NCBI RefSeq assembly: GCF_026151205.1
Contig: NC_087082.1
Span: 4,781,908-4,845,907, forward strand
DNA: 64,000 nt
Reading direction: 5' to 3'
Origin: Bolinopsis microptera
Taxonomy: Eukaryota; Ctenophora; Tentaculata; Lobata; Bolinopsidae
This document shows positions 1 to 64,000 of this stretch, piece after piece; position 1 is the first letter of the stretch; the number at the start of each line of letters is the position of its first letter. Position numbers and translations under genes: made by a program. Below the pieces are notes generated by a model. It ran no database searches. It had not been told where the DNA came from and was given only the letters and a program-made list of their open reading frames with translations.

Positions 1-1323
1 CGTTGCATCCCTAGAAGCGAATGGTTCATGGTTGGCTGTGGAAGAAATGAGTCAAATTTTATGTAACTTTTTCTTGTCATAGATTTGTTAAAATATAAGC
101 AATTTTTCCTTTGATAAGTTTTTTCGGGAACTTACAAATTTAACCCCAACTCAGCAACACTGTTACAACTTGCTTAAACTGCTCTGTTAGTTTTTTAAAC
201 TTTTAAATATGCAAAGGAAAACCGACTAACCACTCGTTCGAAAAGTTATATATCGCATCATTACAGCTTAAACTGCCATGGTTTTTAGTTTATTAACAGA
301 CATGCACGAGTCTGAAAAGTTATACTAAAATACAATACTTTAAATGTTCAGTGAACACCAATCTTATACTATAAGATGAGTAATAACTCGTGCCTGTGCA
401 ACTGAATTGACACTGTTAGCGCTGCACCTGCATCAAGTTGGAATTACTGAATAGAACAAGGACCACCCTAAAACGACACTTAACTAAGTAGACTGACTTA
501 ACATTATCAAGTACAATTACGATTTACTCAACGGTTGAAACACCAAACATCGAGACGTCAAAACATTTACAGAAACTTGATCGCTCGTCGCTAGATACAA
601 CGTTATCTGTAATGCGACTGAAACTTGATCGCCCGGTTTAAATCAAGTTTGATTTTCGAATTATATGGACGTACGTGGGATACATTTTTGTAAATTTTTG
701 TCCGTAGACTGAACAAATGATATACAGTTCTATGATAATGAATTGAAATGATAAGTTTATACACCACTAGTAGCTAAATCACTACTGTTAGTTATAATAA
801 TGGTCGCCTAAATAACATACACTAGAGATTAATTAAATTAACTTTGAAATCATGGACACTAAATCGTGTTATATTATTAACTGTTAAGTGACTAAACTGA
901 TATAGTTAACAAATAATGACTATCGAAAAAACGAATAATTACTGCTCACAATATATGTCCTGAATCCTCCCACTTATAAATTTAATAATATGATTGAAAA
1001 GTGACGAAAAAAATTAATTCAGGAACTTAATAATAATACAGCATGATCAAATCAGCTTTTACTCTAGCAATGTTACAAGTTGAGTGATAAGAAAGCAAAT
1101 TCTAACACTATTGTTAAATTAAAACTAAAAACTTTAAAACTGTATCTACAAGGACGATATTTGGTTAAAATATATGAGGCACAGTGCACACCACCGCAAT
1201 ACCCCTACCAACCACAACCCCCTGAGTTGAGAGAGTTGGATCCACCTTGAGGGTACATATTATTATTAGTAACTTCCCATATTATTACATATTCCTAATA
1301 AGTCCGGTAATTTAATCACACAT
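1..1323. other. AT-rich flank downstream of the TRAM1 homologue
   Basis: No convincing gene, RNA or repeat is visible here. It lies downstream of the minus-strand TRAM1 stop codon, so the 3' UTR and polyadenylation site of that gene should fall in its right part, but I could not fix the cleavage site. Confidence 0.4.
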
Positions 1324-4300
1324 CTAGTCCTCCTTTTCGACGAGCTCCTTTGCGGCCCTCTTCTCTGCCCGTGCTTTCTTTGCTTCCTTGTTTTGTTCCT
1401 TCCTGTAAGGACGATTCTTATTAATACAGAGAAATAGATTGAATATTGTATAGTATGCATGTATTGGTTATTAGTTAATGTTTTGCAGTGTAGGTTTGGA
1501 TTCACAATATATTTCAAACAGTAAAAGAAGCAAGTCAAATTCCTGTCAATAATATTTGATAGGGTATGATGCATCAACATTTTAGGTAGCAATTCAGTCT
1601 CAACAAACTGGGCTGCTACGGAGCTGAATTTGACTTTTTTTTTCGGCCAAGCAAATGCCTAAACTTTTAGCGTCACCACCTCCCCATCCGTAGTCAATTC
1701 ACAAGGGAAAATATTAAAACCTTCAACACCCCACTACTCTCCTACATATTAATACCACAAAACGTTTGAACTCTTTCCAATTTCTTAAAGATTCTGAACA
1801 TTGACGACAGTTGAACTTGAAGGACACAAGAACTTGCACCAACATTTTATCACCTTTACAGTCTACTCGGCACTTGACAGACCTCCCCAAACAAACTGAC
1901 AGCCAGACTAATCGGGTTCTGTCAACCTGAACAATTTGTACATTCCCAAAAAATCGCTAGAACGTGCAATTAAGCAATTAGTCTGGAGGTTTTGTTTGTA
2001 GCGATATCTACACGGTGATTGACAAGGGCAGAGCAGGATGCATATTAGTTCCAGGATTTGCATGGCACCCACTCGGATGTACAGCACTAGGTTACGGGCG
2101 TGCAGCACTAGGTTACGGGCATGCAGCATTAGGTTATGGGCGTGCAGCACTGGGTTACGGTCGTGCAGCACTGGGTTACGAGCGTGCAGCACTGGGTGAC
2201 GGGCGTGCAGCACTGGGTTACGAGCGTGCAGCACTGGGTTACGGTCGTACAGCACTGGGTTACGAGCGTGCAGCACTGGGTTACGAGCGTGCAGCACTGG
2301 GTTACGGTCGTGCAGCACTGGGTTACGAGCGTGCAGCACTGGGTTACGAGCGTGCAGCACTGGGTTACGGTCGTGCAGCACTGGGTTACGGACGTGCAGT
2401 GTGATGTAATATTACGTCGGATAAGAAACCGACAAGTGTCAATCAACAGACCGAAAAATATGAACCAGATACTGGTTCGCTCCAAAAATTGAAATGTACA
2501 TGTCTCCGTAAAATGACTTATTATTCTCAAAATCTATTATCTATGTGAAGAAGTGTAGTTTAGGCACAAAACCGCTTTTGTTAAAAGCACTTTTCAAAGA
2601 CTTTGCTAGTGGACGGTTAAAGAAATACGGATTATTTTTTACCTCTGTTGCCAGAAGTTGTCAGCCTTCTTCTGGGCTAGAGCCACTTCTTTAGCTTGGT
2701 GTCTCCAGCTGAGTACAGTTTGTACAAACTTTCCTCCCAGGTAGATTTGCATAGTGAGTAGAATCAGGAGAACCACCGAACTAAGGAGTCAGTAAGTTAG
2801 TTTACGATTTATATTCGTGAAAAAAGTGAGTACATGATAATAGCCGTAATATATAGTTATGAGCTGCTTTAGTTAGAAGGGAGCTAGAATAATGTAAATG
2901 TAACTGCTTACCAAGCAACAAATCTGAGTTGACTAATCTCATCAGGTGTTTTACCCCTGAGTTTGAAGAAGGTCACAACTGTAAGGGCAGCGATAGCATT
3001 ACGTGCGACGACGAAGGCCACCGACCATAGCCTGGAAAAGTATGATTTACAATTTTGTTGTCACATGAATCATCAATAGCATTTTGGCTCAGTACTTACG
3101 TTTTAGCTTAATCTATTCTATTTTAGGACCATTGTTTATTATCGGTTGAAGTTTGAAAAAGATGTACAAATGGTACATAAAATATTTTCTCAAACCTGTA
3201 GAGGGGCTGCGCCAATTCACCGTTCCCGGAACATTCAATAACATCAGATAGAGCTTTCAAAACTTCGGCAATACAGTGTATAACGAGGATAATCGTGGCG
3301 GGGTAAACCAACCTGAATTATTTTTACTTTAATTTCGTTATGAGAATGGAGAAAATTTTTGGATTATAACCACTACACGTATGAATCCTTGCGCAATGCA
3401 CACGAAAGTTGAAACCCTCTCGCTATGCAGTTTGCTGTTTACAGTGATGAAGTGGCATTTTACCTCACGTTTCATGCTTTCTAAATTGTAGGTTTTAGAT
3501 ATTTTAAATCAGCAGTATCTGCAGAAATGAAACCATTTCGTATTTGCTGACGTTTCCTGACGTACGCAGATATATTGCACAATAGAACAGTGCGCGCGTT
3601 GATTGCGCGCGCAAATTAGAGAATGCGCCACTTTCAAGTCCACGAAAAGAACCTGGCGCGTGACGCAAAGTATCACTAGAACTGACACGTCCACGTGTAA
3701 AGTAAAGAACGGACTCTAGCAGAACAATTGGATACTAGGTATGTCGGATAACAGCGGAGTTAAAATATTGAAGTTAATTGCAAGGGCATGGCTTCCTAAA
3801 GCACGGCAGAAATAAGCAGGTATGCGGATGTTCCAGACGCCCAAAAAGTTTCCTGATAGTCAGGGCGATATATGACGTATAGTAGTAAATAGGGAAGGAT
3901 CCAAGGATTGTTGATCAGTGATAAATTGTCGCTTTTAGGATATCAGCGAAGCTCTACAGTAGCGACAAATGTGTTTCTTTTGCTAGGACCAAATTTGTCT
4001 ATGAGTAAATTCTGGAGAGGTATTTTGAGAGTGATCATGGAAAGGAAACTCTGACTAATTTGATTATTTTCTTCATAATAAGAAAGTGGAATATCCAGAA
4101 ATTTCCTTAGTGAAAATCAAGGTTATGATATATGAAATAAGTCAATGAGTAGGATCTGGGCGCGATCCAAGCAAAAAAGGAAGCAGAGGTTTGTGAATCC
4201 AGAAATGAAATTTGGATTCCCCTTACCCAGTAAGATAAGCTCCAAGAATAGGTATAAGGTAAGCTGTGTATCCAATAATCTTATCAGGCATTTCTTCCTG

Positions 4301-7300
4301 AAAACAGAAATGAGATATTAAAGACAGGAAACTATTAACACGATATCAAGTTTTAAAAATGCTGACTCAGGTTTTTAACGTTGACCTAATCTTTAAAGTT
4401 TCTTTTTCATACTGGTTACTGAAACTCATTCTTGTAACTTAATACCACCAATTAATTGATAAACTTATCAACATTCAATTAATTAATTAATTAATTCACT
4501 GATTCATCATGTTATAACTCACATCTTTAACTCTCATGAAGTACATTTCGGGATACTGGTGAAGGACGAATGCCATAATCAGGATCCAGTAGAATTTCAT
4601 TAACATTGGCATGCTATCCGCAGGAGTGTGTTCCCAAATAGACGACAGGTTGTAGACGAGATCCTCCTGAAAAAAGGGAATTTTATTTAGAGAAATAAAA
4701 TTACAGTTGAACTAATTCTTAGTTCTTAGTTTTAAGCTAATTCAGTGATTGTATCAATCGTTGATGATTAAAGAGCTAAAGTTCAGATATTGAAAAGAAT
4801 AATAACGCACAGAACCGTTGGCAGGTGTTGAAGGCTAAAGTTAGAAGGTGTCATTGATTTTAACTTTACTGATTAACATTGACACTTAGGCACGGCTTGA
4901 CAGTTTGGGCTAGGTTGCAAAGACAGACTAACAGTATTTTTCATTGCTTCTTTGTTTTTATGTTCTTATAGAAGAATAACTAAGTTGTCATGCTTAGTTT
5001 GTAGACTGTCTGGTGAGTAAGACCTCGTCTATTACCTTATTTTGTTTTTTATTTTAAACCAAAGTGTACGTTAACAAAAACAGTTATGTTTTTATATAAT
5101 TTTATAAGTTTCTTTTAAAAGTGGTCCTGATTTTCAATTATATTGATGATGCAGAATCTGAAGCACCGAACCTATGTGCATTCGAAATCGGAACTTTGTA
5201 TTTCACGATAAAAAACAATATCTATCCGGTTGTTTTAACATTGAATTAATATTAATTAATTCAGTATATTATAAATGAGCTGTTAACACAGGATTGTGTA
5301 GTACAACGAATACCTTAATTCATTACATAGTACATACCAACACGTAGCACAATGTATGTACTGTATTTTAGTACATAGATAGTATATAAATATAGCGTGG
5401 AATGTGAATTCTTTCACTTAGATAGAACTTGGATAATATAACTAACTAAGCTAACTTTTCATCGTTCAATGATGGTTGTTTTGATCAGATTACAATTCAA
5501 TTAGGAGGTCGATCAACAAGCGAGGCTTACTACAGCCCCTGAACTAGCTCAAATTAAATGTTACGAAAGTTTTACCATCATTTCGATAGAATATTTCAAA
5601 GAGGTAGTTTATAGTTATTTAGAATATATATATTCGCATGTATCCACACTATATTTACATTACTTCAATCGGAAACAGGGTAGTGAAGAATCGACAACTT
5701 GGAAATAAGGCTGAATGTCCCCAAAAAACATCACAGAAGTGCTCAGCCCCTGGATGCAAGACTTGCCCGGTATTGTTCGATCTTGACTCTAAGATCATGG
5801 TCAACGGCATGGAGCTTAATCTAGACGAATCCCTCACGTGCAAAGATAAGCACATTATTTACGTTGCACAATGCCAGCAGTGTAGGGCTATTGAGGGATC
5901 TGAGGACACTTACTTTGGGCAGACGTTGACTCCATTCCACATTAGGCTCAATGGGCACCGGAACAAGTTCAACATTGACGACCGTGCCCTCTACGAGCAC
6001 TCAGCCTTATCAATGCATTGTTACGATGTACACAAGGACACTTTCAGTTTTGACTGTTTCAAATTCGGGATTGTGAAAAAGACTAAACCTTCCCTATTAG
6101 ATAGGGAAGAGGCTAGATTTTGTGCAAAGTTTAGAACTAATGTTTGGGGTTTAAATAGGATGGAAATTAAAAGGTAGTTTTTTTGTGGTTTTTACCAATA
6201 TCTGTAATTATTTAATTTTAACAATTTTGTGCCAATTTTGCGTCATTTTTCTTTATAAATTTTATCTACCACGCTATCAGTGAAACAATTTTATCGTATT
6301 CCAATTTCTGATCGACTTTCACGATATTCTCTAATCATGACCTTTTTATAAATTTTTGAATCTCTTTGACTGAGTATTATGATTGATTTTATCTGACTAA
6401 TTTATTTCTTTTTTGTAGGCTCTAGCGATGTAATAAACGAAGTTTCCAAGCCAAATTTGTGTGTTTCCCTTCGTGTCCAAAATCAATCATTTTACGGAAC
6501 AGACAAGACACCATTGACATGAGGGGGAACACACAAAACTAACATCTGCATCCTCACGAGTTCTTGGAGCAGTTCTTAGTACCGTCTACTGTTTTGTGTG
6601 AACACATCAGCCCGGAGTTTTGTACGGAGAACGCTTAATCACCAACCATGGGACCAAGACCGCGGGATGCACAAAGAGATAACTACAGTTTAAATCTCTC
6701 TGAAAAGCTCGTCAAAATAGAATTGCAACTAGGGCTACTCAACCGAGTGAAGGAGGACAGCGTCCTCCTCAGCACTAAAATACTTCCCAGTATCCGCCCC
6801 AAGATCGGCAAATCATTCCATCACAAAGACTTAGACCAAAAGTCCCAGTCCATCTTACTCCAGGCTAGGGTTCAAATCTTGGAGCAATGCGCTATTACAG
6901 AGGCTCAACGTGACACGAATAAATTACAACTTGGTCTTAGTAAAGCACTAGATAGATACGTAGATCGAGAGAGGATAGAAAAGCTTATTGACGACCAGAA
7001 TCGTAGGTTAAGGACAACGAACCTAAAGAGGCTGGACAAGAAAGTCAAATTCCATCTTGATAAGGCAAAACAAGAGCGCCAAAACTCTCATCCTCAACCC
7101 AACACTAACAGGATCAGCAAACGGAAACGGAATGCTGACCAAAGAGGAGCGGAAAGAAAGAAATATCGTGCATCAAAAGCCGCCAAAAAGGTTGAGTGGA
7201 TGAAAAACCATGTGGAACGGAACATCAAGGGTAAATTGGTTATAAACCTTTCTTCACAAGAAGTACCGGACATCGCGTACATGTATTTAGCAAAAGGTCT

Positions 7301-10300
7301 CAACTTTGTTGAGAGTAGACCAGTAGCAAAAGAAGATTTACTCTTTGACGTTAAAGAGTTCCTGCGAAAGATGGAATGGAAAGCATACTTCCACCAAACC
7401 CAAACAGATACAGCCGGTGATACTGAAGATATCCACAAGGATTTGCGACTACGGTCTAGAAGGCATCCGCAAGACTACAGTCATCCCCTGTTCGATGAAA
7501 TCAAAACAAGATTGACGGGATTCGTCACAAACCCAAATCCTGACGAACCACATTCAAACCTTACTGATGCCGAACAGAGAGGAAAGGGCTGGGTCTTGAA
7601 ATCAATAGAGGATCAAAGTATATTCGTCACGAGTGCGGACAAAGGTGGAGCTACGCTGCTTTTGGACTATAGGACCGTGATGGATACAGTTAAATCTGAA
7701 CTGGAGAAGGAGACAAAATTTACAAAATTGGAGATAAGTGTAGGAGTGAAAATGGAGCAGACTCAATTGAAAGTGAAGGAAGCAGTCCTCAAACATCATC
7801 ATCTGAACATCATATCTGAGGAGGTAAAGAAGCGAATCACAGGTATAAATGACAAGGGGAACATGGTCCACGCACCTGAAATCCGCCCTGAAATACCATA
7901 TGCGTACCCTTTATACAAGGTTCACAAACTATCTCAAGAACAAATCGAGGCAAAGACTATACCACCTGTCAGATTAGTTCACGCAACTAAAGGAGGGCCC
8001 CTTTATCGTTTAGAGAAGTTTGTGAGCCCGTACGTCACTCAGATCAGCAGAAAATACTGTGAGGAGGAGTTCATCTTGGATACCCCAGACATTATTTCTC
8101 AGATCAACAGCTACAACAAGGAGACGCTAAAGGGCGCCTCTAGAAACTTGCAGCTCTTTACTCTAGACGTGGCAGCATTATATCCTAGCATCAGGCCTGA
8201 ACTAGCGCTTACTGCTCTTGAGGATGCCCTCAATAGTGATACCAACTTCTCACAAGAGCTAAAAGCGGCTTTGCATGAGTTCACTGACCTGATTTTCCGG
8301 GAGTCCTTTGTCACTTATCAGGGAGAGGGATACATTAACAAGGAGGGTATCCCGACGGGAAATTGTATCTCAAGACAAGTGGCAGATGTGACGATGCATT
8401 GGCTATTGTTTAAACAGATCAAAGGAAAGATGAAAAACTGGAGTTTGGTAGACCTCTGGAGGAGATTTATTGATGATGTACTTGGGGTGTGGTTAGGAAC
8501 AGTCCGACAGTTCAATCTATTCGTGGAGCAACTGAACAAACTGGCAGAACCATTTGGAATCAGATTTGCTGACCAACAAATCGGTAAAACTGTTAATTTC
8601 CTTGACATCACTCTAACCTTGGATACTTACAACCAGATCCAATATAGACTCTACAGAAAGGAGACAGATGCTAGGAATTACTTGCGAACGGATAGCTTTC
8701 ATCCTCACCATGTATTCGAATCTGTGGCGTTTTCCCAGATGATACGAATCATAGAAAGGAACTCGCAAGACTCAACCTGTGTAGAAGACTTAATGGAGCT
8801 GAAAGCAGATTTATCTAAAAGCGGACATAACAGCGTTAAGTTAGAGGAGATCGAGCCGAGAGCAGTTGTCAGAGTACTGGAGAACACCCACGGAGCCAAC
8901 AGGTCTAAGGAGAGTGAGAACGCTGATAACTTAGTCTTTTCAGTACAACACTCTTCGGACAACATTCAGCTGAAGAAGTTGATTCACGAACTTGGACCGG
9001 ACATCAGGAGGATATGTGGAGATATACGTGTGATATTTGCCACACGAAAACATCCTTCAATCGGAAACAGGGTAGTGAAGAATCGACAACTTGGAAATAA
9101 GGCTGAATGTCCCCAAAAAACATCACAGAAGTGCTCAGCCCCTGGATGCAAGACTTGCCCGGTATTGTTCGATCTTGACTCTAAGATCATGGTCAACGGC
9201 ATGGAGCTTAATCTAGACGAATCCCTCACGTGCAAAGATAAGCACATTATTTACGTTGCACAATGCCAGCAGTGTAGGGCTATTGAGGGATCTGAGGACA
9301 CTTACTTTGGGCAGACGTTGACTCCATTCCACATTAGGCTCAATGGGCACCGGAACAAGTTCAACATTGACGACCGTGCCCTCTACGAGCACTCAGCCTT
9401 ATCAATGCATTGTTACGATGTACACAAGGACACTTTCAGTTTTGACTGTTTCAAATTCGGGATTGTGAAAAAGACTAAACCTTCCCTATTAGATAGGGAA
9501 GAGGCTAGATTTTGTGCAAAGTTTAGAACTAATGTTTGGGGTTTAAATAGGATGGAAATTAAAAGGTAGTTTTTTTGTGGTTTTTACCAATATCTGTAAT
9601 TATTTAATTTTAACAATTTTGTGCCAATTTTGCGTCATTTTTCTTTATAAATTTTATCTACCACGCTATCAGTGAAACAATTTTATCGTATTCCAATTTC
9701 TGATCGACTTTCATGATATTCTCTAATCATGACCTTTTTATAAATTTTTGAATCTCTTTGACTGAGTATTATGATTGATTTTATCTGACTAATTTATTTC
9801 TTTTTTGTAGGCTCTAGCGATGTAATAAACGAAGTTTCCAAGCCAAATTTGTGTGTTTCCCTTCGTGTCCAAAATCAATCATATTTACATTACACGTTAA
9901 ACGTGATATCATTATCAGTGCAGTGTGCACAACACCAACTACACCGATCAATTGCCAATCTGCGAAACATTTAATTATTATTATCACTTCGAGATGGCAG
10001 GGCCTACTCTCATGCTGTCTATAGGTGATGATTAATTCTGAAAAACTAGGGACAACTGGGGAATGATCCCAGAACTTAGACATTTCGCGTGCCTTGCTCT
10101 ACCAATTGAGCTACTGACCCTGATTCTCAGAGCGAAATCACCACTCATATACAGCACAATTTCATGCTTTGTGTGGAATATCATAGGTAGTTTATAAATA
10201 CACTTATTTGGAACTTATACTTGTTATTACACAACAGATGCCTCAAGAGTGACACTAACAGCAATCAAGTTCACACAATCAGTTCCGATTATAGTCAAAC

Positions 10301-13300
10301 ACGTGGTAAAACACGTGGTAAAACACGTGGTAAAACACGCGGTAAAACACGTGGTTAAACACGTGGTAAAACACGTGTCTGTAAAGTTGCAGTGTCATAT
10401 TTTGTGCCTCAATTGTGGCTTTTGAGCTACTTGCTTGACACGTAGTTTAATACTAATGCGTACCTTACATTATATACATGGTGTTCAAGATACATTGAAA
10501 CGGTTTCAAACATCTGTAGATTTATAAATGAAGCAGCAACCAGCTATATTGTGGGCTCATTTTCTTTGTTAATTGATTAAAGTTATGTTACAACTAGTCC
10601 AGATATCAAAAAGGTTACACAATTATAAAAATTTCAAATATTGTGTGTATAGGTAACTAGAAAGTAGAAACCCGCTGTACTGGTCGAAGTGCAGCTATGT
10701 TCGAGGAAATTGAAAATCAGTTATTTGCTAATTTCTCTTCATCATCTAGCTCCGTCATTTTTATCCGGTTATTTTTATTCCTACATTATATGCGTGGTAA
10801 AATTGTAAATCTGGATAATATATTCAACTATATGAAAGTTGTTACTTGACCCTGAACATCGTTCCCTTTGTTTGAAACCATGTTATTGTTGATAGGTTGC
10901 GTAAAGATCGATTATGGAAAAGTTATGCTCCGGTTATTTTCATCTTTTATGGGTTTGTTAGTGTCCCTAGGCCAGCCACTAAACACTCCGATATCTCAAG
11001 CTCAAACTTCTTTTTCCTAAATCTAAGCGTTGATGAGCGCTATTGAATTATTATACTTTTTCAATTTGTCTCAAATTAGAATAGTTTATTTACCCAATGT
11101 CTAATCATTTTTTAGAAAAATCAAAATGAAATACAAATCATGAGAAGTACATAAACACAAGCAAAATATAAAAATTATGTAATTGTATTTATTTGGAATG
11201 CCATAGCCCATAGGGATCGGAATCTGTCTTTTTAAAATTTTAAAAATCGATATCTTAATCAAATTTGCCCCATGCGTTTTATTAATTATCGATCCTTTTT
11301 ACCGATCATTTAAAATAGAAATGAATGAATATCATTATTTTCAATCTTCGTAACAATCACTTTTTTCCCTTTCTTTCTTTAAAAAATTTAAAAACAATCA
11401 TCTCAATCAAATTTGCTCCAGTACAGGCTTTTCATTGTTGATCGATCATTTTAACCAATCATCTTAAATCGATACTTTTTTTACTTTTTGTAAATTTTAA
11501 AAACCATTTATCATCTTAATCAATTTCGCCCCACACAGCACGTAGATCGGCCCGTGACGTGAGACAAAATCAATAATTTCAATCACTTATCTTAATCATT
11601 GAAAATTTAAATATTCGCCTCAATCAGAGTTATAAATGAAAATAATCACTTAATTAATGTGGGAGGAGGATGGAGATCAAATGTGTAAAGTAGTTCTGAT
11701 CAGGTTTCTGTACATAGTATTATATAGTATATACCCTTGTCTTCTTTGAGCAAGATAACAAACTTTCCCGAGTATGTAGATACTTCTGATCAGATCTCTG
11801 TATATCCTCGTCTTCTTTGAGCCAGATGACGAACTTTCCCATAGATAGTGAGTGGTAGAAGGATAACTTTTGCTATGTAGTTTCTGTACCGTGCTCTCAT
11901 TTCCGGTTTACGCAGGATCAGGATGGTTGGGAACAGTGCTGCGTTCATCAGAGGAAGTGTGAATTCTAACAATACCAGGATGGGAAATGGCAATACGGGG
12001 ATAATATATATCACCAAGGGGTATGTCATCATACAGTACAAAGAGACGCTAACCAAGTATAGTAATGAGATTAGAAAAACTGTTAAGTTAACTTGGTTTG
12101 CAGTGTTCAGCTGTGGGTTTTCGTGACCTCCAAAGGCTTTCTTTATATAGATCATCTGAAGCACCATGCATACAAGCACGATCAAGCAAGGCAGACCAAA
12201 CTGAACTAAAGGCATAACTATGTACATGATATATGACATAAGATTTGCTGCGCCATCAGACAATGCAAAGTTACACTCCATCAACCTTATTACAAGATCT
12301 GTTGTGCCTCGTCCAATTGTTTCTATTACAATCATACTGTACCATGGACCCCCAAAATCACCACATTTTGGGCTATCATTAAAACTCGTTATGACATCAT
12401 TCAAGACCCAAACATCAATAATGCACAGGACCAGGAGAATGGACGGGTAAATGAAGAGGACTATTTTCAAAAGTCGGTTATTCTGAGTGTAAAATGGACG
12501 CATTATGTTAATAGTCTTCACAACCGTTAGCACAAGAACACAAAACGTCGAAGTAACGTAGCAGAGTACACCAAATATTTGGCAGACCAGAAATATCCAA
12601 GGATGTATCCTCATAGAAGGGTCCTTCAAGCACAGTAGTGATATTGAGCCTCGTCCTATCTCAAAACACGCACTTCCAATGTCCACAGCACCAACCAGGA
12701 TGAAGAATAGGCAAGAAATCCTTCTCCAGTCCTTGTGGTAATCATATATGATCACAGAGTTCTGGATCATAATATAAAGAGCTATAGTGATATTGAGTGG
12801 GGATATATACTGATACCCCCAGTCATGACCGTCATAAACGGGACTAGTAGGAGAGTTAGCGGTAGTCATATTATTTGTCCAGATAATTGTTCTGCAGAGT
12901 AACTTTACGAAGATTTAGAGGGAACGAACTAACTATACAATCCTGAAATGAACTGCGGAAAAATACTTGGAAACTTGCTCTTTTGTATCAAATTATCTCT
13001 GACGAAGATAATTATGCACTGTGAGAATCTTACTTATAGTAGCTACAATGAGTTCTGGATTGTTGCGACTTTATTTCCTATTATTTCTAATACCATGGCT
13101 ACTGTAACAAGTATGGATTTTTATTTGACGATGAAAACGAAATTCTAAGTATTTAGTATTCCCTAATCGATAATTTGAATTATCAATCACTACCAAAGTT
13201 ATGAATATTGACAGTTTGAGTGTAATGATGTATGCGCAAGAAAACGTTGATGATTATGTGCTTGATCCCATGACCCGTACGTGCACCCTTTTGAAGTTGC

Positions 13301-16300
13301 TATGCAACGACGCAGTGAAACTTTGCTGAAATACCGCTATTATTCTAACGTCAATTTTTTCCCGATCCATGACTCAAAGTGCCGAAGGCACAAAAGAGTC
13401 AAGGACAAGGGTTAGCGATCGAGGTTTTTTTTTATATGGTAGCTTTGCGACCGTGTGTGCGCGCGAGTGTGCGACCGAACGTGCCTGCGAGCGCAGCACT
13501 GTTATCGCCCACGTGACTACCTGCGCAAAGTTATTTTGCGTGACAATCTGAATTATATAATTGTTGGCGCGCGGCGCTGAACCAACCAAGTACATTATTA
13601 ATTTCATCATGTACGTATCCCACTAGGCACTAATTAATAGCATATTATTATTATTTTGAGTTGGTATTACTATTTTGCACAGATCCGTGTCAGGTTGCAT
13701 AAACAATAAACATATGGTTACATAGAAGTATACACGATTTTCAAATTCAATATAGAATTATATTAACTGGGCGGCAGTCGGCATGTCACTTCGCCATATT
13801 TGCATGTTTATATAAACAGTAAAGACTGGGCCGTCCCCAGGTTGTATGGAATATGATAAATACGCCATCACGGATCGGGAAATTGAGCGGCCATCCACTA
13901 AAGAAAAGCGGCCGCATTTCTTGTTCCTCACTCCTGACAGTAACTACAAAAAAAATTTAAGCGTAAATTAAAATTTCAAAATTTCAAAATTCTAATAGCT
14001 ACATAGCATATCTCTTTTCTACAACTTCTAAAAATCCATTTGCAAGCTGTAAATGTAATCGATTAATGGGAAAGGTAACTTTTGGGGCAATTTTCCGTCC
14101 TTTAAGATGTTGGAGAATCCGTCAAATTTTTTTTTAAAAGATAGTCATAGATAATAATTCAGAACATCACAGAAGAGGGCAAACCATTTAAAGTCGTGCT
14201 TAATGCTTATACACATTACACAGAGATACACTAACGCGAAGTCCTGTGCGGTGTTAAAGTTTCTAAGAGTGAAAGAGAATAATATATAATAATAATAACA
14301 GTTTATAGAAACAAAGCCGTTAATAACGCTTACTGCACCCATCTAATATAATACATTATAACTAATTTATACTTTTGTGGACTTCACAACTTGGGAATCC
14401 CAACGTTATACACGCATAATCAGTTTATTGAATAATTAACTTGAAGTCATTAGGTACCGTCAAATCTACTGATAACATTACAAACCTGGATAAAGACGTA
14501 GACAGCGCCAGCAATGATAGCAATGTAGAATGGCATCGTGCTGCCTTGATCCATGAACTCTGACATTCGGGTCTTGCTGAGGTGCAACCTTCTTCCAATT
14601 TTCTGAATTGAGAGTAACGGTAATAGTGCGAATCATATATAACTATAGGAATTGTATGATGTGTTGAAAAGTAAACGTACAAGTTGCAGTACTTTGTGCA
14701 ACACGAATCCTGCTACTGCCTGGTAGCACGTCTCACAATCTAGTTCACATAATTAAAAATAATTCCAAAAATTCGTCCACGCCCTCAATTGTAATTTTTA
14801 CAAATCACGTGTCTCACCTCCCAGAAGTACTCGTTCTCAACAGCGTGTATGGCAATGAAGAGCAGAGAGTAAAATAGTGTCATACAAATATCAGCACGGC
14901 CAGTCGAGTACATCGCTTTCTCGTCTGGGGCAGAGCAAGTTTAGCACAACAAAATAAACAGGACTATTGAAAAGTTAGGAGTTTTCTGAGTTTGTGTCTT
15001 ATCAAGGTTTATGATTAGAAAGCTTCAACCATGCCATGGTTTAATTTTAAATAATGCTGTAACTAGGCATTAGTAAGCAAAGCTAATGCTATGATAATCG
15101 TAATTAGAGGCTAGTATTTCTAGAGGCTAGTATTTCTACCTAGGACCTTACAATTGTTTCATGATATCAAAACATGTTCTTAAAGTTTAAAAACAACCGG
15201 CTTAAAAAACAATAAACCGGCTTAAAAATAACTCATTACCTGGATCAGTGAGATTAGTTGTGTTGTGTTGAACCATGCAGAACTTAGCTGACAGAGCACG
15301 AGTAGCCTGGAGGGTTTCAGATATTATTTTATCGTGTAATTGAATAGAGTTTTCAACAACATACCATGTTGTAAGGGTGCTTGGTTAAACGTTCAATAAT
15401 CATTGACATTACCCTTTTAATGAACTAGCAGGAACCTGTATAACCCTAAAATGGTGTCAAGACTCAAGAGACTAAAATAATTATTACCTATTTAATTTGC
15501 GTTTTTGACACCACTTGGGGGTGCACATTTTGGGCTCTAAAATTCCTATTTCTTGGCCTATTTTTTACTCAGTCAAAAAAGTTTCAGTTGTATTATATCT
15601 TTTACGATTTTTGTGGAAAGTTGCGTTAAAGTTGATGCCGTGGTGTCAGTAAAATGGTACGGAACCAAATAACCATATATATCGTCTCGCTTTATATTAT
15701 AAAGCCCGTGGTAACAGGGACGAAGCTAGTAGTATTCTTTGAAAGAAAGTTTTAATTGCATCAAAAAATATCCATCCCAACGGAACTCGGAAGATACAGC
15801 CGATTTAAATATAAAACATTTTAAACACAACGTAATTACCACAAAACCGATCAAAATGACGTTAAAACAATCTTTGCACGTGCATGTATGCATTAAAACA
15901 CCGTTGCTATGGAACGTTTTGGTTGCTACCTAAATTCCTATTTTTCATTTAATTTGCACGTGGGCGGTCGTACAGTGTACAAAAACAATTCTCTGGATTA
16001 TAGTAGAGATAGTAAGATATATGAGGTGAGTGTTAAGTGATATATTTTAGTCGATCGAAAAAAAATATGTTGACATATTATATGGATAGATTAAAAGAAA
16101 AACTGTTCGCTGAAAACTAAGATAATTGCTGAAAATGTAAAAAATTGTCACGGAGAATTAGAATAGGAAATTGTGATTCAGCCAAGATTAACTTTTGTTC
16201 TTGCTGCACAAATTAGTTGAAAACTAACATTTAACACTCACCTTGAATAAAAGTCCACTCATGATAACGAGACATAGTGAAGAGACAAGATCTGCTTGGT

Positions 16301-16382
16301 TCTGAAGGAGATATTCCTGAGAAAGGATCGGGGGATCTTTGTCCGTCTTGGTTTGACCTGGTCTTTTTGCTGATTTCACCAT
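1324..16382 (-). CDS. TRAM1: TRAM1-like translocating-chain-associated membrane protein, 10 exons
   Basis: TRAM1 is a multi-spanning ER membrane protein that sits beside the Sec61 channel and helps nascent secretory and membrane proteins enter the bilayer. I assembled ten coding exons on the minus strand: 16382-16242, 15306-15240, 14924-14818, 14602-14486, 4666-4523, 4297-4227, 3312-3196, 3031-2912, 2780-2643 and 1402-1324 (stop TAG). Every junction is GT-AG and every phase closes, giving 366 residues against 374 in human TRAM1. Family landmarks are PPILSQEYLLQNQADLVS near the N-terminus, KIGRRLHLSKT in exon 4 (start of the TLC domain), MKFYWIL and YPEMYF in exon 5, LVYPATIILVIHCIAEV in exon 7, and a lysine-rich cytosolic tail ending EKED. 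Exon 2 has N-glycosylation sequons (NTT, NLT) where the lumenal loop is expected. Intron 4 (4667-14485) carries a Penelope element and a receptor gene. Untranslated exons were not identified. Confidence 0.93.
2081..2399. repeat. 21-bp minisatellite, about 15 copies, in the last TRAM1 intron
   Basis: About fifteen head-to-tail copies of a 21-bp unit close to GTGCAGCACTGGGTTACGGTC, with copies varying mainly between ACGGTC, ACGAGC and ACGGGC. The unit length is a multiple of three and lacks stops in several frames, so long repetitive reading frames appear on both strands; these are by-products. It sits in the intron between TRAM1 exons 10 and 9. Confidence 0.9.
5664..6488 (+). repeat. 5' pLTR of the Penelope-like element
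   Basis: This is a copy of the last 825 bp of the element. An open frame (stop at 6175-6177) repeats the C-terminal 167 residues of the full-length protein, that is the cysteine cluster and GIY-YIG domain. It is a structural duplicate, not a separate gene. Confidence 0.9.
6648..9569 (+). CDS. Penelope-like reverse transcriptase with C-terminal GIY-YIG endonuclease
   Basis: A 973-residue protein that should nick target DNA and copy the element's RNA into it. The N-terminal ~480 residues are lysine/arginine-rich and include KRKRNADQRGAERKK. The RT core follows: motif A TLDVAALYPSIR (~505), motif B GIPTGNCIS (~567), motif C RFIDDVLG with the catalytic DD (~606) and motif D NFLDITL (~649). A cysteine cluster (C-x7-C-x4-C-x2-C, ~823-839) precedes the GIY-YIG nuclease, recognisable as YVAQC (~869), YFGQT (~886) and RLNGHR (~896). 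The start ATG follows a 159-bp leader after the 5' pLTR. No frameshift or stop is present, so the protein may be functional. The extra cysteine motif would fit the Neptune or Poseidon groups, but I cannot place it firmly. Confidence 0.93.
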   Translation: MGPRPRDAQRDNYSLNLSEKLVKIELQLGLLNRVKEDSVLLSTKILPSIRPKIGKSFHHKDLDQKSQSILLQARVQILEQCAITEAQRDTNKLQLGLSKALDRYVDRERIEKLIDDQNRRLRTTNLKRLDKKVKFHLDKAKQERQNSHPQPNTNRISKRKRNADQRGAERKKYRASKAAKKVEWMKNHVERNIKGKLVINLSSQEVPDIAYMYLAKGLNFVESRPVAKEDLLFDVKEFLRKMEWKAYFHQTQTDTAGDTEDIHKDLRLRSRRHPQDYSHPLFDEIKTRLTGFVTNPNPDEPHSNLTDAEQRGKGWVLKSIEDQSIFVTSADKGGATLLLDYRTVMDTVKSELEKETKFTKLEISVGVKMEQTQLKVKEAVLKHHHLNIISEEVKKRITGINDKGNMVHAPEIRPEIPYAYPLYKVHKLSQEQIEAKTIPPVRLVHATKGGPLYRLEKFVSPYVTQISRKYCEEEFILDTPDIISQINSYNKETLKGASRNLQLFTLDVAALYPSIRPELALTALEDALNSDTNFSQELKAALHEFTDLIFRESFVTYQGEGYINKEGIPTGNCISRQVADVTMHWLLFKQIKGKMKNWSLVDLWRRFIDDVLGVWLGTVRQFNLFVEQLNKLAEPFGIRFADQQIGKTVNFLDITLTLDTYNQIQYRLYRKETDARNYLRTDSFHPHHVFESVAFSQMIRIIERNSQDSTCVEDLMELKADLSKSGHNSVKLEEIEPRAVVRVLENTHGANRSKESENADNLVFSVQHSSDNIQLKKLIHELGPDIRRICGDIRVIFATRKHPSIGNRVVKNRQLGNKAECPQKTSQKCSAPGCKTCPVLFDLDSKIMVNGMELNLDESLTCKDKHIIYVAQCQQCRAIEGSEDTYFGQTLTPFHIRLNGHRNKFNIDDRALYEHSALSMHCYDVHKDTFSFDCFKFGIVKKTKPSLLDREEARFCAKFRTNVWGLNRMEIKR
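9056..9880 (+). repeat. 3' pLTR of the Penelope-like element
   Basis: The right copy of the 825-bp repeat. It contains the ORF's 3' end, the stop at 9567-9569 and about 310 bp of AT-rich 3' UTR ending TTCCCTTCGTGTCCAAAATC next to the target duplication. Confidence 0.9.
10048..10120 (-). repeat. tRNA-like (SINE head) remnant
   Basis: On the minus strand, GGTCAGTAGCTCAATTGGTAGAGC is followed ~30 bases later by a TTC-containing arm with GGGATCATTCCCC. Box A is essentially canonical; the T-loop equivalent is corrupted and the two ends do not pair as an acceptor stem. It is best read as the decayed head of a tRNA-derived SINE rather than a working tRNA gene. Confidence 0.55.
10297..10378. repeat. 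12-bp minisatellite, seven units, each with an E-box palindrome
   Basis: Seven units of ACACGTGGTAAA at exact 12-bp spacing (one has CACGCG, one has an extra T for A). Each contains the palindrome CACGTG, the consensus E-box/CLEAR-type core bound by bHLH-zip factors. A regulatory role is inference only. Confidence 0.85.
11692..11842 (-). repeat. Tandem duplication of the receptor gene's 3' end
   Basis: About 60-75 bp beginning CTTCTGATCAG and running through CGTCTTCTTTGAG to AACTTTCCC occurs twice, at about 11692-11769 and 11782-11840. The second copy encodes the C-terminal tail of the receptor; the first lies just past its stop. Confidence 0.7.
11790..12869 (-). CDS. Divergent rhodopsin-like seven-transmembrane receptor, single exon
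   Basis: A 359-residue intronless gene for a probable class A GPCR at the plasma membrane. Seven hydrophobic segments follow an NIT glycosylation site: TM1 ~25-45, TM2 ~53-75, TM3 ~92-118, TM4 ~132-155, TM5 ~215-245, TM6 ~262-290 and TM7 ~297-320. Where DRY should be after TM3 the sequence is VVKTINIMRPF, so the arginine switch is missing, but the I..RPF pattern is kept. Where NPxxY should be in TM7 it reads MNAALFPTIL, followed by a basic helix-8-like stretch EMRARYR. A cysteine before TM3 and one in the second extracellular loop (PKCGDF) could form the usual disulfide. The ligand is unknown. It lies wholly inside TRAM1 intron 4 on the same strand. Confidence 0.85.
   Translation of the reverse strand: MTTANSPTSPVYDGHDWGYQYISPLNITIALYIMIQNSVIIYDYHKDWRRISCLFFILVGAVDIGSACFEIGRGSISLLCLKDPSMRIHPWIFLVCQIFGVLCYVTSTFCVLVLTVVKTINIMRPFYTQNNRLLKIVLFIYPSILLVLCIIDVWVLNDVITSFNDSPKCGDFGGPWYSMIVIETIGRGTTDLVIRLMECNFALSDGAANLMSYIMYIVMPLVQFGLPCLIVLVCMVLQMIYIKKAFGGHENPQLNTANQVNLTVFLISLLYLVSVSLYCMMTYPLVIYIIPVLPFPILVLLEFTLPLMNAALFPTILILRKPEMRARYRNYIAKVILLPLTIYGKVRHLAQRRRGYTEI
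12870..14485. other. Remainder of TRAM1 intron 4
   Basis: AT-rich intron containing short GC-rich patches (for example 13440-13510 and 13560-13580) but no exon, SINE or clear repeat that I can support. Receptor promoter elements should lie at its left edge, just right of 12869, but none is recognisable. Confidence 0.4.
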
Positions 16383-16697
16383 GGTGTCCTATGTAAATTA
16401 AAGATCAGTAAGAGTTGGAAATGTGATAATAACTTTTATTTTCTAAATGTCAATAATGTCATTGAACAACTGTTGAGCTGTCCAAGCCAGTTAACTGCCT
16501 ATATATATTGCATATTATCAATGAAATGAAATGAGGTATTTATATCCCGGCAGACTGTGAGCAAATGTGTAAATGTGAACAAAAGTATAACTCATTATAA
16601 GGCAAAGACAAAATTAAAACATCCTTTATTGTAAACCACACTAAACTAAGTAGAAGCAGAAACCATACAATACATGTAGGTATAATAAGGGTTAGTA

Positions 16698-16961
16698 CCA
16701 CGGGTCCGTATTGCCTGATTTAAGTTACAGAAAAGCCAGCGGATGGCTAGCGGGCGCCTAACGGAGATGCACTAAAATGCAGCATTCATACCTAGCGGAT
16801 GGCTAGCGGAGTATAGCGGACGCCGCGCGCAAACTAGCGGAGAATAGTACTAGCTTCATTAACACACCCGCTAGTTTCTGCTAGCTATCCGATATTGCCG
16901 CTAGGTCCGCTAGCTTTTCTGTAACTTAAATCTGCAAAATCGGCTATATACGGACCCGTGG
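16698..16961. mobile_element. 264-bp MITE with 14-bp TIRs and TA target duplication
   Basis: The element starts CCACGGGTCCGTAT and ends with its exact reverse complement ATACGGACCCGTGG, flanked on each side by TA (16696-16697 and 16962-16963). An inner pair also inverts: GATTTAAGTTACAGAAAAGC near the left end and its near-complement near the right. The interior is GC-rich with many copies of TAGCGGA and its complement, so it can fold into a long hairpin. The TA duplication suggests mobilisation by a Tc1/mariner-type transposase (inference). Confidence 0.88.
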
Positions 16962-17167
16962 TACAGTGACATAATCAACCAAAAAGTTACCAGTGTGTCT
17001 GAACAAAAAAGGATTACACAAAAACGTCAAAAGAAATTCCAAAGGAGACAGAAGGCAACATGTAAAAATCTTTTGCTTGCAAAATTAACCATTTTAAAGA
17101 AATAGTAACGTAGCACTCAGTTGTCAGGTGATTAATGCTATGAATCTTGTCAGTGCAATGGATAGAT

Positions 17168-17530
17168 GACAATTTTTTTTTATCTAGACACTTATTTTAC
17201 TTCGGTGTATTCCAACAGCCACAATGTTACACAAGTGCAACCAGCCAATTACAGGAAGCCGAAGGATCTTTTTGGCCAGTGACGGTTAAGGTAGTGTGTA
17301 CCATACTTTCTTCGTCCGAGACTTTGCTGCAATGTGCAGCTCCTCATTTAACCCTCACACCCGATTTCTCGAGTATTCGGCTGAGTAGACCGGGGGGCTG
17401 CATAGACCACTCATGATCCTTAGCTGAACGTCGACGACGCTCACCCCACGACCAGGCAGTCAGTGGGTTTCGAACTTGCAACCTAACGATTGTAAGACAG
17501 GCGTTCTAACCAACTGCGCTACCTGGCCGC
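17168..17530 (-). mobile_element. tRNA-derived SINE, full-length copy
   Basis: Minus strand. A tRNA-like head reads GGCCAGGTAGCGCAGTTGG (box A) and AAGTTCGAAACCC (box B) at about 17530-17457, followed by a ~270-bp body that ends in an A-rich tail (A9 at 17168-17180). The same body without the head occurs at 20528-20800 on the other strand, which confirms it as a dispersed family. Confidence 0.82.
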
Positions 17531-17815
17531 TAAATTCATTAGCTGCAAATATAAAGAAAGATTTATCCTCACATAGAGCTAAGTATTAAAGGACACAATC
17601 TCAAGCGACTGCAAGGTTCAAACAGGCAGTTGCAGTGAAGTGTTGTACAGTTGGTATCATGTAACACGTTATACATGATCATGTAGTGTGTGGATATTAT
17701 ATATGTACGTAGATGTAACAATCCGCCACACATAGCACTGTAATACTGCAATATTCAAAAAAATCATTAGAAAAGTGTTGTTTGGCACTTGATAAGTGGC
17801 TGGTGGTAACTACTA

Positions 17816-17888
17816 GTCATGTAGGTAGAGCATTAGAGCAATATGGCATTAATCTAGGTGTTGAGGGTTCAAACTCCACTTGACATCA
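17816..17888 (+). repeat. Decayed tRNA-like sequence
   Basis: GTAGGTAGAGCATTAGAGC (box A-like) is followed by GAGGGTTCAAACTCC, a good box B. The D-arm is irregular and the acceptor ends do not match, so it is read as a SINE or tRNA pseudogene. Confidence 0.45.
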
Positions 17889-18545
17889 GCTTTCCAAGTT
17901 GACAACCACTGATGTATCATACGAAAATAGTCAAGTTGCAAAAAATAATCAAGTAAGTGAGTTGGGGATCATCATCCAGAGCTGAATAACGTCCAGAGAT
18001 TGTAGTACCTCAGGAAATAATAATAATAATAATTCTATACTGTTACATAATTTAAAAATTATGGCCCCTTATTGTGGGCAGAGTATGTGTCTTTATTTAA
18101 GTGTCCTGATTTAAAATCATCTGAGTGACTGCATTGAAATAATTTAAGGAGAGTACCATAAAAACGTTAAAACAAAAGGAGTAACAACTAGAACATACTT
18201 ATATTAATATAAACATTAGAACAAAATACAGTCACCTAATTCTCTTCTCCTACGGTTGAGTATAGAGGAACCATCTTTGGCGTGTATTAGGGACTTAGAC
18301 CATTACAAATACCCTGCTGTAAGTTTGCAAGGTATGTGGACTAAGTGGGTCGAGAGTACTCGACTTGGAAGTGGGTGTTGAGAATTCTCAACTAAACTAG
18401 AAGATTTAAATGATGTCCAGAAGATGAGGCAGTAGATGGAGTAGTAAAGGAGTAGTAGAGGCTGAAGGGGGAGTGATGTCATAAGGAGATGTAGGACATG
18501 AAGGGGGATGGATGTGAAGGAGTACTATAAGTATAAGTATCAATT
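17889..18545. other. Non-coding stretch before a LINE fragment
   Basis: No gene seen. Its right part probably includes the 3' UTR of the minus-strand LINE fragment that follows, but I saw no clear tail repeat. Confidence 0.3.
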
Positions 18546-19646
18546 CTATGATAGTTCACCGATGGCGATCTGTGCTAAAGATCGGAAGGCAGTGATGCTG
18601 CCATCACTACCATCTCTTAAGATAGACCAGCATGGTTGGTCATTAGTGGAGTGCTCTTGAATGGTTTCTCTGTAGGAACAGCGGTACAGTGGACAAGAGA
18701 AGATTCGATGGTAATTGTTGTCCAACATCTGACAATTCGGACACTGAGGGTCGCAGTTGTTGGCAACCCTTGCCTTGAATGCTGTGAAGGTGATGTCATG
18801 GCCATGCAAGAGAGACATTACTTTAGTGTCTGTGCTCCTGCTTGAATAGCGAGGAAACAACTTTTTGCTCCTCTCATCGATGTTATCCAGTATCTCATCC
18901 GGATTTATTCTAGGGTTCAGTAGGAGACGTTTATTCCAGGTGAAGTCCATAAAGCGGGTTATTTCGTCTTTAGAATAGCTGACAACACCGTTGTGGACAC
19001 TAGTCAGAAGGTCTATTCTGCTTCTGTTGAGCTCGTTGGACCCCCTTTTCCACGTTAGGCCTAGGAACTTACGTATCTCATCAATATGGTGCTGATATCG
19101 ATGGGCCTTTGCCTCCTCTAGCTGTAAGATGAGTCCTTGCATAAATGGGTCACTTGTAAGTGCTTTTATTATGAATTTTATAGTGATCATCTTGTAGGAT
19201 ATCTCAAGGGGTGGAATTCCAAGCGCGACAGATGTCAAATCTTTGGGAGGATGGTGAGTGGATCCACTTATTTTCAAGAGGACCCTGGCATAGAAGTCTT
19301 TGAAAGTGTCTAGGTTATCTTTTAGCCATATTGGAGCAGCATATAGAAGTTTTGTAAGTACTACTGTTTTGAAGAGCATTTTGAGTGAGCTTGCATTCAG
19401 GCCTCTGTGGCGGGTGGAGTTTTGAGTGATCCTGTACCAGGCAAACCAGCATTGTTTCAATTTAAATTTTGCGTGACTCTTGAACGTAAGTTTGTCGTCT
19501 ATCCTCAGTCCAAGAACAGTTGATTGACATGTATTGTATGTTAGGAAAGGAATGTATATGTTAGGAAAGGAATGACAATAGGAAAGGAATGACAATTTAT
19601 TGATGGGGCGGACTCTTCCAGTCTGCCGTCGAATGAAAATACCCAA
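18546..19646 (-). pseudogene. 5'-truncated LINE ORF2, C-terminal part
   Basis: An open 366-codon frame corresponding to the region after the catalytic RT core of a non-LTR retrotransposon: GLRIDDKLTFKSH resembles the 'thumb' start (LG..ID..L.W..H), LLYAAPIW is the usual L.YG..IW motif, and a C-terminal CPNC…H…C cluster is the typical LINE zinc knuckle. The EN domain and RT motifs A-C are absent, so this is a 5'-truncated copy. The upstream edge has a short duplicated GGAAAGGAATGACAA stretch. It is not clearly the same family as LINEs A-D here. Confidence 0.75.
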
Positions 19647-19799
19647 TTTTACTATACCAATCTAAAGAAAGACCAACACCAAGCCCCAAGGATAATAAAT
19701 TAAGCCCGTCTAGATATTGCAACTGTTCGACTGTGTGAATCCTTTGAAAAAAAATTCTTTGACATCAGGGTCACTCATCCTAACTGCAACTCAAATGTG

Positions 19800-20110
19800 T
19801 TTAAGCCACTAAATAAAATTACAGTATTAGTAAGCATGAAAAGGAGACAAAATATTTATATGAAGAGAGATTACTTCAGTCAAAGAAACGATCCTTTCAT
19901 CCCGCTAGTCTTCACAACATTTGGAGTTATGGGACCGCTCTGTACTGTGTGTTGCTGATCGTATTTCTGAGCTGATGATCACTAAAAAGAAGCGTCAGGT
20001 CCATACATCACGATCTACAACGCACACTCACTTAGACAGCTGAGAGGAATCAAAGGAAAATCAACAGTTCTGCATATCGATTGCAAAATGTATCGTTACT
20101 TGAGAACCCA
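19800..20110 (+). pseudogene. Fragment of the nuclease-tailed retroelement family
   Basis: On the plus strand, frames read YEERLLQ, then (after a frame change) PFIPLVFTTFGVMGP, and later LRQLRGIKGK. The same order occurs in the retroelement at 46869-49238 (SFTPLVFSTSGGMGGE, then LRGDRG or LRGYRGKK). Several frame shifts and stops show a short decayed remnant. Confidence 0.5.
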
Positions 20111-20308
20111 GGCTGATTGCTGATTGCTGATGGAGTTCAAAAATGCAACTTGCGGTGAAATAACTTTTCTGCATAAAATCAAATCAAAAAATCAAATCAA
20201 ATCAAAATATAATGACACAAAAATCATCACACATCATCAAAAATATATCTACTAAAGTTTTAAAAATATCTTAAATCTATTGGCCTAAACAACCAAGATA
20301 AAATGAAT

Positions 20309-20527
20309 CTAATTTACATACTTTCCACTACTATATAAGTTAATAAAGCGTTTCTTAGCAACATGAGGATGACACACAAGATATTCATTGTGCTTCTCTT
20401 TATTAGTAGCATAATTTAATCCCTCAATCTTTCCTAATACTTCGTCCGAAACATACCAAAAATGAATATCATTTACGGATCCGTTTAAAATAGTCTCTTT
20501 TTCCCTTTTCCTGTACACAGGGTCCTG
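20309..20527 (-). pseudogene. 3' fragment of a LINE A family copy
   Basis: The minus-strand frame contains SDEVLGKIEGLNY, KEKHNEYL and VAKKRFINLYSSGKY, nearly the C-terminus of LINE A ORF2 at 28083-29879 (SSEVLGKIEGPSY, KETHNEYL, VAKKRFINLYSTGKY). The rest of the element is missing, and the fragment abuts a SINE body in the opposite orientation. Confidence 0.85.
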
Positions 20528-20800
20528 CTCCGATCGTCGTCGACGCTCAGCTAAGGTCCCTGAGTGGTCTATGCAACCCCCCCAGTCCACTCAGCCGAAT
20601 ACTCGAGTAATCGGGTGTGAGGGTTAAATGAGGAGCTGCCCATTGCAGCAAAGTCTCGGGCGACGAAAGTATGGTACACACTACCTTAACCGTCACTGGC
20701 CTAATGTATAATTGAATCCTTCGGCTTCCTGTAATTGACTGGTTACACTTGTGTAACAATGTGGTTGTTGGAAAGTCCGAAGTAAAAAAAAGTGTTGAGA
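20528..20800 (+). mobile_element. 5'-truncated copy of the 17.2-kb SINE family
   Basis: Starts at CGTCGTCGACGCTCAGC and matches the body of the SINE at 17168-17530 throughout, including ACTCAGCCGAATACTCGAG and GGTACACACTACCTTAACC. The tRNA-like head is absent. Confidence 0.8.
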
Positions 20801-20865
20801 TTTTATGCACTTATTTTTGATGCACTTATTGATGCTCTTATTTCAAGATATCTCAGCTTCTGAGT

Positions 20866-21547
20866 CCCAGTGACATAAAGTGAGGAATCTAAGAATCTAA
20901 TTCCTAGCCATATTAATTTCCATAGCCACGCCGACTAATTTTTGTCAACAAAATTATTAAATCAACTTTAAAATAGTCGCTCTCGGTTGTTACACACTGT
21001 AACGCCGTGCACTGTACTTTAATTCTATATTTATCCGAGAAGATGTTCGAATCGAGCGCAAATGCCAGATTCCTGCAGATTCCTAGTTCTTGCGCTTAAC
21101 TTGCGCGTTACCAAATAATCCAAGATATTCCTGTCAGGATCCAAGATTTTCCTACTACCAGTATGGTAGTATGGACTGTTTGGTAGTATGGTAGTATGGT
21201 AGTTGCAGGAACGCGCGAAGACCTATATGTAAATATTACAAAAGCGTACATGGAATCGTAGCCTAGTTGGTTAATCCGTCGGTACTACATTAGCAGATCA
21301 CGAGTTCGAGACCCGGAAAGGAATTCTTTCACAATCTTTTGGCAATTATGAATAACTATACTAATGAATTAATAACTATACTAATGAATAACTAAACCTC
21401 TGTAATATAACTAGCAAAGTAAAATGAAATCGTTATCCGGCCGCGGAGCGGCCGAAAAATTTATGGTAGTCGTTTTAAAAATATATGGTAGCCGTTTTTT
21501 CTTTCCAGACTGGATTCCTAGTCCCTTTTTAAATTTATGTCACTGGG
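20866..21547. mobile_element. 682-bp non-autonomous hAT-like element with exact 8-bp TSD
   Basis: The element begins CCCAGTGACATAAA and ends TTTATGTCACTGGG, perfect 14-bp TIRs, and is flanked by TTCTGAGT on both sides (20858-20865 and 21548-21555). An 8-bp duplication with a CAGTG-type terminus fits the hAT superfamily. There is no transposase; the inside holds GGTAGTATGGTAGTATGG-type short repeats and a tRNA-derived SINE. Confidence 0.9.
21249..21375 (+). mobile_element. tRNA-derived SINE, second family
   Basis: GTAGCCTAGTTGGTTAATCC (box A) and CACGAGTTCGAGACCC (box B) start a short SINE whose tail reads CTTTTGGCAATTATGAAT. A copy with the same tail lies at 25290-25422 on the other strand. 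It sits inside the hAT-like element. Confidence 0.72.
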
Positions 21548-22620
21548 TTCTGAGTGGACATATTTATAACCGTTCATCATGGGCATTAAAATAGTAAGAA
21601 TGATCAGATTAAGTAGCATCGAGCACGGTTTTAAAATCTTCAGACTTTAGGTTATTAAATGATTAGGTCAAACCCTATTTTTATGCTCTCGCAAGTATGG
21701 TCACTGCAATGGTGAAAACATTTGCAATGACTTTAAATGAACTTTAATTAATCACCAGGAAAAAGTTGTTTGCCAAGAAATATCAGTGAAATTTCACTAA
21801 AACCTCTAGCCCTAGGAACATGCTTTACCCTACTTAATTAGATCATTCTGATAATTTTAATGCCCATGATAAGCTGAGATATCTTGTAATAAGTGTGTCA
21901 ATTGCTAAGTGTGTCAATTGCTACTCGCAAGAGCGTAAAAATATGTTTTCACCTAATAATTCAACAACCTGAAATCTGAAGACTTAAAAACCATGCACTA
22001 CCCCACTCAATGTGATGATATTGACCATTTTTGATTTTAATGCCCAAGATGAGCGCTTAGCTCCAATCAGAGGCTGAGATATCTTGAAATAAGTGCATCA
22101 AAAAATGTAAAAATGGGATCTGACCTAGTAACTCAACAACCTGAAGTCTGAAGACTTTAAAACCATACTCTACCCCACTCATTGTGATGATTCTGACCAT
22201 TTTAATGCCCAATATGAGCGCTTAGATCCAATTAGAAGCTGAGATATCTTGAAATAAGTGCATCAATCGCTACTCGCGAGAGCATAAAATGAGATCTGAC
22301 CTAATAACTCAACAACCTGAAGTCTGAAGACTTTAAAACCATGCTCTACCCCACTCAATGTGATGATTCTGACCGTTTTAATGCCCAAGATGAGCGCTTA
22401 GCTCCAATCAGAAGCTGAGATATCTTGAAATAAGTGCATCAATCTTTACTCGCGAGAGCGTAAAAATGGGATCTGACCTAATAACTTAACAACCTGAAGT
22501 CTGAAGACTTTAAAACCATGCTCTACCCCACTCAATATGATGATTCTGACCATTTTCATGCCCAAAATGAGCGCTTAGCTCCAATCAGAAGCTGAGATAT
22601 CTTGAAATAAGTGTAATAAT

Positions 22621-23360
22621 TGTTACTCACGAGACTGCTAATATAGTAAAATCGGATTTTTGGCGATTTCCCAAAAACTAAGTCTCTTAGGCCTTAAGTA
22701 TCTTCATAGCACTAATATAAACATGCATCTTAGGCACATTTTGGTTCATAATTGAGGTCTGTATCTCAATCAGAAGCCGAGATAATTTATAGTGGGGGTC
22801 GCGATATGGGTGCGGTCAAAAAGGGCGTGATTCCGAGAAATGCCCCACTGGTGAAAAAGTGTACCCGAGTAATTAGTGTTATTTAGGGTCATATAAATCG
22901 GATTACATCGAGAAACTCCGCGGACGTCCCAATGTGTGCGGGACTTTTGCCAGTTACCCGATTAGTGATCAAGACCAGTATTCTCAAAGATTATATAGCA
23001 TAGTGAAGATATTCTTACACACCTCAATTTCACGTAGTATCGTTTCAAATGCTTGCTCGTCGTCACCAGGTCCAATGGCATGAATCATAAGCTTAACCCA
23101 CTCACAATAACATACATTTTGCCAGATATCTGATATTTGAAGGCGGAATTTAACTGTACAATCACAAATGAAAGGCATGGTAAAATTGAAAGTATGCAAA
23201 TGGTGTTCTGCTCTCCAGGTATTTATACTCCAAGTATTTATACTCTGTCCTGAAAAAGTATCACCGTACTGTTTTATCTATGTAGAGACTGATTGTTAGT
23301 GGAAGTCTGCAAATTTTAAATGACGATATTACTTACTTGTTTATCCGAGGATATTTCACA
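22621..23360. other. Non-coding stretch upstream of the GC-rich element
   Basis: No supported gene. A minus-strand open stretch ending IHAIGPGDDEQAFETILREIE before a GT (about 23023-23110) could be an isolated exon, but I found no acceptor or partner exon. Confidence 0.3.
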
Positions 23361-23363
23361 CCT

Positions 23364-23672
23364 GGCTCACGGGGAGCTCGTTCCGGGCGAGTTCGGGGAA
23401 AGCCCAGAATCATCAGCAACACTGCATCGGTGTTTACCACAGATCAGTGTGGTGCCTGTCACCGTTCTAAATAGGTGTGTGCACAGTCGACCTCTATTCA
23501 CTCTCGGATCAGCCCGGGGGAGGGGTCTGTCCGGGCGAGTTCCCGGGCTGTGGTGATTGTTGTTGCGATTGCCCCTGGTTCCCGGGGCAGTTCCCCAGCT
23601 CCCCGGGGCAGTTCCCCAGCTCCCCGGGGCAGCTCCCGGGGTCAGCTCAGCCCGGGGAAGCCCCGGGTGCAG
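23364..23672. repeat. GC-rich island flanked by a 9-bp direct repeat
   Basis: A 309-bp CCCCGGGG-rich block in AT-rich DNA, flanked by TTCACACCT at 23355-23363 and 23673-23681. It contains three ~21-bp units of the type CCCCGGGGCAGTTCCCCAGCT. The terminal sequences are only weakly inverted. The exact flanking repeat suggests an insertion. Confidence 0.6.
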
Positions 23673-23725
23673 TTCACACCTAGGTGATAGCAGGCCAGGT
23701 GTATGTATATTTACTACTTGTATAT

Positions 23726-23809
23726 AGTCTGTAAATAGTCTGTAAATAGTCTGTAAATAGTCTGTAAATAGTCTGTAAATAATTTGTAAATAGTCTGCAA
23801 ATAGTCTGA
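23726..23809. repeat. 11-bp minisatellite, about eight copies
   Basis: Tandem units of AGTCTGTAAAT, the last ones diverged (AATTTGTAAAT, AGTCTGCAAAT). It lies just upstream of the adhesion-GPCR exons. Confidence 0.85.
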
Positions 23810-23971
23810 CTCTCTCCTTCCATAACTATTCCGGCTCTTTCCTGTCCCAGATTAGTATCATCTTATCATAAAATTCACCCTGACAAATTGCCACAGGATA
23901 TGTTAAATGTCTAGAAGAATGGTTATCAATTACAAACTTTATATAAATCACACATATCAAACTTCCTTCAG

Positions 23972-24590
23972 AGACAACTACTTTCTTCATTTGCTGTGTC
24001 AACCCTGCTGGGTCTTGGTTGGATTGTTGGTTTCTTTCTTCTGATGAATAACTCAAACTACGGTCAAATCAATACTGTCATGAGATGGGCTTTTATTCTC
24101 CTCAACGCCCCTCAGGTAAAAACATTTTTGTGTTATTATTAATTTTCAACAATATCACAGACCACAGTTTGTCACTGATGATCAAATTGTTCTTTTTTCA
24201 ATTATCCATAAGTATTTTAAACGACAATCCAACAACTTTTTAATCCAAATTGTTTACAACCAGGGTATATTCATATTCGTGATGTACGTCATCATGAGCA
24301 AGAAGATAAGAGGATACTGGATAGACAGGTTGCTGTGCAGACAGTCTATTGACCCAGACGTTACTGGAGTCTCCCTCGCTTACACCACTCACTCTACAGC
24401 TGACAATGGGCTGCGTATGCCTAGAAGTCCAGTACCAGCACCTCGGAGTCCCAAACCACCCGCTGGAACAAGACTGACAACCGGAGCGCCAACTCATGGT
24501 AGAAGCAGAACTCCTAGCCCTTGTAGCCCAGCTCAAGATTTATGCGAGATTGCGAGCCGGACTCATCGCACAAAATTTGTAAATAAATGA
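23972..24590 (+). CDS. Last two exons of an adhesion-type GPCR
   Basis: Two exons join in frame: 23972-24115 (48 codons, donor GTAAAA) and 24264-24590 (108 residues plus TGA, acceptor CAG). Exon 1 encodes RQLLSSFAVSTLLGLGWIVG, the adhesion/secretin-family TM6 with the L(L)GL.W..G signature, then a short extracellular loop and the start of TM7 (FILLNAPQ). Exon 2 completes TM7 as GIFIFVMYVIMSKKIRGYW, matching the family's N..QG.FIF pattern. The intracellular tail that follows is rich in Ser, Pro and Arg (RSPVPAPRSPKPPAG). TM1-TM5 and the extracellular region were not found upstream in this window; they may lie beyond large introns left of here or the gene may be a fragment. Ligand and coupling are unknown. 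Confidence 0.8.
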
Positions 24591-25289
24591 GGAAACAGAA
24601 AAAGTTTAACTTAAAAGTTGAGGGAATTAGGAACTTAACATGTATTTTATACTCTTAACGTGTATTTTATCACTTGTTTATAGCGTGAAAACTTCGACGT
24701 AACGCGCGCGAGATTTTTGCCAGATTTTTGCGAGTTTCGTTTAAATCTCATAGCTAGGCTCACAATATCGTGAGATTCTCCGCGAGATTTCGGCACCCTC
24801 TTTCAGCACTACATATTCGGTCGCGCGCTTGCATTTTCATCGCTTTTCAGCGTGTTTATTCACTGTACTGTCTAAGTCTTAAAGGATACTAGTTGTTATA
24901 AGATCAAGATTCACAGTGGTTACTATAGTTACCATGGTTACCATTAAAGGAGGTACTATTCCTGGCTATATTCTTTCTCAGAATATACTTGATACTGCCA
25001 TAGGCATAGTGAATATTTCTTCATTAAAAGTTTGAGAAAGGGTCTCTTCAACTGGAGAACTGACTTATTAATCCTAGCAGGTAATTAACTCTGGATCCTC
25101 ATCACATTGATTCCATTCTAAATTCTAGCCATAAACAAAACAAACATTACCAGATAACTCCGTTTACAATAATTTGACATGTTCCAGTGTGAACGAGGCC
25201 TTCCCCGGACAAATCCTTAAATGCCGGTCTTCTCAGTCTCTTAGTTCTCTAGATGAAGTACGAACAGTATAATCTATCGGATAACGTAT
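24591..25289. other. Non-coding stretch after the adhesion GPCR
   Basis: Holds the presumed 3' UTR of the receptor, with ATTTTATAC and AATAAA-like signals, then AT-rich DNA with a GC-containing patch near 24700-24800. No gene seen. Confidence 0.35.
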
Positions 25290-25422
25290 ATTACAAGGTG
25301 CTCTGATGATAATTTTAGTAAAATAATTAATAATTGCCAAAAGAATGACCGCTGACGAGACTCGAACCCGAGTCAACTGCTTGACGAGCGCGCCCTCAAC
25401 CATCGTGCTACGTGAGGCTTAC
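25290..25422 (-). mobile_element. tRNA-derived SINE, second family, minus copy
   Basis: On the minus strand, CACGTAGCACGATGGTTGAGG (box A-like) and CGGGTTCGAGTCTC (box B) lead into a tail CTTTTGGCAATTATTAAT shared with the copy at 21249-21375. Confidence 0.72.
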
Positions 25423-25586
25423 CATAACTACAATATGTAGCACAATATAATTCATGAAAATACGCACGTAAATTTTTCGTTATTTATGGATCCAATAACA
25501 GTGACATACTTTTCGCTTACAAAGGGACTCGCGAAATCTTTTTAAATAGAAAATAATTTGTGGGGCAAGAAATCTTGCAGGCTGGA

Positions 25587-25599
25587 GGGGGGGGGGGGG
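25587..25599. repeat. Isolated poly-G tract (13 G)
   Basis: GGAGGGGGGGGGGGGGTGGGGAG. No partner poly-C, hairpin core or unit array was seen next to it, unlike the poly-G-ended elements to the right. Confidence 0.7.
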
Positions 25600-25760
25600 T
25601 GGGGAGTACATTTCGTGAAAATCGCACTTCTAGTGTCAAAATCCAATCTCATCGCACTTTTTTTAGAATCTTGATAGGGGCCTTGTAGGGGATCTAGAAA
25701 TCCCAGTCCCAGAAGAGGATCTGACAATGTGCAAAGACTTCGGGTGATGAGCTAAGAATA

Positions 25761-25860
25761 AGATTAGCACTGTGCCGCCAGAGTGCCACCATATCATATA
25801 ATGCCACTATAGTGCCACCATAGTGCCACCATAGTGCCGCGACAGTGCTGCGACAGTGCC
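25761..25860. repeat. Short AGTGCCACC minisatellite
   Basis: Eight or so imperfect 10-11-bp units of the type ATAGTGCCACC, later drifting to GACAGTGCTGC. Confidence 0.75.
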
Positions 25861-26080
25861 ATCAGGATCCGGATGTATGAGCGACTAGATGAACTATAAA
25901 AACCATTTAGATAAATATAAATGTGTGGAAACTGCAAGCTTGTGTTTTGCAATATGTACTGTACATGTACCAAATATGTGACTGTTTAGTGTTTAACTGA
26001 GTTTGAAATTAAAACAATTTGTAATGTTTTGAGTCAAAGATTGTGATCAAAGTAGTTAAATTAATATATATTTAATTTTA

Positions 26081-26535
26081 ATACTTTCAACACTACCATA
26101 TTAATATAACAAATAATTTGAGGCTCTAATGATGTAATTTTACGAAGATTTCAAGCCTTACGTCGCGTTATGTGTTTCCCTTCGTGTTCAAAAGCATTAT
26201 AAATTAATATATTTATTATTGTTTTTATCTAAACATAATTTAAATCTATTGAATTTTATTTATACAGTATAGATAAAGGATCAAAATGCTAAAGGTGTTA
26301 TTATATCTCGTTATATCAATTTTGACGTTTATTTTTTATTGTTTGACTCATGTAACTGTATGCTGTATGTTGGAACTAATGATTTGTTTTTATTCTGCAT
26401 AACTATCATCAATCTTGTCTATTGTTAATGGAATAGCCCGGCGCGCGCTACTTCGTAGCACTTGCCTCGGGCAAGCGCTTGTCATACGTTTTAATACTTT
26501 CAACACTACTATATAACAAATAATTTGAGGATGTA
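26081..26535 (+). mobile_element. Penelope-like element 3' end remnant between direct repeats
   Basis: GAGGCTCTAATGATGTAATTTTACGAAGATTTCAAGCC followed by GTGTTTCCCTTCGTGTTCAAAA (26121-26193) aligns with the last ~70 bp of the Penelope element's pLTR. The surrounding segment starts and ends with a ~45-bp direct repeat, TAATACTTTCAACACTAC … AACAAATAATTTGAGG, at 26083-26122 and 26492-26530. Confidence 0.6.
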
Positions 26536-26539
26536 CCAT

Positions 26540-27305
26540 GGAAGTCTAGAGTACGCGCAACAAGAAATGCAGCTGTAAACGACTTGGTAACGGGGTGCAT
26601 GTGAGCTCTGGGGGCCAGTGGCATCAGAAGACTGGCTATCAGCCTTGGAAATAAGATGAGTTCTTTAGATTCATGTCACATCTGCACTGCATCTCCATCA
26701 CAATGACACAATCACTCTCTCCTTCACTACCCTACCCTACCCTAGCCTAGCCCTACCCCTCCCTCCTTTTACCTGTTGCGGGTACTCTGGACTGCATGGA
26801 CATCCTTGAATAGAGGTATTTTATATAGTGGTGTTGTGGTATTATACTGTGTACATGTATATATATATTCTATCCTATATATCAATATATTCTATATCTA
26901 TATTATATACTGTATCTTTTATATACAAACTTTTCCTTACCCCCGCCTCCCCTTCCTCTATAAATTGTACTCAAATCCCACACCCAACCTGCTATACTTA
27001 CTAAATAACCTCTATATCTCTACATTGGGCCATAGCAGTCCTCCCCGCTCCCTTCCCCTCCCTCCCCTATTTCACCAAGCACCAACATCTCTCCAATTCA
27101 CATCATAAACTTTCATGTAATTAGACCTTGTGTTCCTTTTTTTATTTTATTTTGAAAATGATTTTGTTTAACTTTACCTCTTTACCTGATATCACTCACC
27201 CCTGTCAAAACTGTGTTACTCTCATTATCTTATTTTCAGGCTGTTGGTTGGTTTGATGGTGCCCTGGCCCCCATCTCATTATGTGCTCCCTACCATATAT
27301 TCTTC
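26540..27305. other. Probable 5' leader of LINE B
   Basis: No protein gene supported. It includes a CT-rich tract (26700-26770 and 27030-27080) and AT-rich DNA before the ORF1 start of LINE B. The 5' edge of LINE B cannot be fixed without a second copy. Confidence 0.35.
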
Positions 27306-27926
27306 ATGCAAGACAGAACTCTTACTGAAGATAATTCTCGATCAACGAGATCGAGAAACAACTCCTCTCCCCTGGATGGAAATGTTATTGACCTTACGAA
27401 ACCTATCACCATCACAACGCCCGGATGCTATGTGCTTAGCAATCCTGACTCTGGTTGTAGAATCAGTCTCTTTCAGGATGTGTTTGCAAGCCAACTGTGT
27501 GACCAATTTTCCTCTGAAATCGAAAATACTGGCACCCTTAAACAGTACAACTCAATCCATAGGCAGTCTCAGGCGCCACTTCCAAGACTCTCGTCATGGT
27601 TTGGACCCGTAGACTATGCGTTCTCAGGAATCGTAATGAAAGCTAATTCTGTCTCCCAATGTCCTCGCCTTATTGCAGCATATCAGAACATGGCCGAAAA
27701 CCTCTTCACACCCAACAACATTGATTGCTCCTCTGACTGCTTTTTGATCAACCAGTATAGGACTGGACGTGATTCCTGTGGTGAGCACAGTGACAATGAG
27801 CCAGAGGTCGACCTCTCAAAACCTGTCGTTACTCTGTCACTTGGCCAACAGCGCTGCATGCTCATCAGAGTGGCTAAGAACCCTGGAAATGCCATCACAG
27901 TCCAACTCGACCAGGGTTCAGTTCTT

Positions 27927-28073
27927 GTTAGAATTAGAATTAGAATTAGAATCAAATTTACACAGCAATACAATAAGAATAAAAATAATTTAAGAAGCTT
28001 CAATCTGCTGTGCAGGACATTCAAGTCAGTCAAAAACTGTTAGCAGAACACCCTTCTAGGGACATAAGGATAA
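27927..28073 (-). mobile_element. 5'-truncated LINE C-family 3' tail
   Basis: On the minus strand this matches the 3' end of LINE C at 31911-32055: from TATCC(TTATGTCCCTAGAAGG) through GCTGTGTAAATTTGATTC to a (TTCTAA)n tail. Only ~147 bp is present, inserted into LINE B ORF1. Confidence 0.85.
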
Positions 28074-30057
28074 TGCACAGTAATGCATGGTACTGATTTC
28101 CAAAAGAAGTATACGCACCAAATACCCAAAGATAATGTAATCACTGGCCCTCTTCCCCAAAATGAGAGTTATAACAGAGAGGTTATTGATGATATGGAAA
28201 TTAGCAGTTCTGATATCAAGAAGCAGCTTTTAAAGCTTAATGTTTTTAAGAGTTCTGGTCCGGATGGCGTTCATCCAAAGTTGTTGAAATCCTTAGCATA
28301 CGATGAAAAGTTTGTTGAAGCTGTAACTGAATTATTTGTTAAGTGTTCAGAAACAGGAGTCCTGCCTGACATTTGGAAGACAGCATCTGTTGTAGCATTG
28401 TTCAAAAAGGGTGTTAAATCTGATCCCTTAAATTATAGACCTGTCTCTTTAACTTGTATTTTGTGCAAAGTGTATGAAAAGTTGGTGAGGGCACATTTAT
28501 TAACATTTTTAGAAGAACGAATTTCAAAGCATCAGCATGGATTTGTGAAGGGTAAATCTTGTCTTTCTAATCTCTTAGAGACATTTGATAATATTCTTGA
28601 TATTTTAGACGAAGGTGCTCCTGTCGATCTTTTGTATTTTGATTTTAGTAAAGCTTTTGACACAGTCCCCCACTTTAGACTTCTATCTAAATTGGAGGGG
28701 TTTGGGGTCAAGGGAAAAGTTTTAGATGTTATAAAAGACTTTCTGACAGACAGAACCATGAGGGTTTGTGTAGAAGGACAATGGTCTGAGGTGAAACACG
28801 TGTTATCTGGTGTTCCCCAGGGGTCAGTATTGGGTCCTTTGCTATTTATTCTTTATATAAACGATTTACCTGACAATGTTAAAAATAAGATTAAATTATT
28901 TGCAGATGATCTCAAGCTAGTTTGTAATGCAGCTAACCATAGAAGTGTATCTGATGATATTTTAGAACTCGAAATTTGGGAGAGTATTTGGCACTTAAAC
29001 TTCAATCCTGCCAAGTGTAAAGTAGTCCATATTAATCTGAATAATAATCCTAACTCGAATTATATTGTAAATGGAGTAGAACTAGAAGTATCTGCACAGG
29101 AAAAAGATTTGGGGGTTATTACCCATAGCTCCTTGCTTTGGAATGAACAGATAAAAGCATGTATTTCTAAAGCAAATCGTATGATCTGCTGGATTGTAAG
29201 AAATTTAGTTATTAGAGAAAAGGTTGTAATGATAGCTATTTATAAAGCTTTGATAAGACCTCATCTTGAGTATTGTGTCCAATTGTGGAATCCAGTTGCG
29301 GCTCATGGAAGTTGGGGGACTGTTTTGGAGCTGGAGAGCGTCCAGAGGCGGTTTACCCGTCTTATTGATGAGGTGGGTACTCTTCCATACAGCCGCAGAC
29401 TGGATATCCTCAATTTGACAACGCTGGCAGAGCGGCGAATACGTGGGGACCTTATCGAAGCTTTTAAAGTAACTAGTGGTTTGACTGAATATGGATCGGG
29501 TTTGTTCAGAATGAGCAGATCTGGTCTTAATCTAGTTTCAACTAATAGGTGTAATAAGAGTGTAACTAAAGTTAAGAATCTCCAGTCTTCTTTTCTTCCG
29601 GAGCGAGTCATTCCTTACTGGAACAAACTCCCTTCGGATGTCAAGAACTGCTCGACAGTTTTAAGCTTTAAAGTTAGATTGGAAGGATTTAAGAAAGAAA
29701 TGATTTCTAAAAACAGTGTAAATGATTTTTATTTTTGGAATATTTCGAGTGAAGTTTTAGGGAAAATTGAAGGACCCAGTTATTTAAGCAATAAGGAGAC
29801 ACATAATGAATATCTTTGGTTTCATCCTTTTGTGGCAAAGAAGCGTTTTATAAATCTTTATTCCACTGGGAAGTATTAATGAATTATTTATAGATAATGT
29901 ATTAGATTTTATTAATTAATAAAATTGAATTTGATAAATTATTAATGTTGATGGAAAAATATATTTATTTAAATTATTTTTTTATTTAGTGCAATGATAT
30001 TTTGTAGATCACTTGTGATGATGTTATGTCATAATTTTTTTACTTACTTACTAATTC
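28074..30057 (+). mobile_element. LINE A, 5'-truncated copy with open RT frame
   Basis: A 5'-truncated non-LTR element inserted in LINE B ORF1, directly abutting a minus-strand LINE C tail. It ends ATTTTTTTACTTACTTACT, a short ACTT microsatellite tail also seen in the second copy (ends about 50147). Confidence 0.85.
28083..29879 (+). CDS. LINE A ORF2: reverse transcriptase (endonuclease missing)
   Basis: An open 598-codon frame. RT motifs are all present: the ISSSDIKKQLLKL..FKSSGPDG linker, NYRPVSLT (~118), motif A FDFSKAFDTV (~186), motif B GVPQGSVLGP (~243), motif C LFADDLKLV (~272) and the thumb EKDLGVITHSS (~342). The C-terminus ends FINLYSTGKY without a zinc knuckle. The apurinic endonuclease domain that should precede the linker is lost by 5' truncation, so the ATG used here is fortuitous. 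All catalytic residues remain, which suggests fairly recent insertion. Two further copies occur, at 46651-50147 (split) and 20309-20527 (tail only). Confidence 0.9.
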   Translation: MHGTDFQKKYTHQIPKDNVITGPLPQNESYNREVIDDMEISSSDIKKQLLKLNVFKSSGPDGVHPKLLKSLAYDEKFVEAVTELFVKCSETGVLPDIWKTASVVALFKKGVKSDPLNYRPVSLTCILCKVYEKLVRAHLLTFLEERISKHQHGFVKGKSCLSNLLETFDNILDILDEGAPVDLLYFDFSKAFDTVPHFRLLSKLEGFGVKGKVLDVIKDFLTDRTMRVCVEGQWSEVKHVLSGVPQGSVLGPLLFILYINDLPDNVKNKIKLFADDLKLVCNAANHRSVSDDILELEIWESIWHLNFNPAKCKVVHINLNNNPNSNYIVNGVELEVSAQEKDLGVITHSSLLWNEQIKACISKANRMICWIVRNLVIREKVVMIAIYKALIRPHLEYCVQLWNPVAAHGSWGTVLELESVQRRFTRLIDEVGTLPYSRRLDILNLTTLAERRIRGDLIEAFKVTSGLTEYGSGLFRMSRSGLNLVSTNRCNKSVTKVKNLQSSFLPERVIPYWNKLPSDVKNCSTVLSFKVRLEGFKKEMISKNSVNDFYFWNISSEVLGKIEGPSYLSNKETHNEYLWFHPFVAKKRFINLYSTGKY

Positions 30058-32370
30058 ACGTACCTCTGTGACCTACAGGACCTGCAGCTCCACTTTCCTA
30101 AGAAACCGAAGTGCCCTATCTACACCCCTGAAAGAGATATCTATCACTCCTATACTTGCCCCCAAGACCCCTGGAGTCTCAGGCTCACCATCGCTACCTC
30201 TGCACAACAGACGTAGATCCTCCTTGTCTCTGTCTAGCTTCTCACAAGTTGACACCAGCTCAGTTGGGTCTCCAGTGGCCAGTAGTTCTCCTTCCATAAC
30301 CAGCAGCAAAACATCAGTCTCTGATAGTGATACATTGCCTCTCAGCATAGAAGCCATGCTTGAAGCCATTGATCTAATGAAAGACAAAACTGTGAAAAGC
30401 GAACTTTCTCGCCATGGCAGCACAAACTCTGGAACCCCTCTGGATTGTAAGAAAAGACTGAAGAAAGTTGCGAAAGCATGTCACAAACGCCTGAGCACGC
30501 TTCTTGTTGAACCTCCAGTAGTCTCAGCTGAGCCCGAATGCGTTACCCATTCCCTCCAAACTTTGGAAAACTCTGTTATTGATCTACAATCCAAAATAAG
30601 TCTACAACATAGCACCCTCCAAACACTTGTCTTATGTTCTGACAGTAATTCCAATCAAAAAGGTAGTGTCAGCCCCCCTAACCTTTCTAATGAACTCAAC
30701 ACTATGGACAAGAGACTTAAAAAGTTAGAGGATATAATGAGCAGCATAAACGAAAAACAACATGAAACTGCTACCTCCCTTAAAGCCTTTGAAGCAGATG
30801 TCGCTGCAATTAAGAACAAAGTAGATGACTCTAAGGCCTGCATACAGTCTCTCCAGCTTAATGACCGCACCACCCCATCCAGAAAAAAGCCATCGCCTCA
30901 TCCTCAAAACCAGAACCACCCAACCCACAGCCCTAGCGAAAACCAAAAAAGGTTCTACTCCTACATGACTCCCAGATGAACAACTTTCTACCTGAGTCAT
31001 TTTCCTCTGGGTTCAAGGTGGAAAAAATGAAAGTAGGCTCTTATACTGACATGATAAAAGACCACTGTATGAGAGATGTCATTAAACAGCCAGAGGTCGA
31101 CTGTTACATTCTCCAGCTTGGAGTCAATGACTACAGATACAGAACCTGCTCTGTTAATAAAGCGATTGAGGATGCAAAATCAGTCATCGATAAACTCCTC
31201 TCGAGCTCCAGTGCAAAGGTTGTCATCTCCCTACCCACCCCAACCCCTGGATTAATCAGTGATCTTACCAACCAATTTGTCTCAGAAATAACCCAATTTG
31301 TCTCAGCTAAAAGAGGGTTAAGTGACTTTTACCGCCGCCTATATACTGTAAACAATACTGGAAACTTTTCCCGTGCCATTTCTGCTGCTGAGTCATCCCA
31401 AGACTCTCCTAACCCGTTGAAGGAGGACCAACTTCATGTCTCAGAGTATGGTCTGAAAAAACTTTGTTTGAATATTAAACTTGGCCTATACCGTGCCTTT
31501 GGTATGAGATCCCATAGAAAGCAGCCCCCTACAGAGCGTTAGATTAACCCTAAAATTCAAGAAAAAACAAGTATCACGAGATCAAGTCGCTGTGATGTCC
31601 TGGAACATCCAGGACAGCACAGGAGACGGGTCTAACAAATTTGAAAATAGCGAATTTTTATCAATCCTCAAACAAGCTAACATTCTTTGTCTTCAAGAAA
31701 CAAAGAAGCAAGTTAAGATTGAAGGATACCTCTCTTTTAATAGCAACCGCAAAAATTCACGCTCAGGAGGGGTCTGCATTCTTGCTGAAAATGACCTAAG
31801 AAAAGGTGTCTCTAGTGTGCTTTGTAATGAATCTGATGACATTATTGTTGTTAAACTGGACAAGAACTTTTTTAAACTTGATTTTGACCTATTTTTGGTA
31901 TGTTATTATATTAGAATTATTAGAATTAGAATCAAATTTACACAGCAATACAATAAGAATAAAAAATAATTTAAGAAGCTTCAATCTGCTGTGCAGGACA
32001 TTCAAGTCAGTCAAAAACTGTTAGCAGAACACCCTTCTAGGGACATAAGGATATAGCATGTAAATTGTAAAACAAAATAAGTAATAAATTAATGAGTGGT
32101 AAAATAAGATATGATTTAACAGTGAACTGTGGGCATGAAGGTAACAATTAATGTTGAAAATTACATAGATGCCCACTTTGGAATATCGTAAGTAATATTA
32201 TTTACAGTTATACACAGAGAAGTATAGAACAACATTAGAATGGCAATGATAACAAATGGGAACGAATAAAGGAGATGTTTAAAGTTCTATACTTCTGAAA
32301 ATAGGTCATATAACGCAGGGGGCCTTTCCACCCGACAAAAACTCCAGCACCTTAAAAATTGTTTCAGTTG

Positions 32371-33870
32371 TCACATAGCTAGAGTGTAGAAATAGTCGAA
32401 ACTATTGTTTATTTCATAGGATGAGACTCCTTGAATTACATCTGACATAAATTTAGATTTCATACATTGTGAGAAATTTACACTACATTCTATAGTCCTT
32501 ATGTTCTCTGGAATTGTATTCCAACATTTTGCACCTAAATATGTAAAGGTTTTGTGTGTTCTGGATTTGTGAATATAAAGGTTGCACCTCTCAGCATCAC
32601 GTGATCCTCCGGATACATAAGAAAATTTACCGGTGAATGATGATGGTGCAGCCTCATTAAGAATTTTATACATATACGTTGATAGATGGAGTTGTCGTCT
32701 TAAGTGTAAGGGTAACCACTTCATATTTCGATATACATTTACTGATGGTTCCTGCCAATGAACATCTAGTGCAATTTTTGCTACTTTCTTGTATAATATA
32801 TCAAGAGAATTAAGTCTGGTTTTGGCAGCCCTAGACCATATTATATCCAGGTAGTCAAATTGGGGGAGCATAAGAGCATTTACAAACATTTTTCTATATT
32901 TCAGTGGAAGAAGATTTTTCGACCTATATAATGCCCCTATTCTTTTAGCAATTTTTGATTTCACATAATCAATATGGTCTTGAAAGTTCAATAAATTGTC
33001 TATCATGAGACCTAAATATTTTTGAGATTTAGTTTCTTCTATAAAAAGGCATTCTTTTTCCAAATCCAGAGGGATTGACAACGTGTCCAGATTAGGATAT
33101 CTATCAAATACAATGAATGAAGATTTTGCAGCATTTAGTCTCAGCTTGTTGATTCTAAGCCATTCATACACAATTTTCATATCCTTAATTACATTTTCAT
33201 ATATGCTTCGGGAAATGTTATCAAAATATAGTGCACTGTCATCTGCAAATAAGTAAACAGTAGATTGTGTGCAATTTCTACTGAGATCATTTATGAATAA
33301 ACTAAATAGAATTGGTCCTAATATGCTACCCTGTGGCACACCTGTTTTAACAGGGAGTGATGTGCTTACATTACCACGTATTTTGGTGTGCTGCTTTCTG
33401 TCCCCAAGGTAGCTTTTGAACCACTTTATGACAAAGCCATCAACTCCATAATACTTAAGTTTTTTCAATAAAATATTATGGCTTACTGTGTCAAAGGCCT
33501 TTTTAATATCTAAGAATACAATTGCAGGTTTCTTCTGTGATTCCTTAGACGTAAATATTTTATCAAATAGATTAAGCATTAGAAAAGTGGTGGAATGATC
33601 TTTTCTAAATCCATACTGATTGTTGGTAAGCAGTTTATTTGTTTCAACATACTCTGTGAGCTGTTGGTTAACAAAATATTCTATGCATTTTCCAAGTAGG
33701 GGGAGTATGGATATTGGCCGGTAGTTATTTGGATCATTAGGGTCACCAGTTTTAAGAATTGGAGTGACTGATGCAATTTTACATGCCAACGGCATTGTTC
33801 CACTTTTCATACTAAGGTTTATAATATGAGTTACTGGATCGATGATTTGGGGAATAATATACTTATATAC
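32371..33870 (-). CDS. LINE C ORF2, reverse transcriptase part
   Basis: An open frame of about 500 codons on the minus strand. It carries NYRPISILP, HQYGFRKDHST-type motif 0/1 (here NQYGFRKDHST), motif A FLDIKKAFDTV, motif B GVPQGSILGP, motif C LFADDSALYFD and the thumb KYLGLMIDN. The C-terminal domain reads WLPLHLRRQLHL and FSYVSGGSRDAERC. Its 5' part is separated from the endonuclease by a 430-bp LINE B-family insert at 33871-34300 flanked by CTTATATAC and CTTGTATAC. Closely related in sequence to LINE D ORF2, but with the catalytic FADD intact where D has FADV. Confidence 0.88.
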   Translation of the reverse strand, partial: VYKYIIPQIIDPVTHIINLSMKSGTMPLACKIASVTPILKTGDPNDPNNYRPISILPLLGKCIEYFVNQQLTEYVETNKLLTNNQYGFRKDHSTTFLMLNLFDKIFTSKESQKKPAIVFLDIKKAFDTVSHNILLKKLKYYGVDGFVIKWFKSYLGDRKQHTKIRGNVSTSLPVKTGVPQGSILGPILFSLFINDLSRNCTQSTVYLFADDSALYFDNISRSIYENVIKDMKIVYEWLRINKLRLNAAKSSFIVFDRYPNLDTLSIPLDLEKECLFIEETKSQKYLGLMIDNLLNFQDHIDYVKSKIAKRIGALYRSKNLLPLKYRKMFVNALMLPQFDYLDIIWSRAAKTRLNSLDILYKKVAKIALDVHWQEPSVNVYRNMKWLPLHLRRQLHLSTYMYKILNEAAPSSFTGKFSYVSGGSRDAERCNLYIHKSRTHKTFTYLGAKCWNTIPENIRTIECSVNFSQCMKSKFMSDVIQGVSSYEINNSFDYFYTLAM

Positions 33871-34300
33871 GAAAGCCATGTATTAATTGACTGTTTGCTT
33901 TACTCCTCAGTTAGGGAAAAATTCAACTTTTATCCCCAAAACATCACTGACCTAGCCGGTCTGCTCTCCAACAAAAATCTAGATCCTACCAAATTTACTG
34001 CCACAGCAAGAGCAATCCATTCAATTCTCTCTGTGAACGAACAATATACAGCCTATTATAAGAGCCCAGATTTCCACTCAAATACTGGCAAGTGCATAAT
34101 GCTCTAGGAACTCAAAATAAACTCATGAACCATACAAATTTGATTTACTTGAAGAAAATAGCATTATATTATAACATTTCTATTTTATCCCTACACATTT
34201 GTAAATGATTAGAAGTGTGTAACTTAAATTATTTCAGAATTATAACTATTGTGAACTCAATAAAATAATTATCACTTTTGTATCCTTGTATCCTTGTATC
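33871..34300 (+). mobile_element. 5'-truncated LINE B-family copy inside LINE C ORF2
   Basis: Matches 40975-41402, the C-terminal coding end and 3' UTR of LINE B, including AGAGCAATCCATTCAATTC and the TATCCTTG octamer tail. Its frame is still open for LLYSSVREKFNF … NTGKCIML, showing the true C-terminus of B-family ORF2. The 9-bp flanks CTTATATAC (33862-33870) and CTTGTATAC (34301-34309) differ by one base and are a likely target duplication. Confidence 0.87.
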
Positions 34301-34309
34301 CTTGTATAC

Positions 34310-35804
34310 TTTAATAGGCATGATATCGTTAATAGATTTATCTGATGGTATACTGAGTATATATTCTTTTACTTGTTCAACAGTAACCTCTTCGAATACA
34401 GAGAGTTTACACTCTGGTGGAGGCGGCATATATTCTAGAAAGTCGTCTGAATCCTTTTCCTTAATTGATTCTTGTAATATTGTACCAACTGTGGCAAAAT
34501 GCAGGTTAACTCCGTTAACATTTAAGTTGCTTGGGGAAGAGCTACTTATTTTTCCAGGTAAGTTTGAAGCATGTTTGATAGTTTTCCAAATACCTTTCAA
34601 ATCGTTTTTTGCACTTTTCACAGTAAGGTCCTGAACAATATTTGTACGTCTGTTTTCTTTGGATAATTTTGTCACATAGTTTCTTTGGGGACGATAGTTA
34701 TCCCACGAAGTAGAGCATTTCTTATGTAGTTCACTTTTTCTGCAGTTACATATTCCATTAATACACTTACACTTGAATTTGTTTAATTGTCCTAAACACT
34801 TTTTATACTTTCTGAAAAGCATCTTCTTCTTCCGTATTTCTGCCAGCACTATTTTAGAGGGATTACAAAGAAAGTTACTATTACATTTAATCTGTTTAGG
34901 TGGACAGTAATTATCATACGATTCCTGGATGTGATGATTAAGTCCATCTAGCGCATGGTCTACATTAGTACAACTTAGAATATTACTGTAATTACTGCAG
35001 GATCCCAGAAAATAGCTTAAGGCTTTTAGATTGTTTAAGGAGTGGTCTCTGATAAGGACCTTCTGGAATTTACTAGCTTTATTTACTTTAAAGTCGAGAA
35101 CACATTTGAGAGCTTGGTGATCTCCTATTCTATCATCAAGTACTTTACACTCTATGAAATTAGAGTAACAGTTAGTCATTACAACATCTATTGTGCTCTG
35201 CGTTATTCTACCATCTAAGTTTGCAACTCTAGTAATTCCTGTAACAGTCTGTATCATTCCAAAGAGCTTCATTGTTATATCTAACTTTTTATAATCTAGA
35301 TCAGATAAAGAGTTTTGGTTAACATTAACATCGCCAATCCATATTACTTTCTTACCTTGAAGTTTCATCATACATTCAGTCATATAATCAAGGAAAGTAT
35401 CTAGATGACAAAAGTTTTGTGATCTGTAGAAGCAGCAAATGTAAAGATTGGCGTCCTTGAGTTGTATCCATATAGCTTCGATTTTAGAAATATCAGAGTA
35501 GGTTATATCTAAATTGAGTAATTTGTGGTTAACATTTTGGTTGATCAATATACCACACCCTCCTCTTCCTCTATCGTTAGGTCTATCACACCTTATAAAA
35601 TCAAAGTTTAAGGGGAAGTTAAGTGTACTAGTGTCTATATCAGATTTAAGGTTTGTCTCATTAATTCCAATTATGTCAAGCTTTTCGCGAAATATTAGCT
35701 CCTGTAGTTCGAGAGTTTTTGCCAGATTAGTCAGGCCACCCTGTATATTACATAGACCAAGAGAGAGATTATCGTTTATTGAGGTACGAATAAGGTTAAA
35801 CCAA
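34310..35804 (-). CDS. LINE C ORF2, apurinic-type endonuclease part
   Basis: The minus-strand frame runs open from about 35804. EN motifs: LGLCNIQGGL (Asn), GINETNLKSD (catalytic Glu), RGGCGILI, WIGDVNVNQN (Asp-x-Asn), STIDVVMTN and GDHQALK (the final Asp-His pair). A Cys-rich linker follows (CKCINGICNC), then SDKSINDIMPIKVYK, which continues across the 33871-34300 insert into the RT part. No ATG is needed at the left edge of the protein, since ORF2 of such elements may begin close to the end of ORF1; I chose the first codon after the upstream in-frame TAG. Confidence 0.83.
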
Positions 35805-36088
35805 AGCTAATGGGGAACAAATCCACATGCAGTCTCCTCAAGTAGACTAAGTTTCAAATCGTGTCATACATATGATTTAAATTGGATTTCGGATCAGCAA
35901 TCATACTGCAGTTTAAATCATAAAATTTAACAGCATAAAATAGTAACTCACTTCTGTTTGTGATAAATATAGCTTGAGAGATATAAAAACGTTAAGTTAT
36001 TAGAAATTTGTGCTGATCTAACATTTTAAACCAGATAAAACAGTAATCCTGTTATTATTCATGTTGGATTATAGAATTTTAATGAAGT

Positions 36089-38008
36089 TTAACACAAGTG
36101 AGTTACATATTTGAGATGCTTACCAAGCCTGGCAATTCCTAACTTATTAAGGTGCACATTGTCATGGCCCCTGCCAAAATACTTGTCCTTTCTATTATAA
36201 TTTAAAGTAAAGAGATTATTTTCATGTTCTGTGTTAATGTATATTAGCCCATGCTTATAACACATATTCTCTAAGTATCGATTAAGTCCCTGCACTATAA
36301 TGTTCTTACTAGTGACAGCTCTAGGCAGAATATTTAAGATATATATTTTTGCACTATTAAATTCTGCCCACAATTTTTGAACAAATTCTTCCATGTCATT
36401 GGTGGCACTGTTGAAGTTCATTGTGTTGAGGTCAATTGGATCAACACAGTTAGTACCAGTTAGTAAAACAACCTTTTTAACCTTTTCTTTGTTGAGAACT
36501 TTGAACTGACTGTCGCTAAAGAGTCTTTGGGACATTTGGATTGAGTTGGCCCCTGGGTAGAAAAATACTTTGGCCTTCTGAGATGAAGAGCTCAACAGTT
36601 TTTCATTCAGATGCCTAAACATGCTGCTGCTGATATAAACTGTGCTCACATCGTTGGGTGTCTCCTTTTCGAACAATTGTTGTCTGTTAGCATGCCGCCC
36701 TGATTGATGCAGATGGGGTGGTGGAGATGTATAGGGTGGGGTTAGAGGTCGGTGCTGATAAGCACCATTCGTTTTCCTTGATGGATGAACTATAAACTCG
36801 TCTTCTTGATAAGGTACATAGCCGCTGGAGTTGGAGATGTTTTCATATGGGTCATGGTAATTGTCATTGCACATGTTGGTTGGTGTACTTGTTAATCTTT
36901 GGACAACAGCTACAGGTTTGATCAGTCTGAATGTGATACTGATCCTTTTGTTTGTACAAGATGGTTGAGTACAGATTTCATGTCTGTAATGAAGCTGGGA
37001 TTTTTTAGACATGATACAAACATCCCCATGCTTTAGATCTAGGGCAGACACCACTTTTCCTGTTTGAATTTCTGTGAACTGCATCGTCCTAGAGGCACCC
37101 AGAGAAACTGTAACAATATAAGAGTTTTCATCGATGCATTCTTCATTATCACTATGGATAGGCATGCATTCTGTCCCAGTACTGTAGTAGTTTACGAGAG
37201 CACTGTTGTAAACATAATCCGGGAGTAACACATCAAGATATGAACAGATAGCAGCCAGATAGGACTGATGTGGTATCTCCTTCGCCTCGTGACTTCCCCC
37301 ATTATACACATATGGGAAGTCCCCAAAGTAAGCTGTTTTCCTATTTTGAAACTGGTGGCTAAAATCCAATTCTCTCAGGAAGATGTCTAAGGAGAATTTT
37401 TGAAACGGTGCCTGATCAATGAGTTCAACAGGTGGTATGATAATGTCAGGGCTTTCGTCATTTACACTTAAGGCCACACTAGATATGGGTGTTACATCTA
37501 TTTCAGCATAATACTTGCCACTCCATGGATTGACAGATCCTGTACTCCCATTGATTTGATTTTCTGTGTTGTTGGAAATGATAGAATCTGGTGCTTCAAT
37601 GATGCCATCACTATTGATTAGCATGAAAGATTCAGGCACCTCGCATTCACTGTCATATTCAATCTGATCGTTTTCAAATTCTGTCTGAACTGCAACATCT
37701 GAACACCTATCCAGGACAGCCCGATAATCTATTGACTGATTGGTACTTTGATGTAACAACGTACCATTAATCTCTGCTATAGTCTGAGAAGTTTGAACAA
37801 TGTCTTCTAGGATGATCACTTTCCGCTCGAGAAACTTGACATGAGATTTGAGTGCAGTACAGTTTTTGCATTTTTGATCACATTCCGACAATAGTTTTCC
37901 AAAAAATGTTTCCATTGAATCGTCCATGATATTGAGTTGATGATTTGAATTAAGTTGTTGATTTGAATTGAAGCAAATTGAAGAGTTCACATGTGAGATT
38001 TGTTCCAT
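36089..38008 (-). CDS. LINE C ORF1: AlkB-like dioxygenase fused to SGNH hydrolase
   Basis: An intact 639-codon ORF1. The N-terminus has a CDQKCKNC cysteine cluster and a heptad-like coiled coil (~45-85), as expected for a multimerising, RNA-binding ORF1 protein. Residues ~205-360 read as an AlkB-family 2-oxoglutarate/Fe(II) dioxygenase: YFGDFPYVYNG, the iron motif IHSDNEE (H-x-D, ~284), VTVSLGASRTMQF, HGDVCIMS, a distal His in YRHEI (~342) and RISITFR (~356), the RxxxTxR that binds 2-oxoglutarate. Residues ~450-635 read as an SGNH hydrolase: YISSSMF (Ser), LLTGTNCVD (Asn) and DNVHLN (Asp-x-x-His). AlkB enzymes remove methyl groups from nucleic-acid bases; SGNH 'esterase' ORF1s are known in CR1-type LINEs. 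All key residues of both domains are present. The cellular role is inference. Confidence 0.87.
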   Translation of the reverse strand: MEQISHVNSSICFNSNQQLNSNHQLNIMDDSMETFFGKLLSECDQKCKNCTALKSHVKFLERKVIILEDIVQTSQTIAEINGTLLHQSTNQSIDYRAVLDRCSDVAVQTEFENDQIEYDSECEVPESFMLINSDGIIEAPDSIISNNTENQINGSTGSVNPWSGKYYAEIDVTPISSVALSVNDESPDIIIPPVELIDQAPFQKFSLDIFLRELDFSHQFQNRKTAYFGDFPYVYNGGSHEAKEIPHQSYLAAICSYLDVLLPDYVYNSALVNYYSTGTECMPIHSDNEECIDENSYIVTVSLGASRTMQFTEIQTGKVVSALDLKHGDVCIMSKKSQLHYRHEICTQPSCTNKRISITFRLIKPVAVVQRLTSTPTNMCNDNYHDPYENISNSSGYVPYQEDEFIVHPSRKTNGAYQHRPLTPPYTSPPPHLHQSGRHANRQQLFEKETPNDVSTVYISSSMFRHLNEKLLSSSSQKAKVFFYPGANSIQMSQRLFSDSQFKVLNKEKVKKVVLLTGTNCVDPIDLNTMNFNSATNDMEEFVQKLWAEFNSAKIYILNILPRAVTSKNIIVQGLNRYLENMCYKHGLIYINTEHENNLFTLNYNRKDKYFGRGHDNVHLNKLGIARLGKHLKYVTHLC

Positions 38009-41000
38009 TCCATTAACATTACATTCGTATTACATTCGTAGTACTTTGGTCATACCTCAAATTATTTGTTATATAGTAGTGTTGAAAGTATTAAAACTCT
38101 GCATACTCGTCCTATGTCAAGAAGAATCCAGATTATACTGCTAATACCTTCTCTGTTCTTGACTCTATCTGTATCAGACTACGTCAAAAGGGAGAAGTTA
38201 TTATGTGTGGCGATGCAAATGCAAGAACTGGAAAACTCCCAGACTATATCCTTTCCTGTAATGCACCTGCCATCCATGACATCTATAACGACATTGGACT
38301 CGAGCACGACATAGAAGAACCAAGAAACAATTCTGACCTTACAATATCTGAACCCCACTGCCAACACTTCCTTGACATGGTTATCAATAACCAACTCAAA
38401 ATTCTTAATGGTCGTACCCTTGGGGACACCACTGGAAAAATGACCTGTCACAAATACAATGGAAGCAGTGTGGTTGACTATTTTGTAATCACCTCATGGG
38501 CAAGAGATCATGTAAACTCTCTCCAAGTAAAAGAGTTTACATCATACTCTGATCATTGTCCATTAGTCTTGAAACTCACTACATTTGAACCATTTGTCGC
38601 AAACTTCCAGCTCTCAGACTTTTCTAACTTTCCTTGTGGCTATAAGTGGGACAGCAACACCTCCCATTCACTATTTAAAAAAGCCCTTACCTCGCCCGAA
38701 ATTATCAACAATCTGGAAAGCATTGTGACAAATGAATTTAGCAGTACTCTGGAGGGCAATCACGAACTGAACGATGCAGTCATAAAATGTCTCCACAGTG
38801 CTGCTGATATAGCCTTAAAAGTGAAAAAGCCTCCCAAAAATTCTGCCCGTAAAAAATGGTTCAACCCACAAGTCAACTCCTCGTGGCGGAACCTTAATAG
38901 GCTAGCAAATCGGCTTGGTAGTAAGCACTGTAACAGTATCCTCAGACAAGAATACTTTAAGCAACGCAACAAGCATAGCAATTTTGTAAACAGTAAGAAA
39001 GTAGCTTTCCTTAAGAAGTTAAATGAAGCTATAGAAGAAGGTCACATACTCGACTGGAAAAAATTTAAACGGCTTAAACAAGAACATGACACTAGCCCCT
39101 TACTTGACAAATTTGATTTAGCTAGCTTCCATGACTTCTTTGCATCCCTTTATAAAAAACCAGACCAGGAGCCAGATCTCACTCACCACAATCACAAACA
39201 TTACCCTGAACCACCAGATCTGGATATCCTAAATAAGCTCATGTCAGAATCTGAAGTGACCTCTGCCATCAAAAATCTCAAAAAAGGTAAAAGTTGCTCA
39301 AACGACTTGATATCCAATGAGATGCTTCAGAGCGTAACTCCGCTTTGTCTCAAAGCCATCCTCAAAAACTTCAACCACTCACTGGTCTCCGGTTACTATC
39401 CATGGCACACCAGCATCATTACTCCTATTTACAAGTCTGGCAACCCTTTCAGCCCGGACAACTACAGAGCAATAGCTGTTGGTAGCTGTATGGGTAAACT
39501 GTTTTCTAGCATCTTACTTGAGCGTCTTCTGCACTTCAAAAAGCTCTACTGCCCTGACCCAAAAGAACAACTAGGGTTCTCGAAGGGTGCTCAAACAAAT
39601 GACCACGTTTTTACCCTTAAGACAGTCATTGACAAATATACCAAGGTTAAGAAAGCTCGCCTCTATGCATGCTTTGTTGATTTAAGAAAGGCCTTTGACA
39701 CTGTATGTAAGGACCTCCTTCTGCACAAAATCACATGCCTTGGAATAACTGGAAACTTCTTCAATTGCCTAAGTGATATGTATAGAAACTCAATAGCTCA
39801 TATAAAAATCTCCAAACTCTTGTCCCCTAATATTGACATTGGAAAAGGAACAGAGCAGGGACACCCCCTATCACCGGACCTTTTTAAAATCTATATCAAC
39901 GACTTGTCATCTCTCCTGAAATCTGTTGGTGATTATCCTATTCTAGCTGACGTCCTAATATCACATCTGCTCTGGGCTGACGATCTTGTCCTACTTGCCC
40001 TAAGTCCCAAGGCTTTGCAAGACAATATAAACATCCTATTCGACTTCTGTAACTCTATGGGCCTTGAAGTAAACATTAAAAAAACCAAGATTCTCATATT
40101 CTGCCCTCCTAAAAGAAAGCAATCCTATGAAACATTCATTTTGGGAGGCCAGCCCATCCAACACACCGAAAAATACTGCTATCTTGGCATTATATTCCAC
40201 AGAAATGGATCTTTTACAGCAGCAAATACTGAACTGAGGGCCAAGGCTCTCCGTGCTCTCTATGGCCTCAAAGGCAATATCGTCAAAGATGCCCTCTCTC
40301 ACCGTTCTCTAAACATTCTATTTGACTCTCTAATAAAACCGATACTGCTCTATGGCTGCCAAATCTTATGTCCTCACTCCAAAACCATGAGATACCTCTC
40401 CAAAACAGATAGCAAAGCCAACCCCCAGCATACTCTCAGGTACATCTCACAAGACCACTATGAAAGATTCCAGCTTAAGTTTATCAAGTGGTCCTTGTCT
40501 GTCCATTCAAAAGCATCAAATATAGGCTGCTGGGGCGAAAGTGGGCGCCACCCCCTCTTCTTTGAAGCCTGCAAACTTGCAATAGATTTCTATAGTCGCC
40601 TTGAAAGCACTGAAAATGAACTTCTCTCCGCTGCATTCCACGAGCAGATTATGTTGGGCCTTCCTTGGTACACCAACATCTCTAATCTTCTCACCAAATA
40701 TAACTTCCCCCACTCATCCTCTTCAAAATCCAAGCTCTCTACCAAAATCAGTCACAACATGAGGGACGAATTTGTGGATACCTGGAAATCTGCCAAGGCA
40801 TCCTCACCTAAATTATAATTCTACAATCAAATTAAACATGATTTTGAACCAGAAACATACTTAGGAGTGGTTAAAATCCCCGATGCTCGGAAAAGCTTAA
40901 CAAGGTTTCGTATTAGCTGCCACAATCTTTACATTGAGAGGGGCCGTTACGAAACCCCCCTAGTACCAAATTCATGTTCTAACTGACTGTTTACTCTACT

Positions 41001-41394
41001 CCTCAGTTAGAGAAAAATTTAACTTCCATCCTAAAAAATTACTGACCTAGCTAGGTTTGCTATCCGATAAAACTTTAGACCTTACAAAATGTACTGCCAC
41101 AGCAAGAGCAATCCATTCAATTCTCTCTGTGAACGAACAATTTACAACCTACTATAAGAGCCCAGATTTCCATTCAAATACTGGCCAATGCATAATGACA
41201 TAGGACCTCAAAATAAGATCGAAATCTACAAATCCGATCTATTTATAGAAAAATAGTATTATAAGACATTTCTATTTTATCCCTACACATTTGTAAATAA
41301 CTAGAATTGTGTAACCTTAAATTATTTCAGAATTATAACTATTGTGAATTCAATAAAATAATTATCACTTTTGTATCCTTGTATCCTTGTATCC

Positions 41395-41495
41395 TTGTAT
41401 CCTACGTTGTATGACCCGCCGCGCACGAGTGCGCGGCTCCCCCTGTATCGTAGAAACTCTACAGTGAAGCGACAGTGGGGGTCACCTCGTGATAC
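41395..41495 (-). mobile_element. Small palindromic element, copy a
   Basis: On the minus strand it matches copies b and c: TTGTATCACG … GACCCCCAC … GATACAGGGGGAGCCGCGC … CATACAACGTA. The terminal hairpin GCCGCGCAC/GTGCGCGGC is perfect. It joins directly onto the LINE B octamer tail, and I see no target duplication. Confidence 0.7.
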
Positions 41496-42149
41496 AAGTT
41501 CACCGGGTGGAAACTGAGGGCCTATATGACCCCATATCTGAAAGCAGGTTGGGGGCACTACGGAAAGCTAAGAAAGCTTCCGTAAACTACTACTACTACT
41601 ACTACTAATATTGACGGATGTTACTCGTCTAAATTTCTTCGAAGTCTAGTAGCGTGCGCCGCTTTCTTCTCGATGGCACGAGCCCGATGGCACGAGCTAC
41701 GAAGTACCGCGCGCCGGGCCAGATCATTAACAATGGTCAACTACTAATACTATATATATAATATGCCGGATGCATATATGATTTTGTATATGCAATATCA
41801 AATATGCATGATCTATATGGCTTGCTTAATTTTGTTCATGTTGTTTAGTACTATATTATCTTTTGGTGAAGGAACGAAACGTATGCGTACGGAAAGAATG
41901 ATATTTCAAAAAGGCGCAGTTATATCTAGCTAGGAGGTGCACAATAAAAATTAACTTGCTTGGATTTACTGGGCCGCGCTCAGCCTGTCATTCCGCCTAA
42001 TCTCTATGTTTATGAACATGATAGCCTGATAGCCTGTGCATGATTTTCAAAATTTTTGTACCATTGTTTTCTAAAGACTGTGAGAATTTTCACAGTATCA
42101 AATTTGTTATACCTTTTTGGAATGATCAGTGAGTTTCGCCAAGCGTGCT
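41496..42149. other. Non-coding stretch between small palindromic elements
   Basis: Contains a (CTA)n tract at 41586-41610 and a GC-rich patch with GATGGCACGAG repeated twice (41672-41700). No gene seen. Confidence 0.4.
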
Positions 42150-42157
42150 ATATTTGA

Positions 42158-42265
42158 TTGTATCACGTTGCGACCCCCACGGTCGTTTCACTTTATCGTC
42201 CCGACGAGTGACGATACAGGGGGAGCCGCGCACTCGTGAGCGGCGGGTCATACAACGTATGAAAA
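42158..42265 (+). mobile_element. Small palindromic element, copy b, with 8-bp TSD
   Basis: A 108-bp element starting TTGTATCACGTTG and ending ACAACGTATGAAAA, flanked by an exact ATATTTGA duplication (42150-42157 and 42266-42273). It can fold as CCCCC/GGGGG enclosing a TATCGTC/GACGATA hairpin, followed by a GC hairpin. Confidence 0.88.
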
Positions 42266-42422
42266 ATATTTGATGGTGCGCGGCTTTTGGAGCAAAAGTA
42301 GGTGTATTGTAAAAGTCGCGTAATTTGACAAAATTCATTGATTTTTGTTGTATTATTTTGTCATATCTGCAGTTCCTTGAATCGAATGAGATAATTCTGA
42401 AAATTTGTGAGGACCTTCCAAT

Positions 42423-42524
42423 TTGTATCACGTTGCGACCCCCACGGTCGTTTCACTTTATCGTTCTGACGATACAGGGGGAGCCGCGCACTTCGTGCGC
42501 GGCGGATCATACAACGTATGACAA
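42423..42524 (+). mobile_element. Small palindromic element, copy c, with 8-bp TSD
   Basis: A 102-bp copy starting TTGTATCACGTTG and ending CAACGTATGACAA, flanked by an exact CTTCCAAT duplication (42415-42422 and 42525-42532). The GC hairpin here is GCCGCGCAC-TTC-GTGCGCGGC, a perfect 9-bp stem. The ends are an imperfect inverted repeat (TTGTATCACGTTG against TTGTCATACGTTG). Confidence 0.9.
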
Positions 42525-42710
42525 CTTCCAATAAGGCTTGCCTTTCACAACTGTCAAATTTCAAATTTTAGTAATAATTTGTATATATATATGTAATAGA
42601 TGTTTACACAACTATATCATATTATATGATTCATTGATTTGGTACACGTTGCAATCCCTTTCATCATAATATTGCATTTGAATCATATTTTTTTGAATGT
42701 TTCAAATGAA

Positions 42711-44155
42711 GTAAAATACAATTTAAGTAAAATACAATTTTTATTTTCCACAGAAGAATCAATACATATTGAATTATAAATATCCGATAATTCCATTAAT
42801 AATCATTAAAAGTTGCTTTGTCATTTGTAAAATCAAAAACGAAAAGCCGTACGCTGAACGCGCGCGGCATTTTTTCTGCAGCTGCCTAGCTTCAAGCTTG
42901 TAGCTAGCCGCTAACATCAAAGCCGCCGCGCGCGCCCAGTGCTGCGATGCATTCTCATTAACAATTAAACTTGGTCAAATGGTCAAATATATTTTTATAC
43001 AATTCCTAAATTAAATCAATAATCATGTTAATATGAGTATTCAACACTACTCGACAACAAATATTTGCCGGCCCATCAACTACTCAGTCGCCGAAACAAA
43101 AATCAAATGTTTGCTTTTTCGTTTCGGGGACTGTTTGAACTCAGTACTATATCCGACTAATCATACTTTATAATGATTAAAATACAAAGTAAAAAGATTT
43201 TCCTCGATGGGCCGGCATTCGCAACCGCGAAACGTTTTGAGTACGACAAACGATGACACCACCACCAGCCGTTAATTGATAAGTCCATGGGTGACGGGAT
43301 AAAGTTAAAGTAAGATGTGTAATTTCATATTGCCTATCACCTATCACCTAAGTTACTTTGCATATACTGCTTCTAGTTACAAGATAGCGATCTCAGTTCC
43401 CAATAACGTGTGACCCAACAGAAGGTATTGTGGAAGGACACGTACATTTTTCATTAACACGTGCCCCGATTACCTCCTCCGTTGAGCTACTATACGGGGA
43501 ACGTTGATCGCCAGTCTGTAGTCAGATCGTTAATAAATTATACTTTAAAATTGGTTGCCGGGTGATGGTGTCAGTGAGAGACGTTAAGTTAGGTGAACAT
43601 TGGTACAAAAATATAATAATATAGCAGTTTATCTCAAAGTTAAAATCACTATTTGTTAAAGTATTCAAAGTCAAACAGTTCTATTCAAAAGAACAAAGTC
43701 CGAGAGCAGAGAGAAGATTTGAAGACTATACACGCATATGTGGGGTTTAAATTTGGTATTAGTAATTTTAGGGTTCGACCGAAAATGTTGGTCGGTTGGT
43801 TAATAGGGAGCAGTCACTGTCATTAGAATTATCAGATTAGGAGCAACAATTAGAATCAAATTGGACATATTGTGTATTGTGGCCCAGAAATTAGTGAAAC
43901 CTAGAATTGCGGTAAAATGCTAGCGCGCCTTGTTTTGCGCGCTAACATACTAGCTGCTGAAAATAAAGAAGTATATCCATGATAATGTCATTTGGCGGCA
44001 GCGCCTGCCGATACCTGGATTATATTGTGTTTAACTTAGAATTCAGTGAAATTTTTGTCATTCCATTCAGCACCATACCTGTTTTGGGCATTCATCAATG
44101 ACTTTTGTAATTTATTCTTAACAGAAGAACAAGAGAATTAAAATTAAATGAGCCA
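42711..44155. repeat. Left arm of a 3.4-kb inverted repeat
   Basis: From AAGTAAAATACAATTT to GAATTAAAATTAAATGAGCCA, this arm is the reverse complement of 44666-46111 over its whole length. Over a 200-base stretch compared by eye (43435-43640 against 45180-45410) there were about three differences, so the arms are similar but not identical. No protein gene is seen in the arm. Confidence 0.9.
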
Positions 44156-44665
44156 ATTTTACAAAACTCATTCCACAGCCACGCTGATTTATAGATGAAT
44201 TGTTTAGTTGGAGAAGGTGTGATTAACATATTGTCTTTCCTATGAGATATGGTGAACAAAGAGAACATTGAAATTGGTACTCTTGTCTTAATTATCTTAA
44301 AAAATTCCATTAGGCAACGTAGTCTATATAGGTTCTCTACAGCTAGTAATTTATGTTTTGCAAATAGAAGTTTGGTAGACTCCTTAACATAAAAATCGCA
44401 AGTATTGAGAAAGCGTATATTATTGCCCACGTTAAGGGGCCTGTTAATAATTTATTAAATTATTAGCTATTTTAGATTTAATAATAATAATATTGAGAAA
44501 AGACAACTTTTAGAAATAGATGTAGGGAATATTGAAGGCAAAGGGAACCAGTTGTGTTCATAACAAAGAAATGCATAGTAAATATTTTTGGTCTAAGCCC
44601 TGTGTTGCTTAAAAATGCTTCATTAACATATTATATAGAAGTGAAAAGCATAGTTACTTTTTAAC
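44156..44665 (-). pseudogene. LINE-like ORF2 C-terminal fragment in the loop of the inverted repeat
   Basis: The ~510-bp spacer between the arms. A minus-strand open frame (44430 into the left arm at 44095) reads VESTKLLFAKHKLL-like helical sequence, then MFSLFTISHRKDNMLITP and SAWLWNEFCKI, which resembles the C-terminal domain of LINE ORF2s such as KFSYVSGGSRDAERCNL … LGAKCWNTIP in LINE C. The assignment is by pattern only. Confidence 0.45.
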
Positions 44666-46111
44666 GGGCCAATTTAATTTTAATTCCTCTTGTTCTTCTG
44701 TTAAGAATAAATTACAAAAGTCATTGATGAATGCCCAAAACAGGTATGGTGCTGAATGGAATGACAAAAATTTCACTGAATTCTAAGTTAAACACAATAT
44801 AATCCAGGTATCGGCAGGCGCTGCCACCAAACGACATTATCATGCATATACTTCTTTATTTTCAGCAGCTAGTATGTTAGCGCGCATAACAAGGCGCGTT
44901 AGCATTTTACCGCCATTCTAGGTTTCACTGATTTCACAATACACAATACACAATATGTCCAATTTGATTCTAATTGTTGCTCCTAATCTGATAATTCTAA
45001 TGACAGTGACTGCTCCCTATTAACCAACCGACCAACATTTTCGGTCGAACCCTAAAATTACTAATACCAAATTTAAACCCCACATATGCGTGTATAGTCT
45101 TCAAATCTTCTCTCTGCTCTCGGACTTTGTTCTTTTGAATAGAACTGTTTGACTTTGAATACTTTAACAAATAGTGATTTTAACTTTGAGATAAACTGCT
45201 ATATTATTATATTTTTGTACCAATGTTCACCTAACTTAACGTCTCTCACTGACACCATCACCCGGCAACCAATTTTAAAGTATAATTTATTAACGATCTG
45301 ACTACAGACTGGCGGTCAACGTTCCCCGTATAGTAGCTCAACGGAGGGGGTAATCAGGGCACGTGTTAATGAAAAATGTACGTGTCCTTCCACAATCCCC
45401 TCTGTTGGGTCACACGTTATTGGGAACTGAGATCGCTATCGTGTAACTAGAAGCAGTATATGCAAAGTAACTTAGGTGATAGGTGATAGGCAATATGAAA
45501 TTACACATCTTACTTTAACTTTATCCCGTCACCCATGGACTTATCAATTAACGGCTGGTGGTGGTGTCATCGTTTGTCGTACTCAAAACGTTTCGCGGTT
45601 GCGAATGCCGGCCCATCGAGGAAAATCTTTTTACTTTGTATTTTAACCATTATAAAGTGTGATTAGTCGGATATAGTACTGAGTTCAAACAGTCCCCGAA
45701 ACGAAAAAGCAAACATTTGATTTTTGTTTCGGCGACTGAATCGTCGATGGGCCGGCAAATATTTGTTGTCGAGTAGTGTTGAATACTCATATTAACATGA
45801 TTATTGATTTAATTTAGGAATTGTATATAAATATCTTTGACCAAGTTTAATTGTTAATGAGAATGCACCCCAGCGCTGGGCGCGCGCGGCGGCTTTGATG
45901 TTAGCGGCTACAAGCTTGAAGCTAGGCAGCTGCAGAAAAAATGCCGCGCGCGTTCAGCGTAGGGCTTTTCGTTTTTGATTTTACAAATGACAAAGCAACT
46001 TTTAATGATTATTAATGGAATTATCGGATATTTATAATTCAATATGTATTGATTCTTCTGTGGAAAATAAAAATTGTATTTTACTTAAAAAAAAAATTGT
46101 ATTTTACTTAA
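44666..46111. repeat. Right arm of the 3.4-kb inverted repeat
   Basis: Reverse complement of 42711-44155. Near its outer end a TTGTATTTTACTTA unit is duplicated with a longer A run (46073-46111). Immediately outside it lies CCACGGGCCCGCGTATT, similar to the end of the TA-flanked element at 16698. Confidence 0.9.
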
Positions 46112-46650
46112 TGCCACGGGCCCGCGTATTTCCTTCTTGATTGAGCTGAATAATCAGGAAATTTTGATGGTTAATTACATCTTATTTGGTACTTCTACAG
46201 TTTATTGTTAACATTAAACTTAAAGCATTAAAAATACATAATTTCTGTTAGAAATTTCATGATTTTGTGCAATTATGCGTACATATAGAGATTGTTCACA
46301 ATCACATCACTGGCAGTTATGGACTAATTGAATGGATGAAATAAGTGGAACAGTAGACTTGATAGTGAACAGTATAAGAACAAAGGAGAACAACAGAAGG
46401 CGGAAGAACAGACGCAGGGTTTAGACATTGATTGATCAGTTTGAGAAGTTTCACATTAGTTTGACATCAGACAGAGCAAAAGGTAAGCATAACATGTAAG
46501 AGTAACAATTTTGTTATTAGTCATGACTAAAGTAAAATGAAATTAGAAACAAAATTTTATTTTATACCCACAATCAATTCGTATTTAGTTCAAATATTTA
46601 AAGTCAAAATAACCATTTTACAGAAGTGGTTTTATCATAATAAAATAACA
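46112..46650. other. Non-coding stretch before the second LINE A copy
   Basis: AT-rich DNA with no gene seen, apart from a single sequence resembling the end of the 16.7-kb inverted-repeat element at its left edge. Confidence 0.35.
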
Positions 46651-49600
46651 ATATTTTAGAACTCGAAATTTGGGAGAGTATTTGGCACTTAAACTTCAAT
46701 CCTGCCAAGTGTAAAGTAGTTCATATTAATGTGAATAATAATCCTAACTTAAACTATATTGTAAATGGAGTAGAACTAGAAGTATCTGCACATGAACAAG
46801 ATTTGGGGGTTATTACCCATAGCTCCTTGCTTTGGAATGAACAGATAAAAGCATGTATCTCTAAAGCACTACCTTTAAAAGTGTATGGATATCTGATGAA
46901 TAAACAACAGTTCTCAGACGCAATAGCTCTCAGATACAACCTGGTGGATATGCTCTTAGCACCAAGCCACTTATTGACCGCCTGCGAAACATCATCAAGC
47001 AAGTGTGGTTTGCAGATGATAGTGCTGCTGGTGGGAAATTGGAAGCAGTGTATAAGTGGTGGAAGGAGTTGCTCCAAGTAGGACCCAAGTATGGTTATTT
47101 TCCTAATCCATCTAAGAGCATTCTAGTAGTAAAGGACCCTCAGATGATTGTTTGGCACTGTTTGGAGAGTTCAATATGCAAATAACATCAGGTACCAGGC
47201 ATCTTGGAGCAGTACTTGGCAATACAGGTGTCAAAGATCAGTACATTACCGATAAGGTTCAAGGGTGGTGTGACGACATCAAGATGCTAGCTGATATTGC
47301 AGAATCTGAGCCTCAAGCAGCCTACTCAGCCTACATCTCTGGCATCCAACACAGATGGAAGTTTGTTCAAAGGACTGTGCCCCACATCTCTGAAGCCATG
47401 GAGCCGCTAGAACATGAGATAAGACAAAAGCTCCTGCCAAAGATGCTGGGCAGGGAGATCTCAGACTTAGAAAGAGACGTGTTAAGTCTACCAATAAGAT
47501 TGGGAGGATTGGGATCTTGTTTTATTGAACAAAAGCAATAGTGGACCAACAGGAAGTTTACACTGCATCCAGTACCCTCACCAAATCGGGGAAAGAAATG
47601 ATCAAAACATTGAAGAATTCCGAGCTCCAAGCCAAGTTTATTGCTATAGCTGAAAGATGTGGCACCTCCTCTAAGAGAGCATTACTAGCAGCAAGAGAAA
47701 AGGGAGCGTCCAGTTGGCTTAACACATTGCCACTTCAGCAGTATGGCTACACTCTGAACAAAGAGGAGTTTCGAGACAGTGTCTGCTTACGCTACAGTTG
47801 GTGGATACCAAACACTCCCATCACCTGTGGATGTGGGAAAACAAGTGATCTTGACCACCTTCTCACCTGTAAGCTAGGGGGCTACGTGATAATGACCCAC
47901 AACAACATCAGAGACACAATGGCAAATCTCCTTCGTGAGGTATGTCATGATGTAAAAGTTGAACCCCAGCTACAGAAGGTAAATGAGGGTGACTGCCTCA
48001 ACCCCAAGACTATAACAGGTGACCTGTGACGAGAAGGAGAAGAAGGACGAGTACTTGGAGAGAGTGTTGAATGTGGAGAAGGCTACCTTCACCCCGGCTG
48101 TATTCCTCACATCTGGAGGAATGTCTAAAGAGTGTAAGCAGTTCGTCAACAGAGTAGCAGACCTCATTGCAAGAAAAAGGAAGGAAAGGTACTGCGATGT
48201 AGTAAGACACGTGAGAACTAGGATAAGATTTGCAATGTTGAGAACAACTCTTATTGCTTTACGAGGGTACCGAGGAAAGAAGGTGGACACCAAACGTGAG
48301 ATTCAGCTATCAGAAGTTTCATACAACCTCATCCCTGCCCCTATAATGGAGTAGATCATGTGTTTTGTTAAAATGTTTTTGAAAAAATTATTGGTAGCAA
48401 TGAATTGTGCTCTGCCAATTGCAACACTTGATTTAATTGAATGTACATATTCTGTTTGACACACTTTTCTCAACCTGAACTTAAAGGACTGCCCTAAGAC
48501 ATGTACGTGTGGCCAGAAATACTCAGCAAACCATGCGCTCATCTGCAAACTCGGTGGATATGTGTCACTGCGACACAATTCGCTGAGAGACACCTTTGCA
48601 GAACTAATGAGAACTGTGAAATGCAAGGATGTGCAGACTGAGCCAGTTCTTCTTCCAGTTGATGGTCTAGAGTTACCAAAGGGAACAGTCCTAGGAGACC
48701 AAGCTAGGCTGGACATTTCTGCAAGATCGATTCGGAATTCTTCAGAGAGGGCTTTTTGTTGACGTAAGGGTATTTCATGCCCCAGCCCCTCCAATGCAAG
48801 CAAATCGATCCCAGCGATGTACCAGTCCCATGAAAATGAGAAAAAGCGATGTTACAACGCAAGGGTTCTTGAAGTGGAGAAAGGAAGCTTCACTCCTTTA
48901 GTTTTCTCGACTTCTGGTGGAATGGGTGGTGAAGCTGAAAGACGCTTAAGAAGCTGGCCAGTAAGATGGAGTACCACACTGGCCAGAGGTACTCGGATGC
49001 TGTAGGATACATTAGAAAGCGCCTTCGCTTTGAAATCCTAAGAACAACAGTGATTTCTCTCCGTGGAGACAGAGGTGCAAGAAAAAACATTGTTGATATA
49101 AACAGTCTAGATCTTAACTTGGAGCCACAAGGCCAAGGGTAATTTTTGATTGATTAGGAAACTTTTTTAATTCTTAAAGGATAGATTTTATATAGGGTCA
49201 TTGTTATATTATGTGTATATTGTTTGAATAATTTTATTTCTAAAGCAAATCGTATGATCTGCTGGATTGTAAGGAATTTAGTTATTAGAGAACAGGTTGT
49301 AATGATAGCTATTTATAAAGCTTTGATAAGACCTCATTTTGAGTATTGTGTCCAATTGTGGAATCCAGTTGCAGCTCATGGAAGTTTAGGGACTGTTTTG
49401 GAGCTAAAGAGCGTCCAGAGGCGGTTTACCCGACTTATTGATGAGGTGGGTACTCTTCCATACAGCCATAGACTGGATATCCTCAATTTGACAACGCTGG
49501 CAGAGCGGCGAGTACATGGGGACCTTATCGAAGCTTTTAAAGAAACTAGTGGTTTGACTGAATATGGATCAGGTTTGTTCAGAATGAGCAGATCTGGTCT

Positions 49601-50147
49601 TAATCTTGTTTCAACCAATAGATGAAGTAAGAGTGTAACTGAAGTTAGGAATCTCCAGTCTTCTTTTCTTCTGGAGCGAGTCATTCCTTATTGAAACAAA
49701 CTCCCTCCAGATATCAAGAACTGCTCGACAGTTTTAAGCTTTAAAGTTAGATTGAAAGGATTTAAGAAAGAAATGATTTCTCAAAACAGTGCAAGTGTAA
49801 ATGATTTTTACTTTTGGAATGTTTCAAATGAAGTTTTAGGGAAAATTGAAGGACCCAGTTATTTAAGCAATAAGGAGAGACATAATTAATATCTTTGGTT
49901 TCATCCTTTTGTGCAAAGAAGTGTTTTGTAAATCTTTATTCCACTGGGAAGTTTTAATGAATTATTTATATATATATATATATAATGTATTAGATTTTAT
50001 TAATTAATAAAATTAAATTTGATAAATTATTAATGTTGATGGAAAAATATATTTATTTTAATTTTTTTTCTATTTAGTGCAATGATATTTTGTAGACACT
50101 TGTGATGATGTTATGTCATAATCTTTACTTACTTACTTACTTACTTA
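46651..50147 (+). mobile_element. LINE A, second copy, split by another retroelement
   Basis: Fragments 46651-46868 and 49239-50147 match LINE A consecutively (…QIKACISKA, then NRMICWIVRNLVIRE…). The copy is 5'-truncated at ATTTTAGAACTCG and ends in ACTTACTTACTTACTT. The second part contains stops (ATAGATGAAG, TTATTGAAAC) and indels relative to the copy at 28083-29879, so it is older. Confidence 0.87.
46869..49238 (+). mobile_element. Decayed retroelement with C-terminal nuclease-like domain, two partial copies
   Basis: An insertion in LINE A flanked by TCTAAAGCA (46860-46868 and 49239-49247). Frames in order read LRYNLVDML, WFADDSAAGGKLEAVYKWW (an RT motif C with ADD), PKYGYFPNPSKS, HLGAVLG, LPIRLGGLG, then CGCGKTSDLDHLLTCKLGG (zinc cluster), RDTMANLLREVCHDV and VEKATFTPAVFLTSGGM … LRGYRGKK up to 48354. 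A second, overlapping C-terminal part follows (48480-49140: CTCGQKYSANHALICKLGG, LDISARS, VEKGSFTPLVFSTSGGMG). The C-terminal part looks like a restriction-like nuclease domain after a zinc motif, as in REL-type LINEs, but I cannot prove the family. Many frameshifts make it dead. Confidence 0.7.
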
Positions 50148-50757
50148 TGTGTACAAGTGATAAATTAATAGATTAATTTACACTAAAAAATGTACAAGAA
50201 ATACACAATTTTTACTTTGCAACACTGGTATATTCTGAACACACTTACCACTGGCTGGTGAATGAGAAGTTGGAGCTGGCAATGGTCCTTGTGGCGTGTT
50301 TTCTGGATGATGAATAAAACAAAAGTTTAATAAAACAAAAGTTAAATTTATTACCAATTATTCAATCAATACATATCATAAATTCTAATATTGGAAACAC
50401 AATGCAGAATGGATGTCTTAAACTATAATTTTGTTGTCACTAATAATCTATTTACTTTCAAAGTTGAAATTTAGTTAAGTATGAAATGCCACCACATCAT
50501 AGTTAGGGTAAAATATAATTCTTAAAAATTTTAAAATTAAGAAGATTGCTCTATGACTTAAACTTTAAAATTTAGCAAAAGATATCTAATTTTTAAATAG
50601 TTGGTTACAGTTTATGACAGTACTGGCATGACCAATTTTATTGTGGCTGGTAAAAGGACCCAGTTGCCTGTAAGGGCTTTACCGAACCCCTGGGGACCAC
50701 AATGTGATAGGATCAGGCCAGATGTTTCTATGTAGAGCAATTTATTTATTTCGGAGC
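50148..50757. other. Non-coding AT-rich stretch
   Basis: No gene or clear repeat seen, apart from a short duplicated AATAAAACAAAAGTT (50315-50345). Confidence 0.35.
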
Positions 50758-50758
50758 T

Positions 50759-51918
50759 ATGGTGAATGAATTGATGTATGAGAGAATTCTACAGATCTTG
50801 TTCATGGTAAACATTTGCTCATTTGCAAAGAAACATGATGATAAGGTAAAGGAAATTATGCTTATAACACATTACAGCTTAGCTTTGTCTGAAGGAATCC
50901 TTAATAATTCAAGAAGTTTGCTGCATGTTTTGACTTTAATGCAACTGATCCAACGTTTTACACACCTATACAATGATGAGGACAAACAAAAAATTAAACG
51001 TTGGATGATGAAAGAGGGTATTGTTGATGTTATTCTCATGATAAATGTTCATCCCAAGCCTTCTTTAGAAAAAATGTGTCCACTCATTGCATCGAAGAAG
51101 AGATTGTATATAAGAGCACAAATTTACTGTGTTGGATGAAAGAAGAACTTGTGAATCCCATGGACATTTTGCCAATTGTTCCCACTACCCTTGATTTGAT
51201 GAACAAGCCTATGGTCCAAATTCCAATATGCCTATCCAATAAGAACTCAATTGATAGCATATTGTTTACAATTAATACAGTTTTTGGTTTCACAGCATCT
51301 ACCATTTGAACTAAGGATGACAGTACTGAACAATGAATCTGTTGACAGAATCATCCATGCAGTTGACATCCATCCAACTGGATGAGGAGAGCTAAATACT
51401 AGACTTTTTTTACTATGTTTGTCACACATGCTCCTTGTAGAAGTAAGATATCACATTCAACTCACCAGAAGTTGGATAACATTTTAGAATATATGGTGTG
51501 TAAAATGAAATGTAATACACTCCCATCCAGTGACTTGAGAGTAAGTCTAACTCAGCTGCTCATCATTTCTTCTGTCTTTGCTATCGTTAGTAAAGAATCA
51601 ATGCTTAGATTAATTGATGATGGTACATTAAGAATCCTGCTCCAAACATTCTTAGATTCGGAAACTCTGATGACAGACCAAGGGAAAACGAACCTTGAAG
51701 ATCATCATATTGATGCACATAAATCTGTACTTTACGCAGTTCAAGTTATGACTTTGGAGGGAGGTCAAGAAGTGAGATCTAAAGTTGTAGCAGCCATCAA
51801 GGGACTTTATTTAGTGCCAAGAAACCTTTCAAATCCTAACCTAGCCCTCAATTTTCCATTCTTACCCATAAGCTATACTATATTGTCATCCCCTTTAGTT
51901 TTAAGATTCTTGCTATAA
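50759..51918 (+). pseudogene. Frameshifted intronless coding remnant, helix-rich, unknown family
   Basis: Three successive open stretches (50759-51139, 51076-51309 and 51415-51918) look like one protein with frameshifts: LTLMQLIQRFTHLYNDED, then EEIVYKSTNLLCWMKEELV in a second frame after an A6 run at 51069, then LRVSLTQLLIISSVFAIV and LIDDGTLRILLQTFLDSE in a third. The leucine-rich helical pattern with repeated pairs of helices could be armadillo/HEAT-like. No introns are evident, so it may be a retrocopy or a part of a mobile element. I do not recognise it. A poly-G-led repeat element begins immediately after its last stop. Confidence 0.45.
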
Positions 51919-51919
51919 A

Positions 51920-52157
51920 GGGGGGGGGGGGGGGGGTGACATGTCTCCAATGTCTCCCGCACCTTATCTTTTCGAAAAAGACAAAGACATTGGAGACATT
52001 GGAGACATTGGAGACACAGCTTTTGGAGACATTGGAGATATTGGGGACATTGGAGACACAGCTTTTGGAGACATTGGAGACATTGGGGACATTGGGGACA
52101 TTGGGGACATTAGGGACATAAAATGGATATTAAAGGGCATTGGAGACATTGGAGACA
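51920..52157. repeat. Poly-G-led hairpin/minisatellite element (X3), right end missing
   Basis: G17, TGACATGTCTCCAATGTCTCC (two inverted units), a non-repeated core GCACCTTATCTTTTCGAAAA, then over a dozen direct units of GGAGACATT and variants (GGGGACATT, GGAGACACAGCTTTT). No matching poly-C end is present; the array runs into (CTC)n. Confidence 0.8.
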
Positions 52158-52345
52158 CAGCTTTTGGAGACTCCTCCTCCTCTTCCTCCTCCTCTTCCTC
52201 CTCCTCCTCCTCCTCCTCCTCCTCCTCCTCCTCCTCCTCCTCCTCCTCCTCATCCTCCTCCTCCTCCTCTTCCTCCTCTTCCACCTCCTCCTCAGTCCTC
52301 CTCCTGGGTCCTCCTCCTCCTCTTCATCCTCCTCCTCTTCCTCCT
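52158..52345. repeat. (TCC)n-rich polypyrimidine tract
   Basis: Almost pure C/T on the plus strand, mainly TCC triplets, resembling the CT-rich arrays at 57601-59490 and 60736-64000. Reading frames across it are low-complexity artefacts. Confidence 0.9.
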
Positions 52346-52585
52346 CAATCATCAGAGTTCTAAACTATTTTCACAACTACAATTAAATACATTTATTGAG
52401 GTATGAGATATGATAGACGAGCGTAAGTGTTGACGTGCAAAGGACTGCTGTGAGTGTACTTAAAGATTACTCATCCTCCTCCTTCTCATCAAAACTATTC
52501 TCATCAAAACTACTATCTGGACTGAAGGTATTGCGTTTACAGTGTTTATTGTGCTTCTGAACATTGAACTCTTGATAATATAACT

Positions 52586-54459
52586 ATGTCGAATAATCAG
52601 AGCTCAGACATTAGTCTCCACTCTTGTGAGCGCCCTTTAGAACATTTGAACTTTTCATTCCAGTCTGAAAAATCAGAGAACTGTAACAATTGTCTGTCAA
52701 AAGACATCAAGATTGACTTTTTAGAAAAAAGTTGTCTTTATTGAATGAAATTATCAGAACTAGTGATCTCATTGCTCAGTACAATGATAGTCTCATATCA
52801 GATCAAACTCAAATACAACAACAGAGTTTTAAGTGTGAAAATTTGCTGCCAAACTTATCAGAGGAGATTGAATGTGAGATCATAACCATTACCCCTCAGT
52901 CACACGTTGTTATCAATCAAGTAGAAGCGTTTGATGTAGATGACATTGTTGTGGAAGATGTTGTATCGGACAGTTTGTTTGTTAACAACGATGTCGTGGA
53001 CAAGGTTGTTCCACAGGAGGTTGTTGGAAACGAGATTGTTATCAGTGAGATTGTTGTTAACGAGGTTATGGCAGACAAGGATGATGTGTCTGATCTCCCT
53101 GTATCTACTGCTACTGGTGAATCACGGATCAACACCCCTAAGCCCAGAGACAAATATCCAAACTTGGTCCCTGCCCCTGTCTACGATCCTATAACACCGG
53201 GGCCAATGAATATATCTGTAACTTGTTCCCCATCACCAGTGAAACCAGTTACCCTACTAGATGATGGTCCATTCTCTAAATTTTCACTTGATCTATTAAT
53301 GGAAGAACTTGAGTTCAGTCACGGTTTTAAAAACAGGAAATCGGTTTATTTTGGTGACTTTCCCTATGAGTATTCAGGTGCAACACATGACCCAAAAAGT
53401 GTACACAATGATTCCTACCTTGCTAAACTCAGCTCCTACATTAATGTGATATTACCCAATTTCAGACACAATAGTATTCTCGTCAATCTATATGAAACTG
53501 GAGCAGAGTTCATGCCAGCTCATAGCGATTCTGAATCATGTATTGTAGAACACTCTGATATTGTAACCATTTCACTTGGTGCGACGAGAACACTGCAAAT
53601 TAGATCAAACGGCAGCAATGAAGTTGTGGGCTCTGTGCAGCTTCAGCATGGAGATGTCTTCATCATGTCCAAATTGTCTCAGGCTGACTTTCAACATGAG
53701 ATACTGCCAGACGAAATGTGTGATGAACCCCGGATCAGCATCACCCTAAGACTGATGAAGCCCCCTAGGATCACTCAGTCAACTGAGTTTGGTCTGCGTT
53801 CACCGCCCCCACCCATCCCTCATTCAGGACACAAACTGACAGACTCTTCTTCACCTGCACTCTCAGTTTGCAAACAGTCAGCTAAAGCTTCACAAAAGTC
53901 TGTCCTATTCATAAGCAGCTCTATGTTCAGGTTTCTTGATGCGGACAAGTTATCATCGTCCACTGTTAGTGCTAGTAAACTGTTTTATCCTGGGGCTGAT
54001 GCCAAAGTAATGTTAAATAAACTAAAAACTGACCTACACTCTGTTCCATCCCCATCTATTATTTATATTATGACAGGAACTAATAATGTGAACACAGTCT
54101 ATTTTGGCTCAAAGTCACTGAAGGATGCAGCGGGTGACTTAAGTAATCTCTTAAATTATCTCAAGTCAGTGTATCCGAATGCAATAATTAATGTTCTCAA
54201 TATTCTTCCCAGGAGTACAAAAGGCCGCAATGATGTTGTGGCAGAGCTGAATAAGGTTATTAAGGATATGTGTAGCAAAGATTCTTGTTTTAATTACATT
54301 AGCACCCATAATTTATTTAACTATAATAGAAGTGGATTCAGGAAAGAATTTTATTTTGCCAGACCATCTGCAAAAATATCTGATATCTGTCACCTCAATA
54401 CAAGCGGTGTTATTCGACTTGCTAAATTTCTGAAGTATTGGGCCCATAAGCAAGTTTGA
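52586..54459 (+). pseudogene. LINE D ORF1: AlkB-like dioxygenase fused to SGNH hydrolase (one frameshift)
   Basis: The likely start is the ATG at 52586 (MSNNQSSD). The N-terminal CNNCLSKDIKIDFLEK matches LINE C's CKNC coiled-coil region; a one-base shift at the A6 run near 52725-52730 separates it from the main 575-codon frame. The AlkB-like part keeps YFGDFPYEYSG, the iron motif AHSDSE (53519), VTISLGATRTLQI, HGDVFIMS, a distal His in FQHEI (53693) and RISITLR (53735). The SGNH part keeps FISSSMF (53909), IMTGTNN (54074) and ICHLN (54391). All catalytic positions of both domains are kept although the ORF2 has decayed. An acidic Val/Asp-rich stretch (52900-53080) replaces the middle region of LINE C ORF1. 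Confidence 0.85.
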
Positions 54460-54707
54460 ATTTTCAGAAAGATTGTTAACATTTATTTCATCTAGATAAG
54501 GGATAATTACACATTGTTCCTCATGTTTATTGAAGTTTTAGAAAGTTTTGTTATTATCTCATACAAATTTGCCAGTTCTGCAATTTATCTTATTCTGACA
54601 AGTTTATAGCAGCATAAATTGGAAAATTTTCATGCTCTCACAGCAGTTCTTGCATTAACCCGTGCATTAGTAAAATCACAGTTTCATACCATGCCAAAAA
54701 GCTTGCA

Positions 54708-57281
54708 GTGGGACATTGCAACATGCAGGGAGGACTAACAGGTATGCCAAAATGTCTTGAAATCCAAGATCTAATCTGGAAAGAGAAATTAGATGTTTTA
54801 TGCCTGAATGAAACAAATCTTAAGTCGGATATTGACTCAGCCAGTCTAAACCTACCCAAGAATTTTACTTTTATCCGCAAAGACCGTCCTAACGACAATG
54901 GTCATGGGGGATGTGGCATTCTCATCAGTGAGCACATAAAGTTTAAAATGATTCAACTAAACTTAGTTTTGCAATATGACCAAATCGAGGCTATTTGGAT
55001 CCATCTTACAGATTGCAATATTTTCATCTGCTGTTTCTACAGATCTGAGTTGTTTAGTCCTCTTGACAAATTTTTAGATTATATGACAGACTGCATGATG
55101 AGTATAGGAAGTAAGAATGTTATTTGGCTGGGTGATGTAAATATAGACCAAAACAACATCAGCAGTATGAACTATAAGAAATTAGACATTACAATGAAAA
55201 TGTTTGGAATGGTACAGGTAGTTCAAGATATTACCCGCATTGCTAAACTAGGAAACAGAATCACAAAGACCACAATCGATGTTGTCATAACAAACACTTA
55301 CTCCAAGTTTCTTGACTGCAAAGTTCTTGATGATTGTATAGGAGATCATCAGGTCGTAAAGTTCATTGTCGATTTCAATGTGCATAAGGCCTCAAAATTC
55401 AAGAAGTTACTAATAAGAGATCACAGCAAAATGAATGTTACTGCTCTTAAAGAATTTTTGGAAACTTGTGATTATAGACCAATAATAGATTCAACTAGTC
55501 TGAATGATGCAGTTGATGGTTTAAACGAACATATTGATCACTACTATGATCACTTCTGTCCAATTAAACAAATTAAGTGCCATAGTGATTACATCCATAA
55601 GCCATCTCCAGAATTTTTAGAAAGTAAGAAGTTGAAAGGGAAACTTTACCGTAAATTTTTAACACACAACAAGAACAGACGTATACATCCAAATGGTCTT
55701 ATACACTGTAATAAATGTGACTCATTATGGATGGCATATAAACGGCAGAGAAACTATTCAACCTATTTGTCTCTAGAATTAATAGGAAGACTAACTTAGC
55801 AACAGAACTGAAAGCCAAGTGTGCCATGAATGATCTAAAGGGTGTATGGAAAACGATAAAGACAGCATCAAATCTGCCTGTTAAAGCTAACAATATCAAT
55901 AACAATCTTGATGCTGAAACCACCAATAAATATTTTGCTGAAATAGGTCCAAAGATCCAAGCAGAAGTGCAGCTGGAAAATGAAAATGAATTTCTATCTT
56001 ATCTACAAAATGAGCAGATTGACAACGAGACCAGCTTGAATAGCTTTACTGAAATAACTGAGTCCAATATCTTAGACTATGTGGCAAGTATCCCTTGTAG
56101 CAAATCCACTATAATGATCATATACCATTGAGAGTGTTTAGACAAATTTTACCTGCATTTATTGCTCCATTAACACATCTTGTTAATTTGAGTTTATCCA
56201 GTGGCATCATGCCAAACAGCTGCAAGGTTGCAAAAGTCACCCCAATCCATAAGGATGGTGATACTGAGAATCCTATTAATTATCGACCAATCTCAATTTT
56301 ACCGATTCTTGGAAAGTGCATCGAATTTTGAACTCCCAACTGACTCAATATCTTGATGAAAAGGGAATACTTTCAGAGCATCAATATGGTTTCCGTAAAG
56401 ATCACTCTACACCTTATCTCATGTTAGATCTGTTTGATCGTATATTTACTGCTAAGAACAGTGCCAAGCATCCTGCAATTATCTTCCTGGACATCAGAAA
56501 GGCATTTGATACTGTTAACCATGATATTCTCATTCAAAAGCTGAAGCATTATGGAATAAAAGATACTGCATTGAGCTGGTTTAGGAGCTTCCTCACAGAT
56601 AGATTACAGCAAACTAGAGTTGGGAGTAGGATAAGCAGTTTACATTCATTGAACTCTGGAGTGCCTCAAGGAAGTATATTAGGACCAATTCTATTCAGCA
56701 TTTTTATCAATGACCTGCCTAATGCATGCCTATTTTCTAAACCTTATCTATTTGCTGATGTCGGTGCATTATATTTTGACAATATATCTAGAGGAAACTA
56801 TGGTAACATCAAACAAGAGTTGAAATTAGTTATCAGATGGCTTCAGGCTAATAAACTATCCCTGAATAATGAAAAAACAAAACTAATGATCCTTGACTCT
56901 AAGCCTAACCTTGATGCCATCCTTGTTGAAATTTGTGATGACCTTACTTTGGTAATCTGTGAAACTAAATCCCATAAGTACCTTGGACTTATAGTTGACA
57001 GCAGATTGAAATTTAATGAACATATTGATAACATTAAGAAAAAGATATCCAAAAGAATTGGTGCTATGTATAGATCAAAAAAACTTCTCCCTCTTAAGTT
57101 CAGGAAGATGTTTGCTAATGCACTTATGTTGCCACATTTTGACTACTTAGACACCATCTGGTCAAGAACATATAAAAAACGACTAGGAGAGTTAGATATC
57201 ATGTACATTGTACAAAAAGGTTGCTAAAATAGCCCTAGATGTAAACATCAGAGAGAGGTCGGTTAATGTATACAAAAATAT
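54708..57281 (+). pseudogene. LINE D ORF2: endonuclease and RT with frameshifts and mutated catalytic site
   Basis: EN motifs: GHCNMQGGL, CLNETNLKSD, HGGCGILI, WLGDVNIDQN, TTIDVVITN and GDHQVVK. The frame breaks near 55785, 56105 and 56320, and again near 57210. RT motifs: NYRPISILP, HQYGFRKDHST, motif A FLDIRKAFDTV, motif B GVPQGSILGP. Motif C reads LFADVGALYFD where LINE C has LFADDSALYFD, so the second catalytic Asp is Val and the enzyme would be inactive even without the frameshifts. The frame stops at VNVYKNM (57281), where a poly-G-ended element begins; WLPLHLRRQ follows after it at 59748. Confidence 0.87.
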
Positions 57282-57490
57282 GGGGGGGGGGGGGGGGTGT
57301 CACGTCCGTCTATGTCCGCTTGTCTCATAGAATCCAAAAAGGACAGGACATAGGCGGACATAGGCGGACATAGGCGGACATAGACGGACATAGGCGGACA
57401 TAGGCGGACATAGGCAGACATAGGCGGACATAGGCGGACATTAATGGACACCTAAATTGCTTAATAAAATGTTCAATTTTTGCTGTTATA

Positions 57491-57600
57491 GGGGGATCAT
57501 GTTTTTTGTCCGTTCGGTACCCTATATTTTCAAAACGGACAAAAAATAGAGCGGACAAAAACGGACAAAAATGGACAAAAACGGACAAAAATGGAAATAA
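57491..57600. repeat. Hairpin-plus-unit array X4 with unit CGGACAAAAA
   Basis: GGGGGATCATG, one inverted unit TTTTTTGTCCGTT, a unique core CGGTACCCTATATTTTC, then about six direct CGGACAAAAA units. Same plan as X1-X3 in miniature, inside X1. Confidence 0.75.
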
Positions 57601-58334
57601 CATTTAGATGCTTCCTCCTCCTACTTTTCCTCCTCCTCCCCCTGGGTCTTCCTGATCTTCCTCAGTCCTCTTCCTCCTCCCCTCCTCAGTCCTCCTCCTA
57701 CTCCTCCTCCTCGTCCTCAGTCCTCCTCATCAGTCCTCCTCCTCCCCAGTCCTCCTCCTTCTCCTGAGTCCTCCTCCTGGGTCCTCCTCCTCCTCTTCAT
57801 CCTCCTCCTCTTCCTCCTCAGTCCTCAGTCCTCCTTAGTCCTCCTCCTCATCCTTCTCCTCAGTCCTCCATCCTCCTCCTCAGTCCTCCCCCAGTTCCCC
57901 TCCTCCTCCTCCTATTCAGTCCTCCTCCTCCTCCTCCTCCTTCTCAGTCCTCCTCAGTCCTCCTCCTCCTCCTCCTCTTCCCTCTCAGTCATCCTCCTCA
58001 GCCATCCTCCTCAGTCCTCCTCAGTCCTCCTCCTCCTGGGTCCTCCTCCTCCTCTTCATCCTCCTCCTCTTCCTCCTCGGTCCTCAGTCCTCCTCCTCCT
58101 GGGTCCTCCTCCTCATCCTTCTCATCAGTCCTCCTCCTCCCCAGTCCTCTCCCAGTCCCCCTCCTTCTCCTCCTCCTATTCAGTCCTCCTCCTCCTCCTC
58201 CTCCTCCTCTTCATCCTCCTCCTCTTCCTCCTCGGTCCTCAGTCCTCCTCCTCCTGGGTCCTCCTCCTCATCCTTCTCATCAGTCCTCCTCCCCAGTCCT
58301 CTCCCAGTCCCCCTCCTTCTCCTCCTCCTATTCA
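57601..58334. repeat. CT-rich satellite inside X1, left part
   Basis: Plus-strand polypyrimidine built from CTCCTCCTC, CAGTCCTCCTC and CTGGGTCCTCCTCC motifs. Phrases such as CAGTCCCCCTCC and CCTCCTATTCAG are shared with the 60736-64000 array. Confidence 0.9.
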
Positions 58335-58815
58335 GGGGGGGGGGTCCAAGGGGAACTTTGGGGAACTTTGGGAAAGTCCCCCAAGATTTCTGAAGTTCCC
58401 CAAAAAAAGTTCCCCAAAACTCCCCAAAGTTCCCCAAAATTCCCCAAAATTATTTAAAATTATTTAAAATTATTCAAAATTATTCAAAATTATTCAAAAT
58501 TTCTCTAATATACATTAATACCCATTAATGTTAACATGTATGTTATTATAAGGTATAATCTTAACTTACTTGTTGATACTTGCAGCATGATACTTTGTTT
58601 GGCATGATAATTTTTTTGGGGAACTTTGGGGAATTTTGGGGAACTTTCTGAAGTTCCCCAAAAAAAAGTTCCCCAAAATTCCCCAAAATTCCCCAAAATT
58701 ATTTGTTTCATTGATAATTTTTTGGGGAACTTTGGGAAAGTCCCCCAGGTTTCCTGAAGTTCCCCAAAAAAAAGTTCCCCAAAACTCCCCAAAGTTCCCC
58801 TTGGACCCCCCCCCC
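58335..58815. mobile_element. Nested poly-G/poly-C-ended element X2 (481 bp)
   Basis: Begins G10 TCCAAGGGGAACTTTGGGGA and ends with its inverse followed by C10. The target CTATTCAG flanks both sides (left 58328-58335, right 58815-58822; outer bases overlap the G/C runs). The inside is made of ~10-bp TTCCCCAAAA units in both orientations, with AT-rich DNA in the middle (58450-58610). Confidence 0.88.
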
Positions 58816-59490
58816 TATTCAGTCCTCCTCCTCCTCCTCCTCCTCCTCAGTTCTCCTCAGTCCTCCTTCTCATTTCTCCTAAGTCCTCCTCCTGAGTCCT
58901 CCTCCTCTTCCTTCTGAGTCCTCCTCCTGAGTCCTCCTCCCTCTCAGTCATCCTCCTCAGTCATCCTCCTCAGTCATCCTCCTCAGCCATCCTCCCCAGC
59001 CATCCTCCTCAGCCATCCTCCTCAGTACTCCTCAGTCCTCCTCCTTCTCAGTCATCGTCAGTCCTCCTCTGAGGAGGAGAAGGAGGACCCAGAGGAGGAG
59101 GACCCAGGAGGAGGAGGACCCAGGAGGAGGACCCAGGAAAAGGCCCCAGGAGGAGGAGGAGGACCGGGGAGGAGGAGAACTGTTGAGGACTGATGAGTCA
59201 TCCTCCTCAGCCATCCTCCTCAGCCATCCTCCTCAGTCCTCCTCCTTCTCAGTCCTCCTCAGTCCTCCTCCTGAGTCCTCCTCCTCCTGAGTCATCCTCC
59301 TCAGTTCTCCTCCTCCTCCTCCTAGGTCCTCCTGGGTCCTCCTCCTCCTCCTCCTCCTGGGTCTTCCTTATCCTTCTCCTCTCTCTCAGTCATCCTCCTC
59401 AGTCATCCTCCTCAGTCACCCTCCTCAGCCATCCTCCTCAGCCATCCTCCTCAGCCATCCTCCTCAGTACTCTTCAGTACTCTTCAGTCC
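58816..59490. repeat. CT-rich satellite inside X1, right part, with a strand switch
   Basis: Plus-strand polypyrimidine as on the left, except for 59070-59180, which is purine-rich (GAGGAGGAGGACCCAGGAGG), the inverted form of the same repeat. The switch at CCTCCTCTGAGGAGG is a perfect palindrome. Confidence 0.88.
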
Positions 59491-59741
59491 TCAAAATGTT
59501 TGTCCGCTAATGTCCACCAATGTCCGCTAATGTCCACCAATGTCAATCCATGTCCGTCCGGGTCCGCCAATGTCCGTCCGAGTCCGCCAATGTCCGTCCG
59601 AGTCCGCCAATGTCGGTCCGAGTCCGCCAATGTCCGTCCGTGTCCGCCAATGTCCCAAAAAACACGTCCGTTGTCTCATAGAATCCAAAAAGGACAGGAC
59701 ATAGGCGGACATAGACGGACATGACACCCCCCCCCCCCCCC

Positions 59742-60110
59742 AATATGGGATGGCTTCCTCTCCATTTGAGACGACAGGTTCATCTTAGCTCATATATGTA
59801 CCGTATAATCAATGAAACATGTCCAAAGCATTTTATCGGGAAATTCTCGTATATTTCTGGTGGATCACGTGAGGCAGAAAACTGCAATCTTTATACTCCT
59901 AAATCAAGATCTCACAAGGAGTTTAACTATCTAGGAACTAAGGCCTGGAACATATTACCAAAGTCCCTTAGAGAGTGTGACGACGTTAAGAAATTTTCTA
60001 AGTTATACAAAGAAACTCTTATGAATATGGTGCTAACTGATGAGAATTACCAAGGGGATAACTCTTACGATAAATTCATGATCCCACCCAACACTAGCCA
60101 ATGTATCTAG
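59742..60110 (+). pseudogene. LINE D ORF2, C-terminal part after the X1 insertion
   Basis: Resumes with WLPLHLRRQVHLSSYMY and continues FSYISGGSREAENC and LGTKAWNILPKSLRE to a stop at 60108, colinear with LINE C (WLPLHLRRQLHLSTYMY, FSYVSGGSRDAERC, LGAKCWNTIPENIR). Confidence 0.9.
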
Positions 60111-60382
60111 GCAGTTATGTTATTTCGGTTAAGTTATCTCAGTTCATAAGTGAATCCAATCTATCCCCTGCAATCAAAGTATTTCCATGCCTATTAAGCT
60201 ATTACAGGAAATTAGGAACATCAGTGGAAAGGTGCACTGTCAATCATTATTGCTCCATACCTCCAGTCCTCCTGTTATGTGCAATTCTCACTGCTATGTA
60301 TGCTCCTCATTTGTATCAATTATATTGATGATACATTGTTATTGAATATGAAATAATTTTCAACCGTATTAATTTATTAACT

Positions 60383-60506
60383 TATTGTAAATAGCAAGTT
60401 TGACAAAGGGATTACGTTTATTTTACCCGGAGTTCGTTTAAGTTTAGTATTGTAAATAGTTAATTTGACGAAGGGAATACGTCTATTTTACCCTGAGTTA
60501 TGTTTT
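60383..60506. repeat. ~65-bp tandem duplication in the LINE D 3' UTR
   Basis: TATTGTAAATAG…AAGGGATTACGTTTATTTTACCC is repeated as TATTGTAAATAG…AAGGGAATACGTCTATTTTACCC immediately downstream. Confidence 0.8.
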
Positions 60507-60702
60507 AGTTCAATCTTGACACAATTTTAAATTATAATTTAATTATTTTATATATATATGTATTGTCCATAACTAGGGTGGCCTGCTAACAGAACCATGA
60601 TCTGCCTTGATTCATCCTTCAGCACAGAGAAAAGCTCCTTTTTTATACATTATGATTACAGAGGATCTGATATTTAGATATATATTGCTGTGCTGTAAAA
60701 AT

Positions 60703-60735
60703 TGACTTTATTTATTTATTTATTTATTTATTTAG
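60703..60735. repeat. (TTTA)n microsatellite
   Basis: About eight TTTA units between LINE D and the CT-rich satellite; possibly the LINE D tail. Confidence 0.85.
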
Positions 60736-63700
60736 TCCTCCTCCTCAGTCCTACTCCTCCTCAGTCCTCCCCAAGTCCCCCTCCTCCTCAGTCCTCCCCC
60801 AGTCCCCCTCCTCCTCCTATTCAGTCCTCCTCCTCCTCCTCCTCAGTTCTCCTCAGTCCTCCTTCTTCTCAGTCCTCCTCCTGAGTCCACTTCCTGAGTC
60901 CTCCTCCTGAGTCCTCCTCCTCCTCAGTTCTTCACCTCCTTCTCCTCCTCCACCTCCTCCTCAGTCCTCCTCAGTCATTCTCCTCCCCCTCCTGAGTCCT
61001 CCTCCTGGGTCCTCCTCCTGGGTCCTCCTCCTGGGTTCTCCTCCTCCTGGGTCCTTCTCCTCCTCCTCTTCATCCTCCTCCTCTTCCTCCTCTTCCTCCT
61101 CAATCATCAGTCCTCCTCCTCAGTCCTCCTCCTCATCCTTCTCGTCAGTCCTCCTCCTCCTCAGTCCTCCCCAAGTCCCCCTCCTCCTCAGTCCTCCCCC
61201 AGTCCCCCTCCTCCTCCTATTCAGTCCTCCTCCTCCTCCTCCTCAGTTCTCCTCAGTCCTCCTCCTTCTCAGTCTTCCTCCTGAGTCCTCTTCCGATCCT
61301 GAGTCCTTCTCCTCCTCCTCCTCCTCCCCCCTCTCAGTCATCCTCCTCAGTCATTCTCCTCAGCCATCCTCATCAGTACTCCTGAGTCCTCCTCCTGAGT
61401 CCTCCTCCTCCTCCTCAGTCCTCCTCCTTCTCAGTACTCCTGAGTCCTCCTCCTGAGTCCTCCTCCTCCTCTTCCTCCTCAATCATCAGTCCTCCTCCTC
61501 AGTCCTCATCCTCATCCTTCTCGTCAGTCCTACTCCTCCTCAGTCCTCCCCAAGTCCCCCTCCTCAGTCCTCCCCCAGTCCCCCTCCTCCTCCTATTCAG
61601 TCCTCCTCCTCCTCAGTTCTCCTCAGTCCTCCTCCTTCTCAGTCCTCCTCCTGAGTCCTCTTCCTGAGTCCTCCTCCTGTGTCCTCCTCCTCCTCAGTTC
61701 TTCACCTCCTCCTCCTCCTCAGTCCTCCTCAGTCGTTCTCCTCCCCCTCCTAAGTCCTCCTCCTGGGTCCTCCTCCTGGGTCCTCCTCCTGGGTTCTCCT
61801 CCTCCTGGGTCCTCCTCCTCCTCCTCTTCATCCTCCTCCTCTTCCTCCTCTTCCTCCTCAATCATCAGTCCTCCTCCTCAGTCCTCATCCTTCTCGTCAG
61901 TCCTCCTCCTCCTCAGTCCTCCCCAAGTCCCCCTCCTCCTCAGTCCTCCCCCAGTCCCCCTCCTCCTCCTATTCAGTCCTCCTCCTCCTCCTCCTCAGTT
62001 CTCCTCAGTCCTCCTCCTTCTCAGTCTTCCTCCTGAGTCCTCTTCCGATCCTGAGTCCTTCTCCTCCTCCTCCTCCTCCCCCCTCTCAGTCATCCTCCTC
62101 AGTCATTCTCCTCAGCCATCCTCATCAGTACTCCTGAGTCCTCCTCCTGAGTCCTCCTCCTCCTCCTCAGTCCTCCTCCTTCTCAGTACTCCTGAGTCCT
62201 CCTCCTGAGTCCTCCTCCTCCTCTTCCTCCTCAATCATCAGTCCTCCTCCTCAGTCCTCATCCTCATCCTTCTCGTCAGTCCTACTCCTCCTCAGTCCTC
62301 CCCAAGTCCCCCTCCTCAGTCCTCCCCCAGTCCCCCTCCTCCTCCTATTCAGTCCTCCTCCTCCTCCTCCTCAGTTCTCCTCAGTCCTCCTCCTTCTCAG
62401 TCCTCCTCCTGAGTCCTCTTCCTGAGTCCTCCTCCTGAGTCCTCCTCCTCCTCAGTTCTTCACCTCCTCCTCCTCCTCAGTCCTCCTCAGTCGTTCTCCT
62501 CCCCCTCCTGAGTCCTCCTCCTGGGTCCTCCTCCTGGGTCCTCCTCCTGGGTTCTCCTCCTCCTGGGTCCTCCTCCTCCTCCTCTTCATCCTCCTCCTCT
62601 TCCTCCTCTTCCTCCTCAATCATCAGTCCTCCTCCTTAGTCCTCCTCCTCATCCTTCTCGTCAGTCCTCCTCCTCCTCAGTCCTCCCCAAGTTCCCCTCC
62701 TCCTCAGTCCTCCCCCAGTCCCCCTCCTCCTCCTATTCAGTCCTCCTCCTCCTCCTCCTCAGTTCTCCTCAGTCCTCCTCCTTCTCAGTCTTCCTCCTGA
62801 GTCCTCTTCCGATCCTGAGTCCTTCTCCTCCTCCTCCTCCTCCCCCCCCCTCTCAGTCATCCTCCTCAGTCATTCTCCTCAGCCATCCTCCTCAGTACTC
62901 CTGAGTCCTCCTCCTGAGTCCTCCTCCTTCTCCTCCTCCTCCTCAGTCTTTCTCCTCCTCCTCCTCCTCCCTCTCAGTCATCTTCCTCAGTCATCCTCCT
63001 CAGCCATCCTCCTCAGCCATCCTCCTCAGCCATCCTCCTCAGTACTCCTCAGTCCTCCTCCTTCTCAGTACTCCTGAGTCCTCCTCCTGAGTCCTCTTCC
63101 TCCTCCTGAGTCCTCCTCCTCCTAGGTCCTCCTCCTTCTCCTCCTCCTCCTCAGTCCTTCTCCTCCTCCTCCTCCCTCTCAGTCATCCTCCTCAGTCATC
63201 CTCCTCAGCCATCCTCCTCATCCATCCACCTCACTCCTCAGCCATCCTCCCCAGTACTCCTTAGTCCTCCTCCTCAGTCCTCATCCTCCTCCTCAGTCCT
63301 CCTCCTCATCCTTCTCCTTAGTCCTTCTCCTCCTCAGTCCTCCCCAGTCACCCTCCTCCTCCCATTCACTCCTCCTCCTCCTCAGTTCTCCTGAGTCCTC
63401 CTCCTGAGTCCTCCTCCTGGGTCCTCCTCCTGGTTCCTCCTCCTTCTCCTCCTCAGTCTTTCTCCTCCTCCTCCTCAGTTCTCTTCAGTCCTCCTCCTCC
63501 TCCTCAGTCCTTATCCTCATCCTCCTCTTCAGTCCTCCTCCTCCTGGGTCCTCTTCCTCCTCTTCATCCTCCTCCGATCCTCTTCCTCCTCAGTCCTCCC
63601 CCTGTCCCCCTCCTCCTCCTCCTATTCAGGCCTCCTCCTCCTCCTCCTCAGTTCTCCTCAGTCCTCCTCCTTCTCATTCCTCCTAAGTCCTCCTGAGTCC

Positions 63701-64000
63701 TCCTCTTCTTCCTCCTGAGTCCTCCTCCTGGGTCCTCCTCCTCCTAGTTCCACCTCATCCTCCTCCTCCTCCTCAGTCATCCTCTTCATTCATCCTCCTC
63801 AGCCATCCTCCTCAGCCATCCTCCTCAGTACTCCTCAGTCCTCCTCCTTCTCAGTCCTCCTCAGTCCTCTTCCTGAGTTCTCATACTCCTCCTCCTGAGT
63901 CCTCCTCCTGGGTCCTCCCCCTCCTAGGTCCTCCTCCTTCTTCTCCTCAGTCCTACTCCTCCTCCTCAGTCCTCCTCCTCATCCTCCTCCTCCTCCTCCT
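60736..64000. repeat. CT-rich satellite with ~380-bp and ~760-bp higher-order periods
   Basis: More than 3.2 kb of almost pure pyrimidine on the plus strand, open at the window's right edge. The marker TTCCGATCCTGAG recurs at 61291, 62043 and 62807 (spacing 752 and 764), and CCCCCTCCTCCTCCTATTCAG recurs about every 375-390 bp from 61200 to 62740, so alternate half-units form a ~760-bp higher-order unit. No gene; such tracts can form triplex (H-DNA). The right part (after ~62850) is less regular. Confidence 0.9.

Follow-up and report, generated by a model that had tools for sequence, protein, structure and literature searches.

AlkB-type dioxygenase domains in the SGNH-bearing ORF1 proteins of LINEs from the ctenophore Bolinopsis microptera

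The ORF1 proteins of LINEs are poorly understood, the enzymatic ones above all. Type IV ORF1 proteins, found in CR1, L2 and RTEX LINEs (ZfL2-1 among them), have a C-terminal SGNH domain with recognizable S, G, N and H blocks, and an ORF2 with endonuclease (EN) and reverse transcriptase (RT) domains lies downstream (PMC3905857, PMC4120745). The LINEs described here share these features, in agreement with the remark in a preliminary description of this DNA that SGNH ‘esterase’ ORF1s were already known for CR1-type LINEs. Neither paper mentions AlkB, while here an AlkB domain sits between the N-terminal part and the SGNH domain or, in the family termed B, ahead of a coiled-coil-like stretch. Another retrotransposon that retains an intact AlkB demethylase is known from Phalaenopsis, in its Ty3/Gypsy (Ogre-like) elements (PMC9289625). 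SGNH ORF1s and an AlkB in an LTR element are thus in print; a LINE with AlkB in its ORF1 was not found in the open-access literature searched, and an earlier mention is possible. Two papers from Aravind’s group may touch on AlkB in mobile elements.

The window, the whole stretch of DNA that was analysed, is 64,000 nucleotides long (contig NC_087082.1, positions 4,781,908 to 4,845,907). On its minus strand, LINE C has an uninterrupted ORF1 frame of 639 residues (36089–38008), in which an N-terminal Cys/coiled-coil-like stretch is followed by an AlkB-type 2OG-Fe(II) dioxygenase domain (residues 190–365; 36914–37441) and an SGNH/GDSL hydrolase domain (residues 451–639; 36092–36658), both on the same strand. 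The 2OG-FeII_Oxy_2 profile of Pfam (PF13532) spans residues 243–361 with E=5.6e-23 and 82.6 bits against a cut-off of 31.2, while Lipase_GDSL_2 (PF13472) reaches E=7.7e-6 and 26.9 bits, under its cut-off of 32.9. The SGNH blocks S462, G518-T-N520 and D616-N-V-H619, are kept between families. In a phmmer search of the PDB, the protein matches ALKBH3 (2.2e-9), ALKBH2 (2.2e-7) and AlkB (1.1e-5), and in the alignment with ALKBH3 the HxD pair (H285-x-D287), the distal His (H343) and the R-x5-R strand (R355, R361) all match up. The preliminary description had read this frame as an AlkB-like dioxygenase fused to an SGNH hydrolase, with HxD, a distal His and RISITFR in the order of AlkB enzymes; the exact frame, the PF13532 score and the SGNH blocks bear the fusion out, the residues stand at the motifs it named, and the profile search that it proposed is the one reported here. 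At the N-terminal end, a stretch with C43, C47 and C50 followed by a heptad-like helix (37793–37885, minus strand), seen by eye, may be a zinc finger and leucine zipper like those of other type IV ORF1s; families D, N and P have a comparable CxxC and leucine stretch in their ORF1s, again judged by eye. Across the genome, LINE C ORF1 has at least eight full-length matches of 639 residues, the window copy counted, which are 99–100% identical and free of stops.

The AF2 model of residues 190–372 is confident (pLDDT 87.2, pTM 0.85), and a fold search with it returns the AlkB fold, with ALKBH2 and ALKBH3 as the nearest solved structures, apparently nearer than ALKBH5 or FTO. The double-stranded β-helix of AlkB type, whose absence at residues ~205–360 the preliminary description had named as one result that would speak against its reading, is present in the model. 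The model was made with relatives, which include sequences from bacterial (n=2) and viral (n=4) contigs that served the model and the tree only; a single-sequence AF2 run on the whole ORF1 has a pLDDT of 33. Two further viral scans for AlkB relatives found none. The viral structural neighbours of the model in BFVD include AlkB domains of RNA virus polyproteins, as well as giant-virus and phage AlkBs.

Beyond LINE C, the window has two more AlkB-bearing ORF1s, both absent from the preliminary description. LINE B lies on the plus strand from 26488 to 41402, and LINE C is itself inserted into its endonuclease. The AlkB part of LINE B ORF1 (27306–27926, plus strand; PF13532 E=2.5e-15 for the frame 27213–28043) is interrupted by the 3′ tail of a LINE C relative (27928–28082, minus strand), of which 27928–28072 is 97% identical to the 3′ end of C. 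The stretch bearing the distal His of AlkB follows (28083–28143, plus strand; window frame compared by eye with L035, L037 and L039), then a LINE F insert (about 28144–30052) and then the end of the AlkB domain, the coiled-coil stretch and the SGNH domain (30053–31542, plus strand), with a change of frame near 30950. In the intact relatives L035, L037 and L039, AlkB, a coiled-coil-like stretch and SGNH follow each other in one frame; generic coiled-coil profiles match the LINE B linker weakly, all under their cut-offs. The remaining EN and the RT of LINE B lie downstream of the C insertion (38203–40818, plus strand; RVT_1 1.6e-27). The third ORF1, that of LINE D, has both AlkB and SGNH domains (52732–54459, plus strand; PF13532 3.1e-18, GDSL_2 6e-5, the latter under cut-off), in a frame of 575 residues that is open for 630 residues elsewhere, L061 included. 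EN and RT pieces of its ORF2 lie at 54708–57227 on the plus strand, with a C-terminal RT piece at 59721–60110, past a TCC-rich expansion. Such minisatellite expansions occupy 57300–59720 and 60734–64000, and one of them splits the RT of LINE D.

The ORF2 of LINE C, on the minus strand, has its endonuclease part at 34312–35782 and its reverse transcriptase part at 32371–33867 (RVT_1 E=1.1e-40; the listed frame begins at 33879, within an insert). The insert between the two (33868–34311, plus strand) is the 5′-truncated 3′ tail of a LINE B relative, ends in (TTGTATCC)n and is 86% identical, over 33868–34307, to 40964–41400. Because this tail of about 440 bases interrupts ORF2, the window copy of LINE C is broken. 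The endonuclease part is open without a Met for about 140 codons; many copies of C and C2 (L006, L007, L009, L016, L018–L023, L026) have no Met in about the first 140 codons of ORF2 and a stop just upstream, and the ORF2 of these families would be translated via a non-AUG start or in some other way. With EN and RT in their ORF2s, even though EN scores for C and D are partly under the Pfam cut-off, C, D and B are all non-LTR retrotransposons.

Genome searches gave at least 97 matched stretches with the ORF1 of C as query (812 candidates, of which 69 were scored), at least 102 with the AlkB part of B (418 candidates, 150 scored) and at least 169 with the SGNH part of C (228 candidates, 150 scored); a single copy may yield two stretches. 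At least 13 groups, each with one or more ORF1s, have AlkB in ORF1 (C, C2, D, B, B2, G, H, I, J, K, M, N and P); N and P were discovered through the SGNH search and turned out to bear AlkB as well. An SGNH domain is recognized by profile, match or blocks in 12 of the 13, the M copy stopping where SGNH begins. Blocks I, III and V align in C, C2, D, B, G, H, I, K, N and P and are present in J, while the retrieved stretch of the B2 copy L042 ends ahead of block V. The Pfam scan covered C, D, B, G, H, I, J, K and M. Besides the ORF1 of C, PF13532 exceeds its cut-off in the other two window ORF1s, those of D and B, and in a further copy each of D (L061), H (L064), I (L065), J (L066), K (L067) and M (L069); for L063 (G) the scan reported not PF13532 but only PF03171 (E=0.0069). 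Lipase_GDSL_2 is under cut-off in every ORF1 scanned. L066 (J) has a frame of 709 residues in which a PHD finger (PF00628, E=1.1e-5, above cut-off) is N-terminal to AlkB and SGNH. The DNA downstream of G, H, I, J and K has an endonuclease-bearing ORF2 in each case, with RT as well except in the stretch of K examined; both domains of H and I and the endonuclease of J were identified by Pfam, both domains of G and the endonuclease of K by reading. For C2 the evidence is an endonuclease frame only. The AlkB parts of B and B2 are 86–87% identical and the remaining groups are more distant; because identity between groups falls to 19%, the trait is old.

HxDxE, the distal His and R-x-S-x-T-x-R are present in 44 of 44 collected ORF1s. 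Since these were collected by a pattern of HxD(N/D/S)E type (the M, N and P copies were added after reading), the independent evidence comes from the second half of the motif alone. HxD...H and R-x5-R occur in order in all 11 LINE groups of the alignment. The residue after HxD is Asn in eight of the 13 groups, Asp in H, M, N and P, as in ALKBH3, and Ser in D; this position may be that of D135 in E. coli AlkB. An Asn or Ser here may shift the substrate of the LINE enzymes. In E. coli AlkB, substitutions at D135 broaden the substrate range (PMC7968990).

Because dS is saturated in most other pairs, usable dN/dS ratios come from B and B2 only. They are 0.048–0.058 for AlkB, 0.09–0.16 for the N-terminal part, 0.11–0.16 for SGNH and 0.22–0.25 for the linker, AlkB being the lowest part of ORF1 in all eight B–B2 copy pairs, and they indicate that the AlkB domain of B and B2 is under purifying selection. 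The dN values of AlkB and SGNH, respectively, are 0.049 and 0.111 in B/B2 (linker 0.167), 0.103 and 0.225 in N/P (N-terminal part 0.683), 0.217 and 0.412 in C/C2 (N-terminal part 0.264), and 0.399 and 0.642 in C/D (N-terminal part 0.932). In these four pairs AlkB has the lowest point estimate among the parts compared, and its bootstrap range is clear of that of SGNH, while in C/C2 it overlaps that of the N-terminal part. The order is reversed in G/I (SGNH 0.386, AlkB 0.567), and the two domains are alike in H/K (0.580 and 0.538). Between C and D, EN (0.362) and RT (0.361) are about as constrained as AlkB. The predicted demethylase of these ORF1s looks intact and maintained by selection.

The AlkB tree was built from 11 LINE AlkBs, three probable host ALKBHs, two bacterial sequences and three viral-contig sequences. 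Nine of the LINE AlkBs cluster (81/91), while B and B2 group with host and bacterial enzymes; a tree in which all 11 form one clade is not rejected (p-AU 0.196). In B the coiled-coil-like stretch follows AlkB and precedes SGNH, and elsewhere, by eye, it comes ahead of AlkB. Because of this difference and the placement of B and B2, it is possible that LINEs acquired AlkB twice. In the RT tree C pairs with D and G with I, as in the AlkB tree, and B is very distant; H also falls with G and I, where the AlkB tree leaves its place open. The ORF2 DNA of C and C2 is 98.2–98.4% identical over 1.2 kb, starting 36 bases before the endonuclease motif, while their ORF1 DNA is about 71–72% identical (L006, L007 and L009 against L018, L016 and L019; one of the three pairs has an extra 120-base piece at 78%). 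Given this sharp border at the start of ORF2, ORF1 has been swapped recently as a unit between C and C2. Reticulate evolution of ORF1 has been described in Jockey-superfamily LINEs (PMC4120745).

LINE C begins with an exact 42-nt spliced leader (leader 1; 38056–38097, minus strand) that is also found on other copies and families. Leader 1 is at the 5′ end of LINE B as well (26488–26529, plus strand), and leader 2, with one mismatch, is at that of LINE D (52357–52400, plus strand). Among 42 copies surveyed (11 of C, 14 of C2, 17 of B/B2) for an exact match to the last 12 or more leader bases, the leader end directly abuts the first bases of the family in 33. Four fall below the threshold, three with one changed base near the leader end and one with the leader plus six extra bases, and the body start was not located in five. 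The 33 comprise 22 copies scored as leader 1 and 11 scored as leader 2; in seven of the latter the match is confined to the last 13 bases, and most of these seven represent a third variant. A complete leader of 42 or 44 nt, beginning at the same G, is present in 13 of the 42. Among the LINE copies L001–L047, leaders differ within one family, even between C copies that are 99% identical.

In the genome, the 37-base core of leader 1 occurs 998 times and the 36-base core of leader 2 occurs 88 times; reversed controls occur 0 times. Twenty exact copies of leader 2 form an array with a period of about 428 bp (C5:1039673-1050574, L086), in which the exon is followed by GTAAGATT, with a GT donor, and, by eye, by the Sm-like CCTTTTGG; judged by its sequence, this array is one of spliced-leader RNA genes. 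For leader 1, no gene with a donor and an Sm-like site was seen among the stretches read (from 100 of the 998 places). L087 and L088 have leader 1 cores in a different tandem repeat, where TCAGGG, and no donor, comes after each core. A further leader-1-like stretch at 26076–26122, followed by GCTCTAATG, may be the 5′ terminus of one more retrocopy. Aligned with the spliced leader of Hormiphora californensis (PMC8527503), leader 1 has identical bases in 37 of 45 columns, with a score of 58 against at most 36 in 2000 shuffles. Since the leader in the LINEs adjoins the family’s own start and not a donor, the LINE RNAs appear to be trans-spliced and reverse-copied with the leader included. Host trans-splicing seems to provide the 5′ end of these LINEs in each cycle, with at least three interchangeable leaders. 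In Hydra, a leader is present on about 30% of the Iso-Seq reads of transposable elements (PMC12220107), and relict leaders are known in retrocopied genes of dinoflagellates (PMC3229502); in the parts of the literature searched, no account of swapped leaders on LINE copies was found.

AlkB, ALKBH2 and ALKBH3 use Fe(II) and 2-oxoglutarate to oxidise away m1A and m3C. Methylated bases of this kind halt reverse transcriptase, and at the bench AlkB lifts the block (PMC7968990, PMC8053708). The preferred reading, to which we give an even chance, is that a type IV SGNH ORF1 protein with a built-in AlkB demethylase clears the LINE template for reverse transcription. We infer that the ORF1 protein coats the LINE RNA and so brings the AlkB domain to the template, where it would oxidatively strip methyl groups from the RNA or its cDNA. 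The likeliest targets would be lesions of the m1A/m3C type on the Watson–Crick face, which block reverse transcriptase, and the ORF2 protein could then read through to the end of the template; the SGNH domain would have a membrane/lipid or assembly role, as proposed for other type IV ORF1s. Counting against template clearing are G/I and H/K, in which AlkB is less conserved than SGNH or equally so, the lack of a PF13532 match in G, the Asn or Ser after HxD of nine groups in place of the Asp of ALKBH3, and SGNH scores that are under cut-off throughout. A fuller account, which we offer tentatively and at clearly less than even chances, has template repair built into the ctenophore LINE RNP: an ORF1 demethylase of ALKBH2/3 type would remove RT-blocking methylations, including any in the host spliced leader, to give full copies to the leader’s first base, the trait perhaps having been acquired twice, as N-terminal part, AlkB and SGNH in the CR1-like families and as AlkB, coiled coil and SGNH in family B, with ORF1 cassettes swapped between elements.

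The preliminary description had proposed that the element could strip m6A/m1A marks from its own RNA or from target DNA, or evade a methyl-based silencing system of the host; this proposal is supported in part. The fold appears nearer to ALKBH2/3 than to the m6A erasers ALKBH5 and FTO. That AlkB removes m6A or some other regulatory mark from the RNA of the LINE, dodging host recognition, is rather unlikely. Such evasion was proposed for the orchid Ty3/Gypsy AlkB, which demethylates m6A RNA in vitro (PMC9289625), and for plant RNA viruses, whose kind of polyprotein AlkB is among the structural neighbours of LINE C; however, the orchid protein is termed ALKBH5-like by its authors, and in human cells m6A aids L1 and ALKBH5 suppresses it (PMC7873242). 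The nearness of ALKBH2, which acts on dsDNA, and ALKBH3, which acts on ssDNA, would suit a role in target-primed reverse transcription, in which single-stranded cDNA or the target DNA is repaired or demethylated, and the ORF1 protein may be present at the integration site, but this DNA-side role, which has only a small chance of being correct, leaves the placement within an RNA-packaging protein unexplained. A domain retained merely for binding nucleic acid, with catalysis absent, would be useful to SGNH-type ORF1s, which in RepBase are without a structural RNA-binding domain (PMC3905857); it is improbable, since binding alone has no need of the metal and 2OG ligands that are complete in 44 of 44 ORF1s (the first half of the motif having been selected for). 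The chance that AlkB is a read-through or a host-gene passenger beside a LINE is negligible, given the E-values and fold, the many near-identical copies in 13 groups, the purifying selection, and an identity of 21–29% to three probable host ALKBH genes (L052, L053, L056), whose frames have no LINE architecture.

That many LINE families have an intact demethylase under constraint makes template base methylation directly testable as a limit on retrotransposition, together with the question of whether elements evolve against it. The LINE proteins are also naturally occurring enzymes of ALKBH2/3 type, which may act on the RNA of LINEs and could be of use in sequencing methods. Animal ALKBH2 and ALKBH3 have the same HxDxE and R-x5-R and the nearest solved folds, but are host repair genes. 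In plant RNA viruses (Alpha- and Betaflexiviridae, Closteroviridae), likewise RNA-borne parasites with their own AlkB and seen among the BFVD neighbours, the domain is part of a polyprotein and there is no reverse transcription. The Phalaenopsis elements are LTR retrotransposons of a single recent family, with an ALKBH5-like m6A eraser in a separate ORF (PMC9289625), whereas the AlkBs of the LINEs are fused into ORF1, have ALKBH2/3 as their apparent nearest relatives, are old and occur in many families. The epitranscriptomic arms race proposed for plant viruses and one orchid LTR family would thereby extend to the LINEs of animals.
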